The notes under the pieces: model-generated
Seen by the model: the letters and a program-made list of their open reading frames with translations, nothing else
What the model was told of the DNA's origin: nothing
The model's database searches: none
Part shown: positions 1-64,000 of the stretch, piece by piece
How positions within the stretch are numbered: the first letter of the stretch is position 1
Layout: every line of letters begins with the position of its first letter
Made by a program: the position numbers and the translations under genes
Source of the DNA: a virus
Virus record (IMG/VR): IMGVR_UViG_3300008954_000025
Coordinates: 1-64,000 of that record
Reading direction: 5' to 3' (one strand)
DNA length: 64,000 nucleotides

Positions 1-83
1 CCTTCGCCTTCGGCCTCGGCCTGTTCCGGCTCCATCGAGCCGAGGTCCAGTTCCGCAAAGCGCTCTGGGCGCGGCGCGAGTAG
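1..83 (+). CDS. C-terminal end of an upstream gene (partial)
   Basis: The reading frame beginning at base 3 is open from the window edge to TAG at 81-83 and encodes 26 residues ending KALWARRE. It is hydrophobic at first (FAFGLGLF) and basic at the end, as expected for a final membrane segment with a cytoplasmic tail. The start lies outside the window, so no function can be assigned. It is followed by a non-coding gap of about 90 bases holding a promoter, which suggests a transcription-unit boundary. Confidence 0.45.
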   Translation, partial: FAFGLGLFRLHRAEVQFRKALWARRE

Positions 84-136
84 CGCGGTTCCGTGGCGGG
101 GCGCTCGCGCGCGCGTGACTGTCCGTACAGAAACTA

Positions 137-165
137 TTGCCACCCACACAGTTGTGTGGTACCAC
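137..165 (+). promoter_or_regulatory. Sigma70-like promoter with extended -10, leaderless
   Basis: A TTGCCA -35-like box at 137-142 is followed by a 17-base spacer and TACCAC at 160-165, with TGG directly before the -10. The ATG of the next gene lies only 6 bases beyond the -10, so the transcript would start at or next to the start codon. The palindromic operator overlaps the -10. Confidence 0.5.
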
Positions 166-169
166 ACAA
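152..169. promoter_or_regulatory. 18-bp perfect palindrome, probable operator
   Basis: TTGTGTGGT followed by ACCACACAA is a perfect inverted repeat with no spacer. It covers the -10 region and lies just before the ATG at 172. Such placement is typical of a repressor binding site that blocks RNA polymerase. Which protein binds it is unknown. The winged-helix protein encoded at 5637 is one candidate within the window, by inference only. Confidence 0.5.
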
Positions 170-171
170 GA

Positions 172-465
172 ATGAGCCACACCGCGACGACGAGACGTGA
201 CTTCCTTTGGCAGTTTGCCGGGACCGCGGTAGCAGTGGTCGCTGTCGGTGCGGGGGCCCTCGCAGGCAGCGGCGCGCCTCCCGCGACCAGGGCGCTCGCG
301 ACCATTCGCATCAACGGTGAGGTGGTCGGCTACGCGCCCGAGTTCACGCTCGTCGAGCCTGGTGCGCTCGGCGATGTCGTGACCTTGGACCTCCCTTACG
401 AAGTGCTGCCAGCCACGTACAGCTGCACGTTCACATGCCCCGCCGCACGGAGCCGACGTGAGTAG
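172..465 (+). CDS. Small exported protein with twin-arginine (Tat) signal
   Basis: This 97-residue protein begins with a classic Tat signal: TTRRDFLWQF near residues 6-15, a hydrophobic Ala/Val/Gly stretch at about 17-33, and small residues suitable for cleavage (RALA) near 40. The mature part is short, with two cysteines near the end (CTFTC). ATG 172 was chosen over the upstream GTG at 115 because the promoter and palindrome lie between them. Its stop overlaps the next start by 8 bases. The function is unknown; export of a folded or cofactor-bearing protein by the host Tat system is inferred from the signal alone. Confidence 0.55.
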   Translation: MSHTATTRRDFLWQFAGTAVAVVAVGAGALAGSGAPPATRALATIRINGEVVGYAPEFTLVEPGALGDVVTLDLPYEVLPATYSCTFTCPAARSRRE

Positions 466-1288
466 TGACGGCGATGGGACCGAACCGTACGGCATGTTCG
501 CGCTCTCACTCTTCTACGACGACCTGCAATCTACCTTGCCGCATGAATGGCACTCAACCGAAGGGACTCCAATGAAACCACAACACCTCCGATACCTGCT
601 CCGAGACTCCCGGACCCCGAAGCGTTCCGAGGAGCGCGGCATGGACCTTCCGGACGCGGCTTGGCAGCTGCTCGACGACGGCGCCGAGCTCCGCGTCCAC
701 GAGACGTTCGGACCGTTCGTGCTCACCGCGACTGAAGGTGCCGGCTACGGCGAACTGGCGTGGGCCGGACGCGAGAAGCTACCCGAGGCGGTCGCCGCGG
801 CGTACGCGGCGCAGCGCGCGACTCGAGGCGTCGACGACGTCGAGTGGCGGGGCGAGTGGCCGACGGACCCCGGGTTCTACTGGTTCTTCGGCCGGCGCGC
901 CGAGGACCGGCTCTCGGAGCCGCCCGGCCTGCACGTGGCCCGCGCCGAGGTCATGGTGGAGTCGTTCCTCACTGGCGACGGCGAGCGCAAGACGCGCGAG
1001 TTCCTGCTGGTCACGAGTGACGGGCGCCCGATCGTCCGCGGCCAAGGCTTCACGCAGGGCATGTGGGCTCCGGTGCACACGCCCGACGAGGACGACCTGC
1101 CGGCCGAGGCGTTCGCGGTGCTGCCGCCTCCGGACCCGCAGCAGGGCGGCGCGCTGGTGCACTGCGTCCGCGGCGGCGCGAGCCTGTGCGGTGCGCAGAT
1201 CGGGGCCCGCGACACGGTCGCCCGGACCACCCAGCTCGCGCTGATCTCGTGCCCCACGTGCCGCGCCGCGGCGGAGCGTGTCGGCTGA
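458..1288 (+). CDS. Hypothetical protein with C-terminal cysteine cluster
   Basis: The frame opens at GTG 458, overlapping the upstream stop. However, the first 38 codons have mixed third positions, and ATG 572 has a purine-rich GAAGGGA before it, so translation may start at 572 instead. The middle is acidic with the motif PTDPGFYWFFGRR. The C-terminus has CVRGG..LCG and CPTCRAAAE, which could bind zinc. No family is recognised. It overlaps the next gene by one base (TGATG), placing it in an operon of small phage genes. Confidence 0.55.
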   Translation: MSSDGDGTEPYGMFALSLFYDDLQSTLPHEWHSTEGTPMKPQHLRYLLRDSRTPKRSEERGMDLPDAAWQLLDDGAELRVHETFGPFVLTATEGAGYGELAWAGREKLPEAVAAAYAAQRATRGVDDVEWRGEWPTDPGFYWFFGRRAEDRLSEPPGLHVARAEVMVESFLTGDGERKTREFLLVTSDGRPIVRGQGFTQGMWAPVHTPDEDDLPAEAFAVLPPPDPQQGGALVHCVRGGASLCGAQIGARDTVARTTQLALISCPTCRAAAERVG

Positions 1289-1530
1289 TGGGCATCAAGG
1301 TCCTCGCGCGCGTCGAGTGCGACAAGCACGGCTGCAAACACCTCGTGTACCGCACCTACGGCGGGCGCACGGGCCGGAAGCCGTCGAACGACACCAACGA
1401 GATCGTGCGCCTGCGCAACGAGGGCTGGAGCGTGATCACGGGCGGCTACCCATCGACGTTCGATGACGTGCGCGTGGTGCTGTGTCCGGAGCACGCCGTC
1501 GAGGAGCCAAGGAAGGACGCACGAGCATGA
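1288..1530 (+). CDS. Small Cys/His-rich hypothetical protein
   Basis: This 80-residue protein is coupled to the gene before it (TGATG) and to the one after (ATGA). It shows ECDKHGCKH near the start and LCPEHA near the end, a CxxxxC...CxxH arrangement consistent with one structural zinc site. The rest (RTGRKPSNDTNEIVRLR) is polar. No function is recognised. Small zinc-binding proteins of this kind are common in phage early regions and often bind nucleic acid or host proteins, but nothing here proves that. Confidence 0.6.
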   Translation: MGIKVLARVECDKHGCKHLVYRTYGGRTGRKPSNDTNEIVRLRNEGWSVITGGYPSTFDDVRVVLCPEHAVEEPRKDARA

Positions 1531-1808
1531 ACGACGACAACGTGCGCAGCAGCCTGCTGCAGCTGCTCGAGTTCGGGATGTACGCCACCGAGTGGCGGCG
1601 CCGCACCGACGACAAGTACGCCGTCGCGGTCAGCTACCACAACATCATCATCAGCCGGCAGTTTTGGAAGTGGTCCGTCAAAGAGGACTTCGCCTTCGGG
1701 CGCCGCGTCGTCGCTGGCGAGTCCGGTCCGGAAGTCGAGGAGCTGCTCGCCGAGGTGCAAGCCGCTTTGCGGTACTTGCGGTCCCTGCGCCCGGAGGAGG
1801 ACTCGTGA
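1527..1808 (+). CDS. Hypothetical protein, 93 residues
   Basis: It starts at ATG 1527 with a 4-base ATGA overlap with the upstream stop. The protein is mostly helical by composition, with an aromatic centre (SYHNIIISRQFWKWSV) and an acidic helix at the C-terminus (EVEELLAEVQAALRYL). There is no signal peptide, membrane segment or cysteine motif. No family is recognised. Its value lies in its position inside a tightly coupled operon, which makes it a real gene despite the small size. Confidence 0.6.
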   Translation: MNDDNVRSSLLQLLEFGMYATEWRRRTDDKYAVAVSYHNIIISRQFWKWSVKEDFAFGRRVVAGESGPEVEELLAEVQAALRYLRSLRPEEDS

Positions 1809-1849
1809 CCGCGAACGTCGACACGGTGAAGACCCAGCTCCGCGTCTAA
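1805..1849 (+). CDS. Possible 14-codon coupling peptide
   Basis: GTG 1805 overlaps the stop of the upstream gene (GTGA) and opens a 14-residue frame (MTANVDTVKTQLRV) ending TAA 1847-1849. A strong AAGGAGGAGAG follows, 5-15 bases before the next ATG at 1867. It may be a real mini-protein, a ribosome landing stretch, or chance. It is included because the overlap pattern matches the neighbouring genes. Confidence 0.2.
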   Translation: MTANVDTVKTQLRV

Positions 1850-1866
1850 CAAGGAGGAGAGACCTG

Positions 1867-3315
1867 ATGGACATCTTGAAAGCACACGCCGCCGTACAGT
1901 CGATCGACGCGGACGGGACGCCGCACGTACTCGTCGAGGTCGAGTGGTCCGAGAAGCTGCGGAGGGCGCACCGCAACTCGCCGACCGGCGCGCCCGCAAC
2001 CAGCGTTGCGCTCGTCGCGCCCGGCACGTCGTCCATCCGCGGCCCGCAGCCGCGTGACCCGGCGACCGAGCAGGAGCTTCGGGGCGAAGGCGCGCGCCTG
2101 CGAGAGCAGGCCAAGCGTCTCCGGAGGCGGCTGTTTGCCGAGAGGCGGCGGACCGCGTCCACGCGTGCACTGGCGCCGGCGGAGTGGCCGGCGATCGACA
2201 TCGTCGTGTCCGCCCTCGGCGACTTGCCGCCGAACCCCATCGTCGCGCTGCGGACCGATCAGCCGTACCCGTCCACGATGATCGCGGCGTTGCGGGCGGC
2301 GCTGGCCGCACGGTTCGGTGCCGGCACGCAGGTCTTCATGCTGCACGCTGGCGACACGCTGGAACCCAGCGACGAAGCCGAGCGCGAAGCGGCGATGCAG
2401 CAGACCTGGCATGCGCGGGCGCAGCGGCTGATCGCCGAGCTCATGGAGCTCGCTGCCACCTCGGGCGAGCATCGGAGCCTGCCGGACGGCGGTTCGGAAC
2501 GCAGCCCGATCTCGCGCCTGCGCCGGCGACCCCTCGTACACCTGGCCGAAGACGAGGTCAGCTTCCGCGTGGGCTGGTTCGAGTCCGAGGCGCTCAAGTC
2601 CGTCGCGGAGATCGCCGAGCACGAGGACGCGGTGTTCGCAGGCGAGGTCTGCGACCAGGTCCGCGACACGCTCCAAGCGCTCGAGGACCTCGGAGCTGAC
2701 GAGTGGTCCGACCGGCAGTACGCCGGCGAGGGCAGTCGAGCGCTCGGGCGTCCCGGAGGTATCATCGACCTGCTTCAGCGCTTGATGGACCAGCTCGTAG
2801 AGCTTCGGGCCAACGCGCGCCTGGACGCGTGCGCCGTGGACCGGGTCCTCGTCGAGCCGTGGAGCCAGTGCACGAAGTGCGGCGCCCACCTGTGCTCGGA
2901 TGGCGCGTGCGTATCGGCGCACTGGGCCAAGATGCACACTGACGTCGAGATGCCGCAGGACATGTTCGACGCCGTGACGCCGCGTCCTGGCACCGAGTCA
3001 CGGCGTGTCGTCGTTCCGGACGGCGCACCGACCTACGAGGTCGAGGACATCTTCGTCTCGATGAAGCACGGCGGTAATCGCGTCGCGCTGGTGCGTCCCG
3101 GTGAGTTGCCGCTGCCGTTCAAGGACTCGCTGGCGTGGTTCGAGGACGTACGGAACCTCGGAACCACGGCCCACCCGAAGTGGGCAGGTAAGAAGCTCGT
3201 GCGCATCCTCGACGTGCAGCGTGTCGGCGGCAGCATCGCCAGCGTGCAGCGTTCCGAGAACGACAGCTACGGCCTGCTGTTCGACGAAGGCTGCTTCGAC
3301 GGAGGCTTGCTGTGA
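1867..3315 (+). CDS. Large hypothetical protein with central coiled coil and Cys/His cluster
   Basis: At 482 residues this is the largest gene before the terminase. ATG 1867 follows a near-perfect Shine-Dalgarno (AAGGAGGAG). Residues about 75-105 are strongly charged (RLREQAKRLRRRLFAERRR), suggesting a helix or coiled coil. Around residue 335 lies CTKCGAHLC...CVSAHWAKMH, a likely zinc site. The C-terminal part (EDIFVSMKHGG...KKLVRILDVQR) looks like a small beta-rich module. No enzyme motif is recognised. It is coupled to the next gene by a 4-base overlap. Confidence 0.6.
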   Translation: MDILKAHAAVQSIDADGTPHVLVEVEWSEKLRRAHRNSPTGAPATSVALVAPGTSSIRGPQPRDPATEQELRGEGARLREQAKRLRRRLFAERRRTASTRALAPAEWPAIDIVVSALGDLPPNPIVALRTDQPYPSTMIAALRAALAARFGAGTQVFMLHAGDTLEPSDEAEREAAMQQTWHARAQRLIAELMELAATSGEHRSLPDGGSERSPISRLRRRPLVHLAEDEVSFRVGWFESEALKSVAEIAEHEDAVFAGEVCDQVRDTLQALEDLGADEWSDRQYAGEGSRALGRPGGIIDLLQRLMDQLVELRANARLDACAVDRVLVEPWSQCTKCGAHLCSDGACVSAHWAKMHTDVEMPQDMFDAVTPRPGTESRRVVVPDGAPTYEVEDIFVSMKHGGNRVALVRPGELPLPFKDSLAWFEDVRNLGTTAHPKWAGKKLVRILDVQRVGGSIASVQRSENDSYGLLFDEGCFDGGLL

Positions 3316-3557
3316 GCGGGCGCGGCCTGGAGCGCGATGCTGCCGTCGCGGCGATGAGCGACGGCGTGCTGCACGCTGCCAACGCGCGCATGGCCGAAGC
3401 CGAGGCGCAAGGCTACTGGCGGGAGGCGCAAGAGCTCCACGCCAAGTGTCGCCAGATTCGCAGCTCGCTGCCGGCCGAGGCCGGAAGCCCTGCGCTGTGG
3501 CTCAGTGTCGGGCTGATCGTGGGCCTGACCGTCGGGCTCCTTGCCGGGAGCTTGTGA
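3312..3557 (+). CDS. Small C-terminal-anchored membrane protein
   Basis: GTG 3312 overlaps the upstream stop (GTGA). The 81-residue protein has a charged helical N-terminal 55 residues and ends in one clear membrane span (ALWLSVGLIVGLTVGLLAGSL). A protein with cytoplasmic head and C-terminal anchor could be a membrane-active host-interaction factor. It lacks the pattern of a canonical multi-span holin, and its distance from the endolysin argues against a lysis role. Function unknown. Confidence 0.55.
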   Translation: MSGRGLERDAAVAAMSDGVLHAANARMAEAEAQGYWREAQELHAKCRQIRSSLPAEAGSPALWLSVGLIVGLTVGLLAGSL

Positions 3558-4162
3558 TGGCGAACGTGTGGGGTGTGATGTTGACGTGTGTCGGCTGCGA
3601 CGATGGCGGCGCCCTGTTCGCGGAGGCGATGCCGAACCGCTGCACCGAGTACGCGTACCGCGACTACGACGGGCCGATGCAGGAGGTCAGTCGGGGCGGC
3701 GGCGGACAGCAGGGCTGGCACCTGGACGTGTGGCTCGGCAGCTACAAGTCCCTCAACATCGACGAGCTGGTCGACATGCTGCGCGAGTGGACGAAGGTGA
3801 AGAGCTTCAAGCGCCTCGAGGCCGGCGAGCGGCGGTTCTTCGACGCCGACCTCGTGTCGTGCTTCGTCTGCTACGAGGAGGACGGCGGCCGCTACGCTCG
3901 GCCGGTGCAGGTCTGGCCGCCAGCTCCGCTGCCCGAGGTCGACCTGCGGCCGGCGCTGACTGACGCGGCGCTCGTGCAGCAGGCGTGCAGCGGATGTAAC
4001 GGGCGCGCGACCGTCGCGACGCCGTGTCACGCCTGCGGCGCCTTCGTACCCACACTCCGGGTGCAGGTGGTCGACGGCCCGCCGGACATCTCCGGCAAGG
4101 CGATTGACCAGGCACGGGCCGAGCACGGCCTACCGCCGCTAGGAGACCCGCTCAATGACTGA
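3557..4162 (+). CDS. Hypothetical protein with zinc ribbon
   Basis: ATG 3557 shares a base with the upstream stop (TGATG). The 201-residue protein has TCVGCDDGG near residue 11 and, near residue 150, CSGCNGRATVATPCHACG, the CxxC-x10-CxxC spacing of a compact zinc ribbon. Between them is a globular acidic region with a WLGSYKSLNIDELVDML segment. It is one of many zinc-ribbon proteins here. It may bind DNA, RNA or a host protein; no enzyme motif is visible. Confidence 0.6.
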   Translation: MANVWGVMLTCVGCDDGGALFAEAMPNRCTEYAYRDYDGPMQEVSRGGGGQQGWHLDVWLGSYKSLNIDELVDMLREWTKVKSFKRLEAGERRFFDADLVSCFVCYEEDGGRYARPVQVWPPAPLPEVDLRPALTDAALVQQACSGCNGRATVATPCHACGAFVPTLRVQVVDGPPDISGKAIDQARAEHGLPPLGDPLND

Positions 4163-5297
4163 CCACTCTGACGACCGCGCTGACGGCACCACCGCTGCGT
4201 CGAACATCGACCGGAGGTTCGCGGCGCTCAACCGCGTCCGGTACTCGCTGCCGGGTTCCGGGCTCCCCAACGGCCAGATGCCGCGCGACGGCTTCGATCG
4301 GCTGCGGCCCGCGTTCGTCATCAAGGCGCGCGAGCGCTCGCTCGACGCGCGCATCGCCGACGCGATCGCGGATGGCCGCTGTCGGGAGACGCGCCCGTTC
4401 ACGCTGTCTTGGGTCAACGGCCGGGTCGCGTGGGCGCACCCGCACGTTCCGTCGCAGACGCCGTTGCGCTACCCGCACACGCTCGAGTGGGCTGCGCGCC
4501 GCCACCCCGCGGCCCGCGCGCCGTCTCCTGACTTCGGCGAGGGCGTGCTCAAGCAGTACTACGGCCAGCAACTCTCCACCGCGCGACGACTCGCGCAGTA
4601 CGCCGCGAACCCGGACGCCGTGCTCGACCAGCTCTCGCGCTCGTCCTCGCTACCCTTCTTCCCGCCACCTGCCACCACCAACAAGGAGACCGACATGGAC
4701 AACGACGACATCCTCACCCGCAACACCACAGCCGTGACGGCCGCCGAAGCGCTGCTGCTGGCCCTGCGTGACGGCGCGCGGCCGCCGCTCGACTCGAAGG
4801 GCGTCGCGCGCCCGCGCTACCCGGGGTGGACCGACTTCAAGCTGGTGCCGCTGTCCGAGCGCAGCGACATTCCCAGCAACAGCTGGACGATCCTCGAGGT
4901 GTTCGAGCAGGCCGAGGTCGTGCTGCTCGGCTTCAAGCGCGACGACTACGTCGCCTCGGTCTGTGCCGAGCGCGACGAGGCGCTGGAGGCCGCCAAGGCG
5001 GCGCGAGCGAAGACGCGTGTCGCCGAGCAGCAGCACACCAAGCTCCAGACCGACCTCGCGGTGGCCGAGGACCGGGTCGGCGCCGCCGACCGAGAGCGCC
5101 GGCGCGTCGCCGAGATCGCCCAGGTCGATCGCCAGCTGCTCCGTCGCTTCGAGGAGGACTTCGCGACGCTCCGCAAGGAGCTGGGCGACGAGCGCCTTCG
5201 CGCCGTCCTGGGTCGCGTGGAGCCGCCGAAGCGGGAAGTCCCGGAGACCACGGGGGACCCCCGCGGTTCCAACCGCGACATCGCCGATCTGCTATGA
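4155..5297 (+). CDS. Coiled-coil protein with probable internal translation start
   Basis: The 380-residue frame starts at ATG 4155, preceded by AGGAG at 4141-4145. The N-terminal half is Arg/Pro-rich and ends with the low-complexity SSLPFFPPPATTNK. At ATG 4695, in the same frame, an AAGGAG sits 8 bases upstream, so a 200-residue C-terminal product starting MDNDDILTRN could be made separately. Residues about 270-345 are rich in Glu, Arg and Ala (AAKAARAKTRVAEQQ...) and should form a long coiled coil. The function is unknown. It could be two genes fused in frame or one gene with two products. Confidence 0.55.
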   Translation: MTDHSDDRADGTTAASNIDRRFAALNRVRYSLPGSGLPNGQMPRDGFDRLRPAFVIKARERSLDARIADAIADGRCRETRPFTLSWVNGRVAWAHPHVPSQTPLRYPHTLEWAARRHPAARAPSPDFGEGVLKQYYGQQLSTARRLAQYAANPDAVLDQLSRSSSLPFFPPPATTNKETDMDNDDILTRNTTAVTAAEALLLALRDGARPPLDSKGVARPRYPGWTDFKLVPLSERSDIPSNSWTILEVFEQAEVVLLGFKRDDYVASVCAERDEALEAAKAARAKTRVAEQQHTKLQTDLAVAEDRVGAADRERRRVAEIAQVDRQLLRRFEEDFATLRKELGDERLRAVLGRVEPPKREVPETTGDPRGSNRDIADLL

Positions 5298-5512
5298 GGC
5301 GCCCGATGACGGACGCCGAGCTGGAGGCGCATCGGCTCGCCGTGGAGCAGTGCGTCCGGGAGACGCGCGCGATCGGCCGAACGCGTCGCCGCCGAACCCC
5401 TGCGCCCGGCGCGCCGTGGTGGGCCAAGCTGCTGGCCGTGCTCTTCGGTCTGTCGGTCGGCGCGGCGATAGCCGATGCGATACACGGACCGCCCACGGAC
5501 CCATGGGCCTGA
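5294..5512 (+). CDS. Small single-span membrane protein
   Basis: ATG 5294 makes an ATGA overlap with the upstream stop. The 72-residue protein has a charged N-terminal 45 residues with an Arg cluster (GRTRRRRTP) and one membrane span (WWAKLLAVLFGLSVGAAIA), ending with a short polar tail. By the positive-inside rule the N-terminus stays in the cytoplasm. A role cannot be assigned. It is the last gene of the leading operon; a gap of 124 bases follows. Confidence 0.55.
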   Translation: MRRPMTDAELEAHRLAVEQCVRETRAIGRTRRRRTPAPGAPWWAKLLAVLFGLSVGAAIADAIHGPPTDPWA

Positions 5513-5636
5513 ACGCTGCAGGGGGCGCTAGGCGCTCTGTGTTGCCGCTGGCGGCGCTCTGGTACCCTGCCGAGGCCCGGACTGTTACGCGTAAAGGTGG
5601 GCGCGCTCCCCGCCGAATCGAGGGAGAACCCTAGCA

Positions 5637-5891
5637 ATGGTGACGGACAAGCAAATTGAGGTGCTCCGCGTGTTCATGGGCGCGCGGTCGGCCAACGAGC
5701 CGCCTCCGACCTTTCGGGAGCTGTGCGTGCGGTTCGGCTGGAACTCCACGGGCACGGCCCGCGACCACGTGCGCGCGCTGGGGCGGCAAGGGCTGCTCGA
5801 GGACATGGCAGGTGTGCGATCGCGGCGCTGGCGTCTGACGCGTCGGGGCGTCCGGATCGCGCAGGATGCGATCGACGCTGAGCGTGGCTGA
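5637..5891 (+). CDS. LexA-type winged-helix DNA-binding protein
   Basis: The 84-residue protein matches the N-terminal DNA-binding domain of LexA-like repressors: TDKQIEVLRVFM, then PPTFRELCVRFGW, then STGTARDHVRALGRQGLL and a wing with RSRRWRLTRRG. The LexA peptidase domain is absent, so it cannot self-cleave. It stands alone before the terminase gene with its own leader, and may act as a phase-specific transcription switch. The start is supported by GAGGGAGAA about 10 bases upstream. Family membership is judged by pattern only. Confidence 0.6.
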   Translation: MVTDKQIEVLRVFMGARSANEPPPTFRELCVRFGWNSTGTARDHVRALGRQGLLEDMAGVRSRRWRLTRRGVRIAQDAIDAERG

Positions 5892-5946
5892 CCCGCTGGG
5901 CGGCACCGGCCGCGCTTCTACCACGAACCAGCGAGGCTCGCTACTG

Positions 5947-5955
5947 TGCTAGTCT
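5947..5955 (+). promoter_or_regulatory. Extended -10 promoter before terL
   Basis: TGC-TAGTCT ends 6 bases before the GTG start at 5962. No Shine-Dalgarno is visible between, and no good -35 is seen. The geometry implies a leaderless mRNA, as for several other genes in this window. Confidence 0.4.
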
Positions 5956-5961
5956 GCGAGC

Positions 5962-7695
5962 GTGAGCGTTCATGCGCCGCGAGTGGGCCGGAAGGTCATC
6001 GACGCGATGTGCCGCCGCTCGCTGGCCTTCTTCGCGAGCGAGAAGCTCCTAGGCGATCCAGAACCGCCCTTTTCTGGACGCTTCCTCGTCGCGCAGCACC
6101 ACGAGGAATGGTCGGACCTCATATGCAACAACGACCGTGTCTGCATCGAAGCGGCGCGAGGACATGGCAAGAGCCACTTCTTCACCCTGGCCCTGCCGTT
6201 GTGGGACGCGTTCCGGGTTAAGCGCGCCGGCCTCGACCCACCCGACTGCGTCATCTTCTCTGCGAGTCAGCGGCAGGCCCAGCGCCTGCTGAAGAAGGTC
6301 CAGATCCAGCTCGAAACGAACCCGAAGCTCGCGCACCTTCTCCCCGGCGAGCAGGAGCGCAGGCAGTGGTCGTCGCAGGGGCTCAGGCTGGCCAACGGCT
6401 ACACGATCAACGCGAGCGGGTACGGTACGAAGGTCCGCGGTGGCCACCCGCGCCTGATCGTGGTCGACGACGGGTTCAACGACAACACGGCCTACTCGGA
6501 GGTGGTGCGGGCCAAGGAGATCGACTACTTCTTCCAGGCCATCCGCCCGATGCTGATCCCCGGCGGCAAGATCGCCGTCGTCGGCACGCCGCTGCACCGC
6601 CAGGATCTCTACGCGCTGCTGTCGAAGAACCCGCAGTACCAGTTCCGCCGGTACCCCGCGATCCGCGAAGGGGAGGGGCCGAACAAGGGGCAGCCGCTGT
6701 GGCCAGAGCTCTACTCGATGGAGGACCTTCGGGCGATCGAGGAGGAGGTCAAGTCGATCCGGTTCACCCGCGAGTACCTGTGCCAGCCCGTCGCTGACGG
6801 CAGCTCGCTGTTCCCTCGGCGGCTCTTCGAGGGCGAGAACGTCGAGCAACCGGACGTGCGCCTCGGCATGCCGCTGGAGTTCTGGCGAAGGCTCGGGATC
6901 CAGTTCACGGCCATCGGTGTGGACTTCGGCCTCAGCAGCTCGGTCTCAGCGGACTACACCGTCGTGTGGACGATGGGCCTCGACAGCACAGGGAACCGGT
7001 GGATCATGGACATCTATCGGGAGAAGGGCCTCGAATACACCGAGCAGAAGAAGCTCATCGTCCATGCCGCCAAGCGCTACCAAGCCGACCTGGTCTACGT
7101 CGAGAGCAACCAGGCGCAGCGCATCTACGGTGACGAGCTCCGCAACGAGACGGACCTGCCGATCCAGAACCACAACACTGGCGAGAACAAGCACTCGCAG
7201 GTGAAGGGGCTGCCCGCGCTCCGCGTGCTGCTCGAGAACCGGAAGTACCGGCTGCCGATGGGTGACGAGCGGAGCCGCGCGCTCATCGGCGCGTGGATTG
7301 AGGAGATGCAGGGCGTCACGGTGCAGATGGGTAAGGTGGTCAGCCTGGCTGAGCACGACGACCTGCCGATGGCCAACTGGATCTGCGAGCGCGCGTTCGC
7401 CGACACCCCGTTCGACTTCAGCTTTGGCGAAGAGGACGGCGACAAGGAGGCGTTCGACGAGCTGATGCTCGACATCGCCGGCACGGGTGATCCAGCGAGC
7501 CCCGACTACATCGAGGACGACGCCTTCGTTCTGGGCGCGGAGCCCGCCGGCCGTGGTCGGCCACCGACGATCAACGCGCGCATGGTGGACGGGCACCCCG
7601 AGGACGTGTTGCACGCGACTGAGCCTCCAGCTAAGAACCAGGGGTACCCGTTCGGCGCGCCGACTGCTGCGCAGATCCTGGGAGGCGGCTTCTGA
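5962..7695 (+). CDS. terL: Terminase large subunit (packaging ATPase and nuclease)
   Basis: The 577-residue protein has the two-domain layout of large terminases, which pump DNA into the prohead and cut it. The ATPase part has Walker A AARGHGKS at about 64-71 and Walker B LIVVDDGFND near 165, with Asp-Asp rather than the usual Asp-Glu. A coupling-motif-like GTPLH follows near 212. The RNase H-like nuclease part has GVDFGLSSSVSADYT near 319, VYVESN near 378 and AEHDDLPMANW near 463, giving the acidic cluster. GTG 5962 is the first start after the promoter-like site. Its stop overlaps the next small gene (TGATG). Confidence 0.92.
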   Translation: MSVHAPRVGRKVIDAMCRRSLAFFASEKLLGDPEPPFSGRFLVAQHHEEWSDLICNNDRVCIEAARGHGKSHFFTLALPLWDAFRVKRAGLDPPDCVIFSASQRQAQRLLKKVQIQLETNPKLAHLLPGEQERRQWSSQGLRLANGYTINASGYGTKVRGGHPRLIVVDDGFNDNTAYSEVVRAKEIDYFFQAIRPMLIPGGKIAVVGTPLHRQDLYALLSKNPQYQFRRYPAIREGEGPNKGQPLWPELYSMEDLRAIEEEVKSIRFTREYLCQPVADGSSLFPRRLFEGENVEQPDVRLGMPLEFWRRLGIQFTAIGVDFGLSSSVSADYTVVWTMGLDSTGNRWIMDIYREKGLEYTEQKKLIVHAAKRYQADLVYVESNQAQRIYGDELRNETDLPIQNHNTGENKHSQVKGLPALRVLLENRKYRLPMGDERSRALIGAWIEEMQGVTVQMGKVVSLAEHDDLPMANWICERAFADTPFDFSFGEEDGDKEAFDELMLDIAGTGDPASPDYIEDDAFVLGAEPAGRGRPPTINARMVDGHPEDVLHATEPPAKNQGYPFGAPTAAQILGGGF

Positions 7696-7796
7696 TGCAC
7701 ATCTGCCCCGAAGAGATCCTCGCGCTCGTGGCGGCGCTGCCGTTCGTCCGTGTCGCGTGGGCACGATGGAGAGGGAGGCGCGCATGCCAAAGCTGA
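7695..7796 (+). CDS. 33-residue conserved-looking small protein after terL
   Basis: ATG 7695 overlaps the terL stop (TGATG). The frame encodes MHICPEEILALVAALPFVRV followed by a basic tail (WARWRGRRACQS), and ends 13 bases inside the next gene. It looks like a tiny membrane-associated peptide with a CPEE head, a short hydrophobic helix and an Arg-rich end. I recall similar very small proteins next to terminase or portal genes in other phages, but this cannot be verified here. The function is unknown. Confidence 0.4.
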   Translation: MHICPEEILALVAALPFVRVAWARWRGRRACQS

Positions 7797-9352
7797 CGCT
7801 GCGACGTTCACTGTCCTCGATGCGCGCATCCCTCGGCCTGTCGCTGTCGCCGTTCAACCACGGCGAGCGCACGCCAGGGCAGGTGCCGCAGCGCGACCCG
7901 GCGTATGCGGTGGCGCCCGAGGTGATGAAGCTGGCCACAGCGGCCGCGGTGCCCGAGGCGCAGCTGCTCCTGCGGCATTCGGCTCCGGTGTTCCGGGCCA
8001 ACGACGTCGCCAAGGGCCTGGGGCTGGATCGGCAGACGGAGAAGCGGCTGGGCAGCATGGTCCGCGACGCTGCGCACGGCGCCGTCAACGAGGCGGTCTT
8101 CCGTCAGGACCTGATGGGCCGGTTGTACAGCCAGGCCGGCCTCGAGCCGGAGCGCCGGCGGGCCGTCTTCCAGCGAGCGCTCATGTTCTGGCGGACGACG
8201 GACGGCGGCTCCGCGCGCAGGCAGACGCTGCGCAAGGGGCGCAAGACGGAGCTGCCGGTGTCGGCCGTGCGGGAGCAGGCGTCGACCAAGCTCGGCATCC
8301 CCCAGCACAAGCTCCCGCAGCGCGGGCGCGCGGACCCGGTCACGCAGGTGATGGGAGACAGCAAGCGCGCGATCCCACCCGGCTCCGTGCGCGTGCACTA
8401 CAGCAAGACGCGCGGCGGGTACGTGCGCGCGGAGAAGCTGCCGGACGGCACGTGGAAGATCTTGGGCAAGGTGCACGACAAGGACGGCGGCAGCGATAAG
8501 AAGAAGGACGCGCACCCCGAGCTGCACCCCAAGGACGAGCACCCCTCATCGCCGCCCCCAGGCAAGGAGCCCGTGCACACGCGGGACGGCAAGCCGTACC
8601 GGCGACACCCGAACCCCCCGATGACCGTAGGCAAGGCGGTCGTGTATTCTCATGGAGAAGCGGCCGCGGCCGAGGAGATGAAGAAGATGGAACGCGAAGA
8701 GCTGTTCAAGGCGATCAAGGACTTCCAGGTGCCGGCGGACGACGTCAGCAAGGGCGAGAGCATGGAGGGCATGCCGTCGCCTGGCGGCGCTGGCGGCACG
8801 ATGCAGAAGCTCGACAGCAGCGGGCACGAGAAGGACCCCGAGCAGCAGCTCAAGCCTGGCAACCCCGAGGGCCACGAGCTGGGCAACGGCGCGGGCTCCG
8901 GCGACGCCAACGGCCTGGGCAACGCCAAGCAGGGCAGCGAGGGGCTGGCCAAGGGCAGCGAGGGCGACGAGGCGCCGGCCGAGACCGTGGCCAAGGGCGA
9001 CCCCCGCGCGAACTACCCGGTGGCGATGCCGACCGCGCGCGGGACGCAGTGGACGCAGGGCCCGGACGCGCGCGTGGCCTACAGCTCCGTCGCCGACGAG
9101 CGCATCGCCAAGGCGATGGAGGACGGCACGCTGAGCCCCGAGCTGGGCGCGCCGTCCAGCTCACCGCTGTACGGCCTCAACAAGTGCGGCAACTGCGCCA
9201 CCGGGTTCAGCAAGGCGCTGACGGTGTGCCCCGACTGCGGCACCGACCGGCTGGCCGGCACCAACGTGGCGGGCCCCCGGGTGCAGCTGGCCAAGTCGGT
9301 GTCGCAGCGGCTGATGCCGCCGGCCGCGGGCGACCTGCACTTCGAGGACTAG
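7784..9352 (+). CDS. Head-region protein with zinc ribbon and low-complexity linker
   Basis: ATG 7784 is preceded by GAGGGAGG. The 522-residue protein lies between terminase and portal. Residues about 45-190 are helical and basic. About 200-250 is a small beta module (GSVRVHYSKTRGGYVRAEKL), then a Lys/His/Pro linker. A Gly/Asn/Lys-rich stretch near 365-410 includes GLGNAKQGSEGLAKGSEG. The C-terminus carries CGNCATG...CPDCG, a zinc ribbon near 465-485. It is probably a virion or assembly protein by position. No specific homolog is recognised. Confidence 0.6.
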   Translation: MPKLTLRRSLSSMRASLGLSLSPFNHGERTPGQVPQRDPAYAVAPEVMKLATAAAVPEAQLLLRHSAPVFRANDVAKGLGLDRQTEKRLGSMVRDAAHGAVNEAVFRQDLMGRLYSQAGLEPERRRAVFQRALMFWRTTDGGSARRQTLRKGRKTELPVSAVREQASTKLGIPQHKLPQRGRADPVTQVMGDSKRAIPPGSVRVHYSKTRGGYVRAEKLPDGTWKILGKVHDKDGGSDKKKDAHPELHPKDEHPSSPPPGKEPVHTRDGKPYRRHPNPPMTVGKAVVYSHGEAAAAEEMKKMEREELFKAIKDFQVPADDVSKGESMEGMPSPGGAGGTMQKLDSSGHEKDPEQQLKPGNPEGHELGNGAGSGDANGLGNAKQGSEGLAKGSEGDEAPAETVAKGDPRANYPVAMPTARGTQWTQGPDARVAYSSVADERIAKAMEDGTLSPELGAPSSSPLYGLNKCGNCATGFSKALTVCPDCGTDRLAGTNVAGPRVQLAKSVSQRLMPPAAGDLHFED

Positions 9353-9366
9353 GAAAGGTCTGACCA

Positions 9367-11181
9367 GTGGCGGACGGCAACGAGACGGGGTCGTTCCGGC
9401 GAACCCTGCTGAGCTTCGCGGCCAAGTCGGCCGCCGCTGGATTGGACCGCCTCGAGGACGCGCTCTTCGACAAGGGTGAGGGCGCGGACATCGGCACAGA
9501 GCCGACAGGCGGCGCAGGGGCGCCCGGCACCGAGGCTGCGGCGTCGTCCACGCAGGGCGCGCCCGTCGTCAAGGGTGGCGCGCTCGGCCGGACGCTGCAC
9601 AGCGACTTCGCCCCGGCGGCGCCGTCGACCGGGCTCCGCGACGCGATGATCTCGAAGGCGCAGGCCACCGGCGCGATCCCCGGCGAGCCGCTCACCGAAG
9701 CCCAGGCGATCTACTGGGACCCATTCGCCCTGGTCGAGCAGCTCGGCTACAAGGAGAAGCCGACCGCCATCACCTACGGCACGCTGCAGGCGATGGTCTG
9801 GCGGCTGCCGATCCTGCGCGCGATCATCAAGACGCGCGTGGACCAGGTGGCGTCATTCTGCCTGCCACAGCAGCCGCCGCAAGACCCGGGGTTCCGGATC
9901 CGGCTGCGCGAGACCGACCGCACCCCGCAGGCGTTCGAGCTCCAGGAGATGCGCCGCCTCGAGGAGTGGCTGCTCACGACTGGCGTGATCCAGGTGGACC
10001 GGCGCGAGCGGCACGGGATGGAGTACCTCGTCCGGCAGGTCACCAACGACACGCTGATGTACGACCAGCTCAACATGGAGGTCGTCAGCGACCGTAAGGG
10101 CCGGCCGAGTCAGTGGTACTCCGTCGACCCCGCGACCGTACGCTTCGTCGACTCCGCCAAGCTGGCGCCGGACCACTCGATGGACGCGCCCTACGCGGTC
10201 CAGATCTACGACAACGTCGTCACCGGCGAGTTCACGCGGCGCGAGATGGTGTTCGGCGTCCGGAACCCGCGCAGCGACATTCGCTCGCACGGCTACGGCA
10301 CGTCCGAGACCGAGATGATGGTCAACACCGTCACCTACCTGCTGTGGGGGATGGAGTACAACGGCCGGCAGTTCTCGCAGGGCTCGATCGCCAAGGGCCT
10401 GCTCAACATCAAGGGGCCGATGCCCGAGCGCCAGCTCCGCGCGTTCCGGCGGCAGTGGTACCAGATGGTGGCCGGCGTCGAGAACGCGTGGCGCACGCCC
10501 ATCGTCAACGCCGAGGACCTGGAGTGGATCGACCTCAACAAGTCGAACCGCGACATGGAGTTCGGGCACTGGCTCGACTTCCTGATCAAGATCGCGTGCG
10601 CCATCTTCGCGATGGACCCGATCGAGGTGAACTTCAAGTACGGCGGCTCGGGCCAGAAGGCCATGTTCGAGGCCGCCAACAAGGTGAAGATCGTCGAGTC
10701 GAAAGCGAAGGGCCTGCAGCCTCTGCTGAAGTTCGTCGCCAGCATCTTCAACGAGAACATCCTGTGGCCGAACAGCGAGGACTTCACGCTCGAGTTCACC
10801 GGGCTGAGCCCGATGACGCCGAAGGAGCTCGCCGACCTCGAAACGCAGAAGGTCCGGACGTACATGATGGTGGACGAGATCCGCGCGATGCACGACCTGC
10901 CGCCGCTGGCTGACGGCCTGGGTCAGATCATCGACTCACCGAACTGGATGGAGGCGCGACGCGAGCTGCTGCTGCAGGAGCAGATGGACGCCGAGCAGGG
11001 CGGCGGCAAGCCGTCGTCCGATGGCGGCAAGCCGTCGTCCAGCGGGGGCAGCAGCGCTACGGATACGAGCACGGCCACACCCGGCACGGCGCCGGGCGGT
11101 ACGCAGCAACCTCCTCCGCCGGTGACCAAGTCGCTGACCGGCGCGCTAGGGAGCGACACCGTCTGGGACATCAGGCTGTAA
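9367..11181 (+). CDS. Portal protein
   Basis: The 604-residue protein lies just after terminase and has the core of phage portals, the twelve-subunit ring at the capsid vertex through which DNA passes. Visible features are the early helix region (LPILRAIIKTRVDQVASFC), the clip and wing core with WYSVDPATVRFVD and RSHGYGTSETEMM, and the stem segment with FAMDPIEVNFKYGGSGQKA. It ends with FTGLSPMTPKELADLETQKV and a disordered Gly/Ser/Pro tail with an 18-base DNA repeat. The start is GTG 9367 after GAAAGG. Confidence 0.85.
   Translation: MADGNETGSFRRTLLSFAAKSAAAGLDRLEDALFDKGEGADIGTEPTGGAGAPGTEAAASSTQGAPVVKGGALGRTLHSDFAPAAPSTGLRDAMISKAQATGAIPGEPLTEAQAIYWDPFALVEQLGYKEKPTAITYGTLQAMVWRLPILRAIIKTRVDQVASFCLPQQPPQDPGFRIRLRETDRTPQAFELQEMRRLEEWLLTTGVIQVDRRERHGMEYLVRQVTNDTLMYDQLNMEVVSDRKGRPSQWYSVDPATVRFVDSAKLAPDHSMDAPYAVQIYDNVVTGEFTRREMVFGVRNPRSDIRSHGYGTSETEMMVNTVTYLLWGMEYNGRQFSQGSIAKGLLNIKGPMPERQLRAFRRQWYQMVAGVENAWRTPIVNAEDLEWIDLNKSNRDMEFGHWLDFLIKIACAIFAMDPIEVNFKYGGSGQKAMFEAANKVKIVESKAKGLQPLLKFVASIFNENILWPNSEDFTLEFTGLSPMTPKELADLETQKVRTYMMVDEIRAMHDLPPLADGLGQIIDSPNWMEARRELLLQEQMDAEQGGGKPSSDGGKPSSSGGSSATDTSTATPGTAPGGTQQPPPPVTKSLTGALGSDTVWDIRL
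11002..11040 (+). repeat. Two 18-bp direct repeats in the portal tail
   Basis: GGCGGCAAGCCGTCGTCC occurs at 11002-11019 and again at 11023-11040, three bases apart, encoding GGKPSSDGGKPSS. It is a recent in-frame duplication in a disordered linker, and so prone to length change. Confidence 0.8.
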
Positions 11182-11191
11182 GGGAGACACG

Positions 11192-11584
11192 ATGCGAGTC
11201 GAGCACCAAATCCACGTTCAGATCCACGACGACACCGACGCCAAGGACGCGCTGTGGGCGCCGGACAAGACGCTGGCCAAGACGGTCATCACGAACATGC
11301 AGCGGCACCAGGCCGGCACGTTCCAGATCGACGCGGCCGCGACGGAGAACCTGTCGCTCGGCGACATCGCGGCGGTGCGCGCGGTCTACATCGAGGTCGA
11401 CGGCAACTTCAACGTCGTGTGGAACGGCGGCGCCGAGATCTTCAACTACCTGCTCGCCGACACCACCAGCGGCCGCAAGGCGCGTTGCTTCAACGAGATG
11501 ACCGTGACCGCCTGCGCGATCACCAACCCGGGCGCGGCGGCCATCAACGGCCGCTACGTCGTGTACGGGGACCCGACGGCCTGA
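11192..11584 (+). CDS. Small beta-rich head protein, possible decoration protein
   Basis: The 130-residue protein follows the portal with the ribosome site AAGGGAGA. Its pattern of alternating hydrophobic residues (HQIHVQIHDD, AVRAVYIEVDGNFNVVW) suggests a beta-sandwich. There is no signal peptide or enzyme motif. Small beta proteins in head clusters are often capsid decoration or vertex proteins; that role is inferred from position. It is coupled to the next gene by TGATG. Confidence 0.5.
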   Translation: MRVEHQIHVQIHDDTDAKDALWAPDKTLAKTVITNMQRHQAGTFQIDAAATENLSLGDIAAVRAVYIEVDGNFNVVWNGGAEIFNYLLADTTSGRKARCFNEMTVTACAITNPGAAAINGRYVVYGDPTA

Positions 11585-11916
11585 TGCGCGCGCTGTACGA
11601 CAGGATCTCGCCGCGGCACACCGAGATGTGCGTCGGGACGCGAACTGCGGTGGCGTTTCGGCGCCGCGGGCGGAGCTTCGTCGTGCAGGTGCCCGGTGAC
11701 GAGCACACGCCCACGCTTCAGGCGATCAACCCCACGTGGGAGTACACGATGGACGGCCAGCGCCGGCTCATGTGCACGACCGTCGATGTGGAGCTGTACA
11801 TCAACGCGCGCCGCCGGCTGCTCGAACGCCACAACGGCACGCTGACCAAGTTCGCCCGGATCGCTACGGCGGCTGGCGACGAGCTGAACCGACGACCGTT
11901 CGGGTGTGTGAGGTAA
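11584..11916 (+). CDS. Hypothetical head-region protein, 110 residues
   Basis: ATG 11584 shares a base with the upstream stop. The protein is basic in its first half (RTAVAFRRRGRSFVVQV), followed by PTWEYTMDGQRRLMCTTVDVELY and an Arg-rich helix. No motif is recognised. It is probably a minor head or assembly factor given its place between portal and protease. It has only two cysteines and no predicted zinc site. Confidence 0.5.
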   Translation: MRALYDRISPRHTEMCVGTRTAVAFRRRGRSFVVQVPGDEHTPTLQAINPTWEYTMDGQRRLMCTTVDVELYINARRRLLERHNGTLTKFARIATAAGDELNRRPFGCVR

Positions 11917-11919
11917 GCC

Positions 11920-12894
11920 GTGCACTTTCACCTCGAGGCTGCGCAAGGCGAGTTGCGGACCAAAGGTCGGCGGCTGGTCAAGGCGATCGCGGATCGCTTG
12001 GTCGAAGAGGACGTCGAGCTGGCCAAGGCGCTGTACTCGACGCTGCTCGACCTGGCTGATGTGCAGGCGGCCGCCGAGCCGCTCAGCAAGAGCGACACCG
12101 ACGCGACGTACAACATCGCGGCCGGCTCGCAGATGGGGAACCGTGCGGTCGGCCCTGGCGGCTCCGGCCCGAACATCGCGTCGTTCTCGCCAGTCCAGCT
12201 CAAGCCGCAGACGTCGGCCAGGATGCGCGAGCGCGTCGAGGGCCAGAAGAAGACCGACGAGGAGCTCGCCTTCGCACGGCACGCCATGGACGTCCGCAAG
12301 GAGGGCATGAAGCTCATCTGGAACACCCCGGACGACTCGAAGGTCTTCGAGCTGCCGCAGCCGACACACCGCAGCGACACGGCGCAGAACGCGCTCGACG
12401 AGGCGCCGGCGCAGAAGCTCCGCCTCGAGGACAACGCGGACCGCCTGCGCGCGGGTTCGGCCGAGTCGGCGCCCAATCACGTGGGTCAGAAGCCCACGGG
12501 CCCGGCGCTGATGCTCCCGGCGAGCTATGAGAAGTGCGAGCAGCCCTCCGACGCAACCCCTGCAGCGGCGCCGACGCTCGGCCTGAGCGCTGCGGCGCCC
12601 AAGCCCGCTAGCGTCTCGCTGGATGGGCCGCTGGCCATGGGCGGTTCGCACACGGTGAAGAAGCGCGGCCTGGGCGAAGTCACGCTCACCCGCGGCGATT
12701 CCGGCTACACTGTCGACATGGACGGCTTCGATCCGGTGGAGTTCGCCTCGCTGTCGGCTGCGTGCGACCACGTGTGGGCACGTGCCAAGGGGTACGACGG
12801 CGCCGACGCCTACAAGGAAGCGCACGGCGTGAACAAGGTGCCGAGCGGAGCTGGATGGAAGTTCTGGGGTCTCAAGCGCAAGAGGGCCGCCTAG
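11920..12894 (+). CDS. Hypothetical head-region protein, 324 residues
   Basis: It starts at GTG 11920, just after the upstream stop. The N-terminal 60 residues are helical (GRRLVKAIADRLVEEDVELAKALY). The middle is Pro/Ala-rich and likely disordered. The C-terminal 90 residues form a compact domain with TLTRGDSGYTVDMDGFDPVEF and a Trp/Lys-rich end. It shares the short L-x-K-S pattern (PLSKSDTD) with neighbouring head proteins. It could be a minor capsid or internal protein; no family is recognised. Confidence 0.5.
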   Translation: MHFHLEAAQGELRTKGRRLVKAIADRLVEEDVELAKALYSTLLDLADVQAAAEPLSKSDTDATYNIAAGSQMGNRAVGPGGSGPNIASFSPVQLKPQTSARMRERVEGQKKTDEELAFARHAMDVRKEGMKLIWNTPDDSKVFELPQPTHRSDTAQNALDEAPAQKLRLEDNADRLRAGSAESAPNHVGQKPTGPALMLPASYEKCEQPSDATPAAAPTLGLSAAAPKPASVSLDGPLAMGGSHTVKKRGLGEVTLTRGDSGYTVDMDGFDPVEFASLSAACDHVWARAKGYDGADAYKEAHGVNKVPSGAGWKFWGLKRKRAA

Positions 12895-13160
12895 TGTCCG
12901 TGCACGTTCCCACGAAGCTGGTGCTCGGCGCCGACGACCTCGGGTCGATTCGGTGTCCCGGGTGTAAGAACAAGGCGCTGCAGAAGTCGTCCGACGGTGC
13001 GCTGACCCTGCGGCCCAAAGGCCCGGTGCGTTTCGAGGACGACCGCTGCTTCATGAAGTGCTTCCACTGCGACCGCTCGATCGAGCTGCCGCTGGCGCTG
13101 GCCAAGAGCGAAGACGCCGCCCCTGCGCGGGTCGTGCTTCGCATGCCCGCGCACCGCTGA
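12894..13160 (+). CDS. Small zinc-ribbon protein
   Basis: GTG 12894 overlaps the previous stop (TAGTG). The 88-residue protein has IRCPGCKNKALQ and, about 30 residues later, KCFHCDRSIEL, a two-knuckle CxxC...CxxC zinc ribbon like those of transcription factors or RNA polymerase subunits. It ends the first head operon: a hairpin-rich gap of 177 bases follows. A regulatory nucleic-acid-binding role is plausible but unproven. Confidence 0.6.
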   Translation: MSVHVPTKLVLGADDLGSIRCPGCKNKALQKSSDGALTLRPKGPVRFEDDRCFMKCFHCDRSIELPLALAKSEDAAPARVVLRMPAHR

Positions 13161-13191
13161 CGGTCGGGGCGCAAAACGCCCAGCTTGACCG
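13161..13191 (+). other. Small hairpin in the gap before the protease gene
   Basis: CGGTC...GACCG encloses GGGCG-CAAAA-CGCCC, giving a two-part stem with a bulge of five bases. It begins directly after the stop codon at 13160 and could protect the 3' end of the upstream mRNA or act with the next hairpin. Confidence 0.35.
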
Positions 13192-13261
13192 GACCCCGGA
13201 AACAACAGTAAGACCGAAGACAGGCTCGGTCGGGAAACGTCGTTCGCGCGGCAGATTCCGG

Positions 13262-13309
13262 AAAGGGGCGCAAGTGATGGTCTGGCACGGACCTCACCTG
13301 CGCCCCTTT
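13262..13309 (+). terminator. Long hairpin with T-rich end, probable intrinsic terminator
   Basis: An 11-bp stem (AAAGGGGCGCA at 13262-13272 with TGCGCCCCTTT at 13299-13309) is extended inward by GTGA/TCAC and GGTC/GACC around a 7-base loop. TTCCATTTT follows. It would separate the packaging-portal unit from the protease-scaffold-capsid unit. As it precedes the protease gene by only 29 bases, it could also work as an attenuator. Confidence 0.6.
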
Positions 13310-13337
13310 TCCATTTTAAGCCGAGCCCGGAGACGAA

Positions 13338-14261
13338 GTGGACGAGCTCTGGGACGAACTGGTGAAGGGCATGACCGGCGACGGCACGTTCCGCTACTTC
13401 GCACCGATCTCGTTCTTCGAGAAGGCCGACGCGCCCAAGGGCGAGCAGCGCCGGTTCGGCGGCATCAGCACGACCGACGAGAAGGACCAGGAGGGCGAGC
13501 AGATCCTCCAGCGCGGCCTCGACTTCGACAGCTACTTCATCAAGAAGGGCTGGTTCAACGACAACCACGCCAAGAACGCCGGCGGCATCGTCGGCTACCC
13601 CTCGGGCGTCCAGTTCTTCAAGAAGGGCTCCAGGCTCCCTGACGGGACCACGGCGCGCGCCAACCTGCATTGGACCGAGGGCTACCTACTCAACGGGCAC
13701 CCGCCCGCCGACGCCATTTGGTCGGCCGGCATGGCGCTGCAGAAGTCCGGCGGCGGCCGGCGCCTCGGCCAGTCCATCGAGGGCAAGGTGCTCCGGCGGA
13801 CTGGGGCCGACAACAAGACCATCGCCCGCGCGCTCGTGCGCAACGTGGCCATCACGCACTGCCCCGTGAACGTGGGCAGCTCGCTCAACTTCCTGGCCAA
13901 AGCGCTCGTCGCGGCCGAAGAGGCCGAGAACGGCGAAGCGCGCCAGCCCGGGGACGAGTGCCCCGAGACTCCGAAGCCCGCGCGCAAGGACGAGAAGATC
14001 GCCGCGCTGGGCATGGGCGCGCCCGGAGCAGCTGCCGGCTCGGCGACCGGGCTCGGTGAGCAGCCGGGGCCGTCGGCCGGGCGCATCATCACACCGCAGT
14101 CGCTCGAGGACGACCTGACCAACACCGCACACAAGTCACTGACGCGTGGGCAAGCGTTGGACGTGATCTTCGCGCGGTTCCCGAGGCTCAGCGCCGCCGA
14201 AGCCGGCCGCATGCTCGACCTCACCTACACAATGAAACGGAAGGGGCTTCTAGCGCCATGA
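13338..14261 (+). CDS. Prohead maturation protease, XkdF/S78-like
   Basis: The 307-residue protein precedes the scaffold and capsid genes, the usual place of the enzyme that cleaves scaffold and capsid N-termini. It has a serine-protease-like core: RRFGGISTTDEKDQEGEQI, KKGWFNDNHAKNAGGIVGYP with a candidate catalytic His, and RNVAITHCPVN near 190. The C-terminal 100 residues are Pro/Ala-rich and end in a small helical domain with LTRGQALDVIFARFPRL. GTG 13338 follows GGAGACGAA. It overlaps the next gene by 4 bases. Confidence 0.65.
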   Translation: MDELWDELVKGMTGDGTFRYFAPISFFEKADAPKGEQRRFGGISTTDEKDQEGEQILQRGLDFDSYFIKKGWFNDNHAKNAGGIVGYPSGVQFFKKGSRLPDGTTARANLHWTEGYLLNGHPPADAIWSAGMALQKSGGGRRLGQSIEGKVLRRTGADNKTIARALVRNVAITHCPVNVGSSLNFLAKALVAAEEAENGEARQPGDECPETPKPARKDEKIAALGMGAPGAAAGSATGLGEQPGPSAGRIITPQSLEDDLTNTAHKSLTRGQALDVIFARFPRLSAAEAGRMLDLTYTMKRKGLLAP

Positions 14262-15061
14262 AGATGACCAACTGCAAGGGGTGCAACAAGGAGTACCCGG
14301 ACAACGCGCTCAACGGAGGCAAGTGCAAGGGCTGCATGAGCAAGAGCGAGGAGGACACCGTGACCACGGACGAGCTCAAGAAGTCGATGGACAAGATCGA
14401 GCAACTGACCAAGGCGGAGACGCCGGAGGCGCGCAAGCAGGACCTGCTGCAGAAGAGCCTCAACGGCAGCGCCAGCGCCGAGGAGCAGGGCGAGCTGGCC
14501 TCGCTGCTCAAGGGCGAGAAGCCCGCAGGCACCGACGTCGCCGGAGACCTGGCCAAGTCGCTCACCGACGGTGACGACCTGCAGAAGTCCATCGACGTCA
14601 GCGGCGCGCTGGCCGACCTCGTGGGGAACCTCGAGAAGGCGCTGGGCGCCGTCGGCGAGCGGATCGAGAAGTCCGCGTCGCATCAGGGCGAGGTCAACCT
14701 CGTGCTGGCCAAGGGCCTGCTCGACAGCTGCAAGCTGACCGTCCAGACCAACGACCTGGTCAAGAGCCTGCAGACCGAGATCGAGTCCTTCGGGCGCCAG
14801 CCCGCAGGGCAGCGCCGCTCCGCGAGCACGCCGAGCGACGTGGTCAGCAAGGCGCACGGCGGTCAGGCCCCGGGCGAGGACCAGATCACCAAGAGCGACG
14901 TCCTCAACATCATGGAGGCCATGTACGACGAGGGTCGCACGCCGATGGCGCCATGCGGCGAGGATCTCAACAAGGCCATCGCGAAGATGGAGAGCGTCGG
15001 CGACGTCAGCGCTCCCCTGATGCGTGACCTGGCCGCGTTCCGCAGCAAGCGGATGAACTAG
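14258..15061 (+). CDS. Scaffold-like coiled-coil protein with N-terminal zinc ribbon
   Basis: This acidic, helical 267-residue protein directly precedes the major capsid gene and follows the protease, matching the capsid scaffold position. Residues about 5-27 form CKGC...CKGC, an unusual zinc ribbon on a scaffold. The rest is rich in Glu, Lys, Leu and Ala with repeated short L-x-K-S sites (DLQKSI, LAKSL, LVKSL, ITKSD), which could be protease cleavage points. ATG 14258 overlaps the protease stop (ATGA). A scaffold role is inferred from order and composition. Confidence 0.6.
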   Translation: MKMTNCKGCNKEYPDNALNGGKCKGCMSKSEEDTVTTDELKKSMDKIEQLTKAETPEARKQDLLQKSLNGSASAEEQGELASLLKGEKPAGTDVAGDLAKSLTDGDDLQKSIDVSGALADLVGNLEKALGAVGERIEKSASHQGEVNLVLAKGLLDSCKLTVQTNDLVKSLQTEIESFGRQPAGQRRSASTPSDVVSKAHGGQAPGEDQITKSDVLNIMEAMYDEGRTPMAPCGEDLNKAIAKMESVGDVSAPLMRDLAAFRSKRMN

Positions 15062-15107
15062 GCACCGTCGAAACGACTCGGTTCCAACGAAGAAGGAAGG
15101 AAACACG

Positions 15108-16559
15108 ATGCAAGGTCACAACATGGTGAGCTGGCGCGACTACGAGGGCGTCGACGGTCACGGGCAGGCAACTGTCCAGGACGTCGTCGAGCTCAAGAAG
15201 GCGCTGTCTGCGGGCTCGTCGATCAACGCGCCGGCGACGGCGGCCGGAGAGGGCTTCCCACTCCGCGTCGAGAGCCTGGAGCGGACGCTCAAGAACACCA
15301 CGTATCGGATGGAGCACATCCGGTTGTGGAAGAACATCCCGAAGGTGCCGGCCTACAACACGGTCGAAGAGTACAACCGGGTGAACGAGTACGGTGCCCA
15401 CGACCAGGGCGCCTTCATCCGAGAGGGTGAGCTCCCCGGCGAGACCGACGCGACGTACGAGCGGGTCTACGCGACGGTGAAGTACCTCGGTACTCTCCGC
15501 CGCGTCACCCACGTCATGAGCCTGGTCAAGCCGGCCCACGGGAACGTGATCGCGCAGGAGACGGTGGCCGGTACCATGTACCTGCTCCGTCAGCTCGAGC
15601 GCGCGCTGTTCTACGCGGACTCCACGCTGGACACCGACCAGTTCGACGGGTTCGAGGCGCTGATCGCGAACAACGCGCCGGCCACGCACATCATCGATCT
15701 GCGCGGGTCCCCGCTGACCGAGGACAACCTCATCGACGCGGCGCTCACCGTGCAGAACGCGCCTGCGTACGGCATCCCGACGCACCTGCACATCAACCCG
15801 GCGGTCAAGGCCGACCTCGTGAAGAGCTTCTTCCCGAAGGCGCGCTACGACCTGATGGAGAAGCCTGACGGGATGGTGGGCCTCAACATCAACGGGTTCA
15901 CCTCGCCGGCCGGCGACGTGAGGTTCGAGCCGAACGTCTTCATCGACGACGGCGGGCAGGTCCCGACGGCCGCGGTCGGCCCCGTGGCCAACATCCCGGC
16001 GACGCCGGCGCTCACCGTGGCTCCGGCCGCGGGCGGCGCGGGCACGGGGCCCTTGTGGCTCGCGGGCACCGGCGACCACGACGTGGGCGCGTACATCTGG
16101 CGCATCGTGGCGGTGAACCGCTTCGGCCAGAGCGCGTCCCGCCGGTTCCCCGCGGGCGCCGCGACGTTCACGCCTACGGCGGGTCAGTCGGTCACCATGA
16201 CCGTCACCGACGGTGGTGGACCGGCGGCGTCGTACTTCAAGGTCTACCGGACCTTGCGCGCCGGCGCGGACAACACCCAGCGGCTCATCCTCCGGGTGGC
16301 CAACGGCGGCGGCGGCGTGTTGGTCACGGACCTCAACGCGCGGCTCCCGCAGACCACGACTGGGTTCATGTTCCAGCAGGACAACACGAACATGTCGTTC
16401 GCCCAGCTCGCGCCCATGATCAAGGTGCCCCTGGCCATCGTCGACACGGCGATCCGCTGGATGCAGCTGATCTACGGAACGCCGAAGCTGTACACCCCGA
16501 ACCACAACGTGCTCTTCCGGAACATCGGACGCGCCGCCGACTTCGTCGGCACGCCGTAG
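15108..16559 (+). CDS. Major capsid protein with inserted Ig-like domain
   Basis: The 483-residue protein has strong expression signals (GAAGGAAGG before ATG 15108). It shows an HK97-type layout: N-terminal arm, then PAYNTVEEYNRV, AQETVAGTMYLLRQLERALFY, and NINGFTSPAGDVRFEPN. Between residues about 288 and 422 lies a separate beta-sandwich (YIWRIVAVNRFGQS, TMTVTDGGGPAASYFKVYRT), reading like a fibronectin/Ig-fold surface domain. The HK97 fold then resumes with MIKVPLAIVDTAIRW and LFRNIG. The domain probably projects from the capsid. A strong hairpin follows the gene. Confidence 0.8.
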   Translation: MQGHNMVSWRDYEGVDGHGQATVQDVVELKKALSAGSSINAPATAAGEGFPLRVESLERTLKNTTYRMEHIRLWKNIPKVPAYNTVEEYNRVNEYGAHDQGAFIREGELPGETDATYERVYATVKYLGTLRRVTHVMSLVKPAHGNVIAQETVAGTMYLLRQLERALFYADSTLDTDQFDGFEALIANNAPATHIIDLRGSPLTEDNLIDAALTVQNAPAYGIPTHLHINPAVKADLVKSFFPKARYDLMEKPDGMVGLNINGFTSPAGDVRFEPNVFIDDGGQVPTAAVGPVANIPATPALTVAPAAGGAGTGPLWLAGTGDHDVGAYIWRIVAVNRFGQSASRRFPAGAATFTPTAGQSVTMTVTDGGGPAASYFKVYRTLRAGADNTQRLILRVANGGGGVLVTDLNARLPQTTTGFMFQQDNTNMSFAQLAPMIKVPLAIVDTAIRWMQLIYGTPKLYTPNHNVLFRNIGRAADFVGTP

Positions 16560-16591
16560 AGCCCTGAACAGGGCCTGAGCACAGGGACATG

Positions 16592-16621
16592 AGGGGGGCT
16601 GGCCGCGGGGCTGGCCCCCCT
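16592..16621 (+). terminator. GC-rich hairpin after the capsid gene
   Basis: AGGGGGGC at 16592-16599 pairs perfectly with GCCCCCCT at 16614-16621 around a 14-base GC-rich loop. A smaller hairpin, GCCCTG-AA-CAGGGC, lies at 16561-16574. No T-run follows, so it may be a partial terminator or an mRNA-stabilising structure that raises capsid output relative to downstream genes. Confidence 0.5.
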
Positions 16622-16644
16622 CACCACCAAGGAGGAGACGCACG

Positions 16645-16998
16645 ATGGGTGCAGCCAAAAGCCAGCACATGGACGACTTCATCGGGGGCCTCAAGGACCT
16701 CGAGATCCAAAACCTCGTCGCCACGCAACAGCGCGGGCTCGGCATCCAGTTCGCCAAGGGCCAGTTCACGAAGACCGGCGGCGGCAACGAGACGGTCTCG
16801 CTCGGCGGCGACTTGGGCCTCACCGACATGGAGAACACCAGCTACCTGGCGCTCATGTTCGACCAGGCCAACGCCGTCGCCGTGCAGATCGGCACGACGC
16901 TCACCGTGGACGGCTTCGACACCGGCGCAGGGTTCGCGGGCGGCGAAACGATCGACGTCCTGATCATCGGCCAAATCGAAGACCACCCCGACCCGTAG
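16645..16998 (+). CDS. Small structural protein, possible capsid decoration
   Basis: The 117-residue protein follows the capsid gene with an excellent ribosome site (AAGGAGGAG). It has a short helical N-terminus (DDFIGGLKDLEIQNLV) and a beta-rich remainder (NETVSLGGDLGLTDMENTSY, AVAVQIGTTLTVDGFD). Position and strong translation signal suggest an abundant virion component such as a decoration protein. No family is recognised. Confidence 0.5.
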   Translation: MGAAKSQHMDDFIGGLKDLEIQNLVATQQRGLGIQFAKGQFTKTGGGNETVSLGGDLGLTDMENTSYLALMFDQANAVAVQIGTTLTVDGFDTGAGFAGGETIDVLIIGQIEDHPDP

Positions 16999-17016
16999 GC
17001 GAGCAGCGAGCTCTCC

Positions 17017-17025
17017 TGCTAAGGT
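17017..17025 (+). promoter_or_regulatory. Extended -10 promoter, leaderless geometry
   Basis: TGC-TAAGGT ends 6 bases before ATG 17032, the same geometry as before the genes at 172, 5962, 44135 and 61807. No Shine-Dalgarno lies between the -10 and the start. Confidence 0.4.
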
Positions 17026-17031
17026 GACACC

Positions 17032-17358
17032 ATGTCTGCGATCGGACTCAGGGGACACCAACCGCGCACGCGGCGGTTCACCGCGGCCGTTGCGCCAGCG
17101 ACCGCCGCAGACGCGATCGTGCGGCGCGACGCGCCGCAGGCGACGTCGCACCTCCAGATCCGGAACGAAGAGGCCGCAGGCGGCAACAGCCTGCGCGTCT
17201 ACTGGACCGAAGCGGACTTCGACGCCAACGCCAACTTCTTCACGATTCTGCCGGCCTCCGAGTACGAGGGGCCGGCCGAGGTGAAGGAGTTCTGGGTCCG
17301 GTCAGTCGGCGGAGCCATCGCCGGTGCGGTCGCCATCTTCTACACGCGAAGAGGCTAG
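17032..17358 (+). CDS. Small beta-rich virion-like protein
   Basis: The 108-residue protein has a basic N-terminus (RGHQPRTRRF) and a beta-rich body (SLRVYWTEADFDANANFFTIL, GPAEVKEFWVRSV) ending FYTRRG. Its composition resembles small phage accessory or fibre-base modules. It begins the run of fibre-like genes and is preceded by a leaderless promoter candidate. No specific function is recognised. Confidence 0.45.
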   Translation: MSAIGLRGHQPRTRRFTAAVAPATAADAIVRRDAPQATSHLQIRNEEAAGGNSLRVYWTEADFDANANFFTILPASEYEGPAEVKEFWVRSVGGAIAGAVAIFYTRRG

Positions 17359-17360
17359 CA

Positions 17361-18119
17361 GTGGGCATCTCAGAGTCGACAACTGGCGGCGGCGGCGTAG
17401 CGACTGAAGCGCTCGACGAAGGCGTCGCGATTGCCGGGACTGACAGCACGCTGAACTTCACCGGCGCCGGCGTCACGGCGACTCAGGACGGCGGAGACCC
17501 CAACCAGGTCAACGTCGACATTCCCGGAGCGGCTGGCGCCGATCATGGCGCGCTGGTCGGGCTGGGGGATGACGATCACACTCAGTATCTTCTGGCCGAC
17601 GGTACCCGTGCGCTGTCCGGGGCGATGGACTTTGGTGGTGTTGCCCACACCAACCTGCTGAGCATCGCGATTACCAACGGCGGGCTGGCTGGCATCGTCC
17701 GCGGTATCGCCGACGCCGTGGAGATCGGCTCGACGTCGGCGCATGCGACGAGGCTCCTGGTCGCCAACGCGACCAAGCTCCAGGTCAACGCCTCGGTCCT
17801 GTCGCTGACCAGCATCGGCATCCGCGAGGAGCGGGTCGCCTTCGGTGCAGGCGCCAACGCGATTGCGGTCACGCAGTCGATCGTGGGCAAGACCGCCATC
17901 ACGGGCGGCGGCGATACGATGACGCTGCCCGCACCGGCGACGGCCGGCGACGGCTGGACGTGCTCGATCACGGACGAGAGCGGTGGCGCCGGTACGGACC
18001 ACATCACGGTCGACGTCTCGGGCGGCGGGACCATCAGCGGGCAGGCGTCCGTCGACATCACCGAAGACTACGGCTCGCTGACCGTCTACTGCGACGGCAG
18101 CAACTACTTCATCCGGTAG
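17361..18119 (+). CDS. Fibre-like protein with DDDHTQYLLADG motif
   Basis: The 252-residue protein starts at GTG 17361. Near residue 65 it carries DHGALVGLGDDDHTQYLLAD, a short motif seen in many phage fibre and appendage proteins around a turn between beta-strands. The rest is a low-complexity beta-rich shaft (VEIGSTSAHATRLLVANATK) and a small C-terminal beta domain (SLTVYCDGSNYFIR). It is probably a head or tail fibre. Host-receptor binding is an inference from the fold type. Confidence 0.6.
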   Translation: MGISESTTGGGGVATEALDEGVAIAGTDSTLNFTGAGVTATQDGGDPNQVNVDIPGAAGADHGALVGLGDDDHTQYLLADGTRALSGAMDFGGVAHTNLLSIAITNGGLAGIVRGIADAVEIGSTSAHATRLLVANATKLQVNASVLSLTSIGIREERVAFGAGANAIAVTQSIVGKTAITGGGDTMTLPAPATAGDGWTCSITDESGGAGTDHITVDVSGGGTISGQASVDITEDYGSLTVYCDGSNYFIR

Positions 18120-18128
18120 GAGGCAACA

Positions 18129-18374
18129 ATGGCACGCGACAGGATCAACCTCGGCCGCACGGCCACTCCCGCAGGCGGTAGCTACATCGACATCGTCGGG
18201 ACGTCGGCGCAGTTCGATGGCGAGAACAACCTGGTGTCCTTGTCGGTTCGGTTCACGCTCGGTGCCGACCCGACCGAGTACGAGTCGACGACCTTCGCAC
18301 CCGGCACTTCGATGAATCAGCTCAGGCAGGAAGTTAGGCGGGTCGCCAAGCTCGCTGCGGAGGCGCTCGGATGA
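18129..18374 (+). CDS. Small virion-like protein, 81 residues
   Basis: Preceded by TAGGAGG, which combines the upstream stop and the ribosome site. The protein has a beta N-terminus (SYIDIVGTSAQFDGENNLVS) and a helical end (MNQLRQEVRRVAKLAAEAL). It sits between two fibre-like genes and overlaps the next start by 4 bases. No family is recognised. A small chaperone or cap for the neighbouring fibre is possible. Confidence 0.45.
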   Translation: MARDRINLGRTATPAGGSYIDIVGTSAQFDGENNLVSLSVRFTLGADPTEYESTTFAPGTSMNQLRQEVRRVAKLAAEALG

Positions 18375-18709
18375 CCTACCTCGTCCCGGCACCAGCGACG
18401 ATGGTCGCGCCGTCCATCACGTCGGTCACGGGCACCGTCGAGACGTGGGTCGGCTCGGTCTACTTGCCGGTCCGCACGATCCCAACGATCCGCGCCTTCA
18501 TGGGCGAAGAGACAGCAGCCCACGATGCCTCGCTGCGTATTCGTCGTGACGCCGACGCGAGCATTCTGACGACGCTGACCTCTGGCGCGCTGCCGGCCGG
18601 AGTCACCGGCACGGACGTCGCGGTCGCGAACGCGGATTGGTACCACCTATATCTGTTCACGGACGACGCCGCCGGGGTGGCAATTTGCACCGGCGTGCGG
18701 TTCGAGTGA
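18371..18709 (+). CDS. Beta-sandwich virion module, intact paralog of the split gene
   Basis: The 112-residue protein reads as a small jelly-roll: ETWVGSVYLPVRTI, GEETAAHDASLRIRRDAD, ILTTLTS, then WYHLYLFTDDAAGVAICTGV. The same protein recurs, broken in two, at 22150-22302 and 23718-23819, so this copy serves as the reference for that disruption. It is likely a virion surface module by fold and neighbourhood. ATG 18371 overlaps the upstream stop (ATGA). Confidence 0.55.
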   Translation: MTYLVPAPATMVAPSITSVTGTVETWVGSVYLPVRTIPTIRAFMGEETAAHDASLRIRRDADASILTTLTSGALPAGVTGTDVAVANADWYHLYLFTDDAAGVAICTGVRFE

Positions 18710-18721
18710 GGAAGAAGACTG

Positions 18722-19720
18722 ATGCCTGACCTGGAAAAAAGCTGGACCCACTCGATGGACGTCGATGTAACCGGCGCGAGCGCAGTGTTGACCGGCGCCG
18801 GTTGGGCTATCGCGTTCAAAGATCTGATGCTCGACACAGTCGAAGCGGACGGCGGCGAGTGGACGATCGAAGGCTGTAGCGACGGCGTCTCGGTCGACGC
18901 GACCGACCGTTGGGGCAGTGACACGAGCAAAGTGGTCTGGGACACGGCAGGCAACAACCACTCCTGGATCGAGCTGTCGAAGACGTATAGAGGCACCACG
19001 TACTACGTGATCCTGGACTGCGCCAACACCGACGGTGAGACCGTCACGGTCGTGTTCAGCCACACCGCCCCGTCAACCGGCGGCACGATCACGAATCGGC
19101 CGACCACGGCGGGTGCTTCGGCGTACACGTACACCGAGAAGGCCATCGACCACACTGGCGGACAGACCATGTATTTCCATGGCGGCAGGAATGAAGACGG
19201 TGGCTACTGGGTCTCGTCGGGCCGCACCGGACTCGACAACCTACCGCTGGCGTTCGTCTTCGCGACCTTGGAGACTCCGAGGACGAACATCGCCGATCCA
19301 TATGCGGTGTGGTTCGGCATCAAATACACCGAGGCGGTCAACGGCTCCTGGGAGCTGAACGACGCCGCCAACGGGTTGGCGGATGACACCAACTTCGGCA
19401 TGTTCGATGAGACGGGTGGGACCGACGCGGACGGGTGGGAGTCCTGCCCGGGGTACACGGCGCACCAGCATATCACCACGAACTCGCCAGCTTGCGCGGC
19501 CTTCCCGGCTGGCGGAGACGTGGTGGACGGTAGTTGGCCGACACTCCCTGTCCACATTTTCAATGGCGATGCCAACCAGTATGCGCTGCGAGGGCGCTGG
19601 GCCGACGTGTATCAAACTTCCGACGAGAGTCAGCTCGGCGGTGCGCCGACGGGCGGCCCCTTCACCCATATCGTCTGCGGCCATTTGGCGTTGCCCGCGG
19701 ACGCGGAGCCGACGCACTGA
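18722..19720 (+). CDS. Fibre or surface protein, 332 residues
   Basis: The protein is rich in Thr, Gly, Asp and Trp, with a beta-sandwich pattern throughout (WTHSMDVDVTGASAVLTGAG, TTYYVILDCANTDGETVTVV). The C-terminal half has NEDGGYWVSSGRTGLDNLP and GWESCPGYTAHQH. It lies in the fibre operon and is coupled to the next gene (TGATG). It could be a head fibre or receptor-binding protein. No enzyme motif is visible. Confidence 0.5.
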   Translation: MPDLEKSWTHSMDVDVTGASAVLTGAGWAIAFKDLMLDTVEADGGEWTIEGCSDGVSVDATDRWGSDTSKVVWDTAGNNHSWIELSKTYRGTTYYVILDCANTDGETVTVVFSHTAPSTGGTITNRPTTAGASAYTYTEKAIDHTGGQTMYFHGGRNEDGGYWVSSGRTGLDNLPLAFVFATLETPRTNIADPYAVWFGIKYTEAVNGSWELNDAANGLADDTNFGMFDETGGTDADGWESCPGYTAHQHITTNSPACAAFPAGGDVVDGSWPTLPVHIFNGDANQYALRGRWADVYQTSDESQLGGAPTGGPFTHIVCGHLALPADAEPTH

Positions 19721-19989
19721 TGCCTAACATGTACAACGACAACCACTGGGCGAGCACGCCGCTCAACATGCGGCAGTCGTCGGCGAGCGTTCGGTTACTG
19801 TCGACCGATCCAACGGGTGGCGGCTCGACGACGACGTACCACATGCGCGGTTGGGATGATGGCGGCGCACGTTGGGTAACGTGGACCAGTACGGACACAC
19901 CAGACACCAGCCCGGCCAGCGGCGACACCACGCCGAATTGGTCGGGGAGCCTGTCCGCGCCGCACGTCAGTTACACGGTCGTCGCGTGA
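19720..19989 (+). CDS. Small virion-like protein, 89 residues
   Basis: ATG 19720 shares a base with the upstream stop and its own stop overlaps the next GTG (GTGA). The sequence is Ser/Thr/Trp-rich (SSASVRLLSTDPTGGGST, GARWVTWTSTDTPDTSP), typical of small beta-structured phage modules. It may form part of the fibre built by its neighbours. No family is recognised. Confidence 0.45.
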   Translation: MPNMYNDNHWASTPLNMRQSSASVRLLSTDPTGGGSTTTYHMRGWDDGGARWVTWTSTDTPDTSPASGDTTPNWSGSLSAPHVSYTVVA

Positions 19990-21404
19990 CCCGGCGGCCC
20001 ATCGAGGACTTCTGGCAGGTCCCGGACGGTGACGACTACGCGCCGGCTTTCGAGCGGGCGCAGCAGTCCATCCCTCCCGACGCACACATCGAGCTGGCCT
20101 TCAAGCCGAAGCTCTATCGGTGTTCGCGGAAGGTCGACCTGTATCGAGGCGTCGCGCTGATCGGACTGGAGTCTGTCGTTGGCGTGAAGGGCGACGCGAC
20201 TCCGCAAGGCGGGTTGCAAGCCGTCCCGACGCTGCACTTCGACAACCACAGCGTCGGCCTCGAGATCCACTATCCGGGGACGTACCTCCCAGAGCCCGAG
20301 GCGCGCGGCACCGTGACGATGCGGAACCTGGTCATCCACGGCTCAGGGCACATGTCCGGTCTCGACTTGCATGGCATCGTTGTCCACAACAGGCCCGTCC
20401 TCGACGGCATCACCGTCCGCGAGTTCGGCGGCGACGGGATCTATGCGTATTGCACGAGCCAAGTTCTTCCTGGCGGCGACGAGAACCCCGGCAACTGCAG
20501 CTTGATGAAGCTGACGAATGTTCGTCTGTACTTCAACGGCAACCGTGGTTTGTATCTCAACGGCGCCGACGCCAACGGCGGCGTGTTCGTCGGGCTCGAC
20601 GCCAACGCCAACGGGAAGGCCATGCCCGCTGGCGAGGCTGTTCAGATCTACGACTCGTCCTTCCTCGGGAACGTCTATATTGGCTTCCACATCGGCGGGA
20701 ACCAGTTCGGCGGACGTCCGTTCGTCACGGACAACGCGAACGCGCGGTGCCTGCTCCTCGGTTGTTACGTCGAGGGCATCGACGGGCTGTACATGGTCCC
20801 GCCGGCGATGTCGATCGGCGGCTTCTGCGGACCGCAAGAAGGCGCGACGACGCACGTCGACTCCGACCTGAACGGGTTGCTTCGGGTGAAGCCGGGCGTC
20901 ACGTGTATGAACCCGATGGGAGACAACACCATCGAGACGCGCCTCGGCTCGGCCAAGATCGGCAACGTCGCGCTGGAGCTGCTCGTCGACCAGTCGAAGA
21001 CTCAGCGCCTCCACTTCGCGCGCAAGAACCCCGGCTGGTGGGAGTTCATCGATTCCAACGCTGCAACCCTGATTGCATTCGCAGTGTCAACTGCGCTTGC
21101 GGCCGAGGGCCGTGGCCAGTTCTGGATGCCGAATGGCTTCTACTTCGGCGGCAGCGGTTCACCTCGCGGTAAGCAGCGGACCGAGCTGCGCGGCGGCATC
21201 GAGGTCGTCGTCACCGAGCTGGGCGGCGCCGTTCGTGCTGAGGGCTACGCCACGGCACCACCGCACGCTGGCGACTGGAAGCCTGGTGATAAGATCTGGA
21301 ACGCGGCGCCGACCGTCGGCGCCGTTACAGGCTGGGTCTGCACGGCGGCGGGCTCGCCTGGGAAGTGGGCGTCGCTAGGCACTGTCGGACCCGAGGAGCC
21401 CTAG
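19986..21404 (+). CDS. Right-handed beta-helix fibre or tailspike-like protein
   Basis: The 472-residue protein has a pectate-lyase-like beta-helix pattern in residues about 95-260: repeated short strands with Asn ladders (TMRNLVIHGSGHMSG, LDGITVREFGGDGIYAY, GLYLNGADANGGVFVGLDAN). Many phage tailspikes of this fold cut host polysaccharide. No clear catalytic set is visible, so binding only is possible. The C-terminus has GDKIWNAAPTVGAVTGWVCT and PGKWASLG, a module common at fibre ends. The start is GTG 19986. Confidence 0.6.
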   Translation: MTRRPIEDFWQVPDGDDYAPAFERAQQSIPPDAHIELAFKPKLYRCSRKVDLYRGVALIGLESVVGVKGDATPQGGLQAVPTLHFDNHSVGLEIHYPGTYLPEPEARGTVTMRNLVIHGSGHMSGLDLHGIVVHNRPVLDGITVREFGGDGIYAYCTSQVLPGGDENPGNCSLMKLTNVRLYFNGNRGLYLNGADANGGVFVGLDANANGKAMPAGEAVQIYDSSFLGNVYIGFHIGGNQFGGRPFVTDNANARCLLLGCYVEGIDGLYMVPPAMSIGGFCGPQEGATTHVDSDLNGLLRVKPGVTCMNPMGDNTIETRLGSAKIGNVALELLVDQSKTQRLHFARKNPGWWEFIDSNAATLIAFAVSTALAAEGRGQFWMPNGFYFGGSGSPRGKQRTELRGGIEVVVTELGGAVRAEGYATAPPHAGDWKPGDKIWNAAPTVGAVTGWVCTAAGSPGKWASLGTVGPEEP

Positions 21405-21407
21405 ACC

Positions 21408-22382
21408 GTGGGGCTCAAGAAGCCCGGGGCCGTCACCACGGACACGGCCAATCAGTTCGCCGGCGCGGATGACAAAGCCGTCCCGGTCTCGGCGGACCGG
21501 TTGCTGCTCGAAGACTCGGCGGCAGGCGAGCCCCTCGCCGTATCTTCACTGGATGGCCTCGATCCGGAGCAGCGGGCGATCGAGCTCGGCAATCGCCTCC
21601 GAATCCGTTCGCCGGGCCTCGCTAAGGAGCTTCACGACGTCAGCCTGCGCCAGCTCGAGGACGAAGATCGGCGGAAGTCCGGGCTGGAGGCGAAAGCGTC
21701 CGGTCTCCTCCAAGCGGTCGGTATCTCGCTCGCGCTCCTCACCGCGTTTGGCGGCGCGATCATCATCAAACCCGAGTTCGTCGCAGCCCTCGGCTCCGCT
21801 GCCTGGTTCGTTCGATTCCTACTCCTCGCGGCGGTACTCGCCGGTATAGGGGCGGCGACCTGCGCTCTGCTCGCGCTCAAGGTGACGGAGTACCGCACGC
21901 TCCGCGACGAGGACGTGTTTAACGAGGAGTCTCTGCACGAAGCCGATTCCGCCTACAAATCAGACCAACCAGACACGGACAGGAACTCCGTCGCTTACTA
22001 CCACCGCTACATGACCATCGCCCACTGGCGGATCTACTGGTACGTCTTCGGGCTTCACAAGAAGAAAGCGAAGATCGTACGGTACGGCCAGCTGTGCTTC
22101 TTCGCGTTGCTCGTGTCGTTTGTGCTTCTCGCTGGGATGGTGATCCTGGGTGACGGAGACGCTGGTCGGAGCTGTGAAGCTGCCGCTGAACGCCAGCACG
22201 TCGATCGCGGCGTGGCTCGGCGAAGAGACCGGCACCTACGACGCGAACCTTCGGATCCGGAAGGCGAGCGACGCGACGGTCTTGACGACCTTGACTGCGT
22301 CCACCGCGATCAGCATGCTCACGTCCTCGCGCAGCTCGAATCGTATAGCTCCAGAGAATACGGCGCCGGAGGCGTAAGATGA
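21408..22382 (+). CDS. Chimeric membrane protein: fibre-type head, three membrane spans, out-of-frame tail
   Basis: Residues 1-50 (DDKAVPVSADRLLLEDSAAG) look like a phage fibre N-terminal module. Residues 55-95 are charged and helical. Membrane spans follow near 98-120 and 132-157, then a soluble segment, and a third span near 226-248. This layout recalls SLATT or Pycsar-type membrane effectors, by pattern only. From about residue 250 the frame reads through a remnant of the gene related to 18371 in the wrong frame (RSCEAAAERQHVDRGVARRR), so the native end was probably near 22150. A host-interaction role is speculative. Confidence 0.45.
   Translation: MGLKKPGAVTTDTANQFAGADDKAVPVSADRLLLEDSAAGEPLAVSSLDGLDPEQRAIELGNRLRIRSPGLAKELHDVSLRQLEDEDRRKSGLEAKASGLLQAVGISLALLTAFGGAIIIKPEFVAALGSAAWFVRFLLLAAVLAGIGAATCALLALKVTEYRTLRDEDVFNEESLHEADSAYKSDQPDTDRNSVAYYHRYMTIAHWRIYWYVFGLHKKKAKIVRYGQLCFFALLVSFVLLAGMVILGDGDAGRSCEAAAERQHVDRGVARRRDRHLRREPSDPEGERRDGLDDLDCVHRDQHAHVLAQLESYSSREYGAGGVR
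22150..22377 (+). pseudogene. Left fragment of a split copy of the gene at 18371
   Basis: The frame from 22150 reads VTETLVGAVKLPLN, GEETGTYDANLRI, ATVLTTLTAS. This matches residues of the 18371 protein (TVETWVGSVYLPV, GEETAAHDASLRI, SILTTLTS) up to about base 22302. Its own 5' end is missing and the frame then runs into unrelated sequence. The matching C-terminal part reappears at 23718, beyond the methyltransferase gene. Confidence 0.7.
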
Positions 22383-22407
22383 ACTCCGAGCGGTCGTCGG
22401 AGCGTTC

Positions 22408-23718
22408 GTGAAGCTGACGGACAAGGAGTGCGAAGCGATCCTCCGCGAATACGAGCTAGTCGCTGCCGAATCACGTGTCGGCGAACACGAGAAATCCGTC
22501 GTGCCCAACGAGGACGCTGTTGGGATCCCCAACCACTTCTCCGCCCGCCTTAGCGAGCTCGACATGCGAATGGTCCATGCGGTTCCCGAAGGCGGCAACT
22601 GGAAAGACATCCCAGAGTCGATCCCGTCGAAGCGACTCGATCAGATCCGAGAGAGCTTCAAGCGTGGTGAAGGCAGCCGCTCGACCTACTATGGGCGCCT
22701 GCGACACGACATGCCGTCGTATACGATCAACACGTACTTCAATCGCCCTGGCAACGGTTGCCATATCCACCCCAGCCAAGCTCGCGTCCTCTCGCAGCGC
22801 GAAGCAGCTCGGCTACAGAGCTTCCCCGATAGATTTCGATTTGTGGGCCCTCAGGGCATCGTCAATAAGCAGATCGGGAACGCGGTCCCCCCACTGCTGG
22901 CCTTCCAGATCGCGGGCCAGCTCGGCTCGCCTGGGGTCTTCGTCGACCTCTTCTCCGGAGCTGGTGGTATGGGGCTCGGGTTCAGCTGGGCTGGCTGGCA
23001 GCCCCTTGTTGCAAACGACATCGAATCGAGGTTCCTCGAAACATACAGCCAGAATGTCCATGACAGCGTGGTCCTCGGAAGTATCACCGACCCTGTCGTA
23101 CGTGCGGAGATCATCGAACGTGCGCAGACGTTGCGCGAGAAGCATCCCGACAAGCCGTTTTGGATTCTTGGCGGCCCCCCCTGCCAAGGGTTCTCCACGG
23201 CGGGGCACAAGCGCTCGATGAAGGATCAGCGTAACCACTTGTTCTGGGACTACTGCAAGGTGCTCAAGGAGCTTCGTCCGGATGGCTTCGTGTTCGAGAA
23301 CGTGACCGGTCTTCTGAACATGCAGAAGGGCAAGGTCTTCGAGATGGTCAAGGAGGCATTCAAGTCCCTCATGCCGAAGGTCGATGGCTGGCTGCTGTCG
23401 GCCGACGAGTTCGCCGTCCCCCAACGCCGGAAGCGGGTGTTCTTGATCGGCACGGTCGACCCAGATCATGAGGTTCGCCAGCCCCAACGGCTCACGACCT
23501 GTGAATCCAACGGTGAACTCTTCAGTGAGAACGAGCGCGCCGTGTCAGTCGGTGAAGCCATCGAGGATCTACCTGCGCTGAAGGCGAGCCAAGACGGCTC
23601 GGACTTGGCATACGATAGTCCGCCGAAGACGACCTATCAGGCATTCATGCGTGGTCGAATCGGTCCCGCTGAGTTTCTCGAGAGTGTAACCCGCTCCCGC
23701 GGCTGGAGCGAGGAGTGA
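22408..23718 (+). CDS. DNA cytosine-C5 methyltransferase, circularly permuted
   Basis: The 436-residue enzyme would transfer a methyl group from SAM to cytosine in a DNA target. Motifs are permuted: target-recognition-like region at about 40-125, motif IX (REAARLQSFPD) near 131, motif X (QIGNAVPP) near 155. Then come motif I (DLFSGAGG) near 180, catalytic PCQG of motif IV near 258, ENVTG (VI) near 297 and QRRKR (VIII) near 339. GTG 22408 lies at the end of a 10-codon mini-frame (ATG 22379) that overlaps the upstream stop. GC is lower than in the neighbours, for example 35 of 60 bases at 22441-22500. The gene interrupts a virion gene, so it probably arrived by transfer. It may protect phage DNA from host restriction. 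Confidence 0.85.
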   Translation: MKLTDKECEAILREYELVAAESRVGEHEKSVVPNEDAVGIPNHFSARLSELDMRMVHAVPEGGNWKDIPESIPSKRLDQIRESFKRGEGSRSTYYGRLRHDMPSYTINTYFNRPGNGCHIHPSQARVLSQREAARLQSFPDRFRFVGPQGIVNKQIGNAVPPLLAFQIAGQLGSPGVFVDLFSGAGGMGLGFSWAGWQPLVANDIESRFLETYSQNVHDSVVLGSITDPVVRAEIIERAQTLREKHPDKPFWILGGPPCQGFSTAGHKRSMKDQRNHLFWDYCKVLKELRPDGFVFENVTGLLNMQKGKVFEMVKEAFKSLMPKVDGWLLSADEFAVPQRRKRVFLIGTVDPDHEVRQPQRLTTCESNGELFSENERAVSVGEAIEDLPALKASQDGSDLAYDSPPKTTYQAFMRGRIGPAEFLESVTRSRGWSEE

Positions 23719-23819
23719 TGTCTGGAACCAACGTGCCCGCCGCGGCGTGGTATGAGCTGTACCTCTATGCGAGCCATGCCGACGGGACCGCGATCTGCAG
23801 CGGGGTCATCTTCGAGTAA
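23718..23819 (+). pseudogene. Right fragment of the split virion gene
   Basis: ATG 23718 overlaps the methyltransferase stop (TGATG) and encodes 33 residues: GTNVPAAAWYELYLYASHAD then TAICSGVIFE. This aligns with the C-terminus of the 18371 protein (GTDVAVANADWYHLYLFTDD, VAICTGVRFE). It still has a start and stop and could be translated as a short peptide, but it lacks the rest of the fold. Its TAA overlaps the next ATG. Confidence 0.7.
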
Positions 23820-24067
23820 TGCCTGAGGCGGCCATTGCGGCGCTCCGCTCGGTGTGGCCGCTCGTCGTGGCGACGCTGGCGATCGTCCTGAGTGTAGGCG
23901 CCGCGATCGGCTGGTGGCTCGTCCACCGGGGCGAGGCCACCAACGACGCGAGGCTCCGCGCAGAGCGCCGCGCCCGGATCCGCGAGGTCTTGGTCGCGTT
24001 CGATGTCCCGCGCGATCGCCGGGATGCCTGCATCGACGCGCTCGAGCGTCTTATGGCATCGTGGTGA
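23819..24067 (+). CDS. Small N-terminally anchored membrane protein
   Basis: ATG 23819 overlaps the stop of the split gene (TAATG). The 82-residue protein has one long membrane span (WPLVVATLAIVLSVGAAIGWWLV, about residues 13-35), then a charged helical tail with paired Arg (LRAERRARIREVL). It may be a phage membrane factor, but distance from the lysis genes makes a holin role unlikely. Function unknown. Confidence 0.5.
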   Translation: MPEAAIAALRSVWPLVVATLAIVLSVGAAIGWWLVHRGEATNDARLRAERRARIREVLVAFDVPRDRRDACIDALERLMASW

Positions 24068-24070
24068 CCT

Positions 24071-24304
24071 GTGCCGCACCCGTTCGTCCACGAACACGCG
24101 CCGACAATCAAGGACGTAGCGAAAATTCTCAACGTCAATGAAAGGACCGTCTATCGGCCGGTCCAACGGGGCGAGCTTCCGGCGTTCAAGGTGGCCGGTG
24201 CCTGGCGCTTGCTCGCCGGCGACGTCGACCGCTGGATCGACTCACAGAAGGCCGTCACGGCCGACGAGGCTGGTCGGATCACAAGCAAGGCGACCAATGG
24301 CTGA
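24071..24304 (+). CDS. Excisionase/MerR-type helix-turn-helix protein
   Basis: The 77-residue protein matches the short DNA-binding domain of the excisionase family: TIKDVAKILNVNERTVYRPV (helix-turn-helix), GELPAFKVAGAWRLLAGDVD (wing) and WIDSQK. In standard members the helix-turn-helix residue after VYR is often basic; here it is Pro-Val, which is unusual. Such proteins act as transcription or architectural factors. No integrase is nearby, so regulation is more likely than excision. It overlaps the next start by 8 bases. Confidence 0.6.
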   Translation: MPHPFVHEHAPTIKDVAKILNVNERTVYRPVQRGELPAFKVAGAWRLLAGDVDRWIDSQKAVTADEAGRITSKATNG

Positions 24305-24615
24305 CATCATGCCGGCGCATCAACGGTCCGCGCTCATGAAGCGAGGCCGCCCAGCTCGTCCACGCCGCCGGTGAGTCCGCCCCCGGCGACCTCCCAGCAG
24401 GAACCCACGCCGTCGTTCTCGCAGCAGACGACGCGCAGCTGTCTGCGCTCCGGGACCGACTGGAGCGTCGAGGCGTACCTCATCGTGCCGTCATCGAGGG
24501 CGATGGTGCTCACGCAGGACAGCTACTTGCGGTTGGTCTAGCGCCCGCGCCCAAGCGCGCCGTGCAGCGTCACGTGAGCAGCCTGCCGCTATTGTGGAGG
24601 CGCCAGACGACCTAA
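24297..24615 (+). pseudogene. Peptidyl-tRNA hydrolase 2-like gene needing a +1 frameshift
   Basis: ATG 24297 overlaps the HTH gene stop and gives MADIMPAHQRSALMKRG, then quickly stops at 24374. Shifting +1 near 24348 opens AQLVHAAGESAPGDLPAG, HAVVLAADDAQLSALRDRLE, VIEGDG and LLAVGLAPAPKR up to TAA 24613-24615. This is the order of a phage-type Pth2 domain (AQ..HA near the start, a central strand, a late GLAP). No usable start codon begins the second frame. It may be a decayed gene, a programmed frameshift, or a one-base error in the GGCCGCCC run. Pth2 releases peptides from stalled peptidyl-tRNA. Confidence 0.5.
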
Positions 24616-24624
24616 CTAACTTCT

Positions 24625-24699
24625 GCGCGTGTAGCTCAGTTGGCAGAGCGCCCGGCCTAAGCAGTCGGGAGGTCCGAGGTTCGACCCCTCGCGCGCGCG
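24625..24699 (+). tRNA. tRNA with enlarged anticodon arm, identity unclear
   Basis: All arms can be drawn: acceptor GCGCGTG/CGCGCGC (one G-U), D arm GCTC/GAGC, variable AGGTC, T arm CGAGG-TTCGACC-CCTCG, discriminator G, and no encoded CCA. The anticodon arm has 19 bases, not 17: CCCGG-CCTAAGCAG-TCGGG. It is either a 5-bp stem with a 9-base loop, or a 6-bp stem with loop CTAAGCA placing AAG after U33. The short variable loop does not fit a leucine tRNA. Identity is therefore undetermined. Confidence 0.75.
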
Positions 24700-24724
24700 C
24701 TCGAGCCTTGTCGTCCGGACAGAA

Positions 24725-24940
24725 ATGTGGCAGCGTCCAGCTCGCGTGTCCGGACGGAAACCCAAGATCGGTCGTCCGCCGGGGTCCGAGTTCCCCGACC
24801 GCGTCGAGATTCGCGTGCGCGCCGGCGACAAGCGCGAGCTCGCGGCGCGCTACGAAGCCGAGAACGCTGAGCGGTCGCCGCGATACCGCTTCGCCTCCAT
24901 GGCGGCTTGGATGCGGCGGAAGCTCGGACTGCGGCCATGA
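24725..24940 (+). CDS. Small basic protein after the tRNA
   Basis: The 71-residue protein is Arg/Pro-rich, with GRKPKIGRPPGSEFPD, then RVEIRVRAGDKRELAARYE and a Trp/Arg helix. GRPPGS resembles minor-groove-binding AT-hook-like loops, and RVEIRVRAGDKRELA resembles the strand-helix start of ribbon-helix-helix repressors. A small DNA-binding protein is plausible. Its stop overlaps the first glycosyltransferase start by 4 bases, so it may lead that operon. Confidence 0.5.
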   Translation: MWQRPARVSGRKPKIGRPPGSEFPDRVEIRVRAGDKRELAARYEAENAERSPRYRFASMAAWMRRKLGLRP

Positions 24941-26151
24941 CTCGTCGTCTGCTCCTGCACTGCGACTCGCTGTGCGCGAGCACCGGCTTCGCGGGCGTCG
25001 CGCGTACGATCATCGCCAACCTCGACGGCTGGGAGATCGACCAGGTCGGTATCAACCATCCCAACGCGCTCGATGAGCACGACCGCGTCCGCATCTACCC
25101 GACGCGCGGCCAGACCGACCACGGCGGGCAGCTCGCGTGCGACCTGTACCTGCAGCGCGACTACGACGTCATGCTCATCGTGCAGGACCTCCACGTCGGT
25201 GCGCAGTGGGCGCGCGGACTCCGGAGCGCGCAGGTGCAGCGCGCCCGCCAGGGTCGTAGGAAGACGCCCGTCGTCTTCTTGTTCCCCGTGGACGGGCCGA
25301 TGCTCGGCTTCACCGAGCTGGTCGACCTCGCCGACTGCGCCGTGAGCTGTACGCGATGGGGGCAGCGCGTAGTCGGTGCCCTGTCGACGTCCCGCGTGCA
25401 GGTCATCCCGCACGACGTCAGCAGCGACGCGTTCCACACGCTCCCCGAGGCGGAACGGGCGCGGCTGCACAGCAGCGTGTTCAACGTGGCGCCCGAGACA
25501 CTCACGCTGCTGTCGGTGGCGGTGAACACCATCCGCAAGGACTTGTTCCAGGTGCTCCAAGGCATCGCAGCGCTGAAGGCGCGCCGCGGTCCGGTCGCCA
25601 AGATCCACTTCCACACGCCCGGCGTGCATCAGGACATGAACCTCCGTCTCATGGCGTCGGCGCTGGACCTGGTGCAAGGCATCGACTACCAGATCGCGGA
25701 CCCGTCGCTGCTGGGCGCGCCGCGCGAGGTCATCAACGAGCTCTACAACGCCGCTGACGGGCTCGTGTTCGCGTCGCGGCGCGAGGGCTGGGGTCTGCCC
25801 ATGACGGAGGCGATGGCCGCAGGGACCGCGGTCGTCGCGCCCCGCTACGGGCCGTTCGAGGAGCTGCTGGCTCCGGACCGTGGGCTCCTGCACGAGCCTG
25901 CCGGCCAGATCTGGACTGACAAGGAGCACAGGGGCCCGTGCTGGTTGTCCGACCCGGAGGCCATCGCCGACCAGCTCGAACGCCTGCTGGACATGCGCGG
26001 GACGCCCGAGCATCAGCAGCTCCTCGAGCGCGCCCGCGCTCGTGTGCAGCGCTTCGCCCCAGAGATTGTGGCCGAGCGCTGGCGGAAGTTGCTGTACGAC
26101 GTCATGGACGGGCAGGAGCCGGCCCCGACGCCCGGCGAGGAGCTGTCATGA
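24937..26151 (+). CDS. Glycosyltransferase, GT-B fold (GT4-like)
   Basis: The 404-residue protein opens the sugar island. The C-terminal half has the GT4-like donor site: ELYNAADGLVFASRREGWGL then PMTEAMAAGTAVVAPRYGPF, the E-x7-E type region that holds the nucleotide-sugar. The N-terminal half (LLHCDSLCASTGFAGVARTI) has the acceptor-domain loop seen in this superfamily. It would add sugar to a glycan, protein or other acceptor, which cannot be predicted. ATG 24937 overlaps the upstream stop. Confidence 0.75.
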   Translation: MTRRLLLHCDSLCASTGFAGVARTIIANLDGWEIDQVGINHPNALDEHDRVRIYPTRGQTDHGGQLACDLYLQRDYDVMLIVQDLHVGAQWARGLRSAQVQRARQGRRKTPVVFLFPVDGPMLGFTELVDLADCAVSCTRWGQRVVGALSTSRVQVIPHDVSSDAFHTLPEAERARLHSSVFNVAPETLTLLSVAVNTIRKDLFQVLQGIAALKARRGPVAKIHFHTPGVHQDMNLRLMASALDLVQGIDYQIADPSLLGAPREVINELYNAADGLVFASRREGWGLPMTEAMAAGTAVVAPRYGPFEELLAPDRGLLHEPAGQIWTDKEHRGPCWLSDPEAIADQLERLLDMRGTPEHQQLLERARARVQRFAPEIVAERWRKLLYDVMDGQEPAPTPGEELS

Positions 26152-27329
26152 CCGCGCTCTGGGCGCCCGTGCGCCGTGAGGCAGAAGGCCTTCCGCCCGT
26201 CCGCTTCTCGGCCGACTTCGCGTCGCCGACGGGCTACGCGAACGACGCGCGCATGCTGGCCTACGCGCTCATCCAGGCCGGCGTGGACGTGACGCTCGAC
26301 GCGATCCCGATGGACTGCGGGACTGCGCACTTCGGCCCCGTCGCCGAGGCGCTGCGCCCACACATCGACCGCGAGCTCGACGCGCCGATCCAGATCCTGG
26401 ACACCATCCCCAGCTTCTGGCCGCAGTACCGTCGCAAGGACGCGCAGCATGCAGTGGCGCGGCTCGCGTGGGAGACGGACACGACGCCGCCCGAGTGGGC
26501 TCAGCTCGCGCGGCGCTGCGCCATCGACGAGGTCTGGACGCCGAGCACGTTCAACCGAACCGTGCTGTCTGACGGCCTCCGAGCCCCCGGCTTCACGGTC
26601 CCGATGGCGCACGACCTGGACTTCATCGATCAGCACTCCGAGGGCCTGGATCTGCGGGAGCAGGGCGTCGCGAACGACGTCTTCGTGTTCCTGACCGTGG
26701 GGACCTGGATCAAGCGGAAGAACTTCGAGGGGCTGCTGGCGTCGTACTGCGCCGAGTTCGGGCCGGACGACGCCGTGTGTCTCGTGCTCAAGGTCAATAG
26801 CGGCCGAGTCGACGCCGCGGCGCGGGCGGCGATCGAGGCCGAGGTCGCAGACATCTTGATCAGCCTCGGCGCGGACCGCCGGCTGCCGCCGATCATCATC
26901 CTGCAGCAGCACCTGCCGACCGCCGAGATGATCGGCCTGTACCGGCGCGCGCAGTGCGGCGTGTTCCCGACGTTCGGCGAGGGTTGGGGGCTGCCCATCA
27001 GCGAGATGATGGCGTGCGGCACCTCATCGATCGTGACGGGATGGGGCGGCGTGCTCGAGTTCTGCGACGAGACGACGGCCTGCCTGCTGCCCTACCAGCC
27101 GACACCGGTACGCGGCATGCGGCCGATGCCGTGGTACGACGCGCGCCACAGCTGGGCCGAGCCGGATCTGTGCGCGCTGCGCGGGCACATGCGCTACGTG
27201 TTCGAGCACCGAGACGAGTGGCAGAAGACCGGCTGGGTCGCGAAGCGCCGCATCCAAGAGAACTACAACATGCGCGCCGTGGCGCTGCGGATGGTCGCGC
27301 GCCTGCGTGCGATCGCGGGGGGCCTGTAG
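26148..27329 (+). CDS. Glycosyltransferase, GT-B fold (GT4-like)
   Basis: The 393-residue protein has the same layout as its upstream neighbour: FSADFASPTGYANDARMLAY at the N-terminus, then VWTPSTFNRTVLSDG, FLTVGTWIKRKNFEGLL, and the donor site LYRRAQCGVFPTFGEGWGLP with ISEMMACGTSSIV. The retained E-G-W-G-L-P and E-M-M-A-C-G elements suggest an active enzyme. Both ends show 1- to 4-base overlaps with neighbours. Substrate unknown. Confidence 0.78.
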   Translation: MTALWAPVRREAEGLPPVRFSADFASPTGYANDARMLAYALIQAGVDVTLDAIPMDCGTAHFGPVAEALRPHIDRELDAPIQILDTIPSFWPQYRRKDAQHAVARLAWETDTTPPEWAQLARRCAIDEVWTPSTFNRTVLSDGLRAPGFTVPMAHDLDFIDQHSEGLDLREQGVANDVFVFLTVGTWIKRKNFEGLLASYCAEFGPDDAVCLVLKVNSGRVDAAARAAIEAEVADILISLGADRRLPPIIILQQHLPTAEMIGLYRRAQCGVFPTFGEGWGLPISEMMACGTSSIVTGWGGVLEFCDETTACLLPYQPTPVRGMRPMPWYDARHSWAEPDLCALRGHMRYVFEHRDEWQKTGWVAKRRIQENYNMRAVALRMVARLRAIAGGL

Positions 27330-28180
27330 TGCGCGTCGTGCTCGCCACCATCGCCTTGAACGAGGCGGAGTTCATCCCGCGGCAGCTCGCGCAGCACCTC
27401 GCTTGGCCGGGTCTCGTCGGCTGGGTCTGGGTCGAGGGCGCCGCCGAGCACTACGGCCGAAAGCACCCGGCGGCCGTGTCCCGCGACGGCCGCTCGGTCG
27501 ACGCCACGTCGCAGCTGCTGGCTGCGGCTGCGCAGCGCGACCCTCGCGTGCGGTACGTGGCGCACGGCTGGGCGCAGGGCGGTGAGCGGACGATGGGCGC
27601 CCAGAAGATCCAGCTCCGCAACGCCTACTGCACGGTCGCCGACGAGCTGGACGCAGACGTCCTGGTCGTCATCGACGCCGACGAGTTCTACACGCGAGAG
27701 GACCAAGAGCGGATCCTCGACCTCATGGCGATGCGCGGGGCGGACCACGACGCGTTCCTGTTCCGCCAGCGGCACCTGTGGCGGCCGCCGTCGCTGCTCG
27801 GCGACGAGGCGCGCTACGAGGTCACCGGGGGCTACTGGGCCGTACCGCACGTCCGCGTGTGGTGGTACGAGCGTGGCGCCCGGTACCAGAACCACAACCA
27901 CCTCGCGCTGCCGGGTCAGCGCTATAACCCGAAGCGTCTGTACCGTCCCGAGCCCGGCGACCCCGAGTGCGTGCACCTCGGCTTCGCCCGCGACCCGCGT
28001 CACCGACTCCGGACGAATGCCTACTACGTCGCCCGAGGCGAGGGCCGCGAGCGCGGCTTCAACCGTCAGCACTACGTCGACTGCCGCGAGGCGTGGGCGA
28101 CGTGGCTCCCGGACACCGCGCTGCCACAGGGCGCAAAGGTCGGCGCGTACGAAGCCGTGTTGCCGGAGGTGTTGCGATGA
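27329..28180 (+). CDS. Glycosyltransferase, GT-A fold (family 2-like)
   Basis: The 283-residue protein starts at GTG 27329, overlapping the upstream TAG. It begins RVVLATIALNEAEFIPRQL and has ADVLVVIDADEFYTREDQER near residue 110, the metal-binding D-x-D of GT-A enzymes. Downstream are RHLWRPPSLLGDEARYEV and many His/Arg residues (NHNHLALPGQRYNPKRLY) that could bind an acceptor. It is similar in style to glycosyltransferases acting on cell-surface or virion glycans. Confidence 0.7.
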   Translation: MRVVLATIALNEAEFIPRQLAQHLAWPGLVGWVWVEGAAEHYGRKHPAAVSRDGRSVDATSQLLAAAAQRDPRVRYVAHGWAQGGERTMGAQKIQLRNAYCTVADELDADVLVVIDADEFYTREDQERILDLMAMRGADHDAFLFRQRHLWRPPSLLGDEARYEVTGGYWAVPHVRVWWYERGARYQNHNHLALPGQRYNPKRLYRPEPGDPECVHLGFARDPRHRLRTNAYYVARGEGRERGFNRQHYVDCREAWATWLPDTALPQGAKVGAYEAVLPEVLR

Positions 28181-28938
28181 CGCGGGAGGTCTGGCTGCGA
28201 TCCATCACCCGCGCCTTGACCTGGCGCGTGATCGCGTCGGTCACGACCGCGGTCATCGCCGTGGGCGTGTTGGTTGAGCGTGGCGCGGTGTCCCGCGCTG
28301 CGGTCCTCGGCGGCGCGCTGGCCGTCTTCGGCGCCGACTTCTTGGTCAAGCTGGCGCTGAAGATCGCGCATGAGCGTGTCTGGGCCGACGTGCGGTGGGG
28401 CCTCGAGCAGCGTCCAGGGTACATCGTGGCGCTGTTTGGCCTGCCATGCTCCGGCAAGACCACGATCGCGCGGAGTCTGGCGGATCTGCTCGACGAGCCA
28501 GGACGGACGGTCGTGCGACTGGACGGCGACACCCTCCGAGGCGAGGACGGGCTCTGCCGGGACCTGGACTTTTCGCAGGAGGGTCGGGCCGAGAATCTGC
28601 GGCGGACACGTTGTCTGGCTGCGGCGCTCGCCGACGCAGGCGCGGGCGTCGTCGTCGCGAACATCATGCCGTACGCAGCTGACCGCCAGTTGCTGCGCGA
28701 GGTGCACGCGCGCGTGCTCATGGTGCATGTGGACACGCCGGCCGATGTCTGCGAGGCGCGCGACGTCAAAGGCATGTGGAAGAAGGCGCGGACGGGTGAG
28801 CTCGCTGACTTCACCGGTGTCGACGCGCCCTTCGAGCCAGCGGCGGCGGGCGTAGTTACCGTCCGGTCGGTAGGTGCCACACCCGAAGCGTGCGCCGAAG
28901 AGATTCACGCAGTGCTCTGCGACCAGGAGTGGCTATGA
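28177..28938 (+). CDS. cysC: Fused DUF2061 membrane domain and APS kinase
   Basis: The 253-residue protein has two parts. Residues 1-75 match the DUF2061 pattern: SITRALTWRVIASVTTAVI, a second hydrophobic stretch AAVLGGALAVFGADFLVKLA and HERVW. Residues 78-253 are adenylylsulfate kinase: P-loop GLPCSGKTT at 88-96, VRLDGDTLR, DLDFSQEGRAENLRR, CEARDVKGMWKKAR and FTGVDAPFE. The kinase makes PAPS, the sulfate donor for sulfotransferases. The membrane part would place it at the membrane. The gene lies in the glycosyltransferase operon with ATGA overlaps at both ends, suggesting a link to sulfated glycans. Confidence 0.82.
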   Translation: MTREVWLRSITRALTWRVIASVTTAVIAVGVLVERGAVSRAAVLGGALAVFGADFLVKLALKIAHERVWADVRWGLEQRPGYIVALFGLPCSGKTTIARSLADLLDEPGRTVVRLDGDTLRGEDGLCRDLDFSQEGRAENLRRTRCLAAALADAGAGVVVANIMPYAADRQLLREVHARVLMVHVDTPADVCEARDVKGMWKKARTGELADFTGVDAPFEPAAAGVVTVRSVGATPEACAEEIHAVLCDQEWL

Positions 28939-29981
28939 CCGGTACGCGCATCGGCCTCGTCGGCTACTGCTGCCCGACAGGTCTCGGCTACGAGAACCGC
29001 CGCATGTGGAGCGGCCTGCCGGACGTGCGCTGGCTCGTGTGGCCGCACGAGCTGCTCGGCGTCGCTGACCTCGACACCTTGTCCGGCGACGGCGGCGAGC
29101 TGGACCTGTCGGCGGTCCAGACGGAGTCCAGCGTCGACGTCTGCGTCGATGCGTTCCTCGACGGCGTGGACGTGGTGGTCTGCGCCGAGCGGCCGTTCCC
29201 AGATGACTTGTTCAGCCGCGCACACGCCCGCGGCGTGAAGACCGTCCTGCTCATCAACCCGGAGTGGCGGGTCGGCGAGTCGTGGTCTGAGGCCGACGTG
29301 GCCGTCGCACGCACTGCCGTGTGCAAGCGCGTCGTGGAGCAGGTCACTGGGCGCCGCGACGTTCACCACATCCCCTGTCCGCTGGACATCGAGCAGCTGC
29401 CCTTCGCCCATACGCTCCGGGCGGACTGGGGCCTATACTCGCACGGCTGGGGCGGGGTGCACGACCGCAAGGGCTGGCCGACGATCCGCGCCTTGTTGAA
29501 CGTCTCGCCGACGGCACCAGTCATCGTGCGGTCTCAGCGCGTTCTCCTCGATTCACCAGTGCCGGTACACCCGGCGGTCGACTCGCCCGCAGATCTGTAC
29601 AGCCCGGACGGTGATGTTTCGGCTGACATCGCGATTCAACCGTCACGGTTCGAGGGTGTGGGCCTAGCCATCCTCGAAGCCATGGCGTGCGGCCTGCCGG
29701 TGCTCACGACTGACGCGCCGCCCATGAATGAGTACCTGCACGCAGCCTACGGTGACCTCGCGCACTACGCGCTGCTCGCTGTCGAACGCGTGGACCTCGT
29801 GCCCATGTGGGCGCCGTGGCCGTCGAACCTCGTGGAGCCGTCCGTCGTGGCGGAAGTTATGGCGAAGCTGCAGGCCGAACCGGACGTCGTCGCCGAGCTG
29901 TCGCTGCGCGGGCGCGCCTACGTCGTGAAGCATCACGGTGAAGCCGCGTGGGCCGCGCTACGGGAGGCCGTCATCGGATGA
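28935..29981 (+). CDS. Glycosyltransferase, GT-B fold (GT4-like)
   Basis: The 348-residue protein has a Rossmann start (IGLVGYCCPTGLGYENRRMW), an acceptor domain with VLLINPEWRVGES, then WGGVHDRKGWPTIRALLNVS. The donor-site signature is DIAIQPSRFEGVGLAILE followed by AMACGLPVLTTDAPPMNEYL, as in GT4 enzymes. The E-x7-E spacing is kept, so it is probably active. It overlaps both neighbours by 4 bases. Confidence 0.75.
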   Translation: MTGTRIGLVGYCCPTGLGYENRRMWSGLPDVRWLVWPHELLGVADLDTLSGDGGELDLSAVQTESSVDVCVDAFLDGVDVVVCAERPFPDDLFSRAHARGVKTVLLINPEWRVGESWSEADVAVARTAVCKRVVEQVTGRRDVHHIPCPLDIEQLPFAHTLRADWGLYSHGWGGVHDRKGWPTIRALLNVSPTAPVIVRSQRVLLDSPVPVHPAVDSPADLYSPDGDVSADIAIQPSRFEGVGLAILEAMACGLPVLTTDAPPMNEYLHAAYGDLAHYALLAVERVDLVPMWAPWPSNLVEPSVVAEVMAKLQAEPDVVAELSLRGRAYVVKHHGEAAWAALREAVIG

Positions 29982-30985
29982 AGATTCACATCGTCACGCA
30001 CGAGGACATGGACGGCTTCCTGTGGGGCGTGCTCGAGGGCTGGCTCAACGGCTACACGCTCAGCCAGCACGAGGTCCGGATCAGTGGAGACCGTACCCTG
30101 CTCGGCGCCGCATCGCCCGACTTCTGGGAGACGCTGCCGACGACCGACGCGATCCTCTTCTGTGCCACGAGCGCCAAGTCGACCTGCGCGCCGCGCGCGC
30201 TCGAGCTGATCGCCAAGCACGATCTGTGGAAGCGCATCGTGCACTCTGACTACGTGCACAACACCAAGCTCAAGTACCCGAAGCTCGCGGAGCGTTGCGG
30301 GCGCCTCTTCGTCGGCAAGCGCTACAAGTACCTACGCTGCTGCGAGGGCTGGGACCACGCCGAGTGGCTGCCGCGTACCGGCATTCAGCGGCGAACGGGG
30401 CGGTACCTGCCACCGCTGCCGTGGCGACTGTGGAAGGACCTCCCCGCCGTCGGCGTCTACCACACGTTCAAGGCCGCACAGAAGCACCGGCTGCCGTGGC
30501 TGAAGGCCGCGCGCGAGGTGCTCCCGAACGGCGTGTATGGCGCTGTGGAGCCGCCAGCTCAGCAGCAGCCGCTGCTGCAGAAGGTCTACGGCACGCGCCA
30601 CAACAGTAACTACCTGGAGCTGGCGTCGCGTGCGCGCATTGGTCTGTACCTCATGGGCGGCACGGCGCTCGGCCACCAGTTCTGGGAGTACGCCGCGCTC
30701 GGCTGCGCCATCGTCGCACAGCATGCGAGCACGCACCCGCTGGCCGAAGAAGGCACGCAGGAGTGGGAGCACTTCGGCGAGGCCGGCGGCGTGTCACTCG
30801 TCGAGGGCGAGGACTTCGTCTACTTCAAGACGGAGGACGAGCTCCGGTCGCTGTTCGCCGAGCTGGACGCCGACCCGGAGCGCTGTGAGCAGATGGCGAA
30901 GCGGGTCACCGCGAAGACGACGCAGTTCTACAGCGGGTTCCGCGGCTGGTACGTGATGCAAGCTCTGAAGGAGGTCGCGCGGTGA
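29978..30985 (+). CDS. Probable glycosyltransferase (GT-B-like)
   Basis: The 335-residue protein begins IHIVTHEDMDGFLWGVLEGW. The C-terminal half has RHNSNYLELASRARIGLYLM, then GGTALGHQFWEYAALGCAIV and VSLVEGEDFVYFKTEDEL, resembling the donor-binding half of GT-B enzymes in which a Glu holds the sugar-nucleotide. The first half is less typical and rich in Lys and Trp (HTFKAAQKHRLPWLKAARE). Assignment is by fold pattern and operon context. Confidence 0.6.
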   Translation: MKIHIVTHEDMDGFLWGVLEGWLNGYTLSQHEVRISGDRTLLGAASPDFWETLPTTDAILFCATSAKSTCAPRALELIAKHDLWKRIVHSDYVHNTKLKYPKLAERCGRLFVGKRYKYLRCCEGWDHAEWLPRTGIQRRTGRYLPPLPWRLWKDLPAVGVYHTFKAAQKHRLPWLKAAREVLPNGVYGAVEPPAQQQPLLQKVYGTRHNSNYLELASRARIGLYLMGGTALGHQFWEYAALGCAIVAQHASTHPLAEEGTQEWEHFGEAGGVSLVEGEDFVYFKTEDELRSLFAELDADPERCEQMAKRVTAKTTQFYSGFRGWYVMQALKEVAR

Positions 30986-31158
30986 CGCTTGAAGGTCGCA
31001 AGATCACCAGTTCCCCGCTCAGGTTGGACCGCGCGCGCTTGACCATGCAGTTGCAAGAAGCGCGGTCGCGTCTCGGCTTGCGCGACTTGCTTGGGCCGTG
31101 GGGCAGGCCAGCAGAACCGAAGCCTAACGTGCACCTCCTCATGCCCAAGAGACTGTGA
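30982..31158 (+). CDS. 58-residue protein between sugar genes
   Basis: GTG 30982 overlaps the upstream stop (GTGA) and TGA 31156-31158 overlaps the next ATG (TGATG), so the frame fills the gap exactly. The peptide is basic and helical (PLRLDRARLTMQLQEARSRL), then GLRDLLGPWGRPAEPKPN and HLLMPKRL. No function is recognised. The double overlap is the main evidence that it is a real gene. Confidence 0.55.
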   Translation: MTLEGRKITSSPLRLDRARLTMQLQEARSRLGLRDLLGPWGRPAEPKPNVHLLMPKRL

Positions 31159-31730
31159 TGACGCCGCAACTCGACGACAACCCGCAACCGTGGCTGGCAG
31201 CTGAGGCTGTCGCGCACTTGGAGCGCGCGCTCACGTCGCGGTCGCACGTGCTCGAGTTCGGGGCCGGCAACTCCAGCGTTTGGTTAGCCGAGCGCTGCGG
31301 CCAGCTCGTCTCGGTGGAGAGTGCGCTTCCGTGGGCGGCGCTTCTCGTTCGAGCGCTCAAAGGCGCCGACCACGTCTCCGTCATTCACGTCCCGCCGGAC
31401 GAGACGCCCCACCCTCCGTTCCGCGGCGCTCGCGGGAAGTCGTACCGTGCATACGTCGAAGCTGGCGTGTCGGCCGTCGCAGACGAGCTCGGGGGCCGCC
31501 TGGACCTGCTCCTCGTGGACGGCCGCGCGCGTGTCGCGTGCATTCGAGCGTGCGCTCCGTTGGTGCGGCCCGGCGGACTGCTCGTGCTCGATAACGCCGA
31601 CCGGCCACGCTACGCGCAGGCGCCGCGTTTCCTGATCGACGGCGGCTGGGAGCACGAGGCCACTTACACGGCCGACTTCGGAGATCGGCCCCCACAGACG
31701 GCGTTCTGGCGCCGGAGCGCAGGCACATGA
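31158..31730 (+). CDS. Class I SAM-dependent methyltransferase-like protein
   Basis: The 190-residue protein has HVLEFGAGNSSVWLAERCG, a motif I with the G-x-G loop, followed by LVSVESALPW with the acidic residue at the end of strand 2. LDLLLVDGRARVACIRACAP is motif IV-like and PGGLLVLDNADRPRYA is strand 5. An alternative GTG start lies one codon upstream (31155). It may methylate a sugar or small molecule made by the island. The target is unknown. Confidence 0.65.
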   Translation: MTPQLDDNPQPWLAAEAVAHLERALTSRSHVLEFGAGNSSVWLAERCGQLVSVESALPWAALLVRALKGADHVSVIHVPPDETPHPPFRGARGKSYRAYVEAGVSAVADELGGRLDLLLVDGRARVACIRACAPLVRPGGLLVLDNADRPRYAQAPRFLIDGGWEHEATYTADFGDRPPQTAFWRRSAGT

Positions 31731-32287
31731 ACAAGAAACTTCAGGCAATCAAGGCCGCGATGGCGTACGTTCCCGGCTACGCCGAGATCGACGTGTTTGT
31801 GGAGACCGGCACGGCGTTCGCCACGACGGCGACAGCTGCGTGCGAGGTCTTCGCGGAGGTGCACTCCATCGACCTGTCAGAGAAGCTGCACCAGCGCGCG
31901 GTGGAGCAGTTCGGTGACCGCGAAGGCTTGACCTTCCACTTCGGCGATAGCGCTGAGGTACTGCCGCAGGTGCTCGCGAACATCGCCCGGCCGGCGGTGG
32001 TCCTCCTGGACGCGCACTACTGTCGAGGCTTTGCTGACGCTGCAGCCAGGCAGTCGTTCCCGCTGTGGTCCGAGCTGGACACGCTACTGGCCCGACCGTA
32101 CGCCGACCTCGTGCTGGTGGACGACATCCACACCTTCGGCCGCGAGCGGCCGGACATCAGGGCAACGGACGGTCCGGAGTGGGAAGCCGTAACGCCCCGC
32201 ACCCTCGCCGCTTACGTCAACGAGCGGCTGGTGACGCACGCGCCGTTCCGCGATCAGTACGCGCTCTTCATGAAGGCGGCGACGTGA
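31727..32287 (+). CDS. Class I methyltransferase-like protein
   Basis: The 186-residue protein begins with a helix, then FVETGTAFATTATAACEVFA (a G-T-G-like motif I), VHSIDLSEKLHQRAVEQFGD, LTFHFGDSAEVLPQVLANIA, AVVLLDAHYC and DLVLVDDIHTFGRERP. These follow the strand order of SAM-binding Rossmann folds found in sugar O-methyltransferase-like proteins. ATG 31727 overlaps the upstream stop. It ends 8 bases before the convergent radical SAM gene. Confidence 0.6.
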   Translation: MNKKLQAIKAAMAYVPGYAEIDVFVETGTAFATTATAACEVFAEVHSIDLSEKLHQRAVEQFGDREGLTFHFGDSAEVLPQVLANIARPAVVLLDAHYCRGFADAAARQSFPLWSELDTLLARPYADLVLVDDIHTFGRERPDIRATDGPEWEAVTPRTLAAYVNERLVTHAPFRDQYALFMKAAT

Positions 32288-32295
32288 CGGGCGGA

Positions 32296-33264
32296 TCAGT
32301 TGCAGCCGTCGCAGATGGAGAGCTGCCGGCGTCCGCCACGCTCGCGGGTGGTTTGGTACAGGTCGCTGTTGACGATCTCCAGCAGGCTCCCAACCTCGAC
32401 CACGTTGCCGAGCTCCAGTTCGTAGTTCATGTCGTGGCAGCAGATTGTCACGTTCCCGTGGGGACTGATCGACGGGCGCCGTGCGTGCCGGCAGCCACCG
32501 CGGTTGCTGACGAGGCGCGTCTTACCGTCTATCTGCTTAGTGGTCACGCGAGCGCGCCAGGTGCGGTTGGTGGGCAGCGCGGTCAGCGCCTCCTCGTGCT
32601 GCTCCTCGGTCATCGCGCCGATCTTGTACAAGCCCATCTGTTTGGGCTGCCACTGCGGCAAGCCGTAGCTCGTGATCTGCTTCTGCAGCGCAGCCAGCTC
32701 GTGCTCGTTCCACGCCGTGACGATCGACGCGCCGGTGGTGTAGAGGCCGGGTGTGTCGCTGCGCCTCTGTTCCCCTCGCCGCTGCACCATAGCGCCCAGT
32801 GTCTGCAGGTTCTGCTTCTGCTGACTGATGTTGATCCGGCCTGCGATCTTGAGCGCCGTCTCCTTTTCGAGCGAGTCGACTTCGTAGACGATGCGGAGCT
32901 GCTTGCCGTGCGACTTGAACACGTCGCACATGGCGTCGATGCGCGCCCAGTCGACGGAGACCGCAAGTTTACTTGCGATTTCTGTCGTCATCCCACTGTC
33001 GGCGACGTGCTCCAGCAACTCGTAGATGTCGGGGTGAGCGAAGGACTCGCCGGCTTGATAGACGATCGCACGCGAGAAGCCCTCAGCCTTCATGATGTCG
33101 ATGATCTGCTTGAACATCGGCGTGGGCATGACCGCGTTGGTTCCTGTCTGCCAGCGCTGGTGGTGGCAGTAAACGCAGCGGTGGGGGCACACAGAGCAGA
33201 CGTCGACGAGGCTAGTTTTGGGCCGCCAGGGGTATTGCGCGAGGTCCGCTGCAGAGGTGGTCAT
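32296..33264 (-). CDS. Radical SAM enzyme with C-terminal cysteine cluster
   Basis: The 322-residue protein carries CPHRCVYC near residues 26-33, the C-x3-C-x2-C that binds the [4Fe-4S] cluster cleaving SAM. Then follow YQAGESFAHPDIYELL and a TIM-barrel-like core. The C-terminus has SPHGNVTICCHDMNYELELG and CDGC, recalling the auxiliary-cluster region of SPASM or twitch proteins. ATG 33264 was chosen over upstream starts because Pro/Arg-rich sequence precedes it and a promoter-like TGC-TAGGCT lies 7 bases before. It is the only leftward gene between 1 and 61 kb. It may modify a sugar, peptide or nucleotide; the substrate is unknown. Confidence 0.8.
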   Translation of the reverse strand: MTTSAADLAQYPWRPKTSLVDVCSVCPHRCVYCHHQRWQTGTNAVMPTPMFKQIIDIMKAEGFSRAIVYQAGESFAHPDIYELLEHVADSGMTTEIASKLAVSVDWARIDAMCDVFKSHGKQLRIVYEVDSLEKETALKIAGRINISQQKQNLQTLGAMVQRRGEQRRSDTPGLYTTGASIVTAWNEHELAALQKQITSYGLPQWQPKQMGLYKIGAMTEEQHEEALTALPTNRTWRARVTTKQIDGKTRLVSNRGGCRHARRPSISPHGNVTICCHDMNYELELGNVVEVGSLLEIVNSDLYQTTRERGGRRQLSICDGCN

Positions 33265-33271
33265 CCTGGCC

Positions 33272-33280
33272 AGCCTAGCA
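33272..33280 (-). promoter_or_regulatory. Extended -10 promoter for the radical SAM gene
   Basis: On the minus strand TGC-TAGGCT ends 7 bases before ATG 33264. No ribosome site lies between. It gives this opposite-strand gene its own, probably leaderless, transcript. Confidence 0.4.
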
Positions 33281-33299
33281 CACGGCTGCGAGGGGCGGA

Positions 33300-33845
33300 G
33301 TGATCCGCTACGCCGAAAAGGTCGGGCGCGCTGTGTCCCTGGCGCGGTGCGTGCCGGAGTTGTTCGCGGAGGGGCAGCGCTCGGTCCTGTACGTTGGGGC
33401 GCGTGCGTCACGGACCGAGTTCGCCGAAGACCTCGCTGCAGCCGGCGCCACGATCGACGTGCTCGAAGCGTGGGCGCAGAACGTCGCCGACTTGCGGGAG
33501 GCCGCGCCGTCTTGGCTGCGGCACGTGTTCCATCACGACGTCCGCGACGTGGATCTGCTACCCGCGCTGCACTACGACGTGGTCTTCTGGTGGCACGGTC
33601 CCGAGCACGTCACGCGGCTCGAGGCGCAGCGCACCGCGGTCAAGCTCCAGCGCATCGCGCCGCTCGTCGTGCTCGGCTGTCCGTGGGGCGACTATCCGCA
33701 GGGCGCGCTCGGCGGCAACCCGTACGAGGTCCACCAGTGGGCCCCCGAACCGGAGGAGTTCGAGGCGCTCGGCTTCGACGCCGAGGTGCTCCCACCGAGG
33801 GGCCGCGGCGGCAACATCCTGTCGTGGTGGCGCAAGAGAGGTTGA
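33300..33845 (+). CDS. Methyltransferase-fold protein, possibly non-catalytic
   Basis: The 181-residue protein starts at GTG 33300, divergent from the radical SAM gene. SVLYVGARASRTEFAEDLAA looks like a Rossmann strand-loop-helix but lacks the usual G-x-G-x-G. TIDVLEAWAQNVADL gives a strand-2 acidic residue, and YDVVFWWHGPEHVTRLEAQR resembles strand 4. It resembles proteins that sense or modify small molecules within glycan loci. Catalysis is uncertain because motif I is degenerate. Confidence 0.5.
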   Translation: MIRYAEKVGRAVSLARCVPELFAEGQRSVLYVGARASRTEFAEDLAAAGATIDVLEAWAQNVADLREAAPSWLRHVFHHDVRDVDLLPALHYDVVFWWHGPEHVTRLEAQRTAVKLQRIAPLVVLGCPWGDYPQGALGGNPYEVHQWAPEPEEFEALGFDAEVLPPRGRGGNILSWWRKRG

Positions 33846-33846
33846 C

Positions 33847-34485
33847 GTGACGAGCTACGACCCACTGACCTACTGGACCGAGCGCACGCGCAAGTTGCTG
33901 GACACCGACAACCCGGCGCTGGTGCATCGCGACCGGAGTCTCGAGGTCGACGTCAAGACGGCTGACTGGCTGCGTGCGGTCCTGCTGTCTGAAGAGCTGC
34001 GCCTTGGCCATAAGCCGTCGATCCTCGAGGTCGGCTGCGGGTTCGGGCGCTGGTCGCAGATCCTGAAGTCGCGGTACGCCCGCTACGTCGGCGCCGACAT
34101 CGTAGCTGACCGCGTGCAGGTCGCGCTGGACGACTACGCGGCGGACAACGTCGACTTCGTCGTCGTGGCGGCCGACGGTCGGTGGGATGTGCAGGCGCCA
34201 GCGGACGTTGTCCCGGTCGACGTCGTCATGTCGATCACCGTGCTGCAGCACGTCGACTTCGACACCACCGCCCGCCTGCTGCAGACCATGGACCGGCACC
34301 TCAAGCCTGGCGGCGCCGCGCTGCTCGCCGAGTGGCGCATGTACGACGAGCCACAACAGATGCTGGACGCGCGAACGCACGAGGCGCACATGTTGCCGAA
34401 GTCGATACCCGAGCTGCGTGCAGTCGTCCCGGACCTCAACTGGACCGGGCGCCAAGGCCGCTTCATCTTGAGGAAGCCAGAATGA
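33847..34485 (+). CDS. Class I SAM-dependent methyltransferase
   Basis: The 212-residue protein has SILEVGCGFGRWSQILKSRY (motif I, complete), YVGADIVADRVQVALDDYA, VDFVVVAADG, DVVMSITVLQHVDFDTTARL and PGGAALLAEWRMYDEPQQ, all in canonical order. It starts at GTG 33847, one base after the upstream stop. The end overlaps the next gene by 4 bases. Sugar or lipid methylation fits the context; the acceptor cannot be read from sequence. Confidence 0.78.
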   Translation: MTSYDPLTYWTERTRKLLDTDNPALVHRDRSLEVDVKTADWLRAVLLSEELRLGHKPSILEVGCGFGRWSQILKSRYARYVGADIVADRVQVALDDYAADNVDFVVVAADGRWDVQAPADVVPVDVVMSITVLQHVDFDTTARLLQTMDRHLKPGGAALLAEWRMYDEPQQMLDARTHEAHMLPKSIPELRAVVPDLNWTGRQGRFILRKPE

Positions 34486-35489
34486 AGATCGTCAGCGTTT
34501 GCCGAACCTATCCGACGCAGCGTCCGGGCGGCATGCCGCACGTCACGCAGGACCGTGCAAGAGCGCTTGCGCGAGCTGGTCACGACGTCACGGTCGTGAC
34601 CACGAGCCTGAAGGACGACGGCCGAACCGAGCTGGACGATGACGGCGTGCGTGTCGTGCATACGGCCTGCCCGTCGCAGGCGTACACGCCGCTGTTCGCC
34701 GAGCGGTGCCGCTGGGAGTGCGAGGACCTCGCGCCGGACGTGATCCACCTCGACAGCTTCGACCGCGCGCGGCCGTGGTGGGTCGGCCTGTCGGCGCGCA
34801 CCGTGGTGACGATGCACGGCTTCGGCGTGGGCGCGATGCTCACGTCGTGGAACAAGTTCCTGGCCGGAGGCCGCACGGCGCCGATGCCGGACTGGTCCGC
34901 GCTGCGCGACGAGGCGGACGTGCTGCAGACGTTCGATCGGGTCTTGGCCATCTCGACCCACGAGCAGTGGATGCTGTCGGACGTGTACAACCTGCAGGAC
35001 CGCGTGCGCTTGGTGCCTAACCCGATCGCGCCGTACTTCTTCGACATGCCGTGGCCCGTACCGGCCGTGCCGGCGGCCCCATTCGTGTGCATCGGGAACC
35101 CCGGCACCAGCGGCAATCGCGACTTCGGCCGGGTCCGCGACGCGGCGCGAGCAGCTGGCGTACCGCTCGAGGTCATCACTGGCGTGGAGCGCTCCCGCAT
35201 CCCGCAGATGCTCGACGAGAGTCAGGGGCTCGTGCTGCCGACGCTGTGGTCGCAGGGCTACGACCTCGCTGTGGCCGAAGCTCTAGCGCGTCGGCGCCCC
35301 GTCATCGTCTCGGGTACCGGCTCGTACTGGCACCTGCGCGCTCCGTACGTTCGCGTCATCCCGCGCGCGGCCGCGTTAGACGTACTTGTTGAGGCGCTCC
35401 AAGCAGCACTACCGGAAGTGCCCGCCGGCGCCGCGGACGACCACCGCCCCAACCGGCACGTCGACGCATGGGAGGCCGCTCTTGCCTGA
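34482..35489 (+). CDS. Glycosyltransferase, GT-B fold (GT4-like)
   Basis: The 335-residue protein begins IVSVCRTYPTQRPGGMPHVT, the glycine-rich loop that binds acceptor or phosphate in GT4 enzymes. TVVTMHGFGVGAML and AISTHEQWMLSDVYNL follow, then a C-terminal domain with SRIPQMLDESQGLVLPTLWS and YDLAVAEALARRRPVIVSGT. The Glu of the E-x7-E region is partly conserved. ATG 34482 overlaps the upstream stop (ATGA) and its stop lies inside the next frame. Confidence 0.72.
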   Translation: MKIVSVCRTYPTQRPGGMPHVTQDRARALARAGHDVTVVTTSLKDDGRTELDDDGVRVVHTACPSQAYTPLFAERCRWECEDLAPDVIHLDSFDRARPWWVGLSARTVVTMHGFGVGAMLTSWNKFLAGGRTAPMPDWSALRDEADVLQTFDRVLAISTHEQWMLSDVYNLQDRVRLVPNPIAPYFFDMPWPVPAVPAAPFVCIGNPGTSGNRDFGRVRDAARAAGVPLEVITGVERSRIPQMLDESQGLVLPTLWSQGYDLAVAEALARRRPVIVSGTGSYWHLRAPYVRVIPRAAALDVLVEALQAALPEVPAGAADDHRPNRHVDAWEAALA

Positions 35490-36798
35490 TCGCGCACTCG
35501 CTGTCTTCGGCCACAGCCGCCCCGAACTGCTGCGTCGCGTGCTCGCGCAGGTGCCCCAGCTCGACGGCGCGAACGAGTTCGACCTGTGGTGCTTCATCGA
35601 CGGCCCAAGGGAGCACGACGCGGAGCTGGTGCAGCAGTGCGAGGCTGTAGCTCGCGCCGTCGTCCCTCGGGAGCGGTTGGTCGTGCGCGGCAAGAATCTC
35701 GGTGTCGGCCTGCACCAGACCGGGGCGCGTCGATTCTTGTTCGAGGAGCAGGGCTACGACGCCGTGCTGCAAGTCGAAGACGACGTCGAGCTCTCACCCT
35801 GCGCGCTCACGGCGCTCGGCGCGCTGCACCATGCGAAGCCGGGTCTGGTAGGCCACAGCTTCATGGACACGCGCAGCTCGCGTGAGAAGCTGGGCGCGCT
35901 TCGGGACGTGCGTCCTGGAGCGGCGCTGCTGTGTGCGCTGATCACCGGCGAGGTGTACGACGCGACGGCCGGGACGATGGACGCGTACGCCGAGCGCTTC
36001 CTCATGCCGCTGCACCAGCGCGGGCGCCCGTACAAGTGGCGGGACGACGCAGCCATCCGCAAGTTCCTGTCGGACCTCGTCGGCCACGACGTGACGTCGC
36101 TGTACCCGACGAGCCAGGACGCCGTGCTGCTCGCCGCGTGCGTCGCGGCCGACGTGCCCGTCTGGTCGCCGACGGTGAACCACATTCGGCACGTCGTCGA
36201 CACTGGCGAGCACGTGCTGCCCAGCTCGGACGTGGGCATTGCCTGTCGACGGACCAAGCTCGACCTCTTCCCTGGTGCGGTGGCGGTCACTGCGCTGTCG
36301 GACCCGCAGCTGGACGACACGTCCCCTCCGCTGGGCAGCCAGCGCAGCTACCTGCACGTGAGCCTGCTGCAGCTGTACACCGAGGCCCGGCCGGAGACCG
36401 CGATTCAGTACGGCATCACGCCGGCGACGCCTGTGCTATTGGGCCTGACCGGGGGCGAGCTCCACACGGTCGAGGTCGAGCGCGCGTGGCAGGAGCGCGT
36501 GGCGTTCGACCTCCCGGCGCGGAGCTTCGGGCGCTGGTGCCCGCATGGAGGGCGGTCGTTCGCAGGCGTGGCGCGGCTGGACGATGCACTGGCCCGGGTC
36601 CCTGGGCTGCCGAGGGAAGCCGACCTGGTGCTCGTGAACGCGCCGGCCGGCAGTGCGTGCTTGCGAGCCGCGGCGCGGCGCGTCGCCCCCGGCGGCCTGC
36701 TACTGACTGACGATCCGCGTGCCCGGCCCCCTAGCGGTCCGTGGCACCGCATAGACATCGACGGCGGAGCCGCGTTCCGTCGCACGGAGGACTCATGA
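35482..36798 (+). CDS. GT-A glycosyltransferase-like protein with C-terminal extra domain
   Basis: The 438-residue protein starts at TTG 35482, chosen because it overlaps the upstream stop by 8 bases and begins right at RALAVFGHSRPELLRRVL. LWCFIDGPREHDAELVQQ and DAVLQVEDDVELSPCALTAL (a D-D-x-E metal site) recall GlcNAc-transferase-I-type GT-A folds. Residues beyond about 310 form a second Rossmann-like part (ATPVLLGLTGGELHTVEVE, APGGLLLTDDPRARPP) resembling a methyltransferase remnant. It closes the island and overlaps the next ATG. Confidence 0.6.
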   Translation: MPDRALAVFGHSRPELLRRVLAQVPQLDGANEFDLWCFIDGPREHDAELVQQCEAVARAVVPRERLVVRGKNLGVGLHQTGARRFLFEEQGYDAVLQVEDDVELSPCALTALGALHHAKPGLVGHSFMDTRSSREKLGALRDVRPGAALLCALITGEVYDATAGTMDAYAERFLMPLHQRGRPYKWRDDAAIRKFLSDLVGHDVTSLYPTSQDAVLLAACVAADVPVWSPTVNHIRHVVDTGEHVLPSSDVGIACRRTKLDLFPGAVAVTALSDPQLDDTSPPLGSQRSYLHVSLLQLYTEARPETAIQYGITPATPVLLGLTGGELHTVEVERAWQERVAFDLPARSFGRWCPHGGRSFAGVARLDDALARVPGLPREADLVLVNAPAGSACLRAAARRVAPGGLLLTDDPRARPPSGPWHRIDIDGGAAFRRTEDS

Positions 36799-37244
36799 GC
36801 AACGTAGAAGACACCGGTGGCCGCGAGCCTGCCGAGGGGCTCCGGAAGCAGCGGCGTGCCGAGGCGGCCGCGCGCCGGCGCGCCGCGGCCAAGGATCGCC
36901 CACCCGCGGAGCCGTGTTGGGGCCAGGTGGTTGCGGTGGAGCCGGCCGACATCGACCGCTTCGCCGCCCTGCACCAGAAGTCGCAGGCCGAGCGGCTCCG
37001 GTTCGCGGACATGGCAGCCAGCGCGATGCAGCAGCTGGCCCCGCAGCTCCTGGCAATGGGCGAGGCGAACAAGGAGGTCCGCGGCGTGTTGACGCACCTC
37101 GCCGAGAAGTATCGCATCACCCCCGAGGAGCGGGGCGCGGACGCTGTGTGGGAGCTGCTGCCGGCTGAAGGCGGCTTCGTCCGCCGCGATGAGGTCCCCG
37201 AAGTCCCGGTGCCGCCCGCGCCGGACACCCCGGACGACCCTTAG
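36795..37244 (+). CDS. Helical protein at the island-neck junction
   Basis: The 149-residue protein starts at ATG 36795, overlapping the upstream stop. An Arg/Ala-rich basic segment (KQRRAEAAARRRAAAKDR) precedes a helix-rich middle (FAALHQKSQAERLRFADMAA) and a Pro-rich acidic end (VPVPPAPDTPDDP). No family is recognised. It could be a small assembly protein for the neck genes that follow or the last gene of the sugar operon. Confidence 0.5.
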   Translation: MSNVEDTGGREPAEGLRKQRRAEAAARRRAAAKDRPPAEPCWGQVVAVEPADIDRFAALHQKSQAERLRFADMAASAMQQLAPQLLAMGEANKEVRGVLTHLAEKYRITPEERGADAVWELLPAEGGFVRRDEVPEVPVPPAPDTPDDP

Positions 37245-37254
37245 CCCGCTGCTG

Positions 37255-37263
37255 TGGTAGGCT
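37255..37263 (+). promoter_or_regulatory. Extended -10 promoter before the neck-tail operon
   Basis: TGG-TAGGCT lies in the 28-base gap after the island, 9 bases before GTG 37273. No clear -35 or ribosome site is seen. It is the natural start for the neck and tail transcript. Confidence 0.35.
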
Positions 37264-37272
37264 AAGACCGCC

Positions 37273-38352
37273 GTGTCTGGGCCGGCCGTCATCAACTTCA
37301 TCGTCCAGAACTTGGGGGCCGTCCGCCAGTTCTACGACGAGATCCGCGTACACCGGAGCGTTACGGGCCGCGCAGGGCCCTACGTCGAGGTCACCGCGGC
37401 CGGCGTCGCCGAGTACCCGCGGATCCCGCTCGAGGACGACAAGGTCGTCTACGAGTTTGCCCATCGGCAGGGGGACCCGACTGACTGGTATCGGGTCTCC
37501 TACAGCCTCTCCACCGACGCTACGGGTACGGTGGAGTCGTCACAGTGCGACCCGGTCCGGGCCGACTTGGAGCAGGTCCGCGACGTCATCACCGCGCAGG
37601 AGATCAAGACCAATTTCCTGTTCGGTCTGGACCTGACCGACGACCGCGGCGAGGAGCTGCCCGACAGTGTGTACGAGTGGTACGCGCTCGCGGCCACCGA
37701 CCTGCTGGAGTCCCAGCTCGACATCGCCATCCGGACCCGCACCATCGACAGCTCGGCCGTCGACGGCGGCGTCAGCGCGCCCGGCGACGAGTTCCAGGAC
37801 TTCTTGGTGCAGGAGTACTACAAGTTCATCTGGCTGCAGCTCGACCGGTACCCCGTCATCAGCGTCGACCGGATCCGGCTGGTGCTGCCCAACGGGCAGG
37901 AGATCATCAACTTCGACACGAGCTGGTTCAAGGTGCTCCAGGCCAAGGGCCAGGTGATGATCATCCCCAGCTCCGGCTCGACCGCCACGATCACGCTGGG
38001 ACAGAGCGGCGCGTGGCTGCCGCTCGTGTACGGCTGGACCGACTTCATCCCCGACGTGTTCGAGATCCGCTACACGGCCGGCTTCGCTAACGGCGTGCCG
38101 CCCGCGCTCAAGAACCTCGTCGGCAAGATGGCCGCGATCGGACCGCTGGCGATCCTCGGCGACCTGATCATCGGCGCCGGTATCGCCGAGCAGAACATCT
38201 CGATGGACGGGCTGATGCAGAACGTCCGGAGCACCGCGTCGGCGACCAACTCCGGGTTCGGCGCGCGGATCCGCCAGTACCTGGCCGAGATCAAGCAGGA
38301 GCGCAAAGACCTCTACCGCTTCTACCGCGGTATCCCGCTGCAGGTGGCGTAG
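37273..38352 (+). CDS. Head-tail connector (adaptor) protein
   Basis: The 359-residue protein opens the neck cluster. A helical core (DSVYEWYALAATDLLESQLD) and TNFLFGLDLTDDRGEELPDS match the style of adaptor proteins that bind below the portal. Beta-rich regions (ISVDRIRLVLPNGQEIINFD) and the late IRYTAGFANGVPPALKNLVG are typical of such connector families. GTG 37273 is the first start after the gap. The function is inferred from this motif and gene order. Confidence 0.6.
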   Translation: MSGPAVINFIVQNLGAVRQFYDEIRVHRSVTGRAGPYVEVTAAGVAEYPRIPLEDDKVVYEFAHRQGDPTDWYRVSYSLSTDATGTVESSQCDPVRADLEQVRDVITAQEIKTNFLFGLDLTDDRGEELPDSVYEWYALAATDLLESQLDIAIRTRTIDSSAVDGGVSAPGDEFQDFLVQEYYKFIWLQLDRYPVISVDRIRLVLPNGQEIINFDTSWFKVLQAKGQVMIIPSSGSTATITLGQSGAWLPLVYGWTDFIPDVFEIRYTAGFANGVPPALKNLVGKMAAIGPLAILGDLIIGAGIAEQNISMDGLMQNVRSTASATNSGFGARIRQYLAEIKQERKDLYRFYRGIPLQVA

Positions 38353-39155
38353 TGGGCGTGAAGAGCGACGTCGTCGGGCTGCCCTTCAAGCTCAACCCGC
38401 GCGTGGACTTCGAGATCGCGCGGTTCGAGAAGCTCGTCGAGCGGAGCCCTCGCTTCGTCTGGGAGCGCAGCGCGCTGTGCCCGTGCGCCAACAACAACAC
38501 GCAGACGCAGCAGGCCGACGTGACGTGCGTGCTGTGCGGCGGTGCTGGCTTCTTCTGGTTCGGGCCCAACGGCTACGTCGTCGATGAGGACGTGGTGGGC
38601 GCGCTCACCCAGACGCAGAAGAGCGTGCAGGCGCGGAACGACGGCGCGATCATCCGGGGCTTCATGGCGAGCGCCCAGATGATGCAGACCGGCTACGACC
38701 GGCTGGGCGGCTGGTTCTGGGGCCAGATGCGCATCACCGTGCGGCCGGAGAACAAGCTCGGCTACTACGATCGACTCATCAACCTGGACGAGTCGATCGT
38801 GTTCACCGAGACGCTGGAGGTCGACGGCGCAGCGACGACGCAGCTGCGGTACCCGGCCATCGACGTGTACGAGCTCCGCACGCTCACGTCGCGGTTCATC
38901 TGCGGCGTGCACTACGACGTCGTTGACGGAGACATCTCCTGGCTCGGCGGCCAGGAGCCCGACGCTGACACGCGCATCGCGGTCCACTACCTGTGCCACC
39001 CCGCGTGGATCGTCATCAACTTCCCGCACGTCGAGCGCGCGTCGACGACGCGGTCGAAGACGCGGACGGCCGCTGGCCAGCCGTCGCCGCCGCCAGTGCC
39101 GCAGTCGCTGCCGATCCACGCAGACGTCAAACTCGAGTTCGAGCGGGAGGGCTAG
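38352..39155 (+). CDS. Head-completion or neck protein with zinc-binding segment
   Basis: GTG 38352 overlaps the upstream TAG. The 267-residue protein has CPCANNNTQTQQADVTCVLC near residues 47-66, followed by GGAGFFWF, probably a zinc site stabilising a neck ring. The rest is beta-rich (KLGYYDRLINLDESIVFTET) and ends in a Pro/Ser linker. Gene order (after the connector, before gpU-like genes) supports head closure. It directly abuts the next ATG. Confidence 0.55.
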   Translation: MGVKSDVVGLPFKLNPRVDFEIARFEKLVERSPRFVWERSALCPCANNNTQTQQADVTCVLCGGAGFFWFGPNGYVVDEDVVGALTQTQKSVQARNDGAIIRGFMASAQMMQTGYDRLGGWFWGQMRITVRPENKLGYYDRLINLDESIVFTETLEVDGAATTQLRYPAIDVYELRTLTSRFICGVHYDVVDGDISWLGGQEPDADTRIAVHYLCHPAWIVINFPHVERASTTRSKTRTAAGQPSPPPVPQSLPIHADVKLEFEREG

Positions 39156-39845
39156 ATGCTGGACGTGCTGTTCGACGGCGGCCCGCGGTACGAGGACCAG
39201 ATCGAGTACGCCGCGCACGGCGTGCGGCGGGACATTTTGGAGTCCGTCGGCCGCGAGCTGCGCGAGCGGTGGGTCCAGATGGTCGAGCGCGAGGTCTCGC
39301 CCGAGATGGCGCAGATCTACATCGAGGCCATCTCGGAGCCGATCATCGTCGGGGACAGCGTGTCCGTGGAACTGGACGAGAGTCACCACGCCGTCGTCCG
39401 GACCATCGAGCACGGCCAGAACAGCACCGACATGAAGGCGGCGCTGCTCAGGTCACCGAAGGCCAAGACGGCCAAGGACGGCGGGCGGTACATCGACGTG
39501 CCGCTGGTCTACAAGGACCCGCGCATGACCGCGCAGCGCCGTGTCTTCCCGCGGGACCTGCTCCCTGCGTTCCGCGGGACCGATCCACGAGGCCGCGTGG
39601 TGCCCCGCGACGCCGACCACGGCCTGCGCGGGCTGCGCAAGGACGACCTGGAGTGGAAGAAGCAGCACCACACGCCGATGAATAGGTTCCAGGGCGTGAA
39701 GTTCCGGAGAGTCTCGGAGAAGAGCGGGAGCTGGATCTCGCAGACGACGTCGGCCCACAACTTCGCCGCGCGCATGCAGCACGTCGTGTCCATGGTCGTC
39801 GACAGCGCGATCGACAAGGAGCTGAAGCGGGGACGCCTGGGATGA
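39156..39845 (+). CDS. Neck or minor tail protein
   Basis: The 229-residue protein is mixed helical and beta, with a helix-rich start (GVRRDILESVGRELRERWVQ), a central extended basic region (LRSPKAKTAKDGGRYIDVPL) and a final helix (HVVSMVVDSAIDKELKRG). This fits HK97 gp10-like neck proteins, where a long loop binds the connector. Its stop overlaps the following ATG (ATGA). Role inferred mostly from order. Confidence 0.5.
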   Translation: MLDVLFDGGPRYEDQIEYAAHGVRRDILESVGRELRERWVQMVEREVSPEMAQIYIEAISEPIIVGDSVSVELDESHHAVVRTIEHGQNSTDMKAALLRSPKAKTAKDGGRYIDVPLVYKDPRMTAQRRVFPRDLLPAFRGTDPRGRVVPRDADHGLRGLRKDDLEWKKQHHTPMNRFQGVKFRRVSEKSGSWISQTTSAHNFAARMQHVVSMVVDSAIDKELKRGRLG

Positions 39846-40558
39846 TCGAGCGGTTCATCTACACGGCGCTGACCGACGGGCTCGCCGAGCTGACGGCCGA
39901 GCCCGTGCGCCTCGAGCGCGTCTTCGACTTCTTCATGGGGCTCGACGACGCCGAGGTCGCCAAGATCCGGACGTACTACGCCAGCGACCCGCCGAACGTC
40001 ATCCACAACTTCCCGCGCGAGAACAGCCCGTTCCCGCTGTTCGCCATCGTGCTCAAGAACGAGTCGGAGCCCACCAAGTTCCTCGGCGACTTCGCTGGCC
40101 AGATCACCGACCTGGACCTCGATGCCTACGAGGGCTTCGAGGCGGACGGCGTCGACGGCTCCGAGGTCTTCGGGTCCATCTACCAGCACTCGTTCAACAT
40201 CATGGTGTACGCCAAGCACCCCGATGTGTGCATTTGGTACTACCACCTCGCCAAGTACATCATGACGCGCGCCCGCGCCTTCTTCGTGGAGTGTGGACTG
40301 TTCGACATGGAGCTGGGCGGCCAGGACGTGGCGCCCGACCCGCGCTACATCCCGGCCTTCCTGTTCGCGCGCACCTTGCGCTTCTCCTGTCAGCGCCAGT
40401 TCGAGGTCGTCGGGGAGCCTGCGAGTGAGGCGGAGGGCGGCGGCCGGGTCCGGGCAGTGGCCGGCATCCACGTCGCGGGCGGCTCAAACACGACCGTGGA
40501 CGGTGACGACGCAGTCCCTGGGGTCAAGACGCTCGTCACGCCCTACAATACAGAGTAA
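39842..40558 (+). CDS. Tail terminator-like protein
   Basis: The 238-residue protein sits just before the sheath gene, where contractile phages place the tail terminator. It begins with a helix, then IRTYYASDPPNVIHNFPREN, and a beta-alpha core (SFNIMVYAKHPDVCIWYYHL). The end has FLFARTLRFSCQRQFEVVGE and a disordered Gly/Thr tail. It ends TAA, with AAAAGGGGAAAG before the next GTG. Assignment by position and fold pattern. Confidence 0.5.
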   Translation: MIERFIYTALTDGLAELTAEPVRLERVFDFFMGLDDAEVAKIRTYYASDPPNVIHNFPRENSPFPLFAIVLKNESEPTKFLGDFAGQITDLDLDAYEGFEADGVDGSEVFGSIYQHSFNIMVYAKHPDVCIWYYHLAKYIMTRARAFFVECGLFDMELGGQDVAPDPRYIPAFLFARTLRFSCQRQFEVVGEPASEAEGGGRVRAVAGIHVAGGSNTTVDGDDAVPGVKTLVTPYNTE

Positions 40559-40570
40559 AAGGGGAAAGAC

Positions 40571-40831
40571 GTGGCTACACGACGAACGAGGACGACCCGG
40601 GCGGCGAAGACGGCGGCCAAGACGCCCGCAGTGGCGCCCGCCCCGCCCGCCCCGCCGCAGCCTGTGCTTCCGCGCGTCAAGCTCGTGGTGTTCACGCAGA
40701 CTTCCGGTGTGCACCCCACGCGGATGGCCGGGTTCGTCCGCAGGATGCGGGGGATCCAGCCTGAGCGGCGAACAATGGTAGAGTGGCGGCAGGCGTACGA
40801 GGCGTTCCTGCGGGCCCCGATCGTAGGCTAG
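40571..40831 (+). CDS. Small basic protein before the sheath gene
   Basis: The 86-residue protein starts at GTG 40571 with a good ribosome site (AAAGGGGAAA). It has an Arg/Thr/Ala-rich N-terminus (TRRTRTTRAAKTAAKT), a Pro/Ala linker, and a short domain RVKLVVFTQTSGVHPTRMAG ending with EWRQAYEAFLRAP. No family is recognised. It may be a small structural adaptor of the tail. Confidence 0.5.
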   Translation: MATRRTRTTRAAKTAAKTPAVAPAPPAPPQPVLPRVKLVVFTQTSGVHPTRMAGFVRRMRGIQPERRTMVEWRQAYEAFLRAPIVG

Positions 40832-40843
40832 AGGTACTGAGAG

Positions 40844-43594
40844 ATGACGGCGACCACGATCTTCTTCGACGGACGACTGACCGCTATCCCCGGCGTGGAG
40901 ACGCGCGTGGATGCCTCTGCGCTCGAGCAGGTGGGCCTGGGCGCGAGCGGCGTGGTGGGACTTATCGGTACCGGCGTCGGTGGCCGGCCCGTGAGCTCGG
41001 GCATGACTGTCGACCAGATCATCCAGCTGACCAGCCCCCGAGCTGCGCGGGACACCTTCCGCTCCGGCGACCTGCGTGAGGCGTGCTCCGTCGCGTTCGA
41101 GCCGAGCACCGACGCGGCCATTCCTGGTGGCGCCCAGACGATCATCGCCATGAAGGTCAACCAGGCGACGCAGGCCACCGCGGTCCTGTCCAACACCATC
41201 GGCGACGCGCTGACTCTGACCTCCGAGGATTGGGGTGAGTTCACCAACCAGATCAAGGTCTCGGTGGGCAACGCAGGTGCCGGCGCATTCGGGCGCTTGC
41301 TCACCGTGGTGCTGGAGGCGACCACCGAGTCGGGCGACGGTGTTGGGCAGGTCGACGACACGATCACTAACCAAGAGACGGCGCTGTTCCAGCTCGACTA
41401 CGAGCCGAGCACGCTGCTCGACGCCGGCTGGGAGACGATGACGGCCGACGTCCTGCCCACTGGGACTGTCCGCTGCTACGGCACGCGGACCGACCCCGGG
41501 CTCGACGGCGACGTGGACAGTGGCGATACCATGCCGGGCGGCGCTGACACGCTCGAGGTCCTCGCCGCAGTCACCAGCGCGAACATGGTCTCCAAGGTCG
41601 TTACGGTCTACGGCCTCAACAACGCTGGTACGCCGGCGCCCGTTAGTGAGCAGTTTACGCTGCACGCTGTCGATGCTGCCGCGAATCCCATCGCCGGCAC
41701 CGTGACCTTCTCCAAGGTGCTCGGTGTCATCGTCGACCAGACGTCCGGCAGCGGCGTCGCGACGGACCAGATCATCAACGTCCGTGAAGCGTCTGGCAAC
41801 ACGGTCATCTACTCGGTCGCCGTCGCCGCGCTGCGTGAAGGTCTCGTGCAGCCCTCGGCCATGTTCGTTGGCGGGACGACGATCGTCGGCGCGCTCGACG
41901 CAGCGCCTGGCGGCACGCGCGACGTCGCTGTCTGGGGTCTGGCGGCCAACGGCGCCGCGGCCTCCGACACGCTGCAGTTCACGATCGCGAATGGGGCCGT
42001 CGCCGTGCGCGGCTCGACGAACTTCTCACAGATCGACGTCATCGCCCTCGGCGACATGGACGCAGGCCGGACACTGACGATCAGCGCCGTCGCGGCGCAG
42101 ACCAACGGCTCCATCGATACGCTGACGAAGGTGCAGGACTACTTCAACGCGCGACAGGTCGACAACGTCGCCGCCGGCGCGCAGGAGTTCGGCTTCACGT
42201 TCACGATGCGGACGGCGCAGACGGGCCTCGACCCGGCCTTGCTCGACTGGACGAACACGCCGACGAACATCTTCAACCAAGGTTCGCCTGCGACCGCGCA
42301 CGCCGGCTTCTCGGCTGTGCTCAACGCGATGGTTGACTACTACACCACCAGCTCGGACCTGGTGACGCCTACTCGCACGGCGTTCACTGCGAAGCTGTAC
42401 ACGTTGTCGATCACGACGGAGGGCATCGGCGACTGGGACGTGACGATCGACGGCGTCACCGTGACGTACACGGCCGACGGTGCCGACACGGTCACGACCA
42501 TCGCAGCGGGGCTCGTCCTGCTCATCAACAACCACCCGACCCTGTCGCAGTACGTGCTCGCGGCCTCGACGGCGGGCGTCCTCACGGTCTCGGGCTCGAC
42601 ACCGCGGGCGACGACTGGGTTCATCACGACCATCGCCGGGGCTGCTGGTGGAGGCACCTGGGCGCTCGTGCTGACGACGGCGCAGGCGGGTAGCGGGCAG
42701 CCGCCAGACAACGTCACCAACCAGTTCCTCTCCGGTGGCGGTGAGGGTGTCGCGGCCGGCGGTGATTGGCAGGAGGCGCTCGACCAGCTCCGCAAGGTGG
42801 ACTGCAACACCATCGTGGTGCTCAGCGGCGACCCGGCCGTGCACAGCGCGCTCGAGGCGCACTGCGCGTATATGGGCGGCGCCGGCAAGTCGGAGCGCGA
42901 CGGTATCGTCGGGCTGTCCGCGGTCGACTCGGACAACGCGCCGACCGGCGTGCTGCCTGCCAAGGCGAGCATCAAGTCGCAGGTCCTGAGCATCAACTCG
43001 CGGCACATCCGAGCCTGCGCGCAGACGATCGATCGGCCGAACACCGCCGGCGTCTCGACGACGTTCATGCCGTGGTTCCAGGCCGCCGGCGCTGCGGGCA
43101 TGCAAGCCGGCAGTCCCGTCGGCACCAGCCTCACGCGCAAGACCATGAAGGTCGCGGCCATCGCGCAGGACAGCTCGTGGGATCCGGTCGAGGACGCGCA
43201 CGAGATGATCCTCGCCGGCCTGTGGTTCATGGAGGCGCACCGCACGGGCCGCCGCTGCGTCCGGAACATCACGACGTACCTGCAGTCGGTCAACCTGGCC
43301 TTCGTCGAGGCGTCGGTGAACGAGGCGGTGAACTTCACCGTGTTCAACTTCCGGAACGCGATGGAGACGGTGGTCGGCGAGCCAGGCTTTGCGGGCACGC
43401 TGGCTGCGGGCAAGAGCGCGGCGCAGACCAGCCTCAACCTGCAGCTGCGGGAGGGGGCCGTCATCCAGTGGCGGGCGCTGTCGCTCACGCTGGCCGCCGA
43501 CGTGATGGACGTCTCGGTGGAGGTCGCGCCCATCATCCCGGTCAACTTCGTCAGGGCAACGGTCCACCTGGTCACGTTGTCCCAGGCGGCGTAA
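40844..43594 (+). CDS. Contractile tail sheath protein, unusually large
   Basis: The 916-residue protein has the sheath C-terminal domain near 790-885: TGRRCVRNITTYLQSVNLAF, VNEAVNFTVFNFRNAMETVV and EPGFAGTLA. The N-terminal 60 residues (FDGRLTAIPGVETRVDASAL) match the sheath start. In between are additional domains. Two related modules lie near 252-300 and 358-403 (VVTVYGLNNAG..., DVAVWGLAANG...). A third near 515-630 has the form DVTIDGVTVTYTADGADTV. These probably decorate the sheath outside. Sheaths polymerise around the tube and contract. Confidence 0.82.
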   Translation: MTATTIFFDGRLTAIPGVETRVDASALEQVGLGASGVVGLIGTGVGGRPVSSGMTVDQIIQLTSPRAARDTFRSGDLREACSVAFEPSTDAAIPGGAQTIIAMKVNQATQATAVLSNTIGDALTLTSEDWGEFTNQIKVSVGNAGAGAFGRLLTVVLEATTESGDGVGQVDDTITNQETALFQLDYEPSTLLDAGWETMTADVLPTGTVRCYGTRTDPGLDGDVDSGDTMPGGADTLEVLAAVTSANMVSKVVTVYGLNNAGTPAPVSEQFTLHAVDAAANPIAGTVTFSKVLGVIVDQTSGSGVATDQIINVREASGNTVIYSVAVAALREGLVQPSAMFVGGTTIVGALDAAPGGTRDVAVWGLAANGAAASDTLQFTIANGAVAVRGSTNFSQIDVIALGDMDAGRTLTISAVAAQTNGSIDTLTKVQDYFNARQVDNVAAGAQEFGFTFTMRTAQTGLDPALLDWTNTPTNIFNQGSPATAHAGFSAVLNAMVDYYTTSSDLVTPTRTAFTAKLYTLSITTEGIGDWDVTIDGVTVTYTADGADTVTTIAAGLVLLINNHPTLSQYVLAASTAGVLTVSGSTPRATTGFITTIAGAAGGGTWALVLTTAQAGSGQPPDNVTNQFLSGGGEGVAAGGDWQEALDQLRKVDCNTIVVLSGDPAVHSALEAHCAYMGGAGKSERDGIVGLSAVDSDNAPTGVLPAKASIKSQVLSINSRHIRACAQTIDRPNTAGVSTTFMPWFQAAGAAGMQAGSPVGTSLTRKTMKVAAIAQDSSWDPVEDAHEMILAGLWFMEAHRTGRRCVRNITTYLQSVNLAFVEASVNEAVNFTVFNFRNAMETVVGEPGFAGTLAAGKSAAQTSLNLQLREGAVIQWRALSLTLAADVMDVSVEVAPIIPVNFVRATVHLVTLSQAA

Positions 43595-43604
43595 GGAGTA
43601 GTTC

Positions 43605-44084
43605 ATGGCGGCACCGGCTTCACAACGCGCAGGCATCACCAAGGGCTTGGTCGCCACGGGCGCGCGCGTCCACCTGGCGATCAAGCAGAGGCCGGTGGGG
43701 TACGCGACGATCGCGTCGTACTCCGAGACGATCGGCTACGACCCCGTGGCCGTGCTCGACCAGATGGAAATCGCCGAGCACGTGCCCGTCAGCTACGACG
43801 TCACGTTCACCGCAGCGCGGCTGTACATCGTCAAGAAGTCGCTCAAGGAGATCGGCTTCATGCCGCAGTGGCCCTCGGGCCAGGGCAGCGATCAGCTCCT
43901 GCTGAACATCCTCGCCCTCGGCGAGATGACGGCCGACATCATCGACCAGCAAGTGAGCACGCTCGTGTCGCTCGAAGGCGTCCGGGTCACGTCGCACAAC
44001 CTGACCTTCGGCGCGCGCAGCATCGTGGGCGAGGACGTGGCGTTCGTGGCTATCCGCGCCATCGACGCGGTCGAGGCGCCGTAG
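43605..44084 (+). CDS. Tail tube protein
   Basis: The 159-residue protein follows the sheath with a TAAGGAG ribosome site. It is beta-rich (GARVHLAIKQRPVGYATIAS, EHVPVSYDVTFTAARLYIVK) with a short helix, like tube proteins of contractile phages, which stack in hexameric rings. Its length fits the family (about 140-170 residues). Its place between sheath and tape-measure chaperones is the strongest evidence. Confidence 0.72.
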   Translation: MAAPASQRAGITKGLVATGARVHLAIKQRPVGYATIASYSETIGYDPVAVLDQMEIAEHVPVSYDVTFTAARLYIVKKSLKEIGFMPQWPSGQGSDQLLLNILALGEMTADIIDQQVSTLVSLEGVRVTSHNLTFGARSIVGEDVAFVAIRAIDAVEAP

Positions 44085-44119
44085 AAGCGCGGCACTTACT
44101 GTCCGTACAAGCCCAACTC

Positions 44120-44128
44120 TGGTAGAAC
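44120..44128 (+). promoter_or_regulatory. Extended -10 promoter before the chaperone gene
   Basis: TGG-TAGAAC ends 6 bases before ATG 44135, with no ribosome site between. The upstream 12-mer ACTGTCCGTACA (44098-44109) is identical to 118-129 before the first gene, but the spacing to the -10 differs. Confidence 0.4.
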
Positions 44129-44134
44129 GCGGAC

Positions 44135-44659
44135 ATGGTCCGCAAGCGAACATCCGCTACTAAACCGTCCACGACAGCCGAGACTGCCGCCGATCTCCGC
44201 GCGCAGGCTGCCGAGCTGGCCCGCGCGCCCCTGGTCGCTGCACCCGATCCGGAAGAGGAGAAGGACGCCGAGTCCGAGCTCGACGCGACCGAGGTCACCT
44301 TCGACTTCAAGCACGTCGACCGGCGCGGGAACACGCACGAGGGTGTGTTCACCAACCGCATCCTGACTGTCGGCGAGCAGCAGGCGGCTGCCGCGACCTC
44401 TGCGCGGCTGAGCGGTGGGGTGCCGCGCGAGGCGCTGGATGCCGGCGCGGCCGTGCTCAACGACGCCATCGCGCACATGGCACTGTCGTTCACCGAGGCC
44501 AAGACTGGCGACTTCCGTGGTCCGAGCTGGGCGCAAGACCTTCGGGCGCTCTTTGAGCAGGAGATCATCATCGAGCTGTGGAAGAAGGTGGTGGCGCACG
44601 AGCGCCGGTTCTTTCGACTGGACGAGGTTGCAGAATCTGGCCAAGAACCCGCCGAATGA
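44135..44659 (+). CDS. Tail assembly chaperone, gpG-like part
   Basis: The 174-residue acidic protein sits between tube and tape measure, where phages encode the chaperone that coats the tape-measure protein. It has an Ala/Glu-rich start, a beta part (VTFDFKHVDRRGNTHEGVFT), then helices (GVPREALDAGAAVLNDAIAH, LRALFEQEIIIELWKKVVAH). The end (ESGQEPAE) overlaps a second open frame that continues to the tape-measure gene, the classic frameshift pair layout. Confidence 0.7.
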   Translation: MVRKRTSATKPSTTAETAADLRAQAAELARAPLVAAPDPEEEKDAESELDATEVTFDFKHVDRRGNTHEGVFTNRILTVGEQQAAAATSARLSGGVPREALDAGAAVLNDAIAHMALSFTEAKTGDFRGPSWAQDLRALFEQEIIIELWKKVVAHERRFFRLDEVAESGQEPAE

Positions 44660-44963
44660 CGACCTCGGCGCACTTCAGCGCTGGTGGTCCGACAAGTACA
44701 AGTTGCCCCCGAACGACCCCCGGTTCATGGACCGGCCGTTCGCAATGCACGTGCGGGACTTCCTTGAGGACATGACGCAGGTTCTGTCTCGCATAGAGCA
44801 GCAGCTGCGTCTTGGCGGGGCCGGAGAGGATCAGTCCGACCTGGAGAAGACAAAAGAGACCATTCAGCGCATTCTGGGCGTCAACACCGACTCGGCGGCC
44901 GCCTGGCAGGAGGAGGTCGAGAAGGCACTCGAAGAGGGTAGAATGCCGGACTGGGAGACGTGA
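44628..44963 (+). CDS. gpT-like extension, reached by frameshift or own TTG start
   Basis: This frame is +1 relative to the gpG-like gene. The plausible protein runs from about LQNLAKNPPNDDLGALQRWW through YKLPPNDPRFMDRPFAMHVR to a coiled coil (EEVEKALEEGRMPDWET). It overlaps the upstream frame and ends 8 bases before the tape-measure ATG. It could begin at TTG 44628, but no ribosome site precedes it. A +1 slip at TTT-C, 44612-44615, before the rare-looking codon CGA, is an alternative. Confidence 0.55.
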   Translation: MQNLAKNPPNDDLGALQRWWSDKYKLPPNDPRFMDRPFAMHVRDFLEDMTQVLSRIEQQLRLGGAGEDQSDLEKTKETIQRILGVNTDSAAAWQEEVEKALEEGRMPDWET

Positions 44964-44971
44964 GGCAGTAG

Positions 44972-47488
44972 ATGGCAGTCAAAAAAGTCGACGTCGAGCT
45001 CAACTACAAGACCAAGCTCGACCGCCAGTCCCTCGCGGAGCTTCAGCGCAACACGCGCTCCGTCACGAGCGCGATCGACCTGAACCAGCTGCGTCAGGTC
45101 GCCACGCTCCTCACAAACATAAAAGGGTCCGTCCTCGACATCAACAAGATCGCGGGCACGGCCACGCAAGCGATCAGCGGGCCGGTTCGGGCGTCGGTCT
45201 TCTCGCGCGGCGGGCGGCAGCAGACCAACTACTACATCCCGGGACGCCAAGGCGCCGCGTCGATTGGCGCCGCGATGCACCATCAGGCGGCCTATCTCGA
45301 CCAGCTCGCGGGCGGCAAGGCGACACCGCAGGCCATCGGCGAGGCGGCAGGCGTCCTCGAAGGACTCATCGGCCATCAGCGGCGCCAGGTCGCCGACGCA
45401 CAAGCACGTCAGCAGGCGCGGCACAGCCGCCTGCAGATGATCCCGCACCCAACGCTGTACGGCTCCGGAGGCATGACCATGTCGCCCGGTGCGATGGCTG
45501 GCGGCTCGGCGGCGACCCGCGCCGGCTTCGTTGGCCCGGGCTGGGGCTGGACGCGCGGGCTCGGCGGTTGGGGGGCAGGCCCAACGCGGCCTGCGGCGGC
45601 GGCCGCGGGTCCCCAGCTGCTGCTCGGTGCGGGCGCGGCTCCACTACAGCAGCTTGGTGGTGGGCGCGTCCCGCTACAGCTCGGCGCAGGTGCCGCGCGC
45701 GTCGGCTACCCGCCGCCGCCTGGTCCGCCGGCGGCGCCGCAGCTGCTGTTGCCTGCTGGGGGGTCAGGTCCGCTGCTGCTGGGGCCCGGCGGTGGTGGCC
45801 CAGCGTATTTGGGCGCAGGGCCGCGCGTTGGCTATCCAGGGGGAAGCCGCCCTCCACTGCAACTGCCCGCCTGGAGCTCGCACATATCGCCGCAGGGGAT
45901 GGGGCCGCAGACGCCGTACCACCTCGAGGTCGGCGCTACGCCGTGGCAAGGTCCCCTGACGCGCGAAGCGTCACGGGCGGCCACTGTCCAGTCGATGGGC
46001 ATCGGGTCCCAAGGCGGGAACCTGTACACCGCGTATCAGTACGCAGTCCGGCAGGGCGCGAGCCCGGCTGCGGCGGGTGCGGCGATGCGCAGCGGCGACG
46101 AGAGCGTCCTCCTCGCGCTCGCCGGCGGCGCCGGCGCGGGTGGCGGCCGCGGGGCCGGTCTTCGGCTGGCCGGCAAGGCCGCGCTGGTCGGCCACGCGTT
46201 CCGGCGGGCACCGCAAATGGTGGTCGGCGCTACGTGGGGCATGGGCTTCGGCGAGTCCGCCTTCGGCGTGCCTGGTGCCTTCCTCGGCGGCGCGCTCGGA
46301 CTCGCCATGGGTCCGCAGTTCCGCGCAGTCGGCCAGCGCATGATCAAGGCCGCGGCTGGGACCAACCAGTACCGCCTCGCGGCGCAGTCGCTTTACAGCG
46401 TGGCTGGTGAGCCCGGCGCGGCGTACGGCAGCAAGATTGGCGGCGGCCTCCGCAGCGCGGGTGTGGCGCTCGGTTTCGACCCGACGCAGACGGCGCAGAT
46501 CGCAGCGCGTACAGCGCGCAGCGCTGGCGGGTGGGCCGGTCCTGGGATGGACCAGAACGTCATGCTCGGCCTCTTCGGTGCGCGGATGGGCCTGTCCGCA
46601 GGCGCCGTCGGCAACCTCGGCTTCGCGGGGCGCCGCGGCGGGCTGGGCGGGCGCGGCGGTCGTATGTTCGCTGAGCACGCGTGGATGGGCGGTTTGGCGT
46701 CTGGCCTCGAGGGCAGCGAGCTGGTCGACCTGCTGGAGACGGCGGGAGCTGATGCCGGCGTGTTCCGGTCGACAGGTATCGGGACCAGCCTCGGCGGCTT
46801 CGCCGGCGCGACTGGGGCGAGTCGCAGCTTGGGCGTCGACACATTCCAGGGCTCGCGCATCGGGCACGGGATCCGCCAGTCCGGGCGCGCGCGGTCCCTC
46901 CGCGGGCCGCAGGGCTTCCTGGACATTCTGATGCTGCAACAGTTCGGCGGCCTCGGGCGCCTGGGCAGCGGCGTGTCGTTCAGCCGGCTCCGCGACGCGC
47001 GCAAGCGCATGGAGTCCGGCGCAGGCTTCACGGCGGGCAACATCGGCAGCTTCATCGACCGCCTGATCCAGATGGGCGGCGGCGGAGCTGGGGGCGAGTA
47101 CCTCGCGCAGCAGTCGCTGTTGGAGCTCGGCGTCCCCGTCGGTACAGGTCTCATGGAGGAGATCGGTCAGTACCGCTCGACGGGTCAGATGCCACAGGGC
47201 GTGGTCGACGCGTTCCGGAAGGGCGGAGGCAAGGCCGGCAAGTTCGCTGCGGGCGGCGGCCTGGCCGGGCAGCTCGAAGGCACGACCGACTCGCAACTCG
47301 GGCAGCTCGCCGCGGCGGCGGACCGCGTGCATGAGGCCGCGATGCAGCTCGAGGGTGGGCTCGTCGCCATGCAGAAGGCGCAGGCGCGTATTACCGAGAG
47401 CCTCGTGCACTACAATGGTGCCGTGGAACGCGCGGCCGCGGGACTGACGCGTGTCGGCGACATCGTCGAAGGGATCGGGCGTCCGTAG
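44972..47488 (+). CDS. Tape-measure-like protein
   Basis: The 838-residue protein follows the chaperone genes. The N-terminus is basic and helical (VELNYKTKLDRQSLAELQRN). Residues about 205-305 are Gly/Pro/Leu low-complexity repeats. Next is a long Gly/Ala-rich hydrophobic region with GMGFGESAFGVPGAFLGGAL, typical of tape-measure segments that may enter the membrane. The C-terminus is helical (DRVHEAAMQLEGGLVAMQKA). The usual rule of about 0.15 nm per residue would give a tail near 120 nm. This is an inference, not a measurement. Confidence 0.7.
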   Translation: MAVKKVDVELNYKTKLDRQSLAELQRNTRSVTSAIDLNQLRQVATLLTNIKGSVLDINKIAGTATQAISGPVRASVFSRGGRQQTNYYIPGRQGAASIGAAMHHQAAYLDQLAGGKATPQAIGEAAGVLEGLIGHQRRQVADAQARQQARHSRLQMIPHPTLYGSGGMTMSPGAMAGGSAATRAGFVGPGWGWTRGLGGWGAGPTRPAAAAAGPQLLLGAGAAPLQQLGGGRVPLQLGAGAARVGYPPPPGPPAAPQLLLPAGGSGPLLLGPGGGGPAYLGAGPRVGYPGGSRPPLQLPAWSSHISPQGMGPQTPYHLEVGATPWQGPLTREASRAATVQSMGIGSQGGNLYTAYQYAVRQGASPAAAGAAMRSGDESVLLALAGGAGAGGGRGAGLRLAGKAALVGHAFRRAPQMVVGATWGMGFGESAFGVPGAFLGGALGLAMGPQFRAVGQRMIKAAAGTNQYRLAAQSLYSVAGEPGAAYGSKIGGGLRSAGVALGFDPTQTAQIAARTARSAGGWAGPGMDQNVMLGLFGARMGLSAGAVGNLGFAGRRGGLGGRGGRMFAEHAWMGGLASGLEGSELVDLLETAGADAGVFRSTGIGTSLGGFAGATGASRSLGVDTFQGSRIGHGIRQSGRARSLRGPQGFLDILMLQQFGGLGRLGSGVSFSRLRDARKRMESGAGFTAGNIGSFIDRLIQMGGGGAGGEYLAQQSLLELGVPVGTGLMEEIGQYRSTGQMPQGVVDAFRKGGGKAGKFAAGGGLAGQLEGTTDSQLGQLAAAADRVHEAAMQLEGGLVAMQKAQARITESLVHYNGAVERAAAGLTRVGDIVEGIGRP
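45600..45870 (+). repeat. Degenerate Gly/Leu/Pro repeats in the tape-measure gene
   Basis: Imperfect units with LLLGAGAAP, LQLGAGAARVGYP and LGAGPRVGYP recur in residues about 210-295. The DNA shows repeated CTGCTGCTC-like and GGCGCAGG stretches. The part is probably disordered and likely to vary in length between related phages. Confidence 0.55.
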
Positions 47489-49252
47489 ATGCCAAAGCCG
47501 AGTCACAGCGCTGCAGGCAACCGCTCCGGCACGTTCCGCGGGTCGGAGACCAGCGGCGCGAAGGTGTCCGTTTACGGACACGCCGACGAGCCGGGAATGC
47601 CGCAGGCGCGGAAGCGCGCGATCCACTTCGACTCGCGGGCGCACGGCGTCAGCGACGATCGGTTCCGGCTGATCGCGGCCGAGACGCGCAAGAACATCGA
47701 CGGCAGCCCCGGCACGTTTACGTTCGCGGTGAAGTCGCGAGACCCGAACGTGGACCTGCGTGACATCATCGTCGACGACGACTGGGTCGACATCTCGTTC
47801 ACGCGGCACGACCGGAGCTTCCACGCCATGCGTGGTCTGGTCGATGTCGTGGCGCCGGCCACCTCGGCGTCGGGTACTGGCGCCACCGAAACGACCTACG
47901 TCGTGACCGGACGTGACTTCACCAAGATCTTCGAGCTGACGCCCGTGTGGTTCGACCGCATCACCGACGGCGACTACGCCGGCGCGGCGCTCACGCGGAT
48001 CATGGAGGAGACCGAGGGCGTCTTCGGGAACGTCAAGGAGGTCGTGTCGAACCTGCTGTTCGGCTTCCTCCACGAGCTGGACGAGCTGGGCCGCGCGACT
48101 TGGGTGCTCCCGCCTTCGCTGCCGTCCGGCCAAGGCACCGTCGAGGTCATCCAGTACGGCAAGCCGCGTTTGAAGAAGAGCCCGCCAGGCCCGAAGCCGT
48201 CGCCGTTCTCGCTGCAGGCGCCGCCGTCGCCGTCGATCACGCGCCCGCTCGTATCGATCCGAGGCGGCCGGAACTTCTTAGACGAGATCCAGTACTTCAC
48301 GGACCACTGGATGAACGACCCGCTGCGGTCGAGCTCGCTCAATCCGGTCTACTTCGATCCGCAGAACACGTACCTGTGGCCGATAGCGCAGCACTACTCG
48401 GACCCGGCCCTGTGCGAGCTGTGGTGCGACCTCGTATCGCGCGACTCACCAGACACAGTCGCGTACACGCACAACGATCAGGGCAGCACGCCCGACACGA
48501 CGGCGATGGCTGTGATCCTACGCGACAGGCCGTTCCTCACCGCTACGCGCCGCGAAGCCGCCGCGAACGTGAACGAGCCGGATCCCGACAAGCCGGAAGC
48601 GCTGTCGTCCGGGCCCTGGCTCAACCGCATCCCGCTGTACACGGTCGACCGCGGGGACTGCGTCGCCGTCCAGACCGCGCGCAGCGGCGCCGAGCGCCGG
48701 AACATGTTCATGGCCGCGCCCGCGATCTACCAGGAGAGCTTGAAGGCGTGGCCCGAGCTGCAGACGCCGCTCATCAGCGTGAAGGACGTGAGCCGCCACG
48801 GCGTGCGGCGCATGGACGTCATCACGAACTATGCGACGTCCTCGACGGACGTCGACCTCGACGGCTCGCCGCTCGGCCTCGCGCTCAACTACAGGGAGCG
48901 GATCCGCGACTTCCACTGCATGAACTACCTGTTCTACAGCGGGACCATACCGCTGGCGATCGGACGCCCGGACATTCGCGTCGGCGGCCGACTCCGGATC
49001 CGCGGTGACGACCCGGCGCGCGACGAGACGTACTACGTCGAAGAGGTCCGCAACGCCTGGCAGGCTCCGGAGAGCCTCACCCGCGCCGGCGGGCTGGCCA
49101 CGACGCTGGGCGTGACCCGAGGTTGGCGGGGCACCGATCAATCGCTGGTGCGGGCGTTCAACGTGATCCGTGACGAGTACAACGACGCTGCGATCCAGGA
49201 GGAGCTGCAGAAGCAGGCCGCCGCGATCAAAGCGCGCGAGGAGGACAAGTAG
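47489..49252 (+). CDS. Baseplate hub protein, gp27/XkdQ-like
   Basis: The 587-residue protein starts right after the tape-measure stop. The N-terminal barrel has FTFAVKSRDPNVDLRDIIVD and WVDISFTRHDRSFHAMRGLV, then YVVTGRDFTKIFELTPVWFD. This pattern is typical of gpD/gp27 hub proteins that cap the tube. Pro-rich loops (KKSPPGPKPSPFSLQAPPSP) and a late domain with RGDDPARDETYYVEEVRNAW follow. The hub joins tube to spike. The stop overlaps the next GTG. Confidence 0.68.
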   Translation: MPKPSHSAAGNRSGTFRGSETSGAKVSVYGHADEPGMPQARKRAIHFDSRAHGVSDDRFRLIAAETRKNIDGSPGTFTFAVKSRDPNVDLRDIIVDDDWVDISFTRHDRSFHAMRGLVDVVAPATSASGTGATETTYVVTGRDFTKIFELTPVWFDRITDGDYAGAALTRIMEETEGVFGNVKEVVSNLLFGFLHELDELGRATWVLPPSLPSGQGTVEVIQYGKPRLKKSPPGPKPSPFSLQAPPSPSITRPLVSIRGGRNFLDEIQYFTDHWMNDPLRSSSLNPVYFDPQNTYLWPIAQHYSDPALCELWCDLVSRDSPDTVAYTHNDQGSTPDTTAMAVILRDRPFLTATRREAAANVNEPDPDKPEALSSGPWLNRIPLYTVDRGDCVAVQTARSGAERRNMFMAAPAIYQESLKAWPELQTPLISVKDVSRHGVRRMDVITNYATSSTDVDLDGSPLGLALNYRERIRDFHCMNYLFYSGTIPLAIGRPDIRVGGRLRIRGDDPARDETYYVEEVRNAWQAPESLTRAGGLATTLGVTRGWRGTDQSLVRAFNVIRDEYNDAAIQEELQKQAAAIKAREEDK

Positions 49253-50493
49253 TGCCGCGGATCGGTGCGCAACCTCGCCTGCAAGCCGGCACGCAACGTC
49301 CGGGAGGCATCCCGCTGGTGCGCTCCGCGCGCGGCGTGATGATGCGCGGCGTCGTCGTGCGCACGTACTCGTTCAATGCGGACGAGCGCTATGCGTGCAT
49401 GGACCGGCGCTCGACGCCCGCGGCGCAGTACGCCGACGTGCTCTGCTACACGAGCATGCGCGGCGGCCGCTATCACTACCTGCCGCGTTGCCTGATCAGC
49501 CGCGAGTACAGCGGCGCGCACGACGGCGACATCTCCACGCCGCGGCCGAATCGGCACGGCTTCGGGCAGACTCCTGACGTCAACACGAAGACCAGCCCGG
49601 CGATGATGGACGGCGACCACGTGCTCGTCGGCTTCATCGACGACCGCTGCGAACAGGGCGTGATCCTCCGACACATCCCGCACCCTCGAGCGGACACCGG
49701 CAAGGCGCCCGACGCCGCCAGCGGCGACCGTCTCCGCATCATCGGCGACGGCGTCACTGACGACGGCACGCCACGCGCGATCAAGCACCAGGGTGTGGTG
49801 GTCGGCGTGACGGCCAACGGCGGCTGGCTGCTCGACCTGCGCCGGGCGCACCTCGGCTTCGGCGGCGGTGGCACGGCCAACACCGGCGGCGGCTACGACG
49901 CAAACACGGGTGACGAGGTCGCGAGCACGCAGATCGACACGCAGACGAACTACGCATCGGCAGGCAACGTCCGTGTCCGGCTGCCCGACGACGCAGTGTT
50001 CTCGGTCGACTACGGCGACGGCTCGGTCGAGCGCATCAGTCTGCTTCACCATGCAGCGGGGCAGTCGACGATGGCGCTCATGGCCGACTACGTCCGCATC
50101 GGCTCGCCGGCGGCCGCCGTGGTCAGCCCCGAGGACGCTGCGGTGCGCGGTACGGCATGGGGCGACGCCCGGAACACGCTGTACCGCGACGTTGACACTC
50201 GGCTCGGTCACATCTCGACGGCTGCGGACGTGCTGAAGACGGCGGCGGGCAACTTCGCAGGCAGCAGCGTCTCGGCCAGCCAGGGCAGTTCAACTGTTCA
50301 GGTCGTGCCGGCTACGGCGAGCGCCGCGCTCGGGGGCGCGCTCGAGGCATTCCTCATAGTGCTGAAGGGGCAACTCGAAGCCATCAAGCTGTCAATCGAC
50401 TCGTTCGAGCGCCCCACGACTGGCGCGGACCAGTCAGCCGAGGAGGCCAACGCCTACTTGTCGAACCACGTATACTTCGTGGAGGAGGCGTAG
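49252..50493 (+). CDS. Baseplate spike/OB-fold protein, gp5/gpV-like
   Basis: The 413-residue protein starts at GTG 49252 (TAGTG). An OB-fold signature is visible near residue 120: MMDGDHVLVGFIDDRCEQGV then ILRHIPHP. In gp5, gpV and VgrG proteins this motif precedes the beta-helical needle. The C-terminal region has ISLLHHAAGQSTMALMADYV and a helical end. Some spikes carry a lysozyme domain; none is visible here. It would sit below the hub and pierce the host envelope. Confidence 0.65.
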   Translation: MPRIGAQPRLQAGTQRPGGIPLVRSARGVMMRGVVVRTYSFNADERYACMDRRSTPAAQYADVLCYTSMRGGRYHYLPRCLISREYSGAHDGDISTPRPNRHGFGQTPDVNTKTSPAMMDGDHVLVGFIDDRCEQGVILRHIPHPRADTGKAPDAASGDRLRIIGDGVTDDGTPRAIKHQGVVVGVTANGGWLLDLRRAHLGFGGGGTANTGGGYDANTGDEVASTQIDTQTNYASAGNVRVRLPDDAVFSVDYGDGSVERISLLHHAAGQSTMALMADYVRIGSPAAAVVSPEDAAVRGTAWGDARNTLYRDVDTRLGHISTAADVLKTAAGNFAGSSVSASQGSSTVQVVPATASAALGGALEAFLIVLKGQLEAIKLSIDSFERPTTGADQSAEEANAYLSNHVYFVEEA

Positions 50494-52388
50494 TGATTCA
50501 GCTCATCCCCACCACTGCGGCCGACGTCGAGCAGCAAGCCAAGCAGCAGGCTGATGAGAAGTATTGGAAGAAGTTCCTGTACTTCTTCGAGCTGCGCATC
50601 GCTTCGCCGGCGTTCGATGGAGACGGCGTCGGGCCCCAGTTCGCCATGATGCCGCTGATCCTCGCGCCGCAGCGCATGACGATGGGCGAGCCGTTCGCAG
50701 TGAAGGCCACACCGACGCTCGGCGGCGGCCTGTACGTGGAGGAGTCCGGGATTCTCGCGAGGCCCATGCAGATCGCGGGCACGACCGGCTTCGCGCCGCG
50801 TCTGCTCGACCGCGTCCCGGTGTCGTCGAAGCGCGTGCGCGATGAGCTCCGATCGTACGTGGATCGGACGGTCGAGGTGGACGACTCCGTCACGCGCCTG
50901 TCGGGGCAGAAGCAGCTGCAGATGCTCCAGGACCGCATCTTTCGGCTCTACGCCGACCTGAAACGGAACCCGGAGACGTCGGCCGGCACCGAGCTGATCT
51001 GGCACAACATCAAGGACGACGAGCACTGGCGCGTCATCCCGCAGAGCTTCGAGCTGCGCCGCGCGTCGCGCCGCAGCACGATGTACTTCTACAACATCCA
51101 GATGCTCGCGGTGGAGCCTGCGGCGCAGCGCTCTCGGATCGTCTCCGAGGACCACGACCTCTTCGATGAGATCGGCGACCCGGCGCGGTCCATCCGCGAG
51201 GGCATCGACCTCGTGAGCGGGACGCTGGACAACGTGGGTGGCCTGGGACGAGACACGGACGACTCCATCCGGAGTTACGTCAGCTCGGTCCGCTCGGTCA
51301 CCCAGATCGCCGCCTCGGCGAACAACGTCGCGGCGGCCTCGGCCGACTTCGTGAACGGCCGGACTACCGAGATTCGAGGCGTCACGTCCGACGGGCTCCT
51401 GCAGTTGCTCGCCGACACCGAGAACCTCCTGGACGCCATGGACTCCTCGCTGGTCGCCGTAGGCACGCTGCCGGCCTCTGTGCGCGCCGACTGGACCGAC
51501 TTGGAGCGCGGGCTTCAGCGCATCGCTGCCTGGCCAGACCGGCTCCAGACGGCCCTACAGGCCCGCGTGACCGCGCTGGACGACGGCTCCGAGACCACCG
51601 AGGCCGAATCCGCCGCCGTGACCGCCCAGGTGACGTTCAGAGGCGTTCGGGCGGCCGGGACGCGGCCGAGGCTGGGTGACGCCCGAAAGCGCCGAGCGGC
51701 CCGTCTGGAGACACGCAGGCGCGCGCTCGAGGTCGCCGGCCTGACGGAGCGCACGGTCGGACAGGGGCAGACCATTCACGACATCGCCGCCGAGTACTTG
51801 GACGACGCGTCGCGGTACCGGGAGATCGCGGCGATCAATGACCTGCGGGCACCCTACATCCACCCGGCGGGGCTCCCGGGCACCCTACGACCGGGCGATC
51901 AGATCCTCATCCCGAGTCGGGCGTCTCGGCAGACGGCGCGGACGCTGCCGGTCGTCCGGGGCACCGACCTCCTCGCGCCCGAGACGCACCGCCTGTTCGG
52001 CGTGGACTGGCGCCTCGAACCGTCCTCGGACGGGAGCGGATTGTACGATATGGTGCTCGATGAGGCGAACAACGCAGGTAAGGACGTGAAGCGCGTCGCG
52101 GGGATCCCTAACCTGGAGCAGGCTGTAGGCACCCGTCTCCGTACGAACAAAGGGGACAGCGCGATGTACCGAGAGCTGGGGACCAATGTGGTGGTGGGCA
52201 TGGGCAACACAGTCGTGGACACGGAGACGGCGCGGCTGCACATGACCTCCGCGGTGCAGGACGACCCGCGCATCGTGACCGTGTCGGGGGTCCAGCTCGC
52301 GCCGAGGGGGCCGGACAGCATCGACGTCGAGTTCAACGCTTCGGTGTACGGCCTGTCCGACCGGGTGAACATCACGTCGCGGACGTAG
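50493..52388 (+). CDS. Fused XkdP-like/LysM and gp25-like baseplate protein
   Basis: The 631-residue protein starts at GTG 50493 (TAGTG). Residues about 1-210 resemble the N-terminal domain of LysM tail proteins of the XkdP type (MPLILAPQRMTMGEPFAVKA). A coiled-coil-like linker follows. Near 421-470 is a LysM domain (VGQGQTIHDIAAEYLDDASR, TLRPGDQILIP). The last 110 residues match gp25-like wedge proteins (GIPNLEQAVGTRLRTNKGDS, DDPRIVTVSGVQL). These parts are usually separate genes, so this is a fusion or a single-gene wedge component. Confidence 0.68.
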   Translation: MIQLIPTTAADVEQQAKQQADEKYWKKFLYFFELRIASPAFDGDGVGPQFAMMPLILAPQRMTMGEPFAVKATPTLGGGLYVEESGILARPMQIAGTTGFAPRLLDRVPVSSKRVRDELRSYVDRTVEVDDSVTRLSGQKQLQMLQDRIFRLYADLKRNPETSAGTELIWHNIKDDEHWRVIPQSFELRRASRRSTMYFYNIQMLAVEPAAQRSRIVSEDHDLFDEIGDPARSIREGIDLVSGTLDNVGGLGRDTDDSIRSYVSSVRSVTQIAASANNVAAASADFVNGRTTEIRGVTSDGLLQLLADTENLLDAMDSSLVAVGTLPASVRADWTDLERGLQRIAAWPDRLQTALQARVTALDDGSETTEAESAAVTAQVTFRGVRAAGTRPRLGDARKRRAARLETRRRALEVAGLTERTVGQGQTIHDIAAEYLDDASRYREIAAINDLRAPYIHPAGLPGTLRPGDQILIPSRASRQTARTLPVVRGTDLLAPETHRLFGVDWRLEPSSDGSGLYDMVLDEANNAGKDVKRVAGIPNLEQAVGTRLRTNKGDSAMYRELGTNVVVGMGNTVVDTETARLHMTSAVQDDPRIVTVSGVQLAPRGPDSIDVEFNASVYGLSDRVNITSRT

Positions 52389-52398
52389 AGGACAGCCA

Positions 52399-54084
52399 AT
52401 GCCCAAGCTGCAGATCAAGACCAAGCAGGAAGTCCAGCGGGACATCATCAACGCGGTCGTGGCGCGCACGTCGCTGTCCGACGTCACTGACAGCTCCACC
52501 CTCAAGCACTTCATCACGGCGCTCTCGACCGAGATCGCCGAGGTCTACTACCAGTTCACCCGACTCGCGGAGCTTTTCGACTTCCGCAAGGCGGCGGGCC
52601 TCGACCTCGACGAGCGCGCCAAGGAGATCCTCGGCGGGACCATCGAGCGGTTCGAGGCGCGCCGCGCCGTCGGGCAGCTCGAGTTCACACGTGCTGTCGC
52701 GACCGCTGCGCCGGTCACCATCCCGGCTGGGACGATCGTCGAGACGGCCGACGGCACCGCCGTCGAGACGACCGAGGACGCCCCCATCGCCGCGGCCGCG
52801 ACCAGCTCGGCGCCCTTCGCCGACGCCCGCGCCGTCGAGGTCGGTGTGGACGGGAACATCGGCGTCGCCACGGCCGTCGTCTTCCGGACGAAGCCGATCG
52901 GCGTCGACTCGGTCAGCAACCCGTCCAGCTTTGGGCAGGGTCGCGACCGCGAGTCGGACGACGCCTACCGTGCGCGCATCCTGGACCTCATCGCGACGCT
53001 CCCACGCTGCACACCAGAGGCGCTCGCGTTCATCGTCCTCGGCGTCGAGGACCCGGCAGGCAGTGGCAAGACGATCGTCTTTTCGCACACGTTCGAGAAC
53101 GCCAACGCGCCCGGCACGGCCATCGTGTACGTCGACGACGGCACGGGGAACGTGGCCGACTACGCGCGCCGACGGAGCGCCGCGGTGGTCGCCGCGCCCG
53201 GGGTCGACTCGCTGAGCGTGCTCACCGGAACCACGCAGACGCTGACGTCGGCCGGCGCGTTCCCGACCGACGCGACCGAGCGGGCCGAGATCGTCGGTGG
53301 CTACATCGCGATCACCAACGCGGCCAACGCAGGCAACGAGGGCCTGTTCCCGATCCTGTCGGTCCCGGACGCCAACACGATCACGTACACGAACGCCGAC
53401 GGCGTGGTCGAGGGTGCGGGCGCGCTCTTCGTTGCGGGCGAGCCGCTGACGCTCGGCTTGAACGGCCCGCCGACGGACAGCGCCGTGGGCGGCGAGGAGT
53501 TCCTCGACCACAACAACTTCCCGATGGTCACCGGAACGGACCTGCTCTACCTCGTCCGGGGCGACACGATCACGCTGCTGACGCCGGACACGGCCGCAGG
53601 TAACGACTACGACCTGCGCCAGTCGAACGGCCGCATCTTCTTCTCGGGCACGGCGGGTCCGCTGCAGACTGGTGACCGGATCGTCTCTGGGTACCAGTAC
53701 TACACCGGCGTCATCGCCGAGGCGCAGAAGGTCGTCGACGGCGACATCGACGACCGGCTGAACTACCCCGGCTGGCGCGCTGCTGGAGTCGACGTTCGGG
53801 TCCTGCCGCCGACGGTGCGGCAGCGCGCGGTCACGGCGCGGTTGACCGTCCTCGAGGGCTTCGAGCGGACGACTGTCGTGTCCGACGCGGAGACCGCGGT
53901 CAGCGACTACATCAACAACCTGGGCATCAGCGGCGACGTCATCTACCACGAGCTCGTGGAGCGGGTGATGGGCGTCGACGGCGTGTACGACATCACGCTG
54001 CTGCTCGATGGCGCGGAGTCGAACGTGACCATCGACGATCACGAGATCGCGCGCATCACCGCGCTGAACATCGACGTGGCGTAG
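52399..54084 (+). CDS. Baseplate J-like protein (wedge)
   Basis: The 561-residue protein has the baseplate J layout. It begins LQIKTKQEVQRDIINAVVAR with TALSTEIAEVYYQFTRLAEL, then EFTRAVATAAPVTIPAGTIV, and RDRESDDAYRARILDLIATL. A central insertion contains beta modules (AEIVGGYIAITNAANAGNEG). The end (AVSDYINNLGISGDVIYHEL) is a C-terminal domain as in P2 gpJ or Mu gp47. The wedge links hub to fibres. ATG 52399 follows GAGGACAG. Confidence 0.82.
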   Translation: MPKLQIKTKQEVQRDIINAVVARTSLSDVTDSSTLKHFITALSTEIAEVYYQFTRLAELFDFRKAAGLDLDERAKEILGGTIERFEARRAVGQLEFTRAVATAAPVTIPAGTIVETADGTAVETTEDAPIAAAATSSAPFADARAVEVGVDGNIGVATAVVFRTKPIGVDSVSNPSSFGQGRDRESDDAYRARILDLIATLPRCTPEALAFIVLGVEDPAGSGKTIVFSHTFENANAPGTAIVYVDDGTGNVADYARRRSAAVVAAPGVDSLSVLTGTTQTLTSAGAFPTDATERAEIVGGYIAITNAANAGNEGLFPILSVPDANTITYTNADGVVEGAGALFVAGEPLTLGLNGPPTDSAVGGEEFLDHNNFPMVTGTDLLYLVRGDTITLLTPDTAAGNDYDLRQSNGRIFFSGTAGPLQTGDRIVSGYQYYTGVIAEAQKVVDGDIDDRLNYPGWRAAGVDVRVLPPTVRQRAVTARLTVLEGFERTTVVSDAETAVSDYINNLGISGDVIYHELVERVMGVDGVYDITLLLDGAESNVTIDDHEIARITALNIDVA

Positions 54085-54094
54085 GAGACGCAGC

Positions 54095-55903
54095 GTGCCC
54101 GTCATCAACCAGCAGACGCTCACATCGCACGCCACCTTCACCGCGGCGATCGCAGGCATCCCCGCTGGTGCGTGGCCGGCTGGTGGCTACGAGCTGCGCG
54201 CCGACGACGACGGCCCGTACGTGGAGACGATCACCGTCAGCCCCGCGACGGTGACGATCGCGGACAAGGGCAACGAGGAGCTGACGCTGTCCGGGCGCCT
54301 CGACGGCGGGGGCCTCGTCCCGACGACCGTCGTGGACGCCGACCCGGCACCCGCTGGTGGCGACGGCGTGTACGTGTGGGGCGTCAACGACGTCACGATC
54401 AAGGAGCTCGTCTTCATCGACGTGCACACGTCGAACGCGTTCACGAACGCGGCCGTCCGCATCGGTGAGCGCGGTGGCGGAACGAACCTGCCAGCGCACC
54501 GCATCACCATCGACAGCTGCCTCCTGGGACAGATCACCGTCCCGGCCGCCAACGCGGGCGTGTACATCGAGGGACTCGGCGCTGCGTGCGATGACATTCA
54601 GATTCTCGGCGGCGACCCCTCCGTCGACGTGGTGCCGCGGACGCAGATCCGGGGGACGCGGAGCTGGTGCGTCTACGCACAGAACGTCACGCAGCTGACG
54701 ATCGACTACGCGCTGTTCCTGCAACACACGGGCGCGCTCAGCTCGGGTGCAGCCATTCAGCTCATCAACACCGACGACGTCTTCATGCACCGGACGTTTC
54801 ACCGGCTGCACGAGACGGCAGCCCTGTACGTCGGGGCGTCGGACCGCGTGCGCGTGGTCAACTCGCAGTTCCAGGAGTGCAACGACACCGACGTCAACAA
54901 CGAGTACATCGAGCTGGACAACGTCGACGGGTTCGCGTCCTGGAACAACACGTTCGCGCACCTCGACGGCACCGACCCGATCCGTGCCTTCACGTACGTC
55001 CACAACTCGACGGCCGGCAGCGTCATCCACTTCGAGGGCAACATCTTCTACCTCGCCGGTACTGGCGCGACGCACGATGTCTACCGGCTCGGCGCCGTGG
55101 TGGACCTCAGTGCGCTGCAGACCGGCGACTCGAGCAGCAACTGCTTCCACCTCGTCGACGCAGGCGAGGCTGCACCGAACACGCCAGGCATCGCCCGCGT
55201 CGATGCGACGGCGACAGACTACGAGACGCTGACGGCCTGGCGGGCCGGCGCGTCGTTGGACCCCTCCGGCTCGATCGGCGCCGTGCGGTCAGTCGACGCC
55301 GACCCGGTGTTCCAGGACGCCACGCCCGGCAGCGGGGCGGACCTGCGCATCGGCACTACCAGCGGCGCCATCGGCATCGCGGCCAAGACGTGGACCGCGG
55401 CGTTCGGCGAGGCGGCCGTCACGCAGCCGATGACCGCCGACTTCTTCGGCAACGCGCGCTCCGAGGCGCTCAACGATGCCGGGTACCACGAGGTGATCAC
55501 GACCTCGACGTCGGTCACGCCGACCACCGTCGAGAAGAACGGCGGGTACCGGATCGCAGTGACGGGGCTGTCGATCCCGGACGGCAGCTATCGCTTCCAC
55601 CTCGGGCCGCTCGGCACCACCGCTGACCCGATCTGCTACGCCGGTAGCTACGGCAGCGTGAACGACGTCGTCGTCGCTGACGGTTCGGGCGTCTTCGTGT
55701 CGCCGCCGCTAGCCTCCGGCGGCCCGTACAACGTCTTCGTCGCCGGGTTCGACGCGACCTCCGGCAGCACCGAGCTCGTGTCTGGTGCCGTGTCGTACGT
55801 GCACAAAAACCACCGCAGCAGTTTGTACGCGCTGCGCTCTCTGCTACTGCCGTGGTGGAAGACCGGACCGCGCCAGGTCGCGAAGGAGCCGCTGCAGACA
55901 TGA
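54095..55903 (+). CDS. Beta-helix protein in the baseplate-fibre region
   Basis: The 602-residue protein has a right-handed beta-helix pattern through residues about 50-320: VYVWGVNDVTIKELVFIDVH, HRITIDSCLLGQITVPAANA, YAQNVTQLTIDYALFLQHTG, GFASWNNTFAHLDGTDP. It is Asn/Asp/Thr-rich like polysaccharide lyases and tailspikes. No clear catalytic triad can be picked out. The C-terminal part is a separate beta domain with GPYNVFVAGFDATSG. GTG 54095 follows GGAGAC. Probable fibre or adhesin. Confidence 0.6.
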   Translation: MPVINQQTLTSHATFTAAIAGIPAGAWPAGGYELRADDDGPYVETITVSPATVTIADKGNEELTLSGRLDGGGLVPTTVVDADPAPAGGDGVYVWGVNDVTIKELVFIDVHTSNAFTNAAVRIGERGGGTNLPAHRITIDSCLLGQITVPAANAGVYIEGLGAACDDIQILGGDPSVDVVPRTQIRGTRSWCVYAQNVTQLTIDYALFLQHTGALSSGAAIQLINTDDVFMHRTFHRLHETAALYVGASDRVRVVNSQFQECNDTDVNNEYIELDNVDGFASWNNTFAHLDGTDPIRAFTYVHNSTAGSVIHFEGNIFYLAGTGATHDVYRLGAVVDLSALQTGDSSSNCFHLVDAGEAAPNTPGIARVDATATDYETLTAWRAGASLDPSGSIGAVRSVDADPVFQDATPGSGADLRIGTTSGAIGIAAKTWTAAFGEAAVTQPMTADFFGNARSEALNDAGYHEVITTSTSVTPTTVEKNGGYRIAVTGLSIPDGSYRFHLGPLGTTADPICYAGSYGSVNDVVVADGSGVFVSPPLASGGPYNVFVAGFDATSGSTELVSGAVSYVHKNHRSSLYALRSLLLPWWKTGPRQVAKEPLQT

Positions 55904-58845
55904 CCGAGGGGTTGATCGAAGGACTGACCGGCGCGCTCGGCGACGAGCTGTCACGCCTCGGCGGCTTCCGGTCGACCCGGGTGCAAGTGCAGTTGACGCC
56001 GGCGGCCACGGTCGTCGACTACGGCGCGGCGTTCAACCCGAACGCCGAGACGGCACAGCCGTGGAACCTGGATCCGCACCAGGGCGCTGTGTCAATCAAC
56101 GCGGCTGGCACGACCGCGACGTTGACGGTCGGCGCCGAGCGTGGCTTCAGCGCCGCCATCACGGCCGCCCACCGCTTCCGTATCCTGTCGCCTCTGCTCG
56201 CGGCGCCCTCGGTGACCGACTCGATCGTGTCGCGCGACTCGGCGACGCAGCTCACGCTGGGCGGCGGGGTGTTCGACGACAAAGACACCAACGCCTCGTG
56301 GGAGGTCTACGACCCGACGCTCATTCACCACCTCAACGTCGAGACGACCTTCGGTTGGGACACCAGCGGCATGTTCGTTATGGCCGGCGGCCTGTACCGG
56401 TACACGGGGACGACGCCTGTCCAGCTCCGAAACGTCGAGTTCTTCAACGGCGAGGTCTGGACCTACCTGCTGCCGCAGGACCTCATCTTCGAGGTCGGCG
56501 ACGAGGTCGTGGACTTCACGCGCGCGTTCTCGGCTGTCGATTCGATGTGGCGGTCCTTCCTCGTCGACTACGCGACTGGGACCGACCTCGACACCCTCGG
56601 CTACAACCTTGGCGTGCGCCGTGTGCCGACCAGCCTCGACGCCGTCTATCGCGCGGTGATCAAGGCCATCGCGTACGTCCCCCGCGGCACGATGTGGGTC
56701 ATCGAGCTGCTGCTCGCCGCGCTGATCGGTGAAGGCAACTACGAGGTGTTCGAGGACCTGACCCAGCGCGTGCCGACGGCTGCGCAGGTCGCGGCCGGCG
56801 CGCACTTCCGTTTCAGCGCGAACCACCCCGCACAGATCTTTATCCGCGCGACGGCTGCGTCTGGCGCCGCCGGCAAGACGTTCGTCGAGGACGTCGAGCG
56901 CAGGCCGCTGCTGGCCGGCAACACCGTGCAGATCACCGAGACGCCGATCAAGGTCGTGGGCGTCGAGCTCGCGCGCGAGTGCTTCGAGCGCCTGGTCGCT
57001 TCGGGCGACAGCGCGACCGGCACGGTCACTGCGACGACCGGCCCCGGCAGCACACCCACCACGCTGTCGGTCGCGTACGACGCGGCGGCCGGGCTGCTGT
57101 CGGGCGAGGTGTTGGTCGGCGACGACTTCCACATCACGTCGCCGGGGCTGCTCGGCCGCGTCGGTCCTATCTCAGCCGTCTCCGGGACCACGCTGACGCT
57201 CCGCGACATCGACGGCGCGGCTGGCATGCAGCTGCGGCGCGCGTGGACGGGGCTGGCCTGGAAGGTCACCCGCGAGAAGACGGGCGTGCTCCACGGCTAC
57301 CGGCCGTCCGAGGACCTGCAGGTCGAATACGAGGGCGGACCCCTTCGCCAGCTGTGGGTCTACGACGGCAACGACCTCGGCGATCCGGACACGTGGCCGG
57401 CGGCCGAGACGACGTACGTCACGCACGTGACCGAGGCCGGACAGGGCCAGTTCCTCCGCATCGCCGAGCCGCCGTCGGTGGACTCGCGCGCCTTCTACGA
57501 CATGCAGTCGCGCGTGACGGAGCAGAGCTACGCCACGTTCGAGCTGCTGGTCCGGATCAACGGCGCCGACGGGGCTGACGTAGGCGGCTCCGACGCGAGC
57601 AAGCCGCAGTTCTCGATGCAGCTCGAAGACGGCCGGCGCCTCATGGCCGTCGGCGTGCTCGCGTCGGGTGCCGGCGGCGACACGCGCTTCGGGTTCTTCA
57701 ACCCCAACGGCGCAGTGCCGTGGATCACCTCCGGCGGCGCGGTGACCATCCCGTCCGGCGAGTGGACCACCCTCGAGATCAAGAAGTGCCGCAACGACAA
57801 CGTCCAGCTCTACGCGGACGGCCGCCTCGTCGAAGACGTGCCGTACGGCGACTTCCCGTCCGGCGGTGCCTTCCGACGGCGCTTCGGCAACACGAGCGGC
57901 CCGCAGACCGGCATCCTCATCGACGTCAAGCACGCGGACTGGTCTGCACGCACGCCCCGCGACTACTGGAACCACCACGTCGCGACAGGCGATGCGGCGG
58001 ACGCCGGCCCGAACGTCACCGACACAGGCACCAGCGGCGCGTTCGGCAGCGCGGTGGTGGGCGACCTCGTCCGCATCCACCGCCACTCGACGCTGAACGC
58101 GGTGGGCGGCGATGCTCGCGGCGAGTGGGTCATCGACGATGTCGTGGACGCGAACACGGCCCGCACGACCTACGGCCGGACGCACAACGACGGCCAGGTC
58201 ATCGCCGGCTCGCTGCTGCAGTTCCGGAGCGAGGACGACCCCCGCGCGTTCACGTTCCCGACGGACCTCGGCAACCAGATCGAGCTGGTCACTGGCGCGG
58301 ACGCCGGCACGGTCTGGCTGATCGACCAGTTGCTGGACCCAAACACCGGCCGCAACCTCGCGACGCTGGATGACGGGACGACGGCCGCGCTGGTCAACGT
58401 CCCGACCGTGACGAGCGTGGCGCTGGTGTCGCCTGTGCCAGCCGGCGCCGCGACGCTCACCGCGCAGAGCCGGTCGCAGTGGCGGAAGATGCTCACCGCG
58501 CAGCCGGCCCCGTCCGATCCGGACGTGGGCTTCGAGGTCGTGGATCAGGGCACGCTGGTCGGTACCACGCTGACGCTGCCGCAGACGTTCCCGATCGGGC
58601 TGTACACGCTGCCGGACGGCCCGCTGGTCGAGGTGCACTACACGCGGCTGCTGACGGCGCAGGTGGTCGAGAACGCCGACGTGGTCAATGACACCAACGC
58701 AGACCCAGGCTATGCCTACTACCCGTTCTACCTCTCAGACAGCTTCGGGTGGGTGAAGGGCATCCTGGACGTGATCACCGCGGCCGGCGTGCACGTCGAT
58801 CTGCGCAACTTCTTCCGCGACGCCTCCGGGCCGCACATTAGGTAG
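55900..58845 (+). CDS. Large baseplate/fibre-attachment protein with LamG-like domain
   Basis: ATG 55900 overlaps the upstream stop (ATGA), so it is preferred over the in-frame GTG at 55852. The 981-residue protein has a helical region near 210-290 (SMWRSFLVDYATGTDLDTLG, YRAVIKAIAYVPRGTMWVIE) seen in baseplate proteins that seat fibres. Residues about 540-690 form a concanavalin A/LamG-like sandwich (TFELLVRINGADGADVGG, EWTTLEIKKCRNDNVQLYAD), which may bind glycans. Several repeated Thr/Gly-rich beta modules occur between. It probably links baseplate and fibres. Confidence 0.6.
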   Translation: MTEGLIEGLTGALGDELSRLGGFRSTRVQVQLTPAATVVDYGAAFNPNAETAQPWNLDPHQGAVSINAAGTTATLTVGAERGFSAAITAAHRFRILSPLLAAPSVTDSIVSRDSATQLTLGGGVFDDKDTNASWEVYDPTLIHHLNVETTFGWDTSGMFVMAGGLYRYTGTTPVQLRNVEFFNGEVWTYLLPQDLIFEVGDEVVDFTRAFSAVDSMWRSFLVDYATGTDLDTLGYNLGVRRVPTSLDAVYRAVIKAIAYVPRGTMWVIELLLAALIGEGNYEVFEDLTQRVPTAAQVAAGAHFRFSANHPAQIFIRATAASGAAGKTFVEDVERRPLLAGNTVQITETPIKVVGVELARECFERLVASGDSATGTVTATTGPGSTPTTLSVAYDAAAGLLSGEVLVGDDFHITSPGLLGRVGPISAVSGTTLTLRDIDGAAGMQLRRAWTGLAWKVTREKTGVLHGYRPSEDLQVEYEGGPLRQLWVYDGNDLGDPDTWPAAETTYVTHVTEAGQGQFLRIAEPPSVDSRAFYDMQSRVTEQSYATFELLVRINGADGADVGGSDASKPQFSMQLEDGRRLMAVGVLASGAGGDTRFGFFNPNGAVPWITSGGAVTIPSGEWTTLEIKKCRNDNVQLYADGRLVEDVPYGDFPSGGAFRRRFGNTSGPQTGILIDVKHADWSARTPRDYWNHHVATGDAADAGPNVTDTGTSGAFGSAVVGDLVRIHRHSTLNAVGGDARGEWVIDDVVDANTARTTYGRTHNDGQVIAGSLLQFRSEDDPRAFTFPTDLGNQIELVTGADAGTVWLIDQLLDPNTGRNLATLDDGTTAALVNVPTVTSVALVSPVPAGAATLTAQSRSQWRKMLTAQPAPSDPDVGFEVVDQGTLVGTTLTLPQTFPIGLYTLPDGPLVEVHYTRLLTAQVVENADVVNDTNADPGYAYYPFYLSDSFGWVKGILDVITAAGVHVDLRNFFRDASGPHIR

Positions 58846-58862
58846 GATGAGGAGAGTATCCC

Positions 58863-60659
58863 GTGAGCGACACCAAGAAGTACCTGCGTACCGAAGACGG
58901 CGAGCGCGTCGACCAGCCGGACTTCCAGCACGCGGCCGAGCGCTCTCAGCTCAACGGCCTCACCCAGATGGGCGACTCGGTGCTGGTGGGCGTCGACCGC
59001 GCACGTGCAGCTGCGGGCGACCCGGCGCAGCTGCGTCACTACGTGCTCGAGGGCTTCGAGGTCCGGGCGCAGGCGTCCGGCTCCATCGTCGAAGTCGACG
59101 GCGGCGTCGCGCTCATGGGCTACCGCCATGAGCGCCAGGTGCAGTACGGCGCGGTGAACTCCGGCCAGACGATGCAGCTGCACGACGTCGGCGGGGCCGC
59201 GAACCCTGGCGTCGTGCACACCATCTGGGTCCGCTTCAACCTCGCCGACGAGGACCCCGGCAACCGCGCCTTCTGGAACAGCGCCGGCGCGCCGCCAGTC
59301 GAGATCGTGCGCAGCATCCCCACCCGGCTCGCCGAGGAGTGGCAGATTACGCACACCGAGGGCGACTGGCAGGTCGCGGGCACCGTGTCGCCCGGAGACG
59401 AGTGGATGCCAGTCGCGACGGTCACGCCGTCGGACATCACCAACACGCTCACCGGCACGCGCGTCTTCTACTTCGAGGGCCGGGAGTCCGCGCTCTTCGA
59501 GTTGGGCGACGCGGACTGGGGCCACGCCACCGACCGCGATCCCCTGCGCGAGACGAACGGCGTCTTCGGCTTCCGGCGCTTCGCGATGGGCGTGCTGAGG
59601 CAGTTGCAGGGCATCATTCACGGCTCAGGCTCGGTGTCACTCGGCAGCCAGCCCTGGTACACGGACGTCACGGGATTCACCTCCGCCGGTGACGAGCAGG
59701 GCCTGCGCGAGCTTCATTTCAACAAGCTCGACAGTCGCGGACGCACAGCCGGGTCGCCATACGGCGAGATGACGGGCCACCTGGACCCCGCCCTCGCCAA
59801 CGACAATACGCTCGACATCGGCAGCCTAACCCAGCGCTGGCGCGACTTCATCGGCCGCGGCGTCCAGCTCGGCGCGGGGTTCATCGCGTCGCAGGCCGAC
59901 GCGCTGCTGCCGCGCATCACGATGCCCGTGCGCACAACGGCGCTCGACCGCACGCTGCTGTGGGAAGTCACTGACTCATCGTACGCGCCAGGCACGTTCC
60001 GCCTCTACGCCTCCAAGCCTGCCGGGACTGGCCTGGCTTATGTAGCGACGCTCAATGCGGCCTGGAACCCCGCCACGAGCCAATGGGATCGCGACGTCGT
60101 CCTCGGAGCACGAGACGCAGTCATCGTTAGTGTCACACCCGAGTCTGCGACCCTAACCATCGGTCGACACGCCGCTGCGCTCGCAGCCTCATGGAACGAT
60201 GTTTTCGCGGCAGGGGGCAGCGACTGGGCCATTGTGTTTCGGGGACCCAACAACGGCACCAACCGATCGGAGCTCGACTCATTCGACCTCACGAACAACG
60301 CGGGCGCGACTGTCGGCGGTAGCGAGAGCGTCTACGCCAACTCGATCTGCAAGGCGTGGGGTATGGTCCAGACCGACGGCGCGGGGCTCATCTCCACTCG
60401 TCGTGGATACGGCTACGACCAGGCCGGACTCGTGCTTACCGGACCTGGCGGGCTGCAGGTCGACCTGCTGGGCACACCGATCAGCACCTTCGACTACGCC
60501 GTGGTCACCAGCGTGGTCAACGCAGCTACTGGGACACCCGCCGCGATCGGCGCGCTTCCTGATGCGCTCCAGCCCGAGCGCTTCGTGATCAACTCGACGC
60601 TCAACTTCAACACCGTCTCCGTGAAGATCTTCTTCCAGGTCTTCGGGCGCACCTCGTGA
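58863..60659 (+). CDS. Tail fibre protein
   Basis: The 598-residue protein starts at GTG 58863 after GAGGAGAG. The N-terminal part (FQHAAERSQLNGLTQMGDSV, HYVLEGFEVRAQASGSIVEV) looks like the attachment domain of fibres. The middle contains LANDNTLDIGSLTQRWRDFI, a common fibre-shaft motif that marks repeated module ends. The C-terminal 230 residues are beta-rich and presumably carry receptor-binding tips. It is followed by the lysis genes. Confidence 0.6.
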   Translation: MSDTKKYLRTEDGERVDQPDFQHAAERSQLNGLTQMGDSVLVGVDRARAAAGDPAQLRHYVLEGFEVRAQASGSIVEVDGGVALMGYRHERQVQYGAVNSGQTMQLHDVGGAANPGVVHTIWVRFNLADEDPGNRAFWNSAGAPPVEIVRSIPTRLAEEWQITHTEGDWQVAGTVSPGDEWMPVATVTPSDITNTLTGTRVFYFEGRESALFELGDADWGHATDRDPLRETNGVFGFRRFAMGVLRQLQGIIHGSGSVSLGSQPWYTDVTGFTSAGDEQGLRELHFNKLDSRGRTAGSPYGEMTGHLDPALANDNTLDIGSLTQRWRDFIGRGVQLGAGFIASQADALLPRITMPVRTTALDRTLLWEVTDSSYAPGTFRLYASKPAGTGLAYVATLNAAWNPATSQWDRDVVLGARDAVIVSVTPESATLTIGRHAAALAASWNDVFAAGGSDWAIVFRGPNNGTNRSELDSFDLTNNAGATVGGSESVYANSICKAWGMVQTDGAGLISTRRGYGYDQAGLVLTGPGGLQVDLLGTPISTFDYAVVTSVVNAATGTPAAIGALPDALQPERFVINSTLNFNTVSVKIFFQVFGRTS

Positions 60660-60982
60660 TGAAGCAGGCCAAGAACTGGCTCAAGTGGATCGGCGGTCTC
60701 GTGCTGTTCGTCCTGGTCGCCGCCGGCGCGCGGGCATTGTTCATGCGGCGCGGCCGGCCGGTCCTGCCGGACGTGAAGCACGAGCTCGCCGCGATCGAGG
60801 CCGAGCGCAAGACGGCCCGCCTCGAGGCCGAGCGTGGTCACGCTGAGGCGCTCGCGGCCGTGTACCGCGACCACGCGGATGCGCTGGCCGGCCTGGACGA
60901 CGCCGCCGCGGCAGAGGCAGAATCGCTGAGTGCCGACCCTCAAGCGCTGGCTGGCTTCCTGGTGCGTGCTGCTCGCGGGTAG
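60659..60982 (+). CDS. Inner-membrane spanin-like protein
   Basis: The 107-residue protein starts at ATG 60659 (an in-frame GTG lies one codon before) and overlaps the fibre stop. It has one N-terminal span (WIGGLVLFVLVAAGARALFM), then a charged coiled coil (KHELAAIEAERKTARLEAER). This is the layout of Rz-type inner-membrane spanins, which bridge to an outer-membrane partner in Gram-negative hosts. It overlaps the next gene by 53 bases in another frame, as Rz and Rz1 often do. Confidence 0.5.
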   Translation: MKQAKNWLKWIGGLVLFVLVAAGARALFMRRGRPVLPDVKHELAAIEAERKTARLEAERGHAEALAAVYRDHADALAGLDDAAAAEAESLSADPQALAGFLVRAARG

Positions 60983-61397
60983 CGCCGTCGCGTACGCCGA
61001 AGTCGAGTGCGACACCGCCTTCCCTGACCGCTGCTCGGCCCCCATCGAAGCGGGCGCCCCGGCGCCGTTCGCCGGCCAGGTGCTGACGACCGAACTGGCC
61101 GTGGCGCTCGGGCAGAAGGCCAACGCAGCCGCAGCTCGCCAGGCGCTGGCCGTGCGTACAGCGACGCGCGCAGCGGCCGTGGAACACCGATACCGGCTAG
61201 ACCTGGCCGCTGCGGACACCCACGCGTGCGAGCGGCGCGAGCTGGTTCAGCAGGAGCGGGCGGAGCGCGCAGAGGAAGCTGTGCGGGCGGCCGAGCCGGG
61301 CGTGCTCGACCACCCGCTGTTCTGGGCGCTCATAGGCGTAAGTGTGATGGCCGGCGCCTTCGCGCTGGCTCGCGGTGAGATCAAAGGGCTCGAGTAG
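60930..61397 (+). CDS. Secreted/membrane lysis-associated protein
   Basis: The 155-residue protein begins with a signal peptide (WLASWCVLLAGSAVAYA) and continues EVECDTAFPDRCSAPI. It has an APFAG-type segment (APAPFAGQVLTTELAVALGQ), a coiled-coil stretch (RRELVQQERAERAEEAVRAA) and a C-terminal span (PLFWALIGVSVMAGAFALA). No lipobox is clear, so an outer-membrane lipoprotein is not proven. Its overlap with the preceding spanin-like gene suggests a spanin partner or a unimolecular-type spanin. Confidence 0.5.
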   Translation: MPTLKRWLASWCVLLAGSAVAYAEVECDTAFPDRCSAPIEAGAPAPFAGQVLTTELAVALGQKANAAAARQALAVRTATRAAAVEHRYRLDLAAADTHACERRELVQQERAERAEEAVRAAEPGVLDHPLFWALIGVSVMAGAFALARGEIKGLE

Positions 61398-61411
61398 GCG
61401 CCTGCGCGCCC
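61398..61411. terminator. Small hairpin between convergent genes
   Basis: GGCGC-CTGC-GCGCC fits a stem-loop in the 20-base gap between rightward (ends 61397) and leftward (ends 61418) genes. No T-run follows either side, so it may only mark the boundary. Confidence 0.3.
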
Positions 61412-61417
61412 TCGGGC

Positions 61418-61807
61418 CTACAGGAAGCGCTGCTGCACTTCGACCGAGCTGACGAGGTCGCGGGTAGCCGCGTCCACGTTGTCGCCGGTCTGCACCGTGA
61501 CGATGTCGCCAGGCTCCACGTCGATGGACAGGCTGAGTGTGTCCTGCGACGTCGAGGCGGCGGCCATGGTAGCCTGGGCGCCGCTGTTGATCGTGCCGTT
61601 GACGGCGACGGCCGTGTCCTGGTCGCCGGCCGGCGCGACACGAGACGCCACGCGGTGAGCGATGATGCGGCCGCGGATGCCGACGACGCCTCCGCCGAAG
61701 CGGGTGTTCGCTACGGTCGGCTGCGCCGAGAACGCGTCGATGCGCATCGAGTTGCGGAACTGGCCCGCGATGTTTGCCCAGTCGCTGGGGCTGTTCGGCG
61801 TTACCAT
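61418..61807 (-). CDS. Small beta-rich protein, 129 residues
   Basis: The protein starts at ATG 61807 with a leaderless promoter geometry. It has a helical N-terminus (SDWANIAGQFRNSMRIDAF), then beta-rich segments (GGGVVGIRGRIIAHRVASRV, AVAVNGTINSGAQATMAAAS, PGDIVTVQTGDNVD). It resembles small virion or carbohydrate-binding modules. No family is recognised. It is the last gene of the leftward block that includes the endolysin. Confidence 0.5.
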   Translation of the reverse strand: MVTPNSPSDWANIAGQFRNSMRIDAFSAQPTVANTRFGGGVVGIRGRIIAHRVASRVAPAGDQDTAVAVNGTINSGAQATMAAASTSQDTLSLSIDVEPGDIVTVQTGDNVDAATRDLVSSVEVQQRFL

Positions 61808-61813
61808 GAAGTG

Positions 61814-61822
61814 TGTGTAACA
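61814..61822 (-). promoter_or_regulatory. Extended -10 promoter, leaderless geometry
   Basis: On the minus strand TGT-TACACA ends 6 bases before ATG 61807. The overlapping TATGTT is an alternative -10. It lies in the gap after the endolysin stop. Confidence 0.35.
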
Positions 61823-61840
61823 TAGCCCCCGCGATGACGG

Positions 61841-62587
61841 CTAGGGCTGCATGTCGATGAAGTCCAGGCGGCTGTAGGACCTGCGTCGGGCGCAGACTTC
61901 GTAGCCCTCCCGGCTGCCTTCGTCGTTCGTGTTGCCTTCGATGGTCGTCACCACGCTCGGCGTGGCGTCCGTGACGATGCCGGTGTGCGCCCAGTCGTCG
62001 TCGCGACGATAGGTGAGGAAGAGGTCCCCAGCTCGAAGCTGCGGGAGCGTGCGTCCGGGACGTGGGGCGGACGCGTAGCGGATCAGCCGGCCGTCCTGCT
62101 CTGCCGCGAGCGCGAGCACGTCGCAGCTGACCGTGCTGCGCAGCGGCCGATCAGCGCCCGTGGCCTCGCACGCCTGCCCGATGATGTAGCTGACGAAGCC
62201 TGCGCACCAGGCCCACACGTCGCCGTCGCGGCCGCTGCAGTACAGGCGCACCCACGGCCCCCGGTTCTGGCCGCCGACCTCCCTGGGGTGCTGCGCGAGG
62301 TGCTGCTTGGCGAAGTGGACGATCGCCTCGGGGAGTGTCATGCCGACTGTTGCCTGCCGGTCGATCGCAGCGGCGCGCTCCATCGGACGGTGCAGCGCCT
62401 GCCACGTGGTCGCGTCGACCTCGCCGTACTGGACTGGGGCGCGGCGCCCCACGTTGACCTGGAAGGCTGTGACGGCCGCTTCGGTCGCGGGGCCGAAGTC
62501 CCCGTCTATGGCGCAGCCGAAGTCGTGCAGGTTGAGCCACTCTTGGAGGTCCCGAACGTCAGTTCCCCGGCTCCCCTTCCGCAACAC
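61841..62587 (-). CDS. Endolysin: peptidoglycan-binding domain plus CHAP-like amidase/peptidase
   Basis: The 248-residue protein from GTG 62587 begins LRKGSRGTDVRDLQEWLN and DGDFGPATEAAVTAFQVN, a PG_binding_1 repeat that anchors lytic enzymes to cell wall. The C-terminal domain has DVWAWCAGFVSYIIGQA with the likely catalytic Cys, DDWAHTGIVTDATP with His and VTTIEGNTNDEGSREGYE, the C-H-E/N order of CHAP/NlpC-type enzymes. It would cut the peptide part of peptidoglycan. A TTG at 62617 is an alternative start. Confidence 0.75.
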   Translation of the reverse strand: MLRKGSRGTDVRDLQEWLNLHDFGCAIDGDFGPATEAAVTAFQVNVGRRAPVQYGEVDATTWQALHRPMERAAAIDRQATVGMTLPEAIVHFAKQHLAQHPREVGGQNRGPWVRLYCSGRDGDVWAWCAGFVSYIIGQACEATGADRPLRSTVSCDVLALAAEQDGRLIRYASAPRPGRTLPQLRAGDLFLTYRRDDDWAHTGIVTDATPSVVTTIEGNTNDEGSREGYEVCARRRSYSRLDFIDMQP

Positions 62588-63314
62588 GCGCCGATGGTGA
62601 CACGGGGTTCGCCTCAACGTCTATGGTGACACTGGTAGGCGCAGGTAGGGCGGGCACTGCCGTGGGTGTGCCCTGGTCGTCGTCCTCGGCCGATTCGACC
62701 TCCTCCAGCTCCGCGCGACGGTGCGCGAGCGCCGCCTTGGTCATCGCGGCGATCTCGTCGGCGGTGACGCCGTCAGGCAGCGCGTCGTGGTCGGTGGCGT
62801 CGTCTGATTGCATGCCTCCCGGGACCAGGCGGTCAGCCGCCATCGGCGCGATCTCTTCGACACGACGGGACATGTCTACGAAGCTGCGCATCAGCCCCTC
62901 ATAGGAGCGGGGCAGGACGCCGTCTGGGTCCATCAGCATCTTGTATGCCTGGGCCCGGACGTCGATGAGCATCTTCACGTCGGCGATCAGCGCCTGCGTG
63001 AGCGTGTCAGCCGCGCGCCGGCGCATCTCCTTGAAGGTCTCGGACAGGAAGCGCTGGCGCTCGATGACCCAGTTGTCTTGAGTGCTCCAGCGCTCGAGGG
63101 TTCGCCGGCTGACGCGCCCCTCGAACTTGGGGTGGTTGGCGAGCTTGTCGATCGAGTCGCACTGCGGATCAGTGATGTAGGCGATTCCCGCATTGCGACG
63201 CAGCTGCTCGTTGCGGACGGCTGTCTTGGCCTGCTTGAACTCGACGATGTCGGCCCGCGGCTCGTCGAGCTCCGCCGCGTCGGTCTCTTCAGCGATGCTG
63301 AGCTCGTCGTCCAT
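62559..63314 (-). CDS. HTH protein, possible small terminase subunit
   Basis: ATG 63314 overlaps the upstream TAA (TAATG). The 251-residue protein has an acidic start, then a helix-turn-helix segment with SIDKLANHPKFEGRVSRRTL followed by ERWSTQDNWVIERQRFLSET, the W-x2-E-x-W/R-x-F/L style of terminase small subunits. A helical oligomerisation part (QAYKMLMDPDGVLPRSYEGL) and a Pro/Ala-rich tail follow. It may recognise packaging sites. It is far from terL and on the other strand, which is unusual. A different DNA-binding role is possible. Confidence 0.5.
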   Translation of the reverse strand: MDDELSIAEETDAAELDEPRADIVEFKQAKTAVRNEQLRRNAGIAYITDPQCDSIDKLANHPKFEGRVSRRTLERWSTQDNWVIERQRFLSETFKEMRRRAADTLTQALIADVKMLIDVRAQAYKMLMDPDGVLPRSYEGLMRSFVDMSRRVEEIAPMAADRLVPGGMQSDDATDHDALPDGVTADEIAAMTKAALAHRRAELEEVESAEDDDQGTPTAVPALPAPTSVTIDVEANPVSPSARVAEGEPGN

Positions 63315-63562
63315 TAGTCCTTCATCCCGAAGCCCCGGTTCGGGGCGCTGATGCCGAAGTGCCCCGGGACCTTCCGGCCATCTTCCAGTATGGCGGCCGT
63401 CCGGAACCGCTTGTCGGCTGTCGCGCCAGCAGTGTTCGCGATCAGCCGCTCCAGCTCGGCGCTGCAGCGATCGCAGCGTTGGGGCTTGCCGCAGTCGCTG
63501 ATCGAGTGCGTGCGCTCGGTCTCGGCGCCGCATGAGGGGCAGCGGTAGTCGTATCGCGGCAC
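63314..63562 (-). CDS. FmdB-type zinc-ribbon protein
   Basis: The 82-residue protein starts at GTG 63562 with PRYDYRCPSCGAETERTHSI, then SDCGKPQRCDRCSAELERLI. This is the CxxC...CxxC pattern of the FmdB regulatory family, often found in phage packaging regions. The C-terminus is basic and ends FGISAPNRGFGMKD. Its gene overlaps the next leftward gene. It may bind nucleic acid or a polymerase. Family judged by pattern. Confidence 0.7.
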   Translation of the reverse strand: MPRYDYRCPSCGAETERTHSISDCGKPQRCDRCSAELERLIANTAGATADKRFRTAAILEDGRKVPGHFGISAPNRGFGMKD

Positions 63563-63675
63563 GTCTTGATTGTCGGCGGGACGTCGGTGCTCGTCAAGTC
63601 ATCGCAAGCCCCGAAGCTCTGGACTCGGGGCGCCCCAGCGTTTCGTACGTTGGGGACCCTGGCGAAGTAGCGGAG
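63563..63675. other. Two tandem hairpins between leftward genes
   Basis: GCCCCGA...TCGGGGC at 63608-63631 (7 bp, 10-base loop) is followed by CCCCAGCG-TTTCGTA-CGTTGGGG at 63633-63655 (8 bp with one G-U). They fill the gap after the stop at 63676-63678. They may be a terminator-like structure or an mRNA-processing or packaging signal. Confidence 0.45.
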
Positions 63676-64000
63676 TTAGCGCTCGTCGAGCTGCGCGGTG
63701 ATCCAGTCCCGAACGGCGCGGAGCTCGTCCGGTTCCATCGCGTCGGAGAGCGCACGGCGCGTGACGCCGGCGCCGTGGCAGGTGCGGCAGATTGGCGTCA
63801 CCTCGGCAGTCACCGCCTCGTACTTCCGGGCGCCGCGACAGCGCGTGCAGGGCTCCTCGACCGGCGGGCAGTGCGTCATGCGCCACTCACGGAGGTACTG
63901 CGCGAGCGCCTGGAACCACTTGGCGCCCATCGGCCAGCCGAGGCCCTTTTCGAGCGCGTCCACGAGCTGGACCGCGTCGATGATGATGTAGCGCCGATTG
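63676..64000 (-). CDS. Zinc-ribbon protein, start outside the window (partial)
   Basis: The leftward frame is open to the window edge, reading RRYIIIDAVQLVDALEKGLG before a possible GTG at 63963. It continues CTRCRGARKYEAVTAEVTP and CRTCHGAG, a DnaJ-like CxxCxG pair of zinc knuckles, and ends ELRAVRDWITAQLDER. Because the frame continues upstream without interruption, the true start likely lies beyond 64000. It could be a chaperone-like or DNA-binding factor. Function unknown. Confidence 0.55.
   Translation of the reverse strand, partial: NRRYIIIDAVQLVDALEKGLGWPMGAKWFQALAQYLREWRMTHCPPVEEPCTRCRGARKYEAVTAEVTPICRTCHGAGVTRRALSDAMEPDELRAVRDWITAQLDER

Follow-up and report, generated by a model that had tools for sequence, protein, structure and literature searches.

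The uncultivated tailed phage represented by an 87,892-base viral contig carries a 13-gene sugar-modification island inside its virion operon, and the best explanation of this island is that it probably encodes a pathway, predicted here, by which the phage glycosylates its own virion proteins. Gene calls and profile searches place the island at positions 24,937–36,798 (~12 kb) of the window, i.e., the 64,000-base stretch that we analysed (bases 1–64,000 of the contig), between capsid/fibre genes and a neck gene. The island is a large new version of a known, little-studied phage trait: the best descriptions of phage virion glycosylation so far concern a small number of mycobacteriophages, whose enzyme sets are small. 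Its presence in an uncultivated lineage with an SPO1-like virion suggests that phage particles may bear complex, diversifying glycan coats.

Codon-model gene prediction and profile searches identify the contig as that of a myovirus with an SPO1-like capsid module. Its virion genes run in the order terminase, portal, capsid, fibre, island, neck, sheath and baseplate: large terminase at 5,983, portal at 9,367, a scaffold-like gene at 14,258, major capsid protein (MCP; ~35% identity to SPO1-group head proteins) at 15,108, a beta-helix-like fibre gene at 19,986 with fibre-type genes reaching to 21,404, neck genes at 37,273 and 38,352, and sheath at 40,844, with baseplate genes also in the set. These positions bear out the placement between fibre and neck genes that had been proposed from the sequence alone. 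The replication genes are at the right end of the contig, not with the island.

Seven of the 13 island genes encode glycosyltransferases: five GT-B enzymes of the GT4 kind, one GT2 enzyme and one GT-A/methyltransferase fusion. The remainder encode three methyltransferase-like proteins, a Rossmann-like protein, an APS kinase and a radical SAM/SPASM enzyme, and all genes but the last of these are on the plus strand. Six glycosyltransferases pass Pfam's curated cut-offs. GT4a (24937..26151; PF00534, 49.4 bits against a cut-off of 26.4) and GT4b (26148..27329; PF13692, 32.2 against 27) are GT-B enzymes with an EX7E motif, and GT2a (27329..28180; PF00535, 24.0 against 23.3) is a GT-A (GT2) enzyme with a DxD motif. 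The other three are of the GT-B type: GT4c (28935..29981; PF00534, 42.9 against 26.4), the glycosyltransferase-like GTd (29978..30985; PF13524, 27.9 against 25) and GT4e (34482..35489; PF13439, 67.4 against 28.5). Families and motifs are intact in these enzymes, except that GT4e is missing the first Glu of its EX7E motif.

The sequence-only reading had counted six glycosyltransferase-like genes, but that count was too low, because the last island gene (35482..36798, with a TTG start) adds a seventh. Its protein has no profile match above cut-off. Its AlphaFold2 model has a mean pLDDT of 56 and is better at residues 1–110 and 150–220; Foldseek matches this model to GT-A enzymes, the best being N-acetylglucosaminyltransferase I (GnT-I; 1fo8, E 1.5e-6). 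A local HMM ties the C-terminus to the MT24a family. Judged from the model and the HMM, the product is a putative GT-A fold glycosyltransferase fused to a Methyltransf_24-like C-terminal domain.

Two of the four methyltransferase-fold proteins in the earlier count are secure, since they pass Pfam's curated cut-offs: MT24a (31158..31730; PF13578, 27.3 against 26.3) and MT25 (33847..34485; PF13649, 55.9 against 27), both SAM methyltransferases. The other two look weakly methyltransferase-like: MT24b (31727..32287) scores 16.8 against PF13578, under the cut-off of 26.3, and the Rossmann-like protein at 33300..33845, a possible methyltransferase, has methyltransferase-like motifs by eye and no methyltransferase profile match. 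The latter is 86% identical to its counterpart in a sister virus, and its structure model was of too poor a quality for use. The radical SAM/SPASM enzyme (32296..33264, minus strand) passes the cut-offs for both PF04055 (38.6) and PF13186 (38.3), has a CxxxCxxC motif and is weakly similar to PqqE and RiPP-type maturases. It had been correctly recognised as a radical SAM enzyme, but its orientation puts it outside the coupled operon.

The APS kinase (28177..28938), also recognised earlier, is confirmed by PF01583 (142.5 bits against 21.1, E 1.4e-41) and by the curated cut-off of the NCBI equivalog-domain model TIGR00455 (141.8 against 138.7). In an alignment it keeps the P-loop, DGD, RDVKG region and TG motif. 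Its hydrophobic N-terminus is DUF2061-like, scoring 21.8, just below that family's cut-off of 23.1.

Most of these genes are tightly packed. Eight of the 12 internal junctions are overlaps of 1, 4 or 8 bases, two are gaps, of 1 and 172 bases, and the remaining two are those on either side of the inverted radical SAM gene, so the description of nearly all genes as coupled by 1- to 8-base overlaps was slightly too strong. Upstream, a small conserved ORF of 71 aa (24725..24940, plus strand) overlaps GT4a by 4 nt and is kept in the sister virus (DNA alignment).

The island is real. Coding scores, profiles and dN/dS rule out chance or spurious ORFs. Against the sister virus, dN/dS is 0.11–0.32 for the 12 shared island genes (the sister virus does not have the APS kinase gene) and 0.08–0.37 for virion genes, so the testable island genes are under purifying selection as the virion genes are. 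These values, together with the homologues that independent relatives have at this site, show that the island is not a chance arrangement. A nucleotide search of phage records with the island gave no match, and tblastn with the radical SAM, GT2a, 33,300 and GT-A proteins did not turn up any annotated relative in phages.

In 56 loci that show both the capsid gene and, downstream of it, a neck or sheath gene, the interval between the two is mostly 0.3–2.9 kb. Six loci have an interval of 6–9 kb, which in at least four of them (L023, L034, L100 and L101) contains fibre-type genes, and these four have no GT match. In two distant island-bearing lineages (L026/L111 and L041/L112/L113), whose MCP is ~53% identical, the interval is ~10.3 kb, compared with 20.7 kb in the window. 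Both have GT4a, GT4b and the GT-A gene, in identical order, at the MCP-to-neck site. One then continues with a second GT-A-like protein, deacetylase-like and acetyltransferase-like proteins (called from sequence features, with no Pfam match) and an inverted methyltransferase, and the other with MT24a and an inverted amidohydrolase. By comparison, ~8 kb of additional enzyme genes separate GT4b from the GT-A gene in the window lineage.

At this site, orthologues were found for GT4a in L018, L026 and L041 and for GT4b in L018, L026, L041 and L113; MT24a has homologues in L013 and L041. The GT-A homologues of L026 and L041 do not have the C-terminal methyltransferase-like domain, GT2a has a homologue in the sister virus only, and the shorter islands carry no radical SAM gene. 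The sister virus (L011–L014, L017 and L018; ~80% DNA identity) has the same island minus the APS kinase and plus a GT61-like gene between GTd and MT24a, the added protein scoring 25.8 against Pfam's GT61 family, just under the cut-off of 27. A swap of MT24a for GT61 was rejected, as MT24a is also present there.

The site thus comes in three forms among relatives: fibres alone, a short island (GT4a–GT4b–GT-A plus decorating enzymes) and the sister's near-full island. This comparison shows a modular island, in which a conserved core of three glycosyltransferases is combined with exchangeable decoration genes. The three-gene core is also a defined set for testing.

Three possible targets had been put forward: the virion, the host surface and DNA. 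A virion protein is favoured because several lineages have the island in their virion operon, its transferases are all soluble, and mycobacteriophages provide a precedent with the same organisation. Hydropathy indicates no clear membrane segment in any island glycosyl- or methyltransferase, and there is no flippase, polymerase or lipid-carrier transferase among the island's family matches. The contig also contains no match to the epimerase/dehydratase family PF01370 or the sugar nucleotidyltransferase family PF00483, which agrees with the earlier expectation that donors would come from the host. Combined with the lack of a thymidylate synthase family gene in the 87.9-kb contig (possibly incomplete), these features fit stepwise cytoplasmic protein glycosylation using host donors.

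Under this reading, virion proteins would be decorated during particle assembly with nucleotide sugars of the host as donors. The putative cytosolic core (GT4a, GT4b and the 35,482 GT-A protein) would build a short glycan directly on protein, which GT2a, GT4c, GTd and GT4e may lengthen or branch and the methyltransferases may cap with methyl groups. The APS kinase could provide the PAPS with which a sulfotransferase, either the host's or an unrecognised one, would carry out sulfation, the radical SAM enzyme may modify a sugar or the acceptor protein, and the benefit would be a changing surface coat. The most likely acceptors would be capsid or head/fibre proteins, with the capsid protein at 15,108, small head proteins at 16,645 and 17,032 and fibre proteins at 17,361–21,404 as candidates. 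Several results count against this reading: an 89-aa protein at 19,720 is the sole strongly Ser/Thr-rich virion protein that stands out, no sulfotransferase was found in the contig, and the enzymes have no detected sequence homology to those of Che8 or Firecracker.

Alternatively, the island might alter the surface of the infected host (precursors of capsule or lipopolysaccharide), e.g., so that superinfection is blocked or phages do not re-adsorb to debris. Families such as GT4, GT61, methyltransferases, deacetylases and acetyltransferases are typical of surface-polysaccharide gene sets, and the island and its relatives together have just such a set, counting the relatives' deacetylase- and acetyltransferase-like genes. 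The adjoining beta-helix-like fibre (sequence by eye) may bind or cut polysaccharide, and soluble GT4 enzymes could use lipid-linked host polysaccharide precursors as substrates in place of protein. We nevertheless consider a host-surface target rather unlikely. The island's family matches include no gtrA-type flippase, Wzx, Wzy or initiating sugar-phosphate transferase, and the transferases are soluble; judged by family matches and membrane segments, the flippase and polyprenyl-linked transferases of serotype conversion (Gtr) are absent. In every lineage, moreover, the island is embedded in the virion operon, which implies late expression.

A biosynthetic gene cluster, whose product would be a modified peptide or a small molecule carrying sugars, is quite improbable. 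The presence of a SPASM radical SAM enzyme, weakly PqqE-/RiPP-maturase-like, alongside transferases and methyltransferases is what such a cluster might contain, but the family matches include nothing recognisable as a precursor peptide, an NRPS/PKS or an export gene, and because it is inverted and shorter islands do without it, the radical SAM gene falls outside the core. Glycosylation of phage DNA against restriction is very unlikely: phage glucosyltransferases that act on DNA exist (in T4) and this virus encodes DNA methylases, but its 87.9 kb (possibly incomplete) contain no thymidylate-synthase/hydroxymethylase-type gene, the kind that would make a hydroxylated base, 13 genes with several methyltransferases exceed the needs of known DNA glucosylation, and the island is away from the replication genes.

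For the favoured virion-protein pathway, sulfation is a hypothesis in the window virus because the sulfotransferase families PF13469, PF00685, PF03567 and PF19798 all lack a match in the 87.9-kb contig (possibly incomplete). Relatives of the viral APS kinase in three other contigs (L005, L006 and L008) adjoin glycosyltransferase or methyltransferase genes, the same pairing as in the window. Unlike the window virus, L005 and L006 have their own sulfotransferases above cut-off nearby, and L008 has a sub-threshold one, which suggests that the viruses of these contigs may sulfate glycans. If the window's APS kinase does serve sulfation, sulfated sugars on phage particles would be a new surface chemistry. 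An extended version of the proposal, which we hold only tentatively and think on balance unlikely, is that the virion glycan is sulfated and multiply methylated by a modular pathway, i.e., the three-transferase core with interchangeable decoration genes (APS kinase, GT61, deacetylase-like, acetyltransferase-like, amidohydrolase and radical SAM), so that sugar coats would differ between related phages as O-antigen does between bacteria.

The precedent comes from mycobacteriophages. Cluster O phages, Firecracker among them, have glycosyltransferases and an O-methyltransferase between portal and capsid protease (PMC4351075). Virion proteins of Che8, Corndog and Myrna are reported as glycosylated (PMC12363180, PMC11256854). 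Like the island, the sets of Che8 (gp108–110) and Corndog/Firecracker combine phage-encoded glycosyltransferases with Methyltransf_24-type methyltransferases, those of cluster O lie within virion genes, and Che8 gp108 is a glycosyltransferase–Methyltransf_24 fusion, as is the 35,482 gene. Che8 gp108–110 are at the genome end, however, so virion-operon placement is not universal in known cases.

There are also clear differences: the mycobacteriophage sets have 3–4 enzymes, not 13, are mostly GT-A/GT25 instead of mostly GT4, and have no APS kinase or radical SAM gene in the stretches looked at. The virion types differ as well, the capsid here being SPO1-like. Neither blastp nor hhalign found convincing homology between island enzymes and the Che8/Firecracker glycosylation enzymes, and the only Pfam families common to the island and the Che8/cluster O enzymes are methyltransferases and GT2. 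Because the enzymes are not detectable sequence homologues, the likeness is a similarity of kind.

Two further systems are comparable. The chlorovirus PBCV-1 capsid protein is glycosylated by virus-encoded enzymes, as proposed here, and chlorovirus A64R combines a GT-A domain with an O-methyltransferase (PMC4691112), paralleling the 35,482 gene by domain make-up. In contrast, PBCV-1 is a eukaryotic giant virus, and some of its nucleotide-sugar genes are viral. GT4a's best match among phage records, at 27% identity, is a glycosyltransferase of Tetrasphaera phage TJE1, which similarly has a methyltransferase nearby, with the terminase following. TJE1 differs in itself encoding a nucleotidyl transferase and a nucleotide-sugar epimerase, in the region's position before the terminase, and in having one annotated glycosyltransferase in the stretch.

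An Rfam search of 20–40 kb found no RNA family. The metagenome bins of relatives (Gemmatimonadetes, Myxococcales, Latescibacterota and others) conflict with each other and are a weak guide to host. Finally, the last island gene overlaps by 4 nt a small gene (36795..37244, plus strand) that lies between the island and the neck gene and is, among the loci searched, present solely in island-bearing relatives.

A fibre gene is interrupted by a cytosine-5 DNA methylase (22408-23718), an insertion that is absent from the sister virus and has a low GC3 of 0.74. This methylase appears to be circularly permuted, because the C-terminal-type motifs LQSFPD and GNAVPP stand ahead of its FxGxGG motif. The same fibre gene also holds a membrane-protein ORF (21408-22382) as an insertion, and an out-of-frame remnant of the interrupted fibre persists at 22150-22377, matching a gene of 183 aa in the sister virus.

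Directly ahead of the island lies a tRNA-like sequence, Leu(AAG), at 24625-24700. It is only 76 nt long, whereas leucine tRNAs are usually longer, and an Rfam search returned nothing there at the gathering threshold. No tRNA was found in the relatives searched. The tRNA-like sequence is preceded by a small ORF (24071-24304), judged by eye to be helix-turn-helix and excisionase-like, for which we found no homologue in the relatives searched.

For phage-encoded glycan sulfation, a better candidate than the window is L005:6768-11553, on a viral contig, where an APS kinase, two sulfotransferases and adjoining glycosyltransferases occur together. This APS kinase carries a nucleotidyltransferase-like N-terminal extension. 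Locus L002 encodes a PAPS reductase family protein (18240-18974), possibly linked with the island's APS kinase, as well as a DNA polymerase A whose N-terminal domain belongs to the uracil-DNA-glycosylase family (7080-9998) and a 924-aa protein combining an N6-adenine (D12) DNA methylase with an AAA/Rad50-like region (1327-4101).
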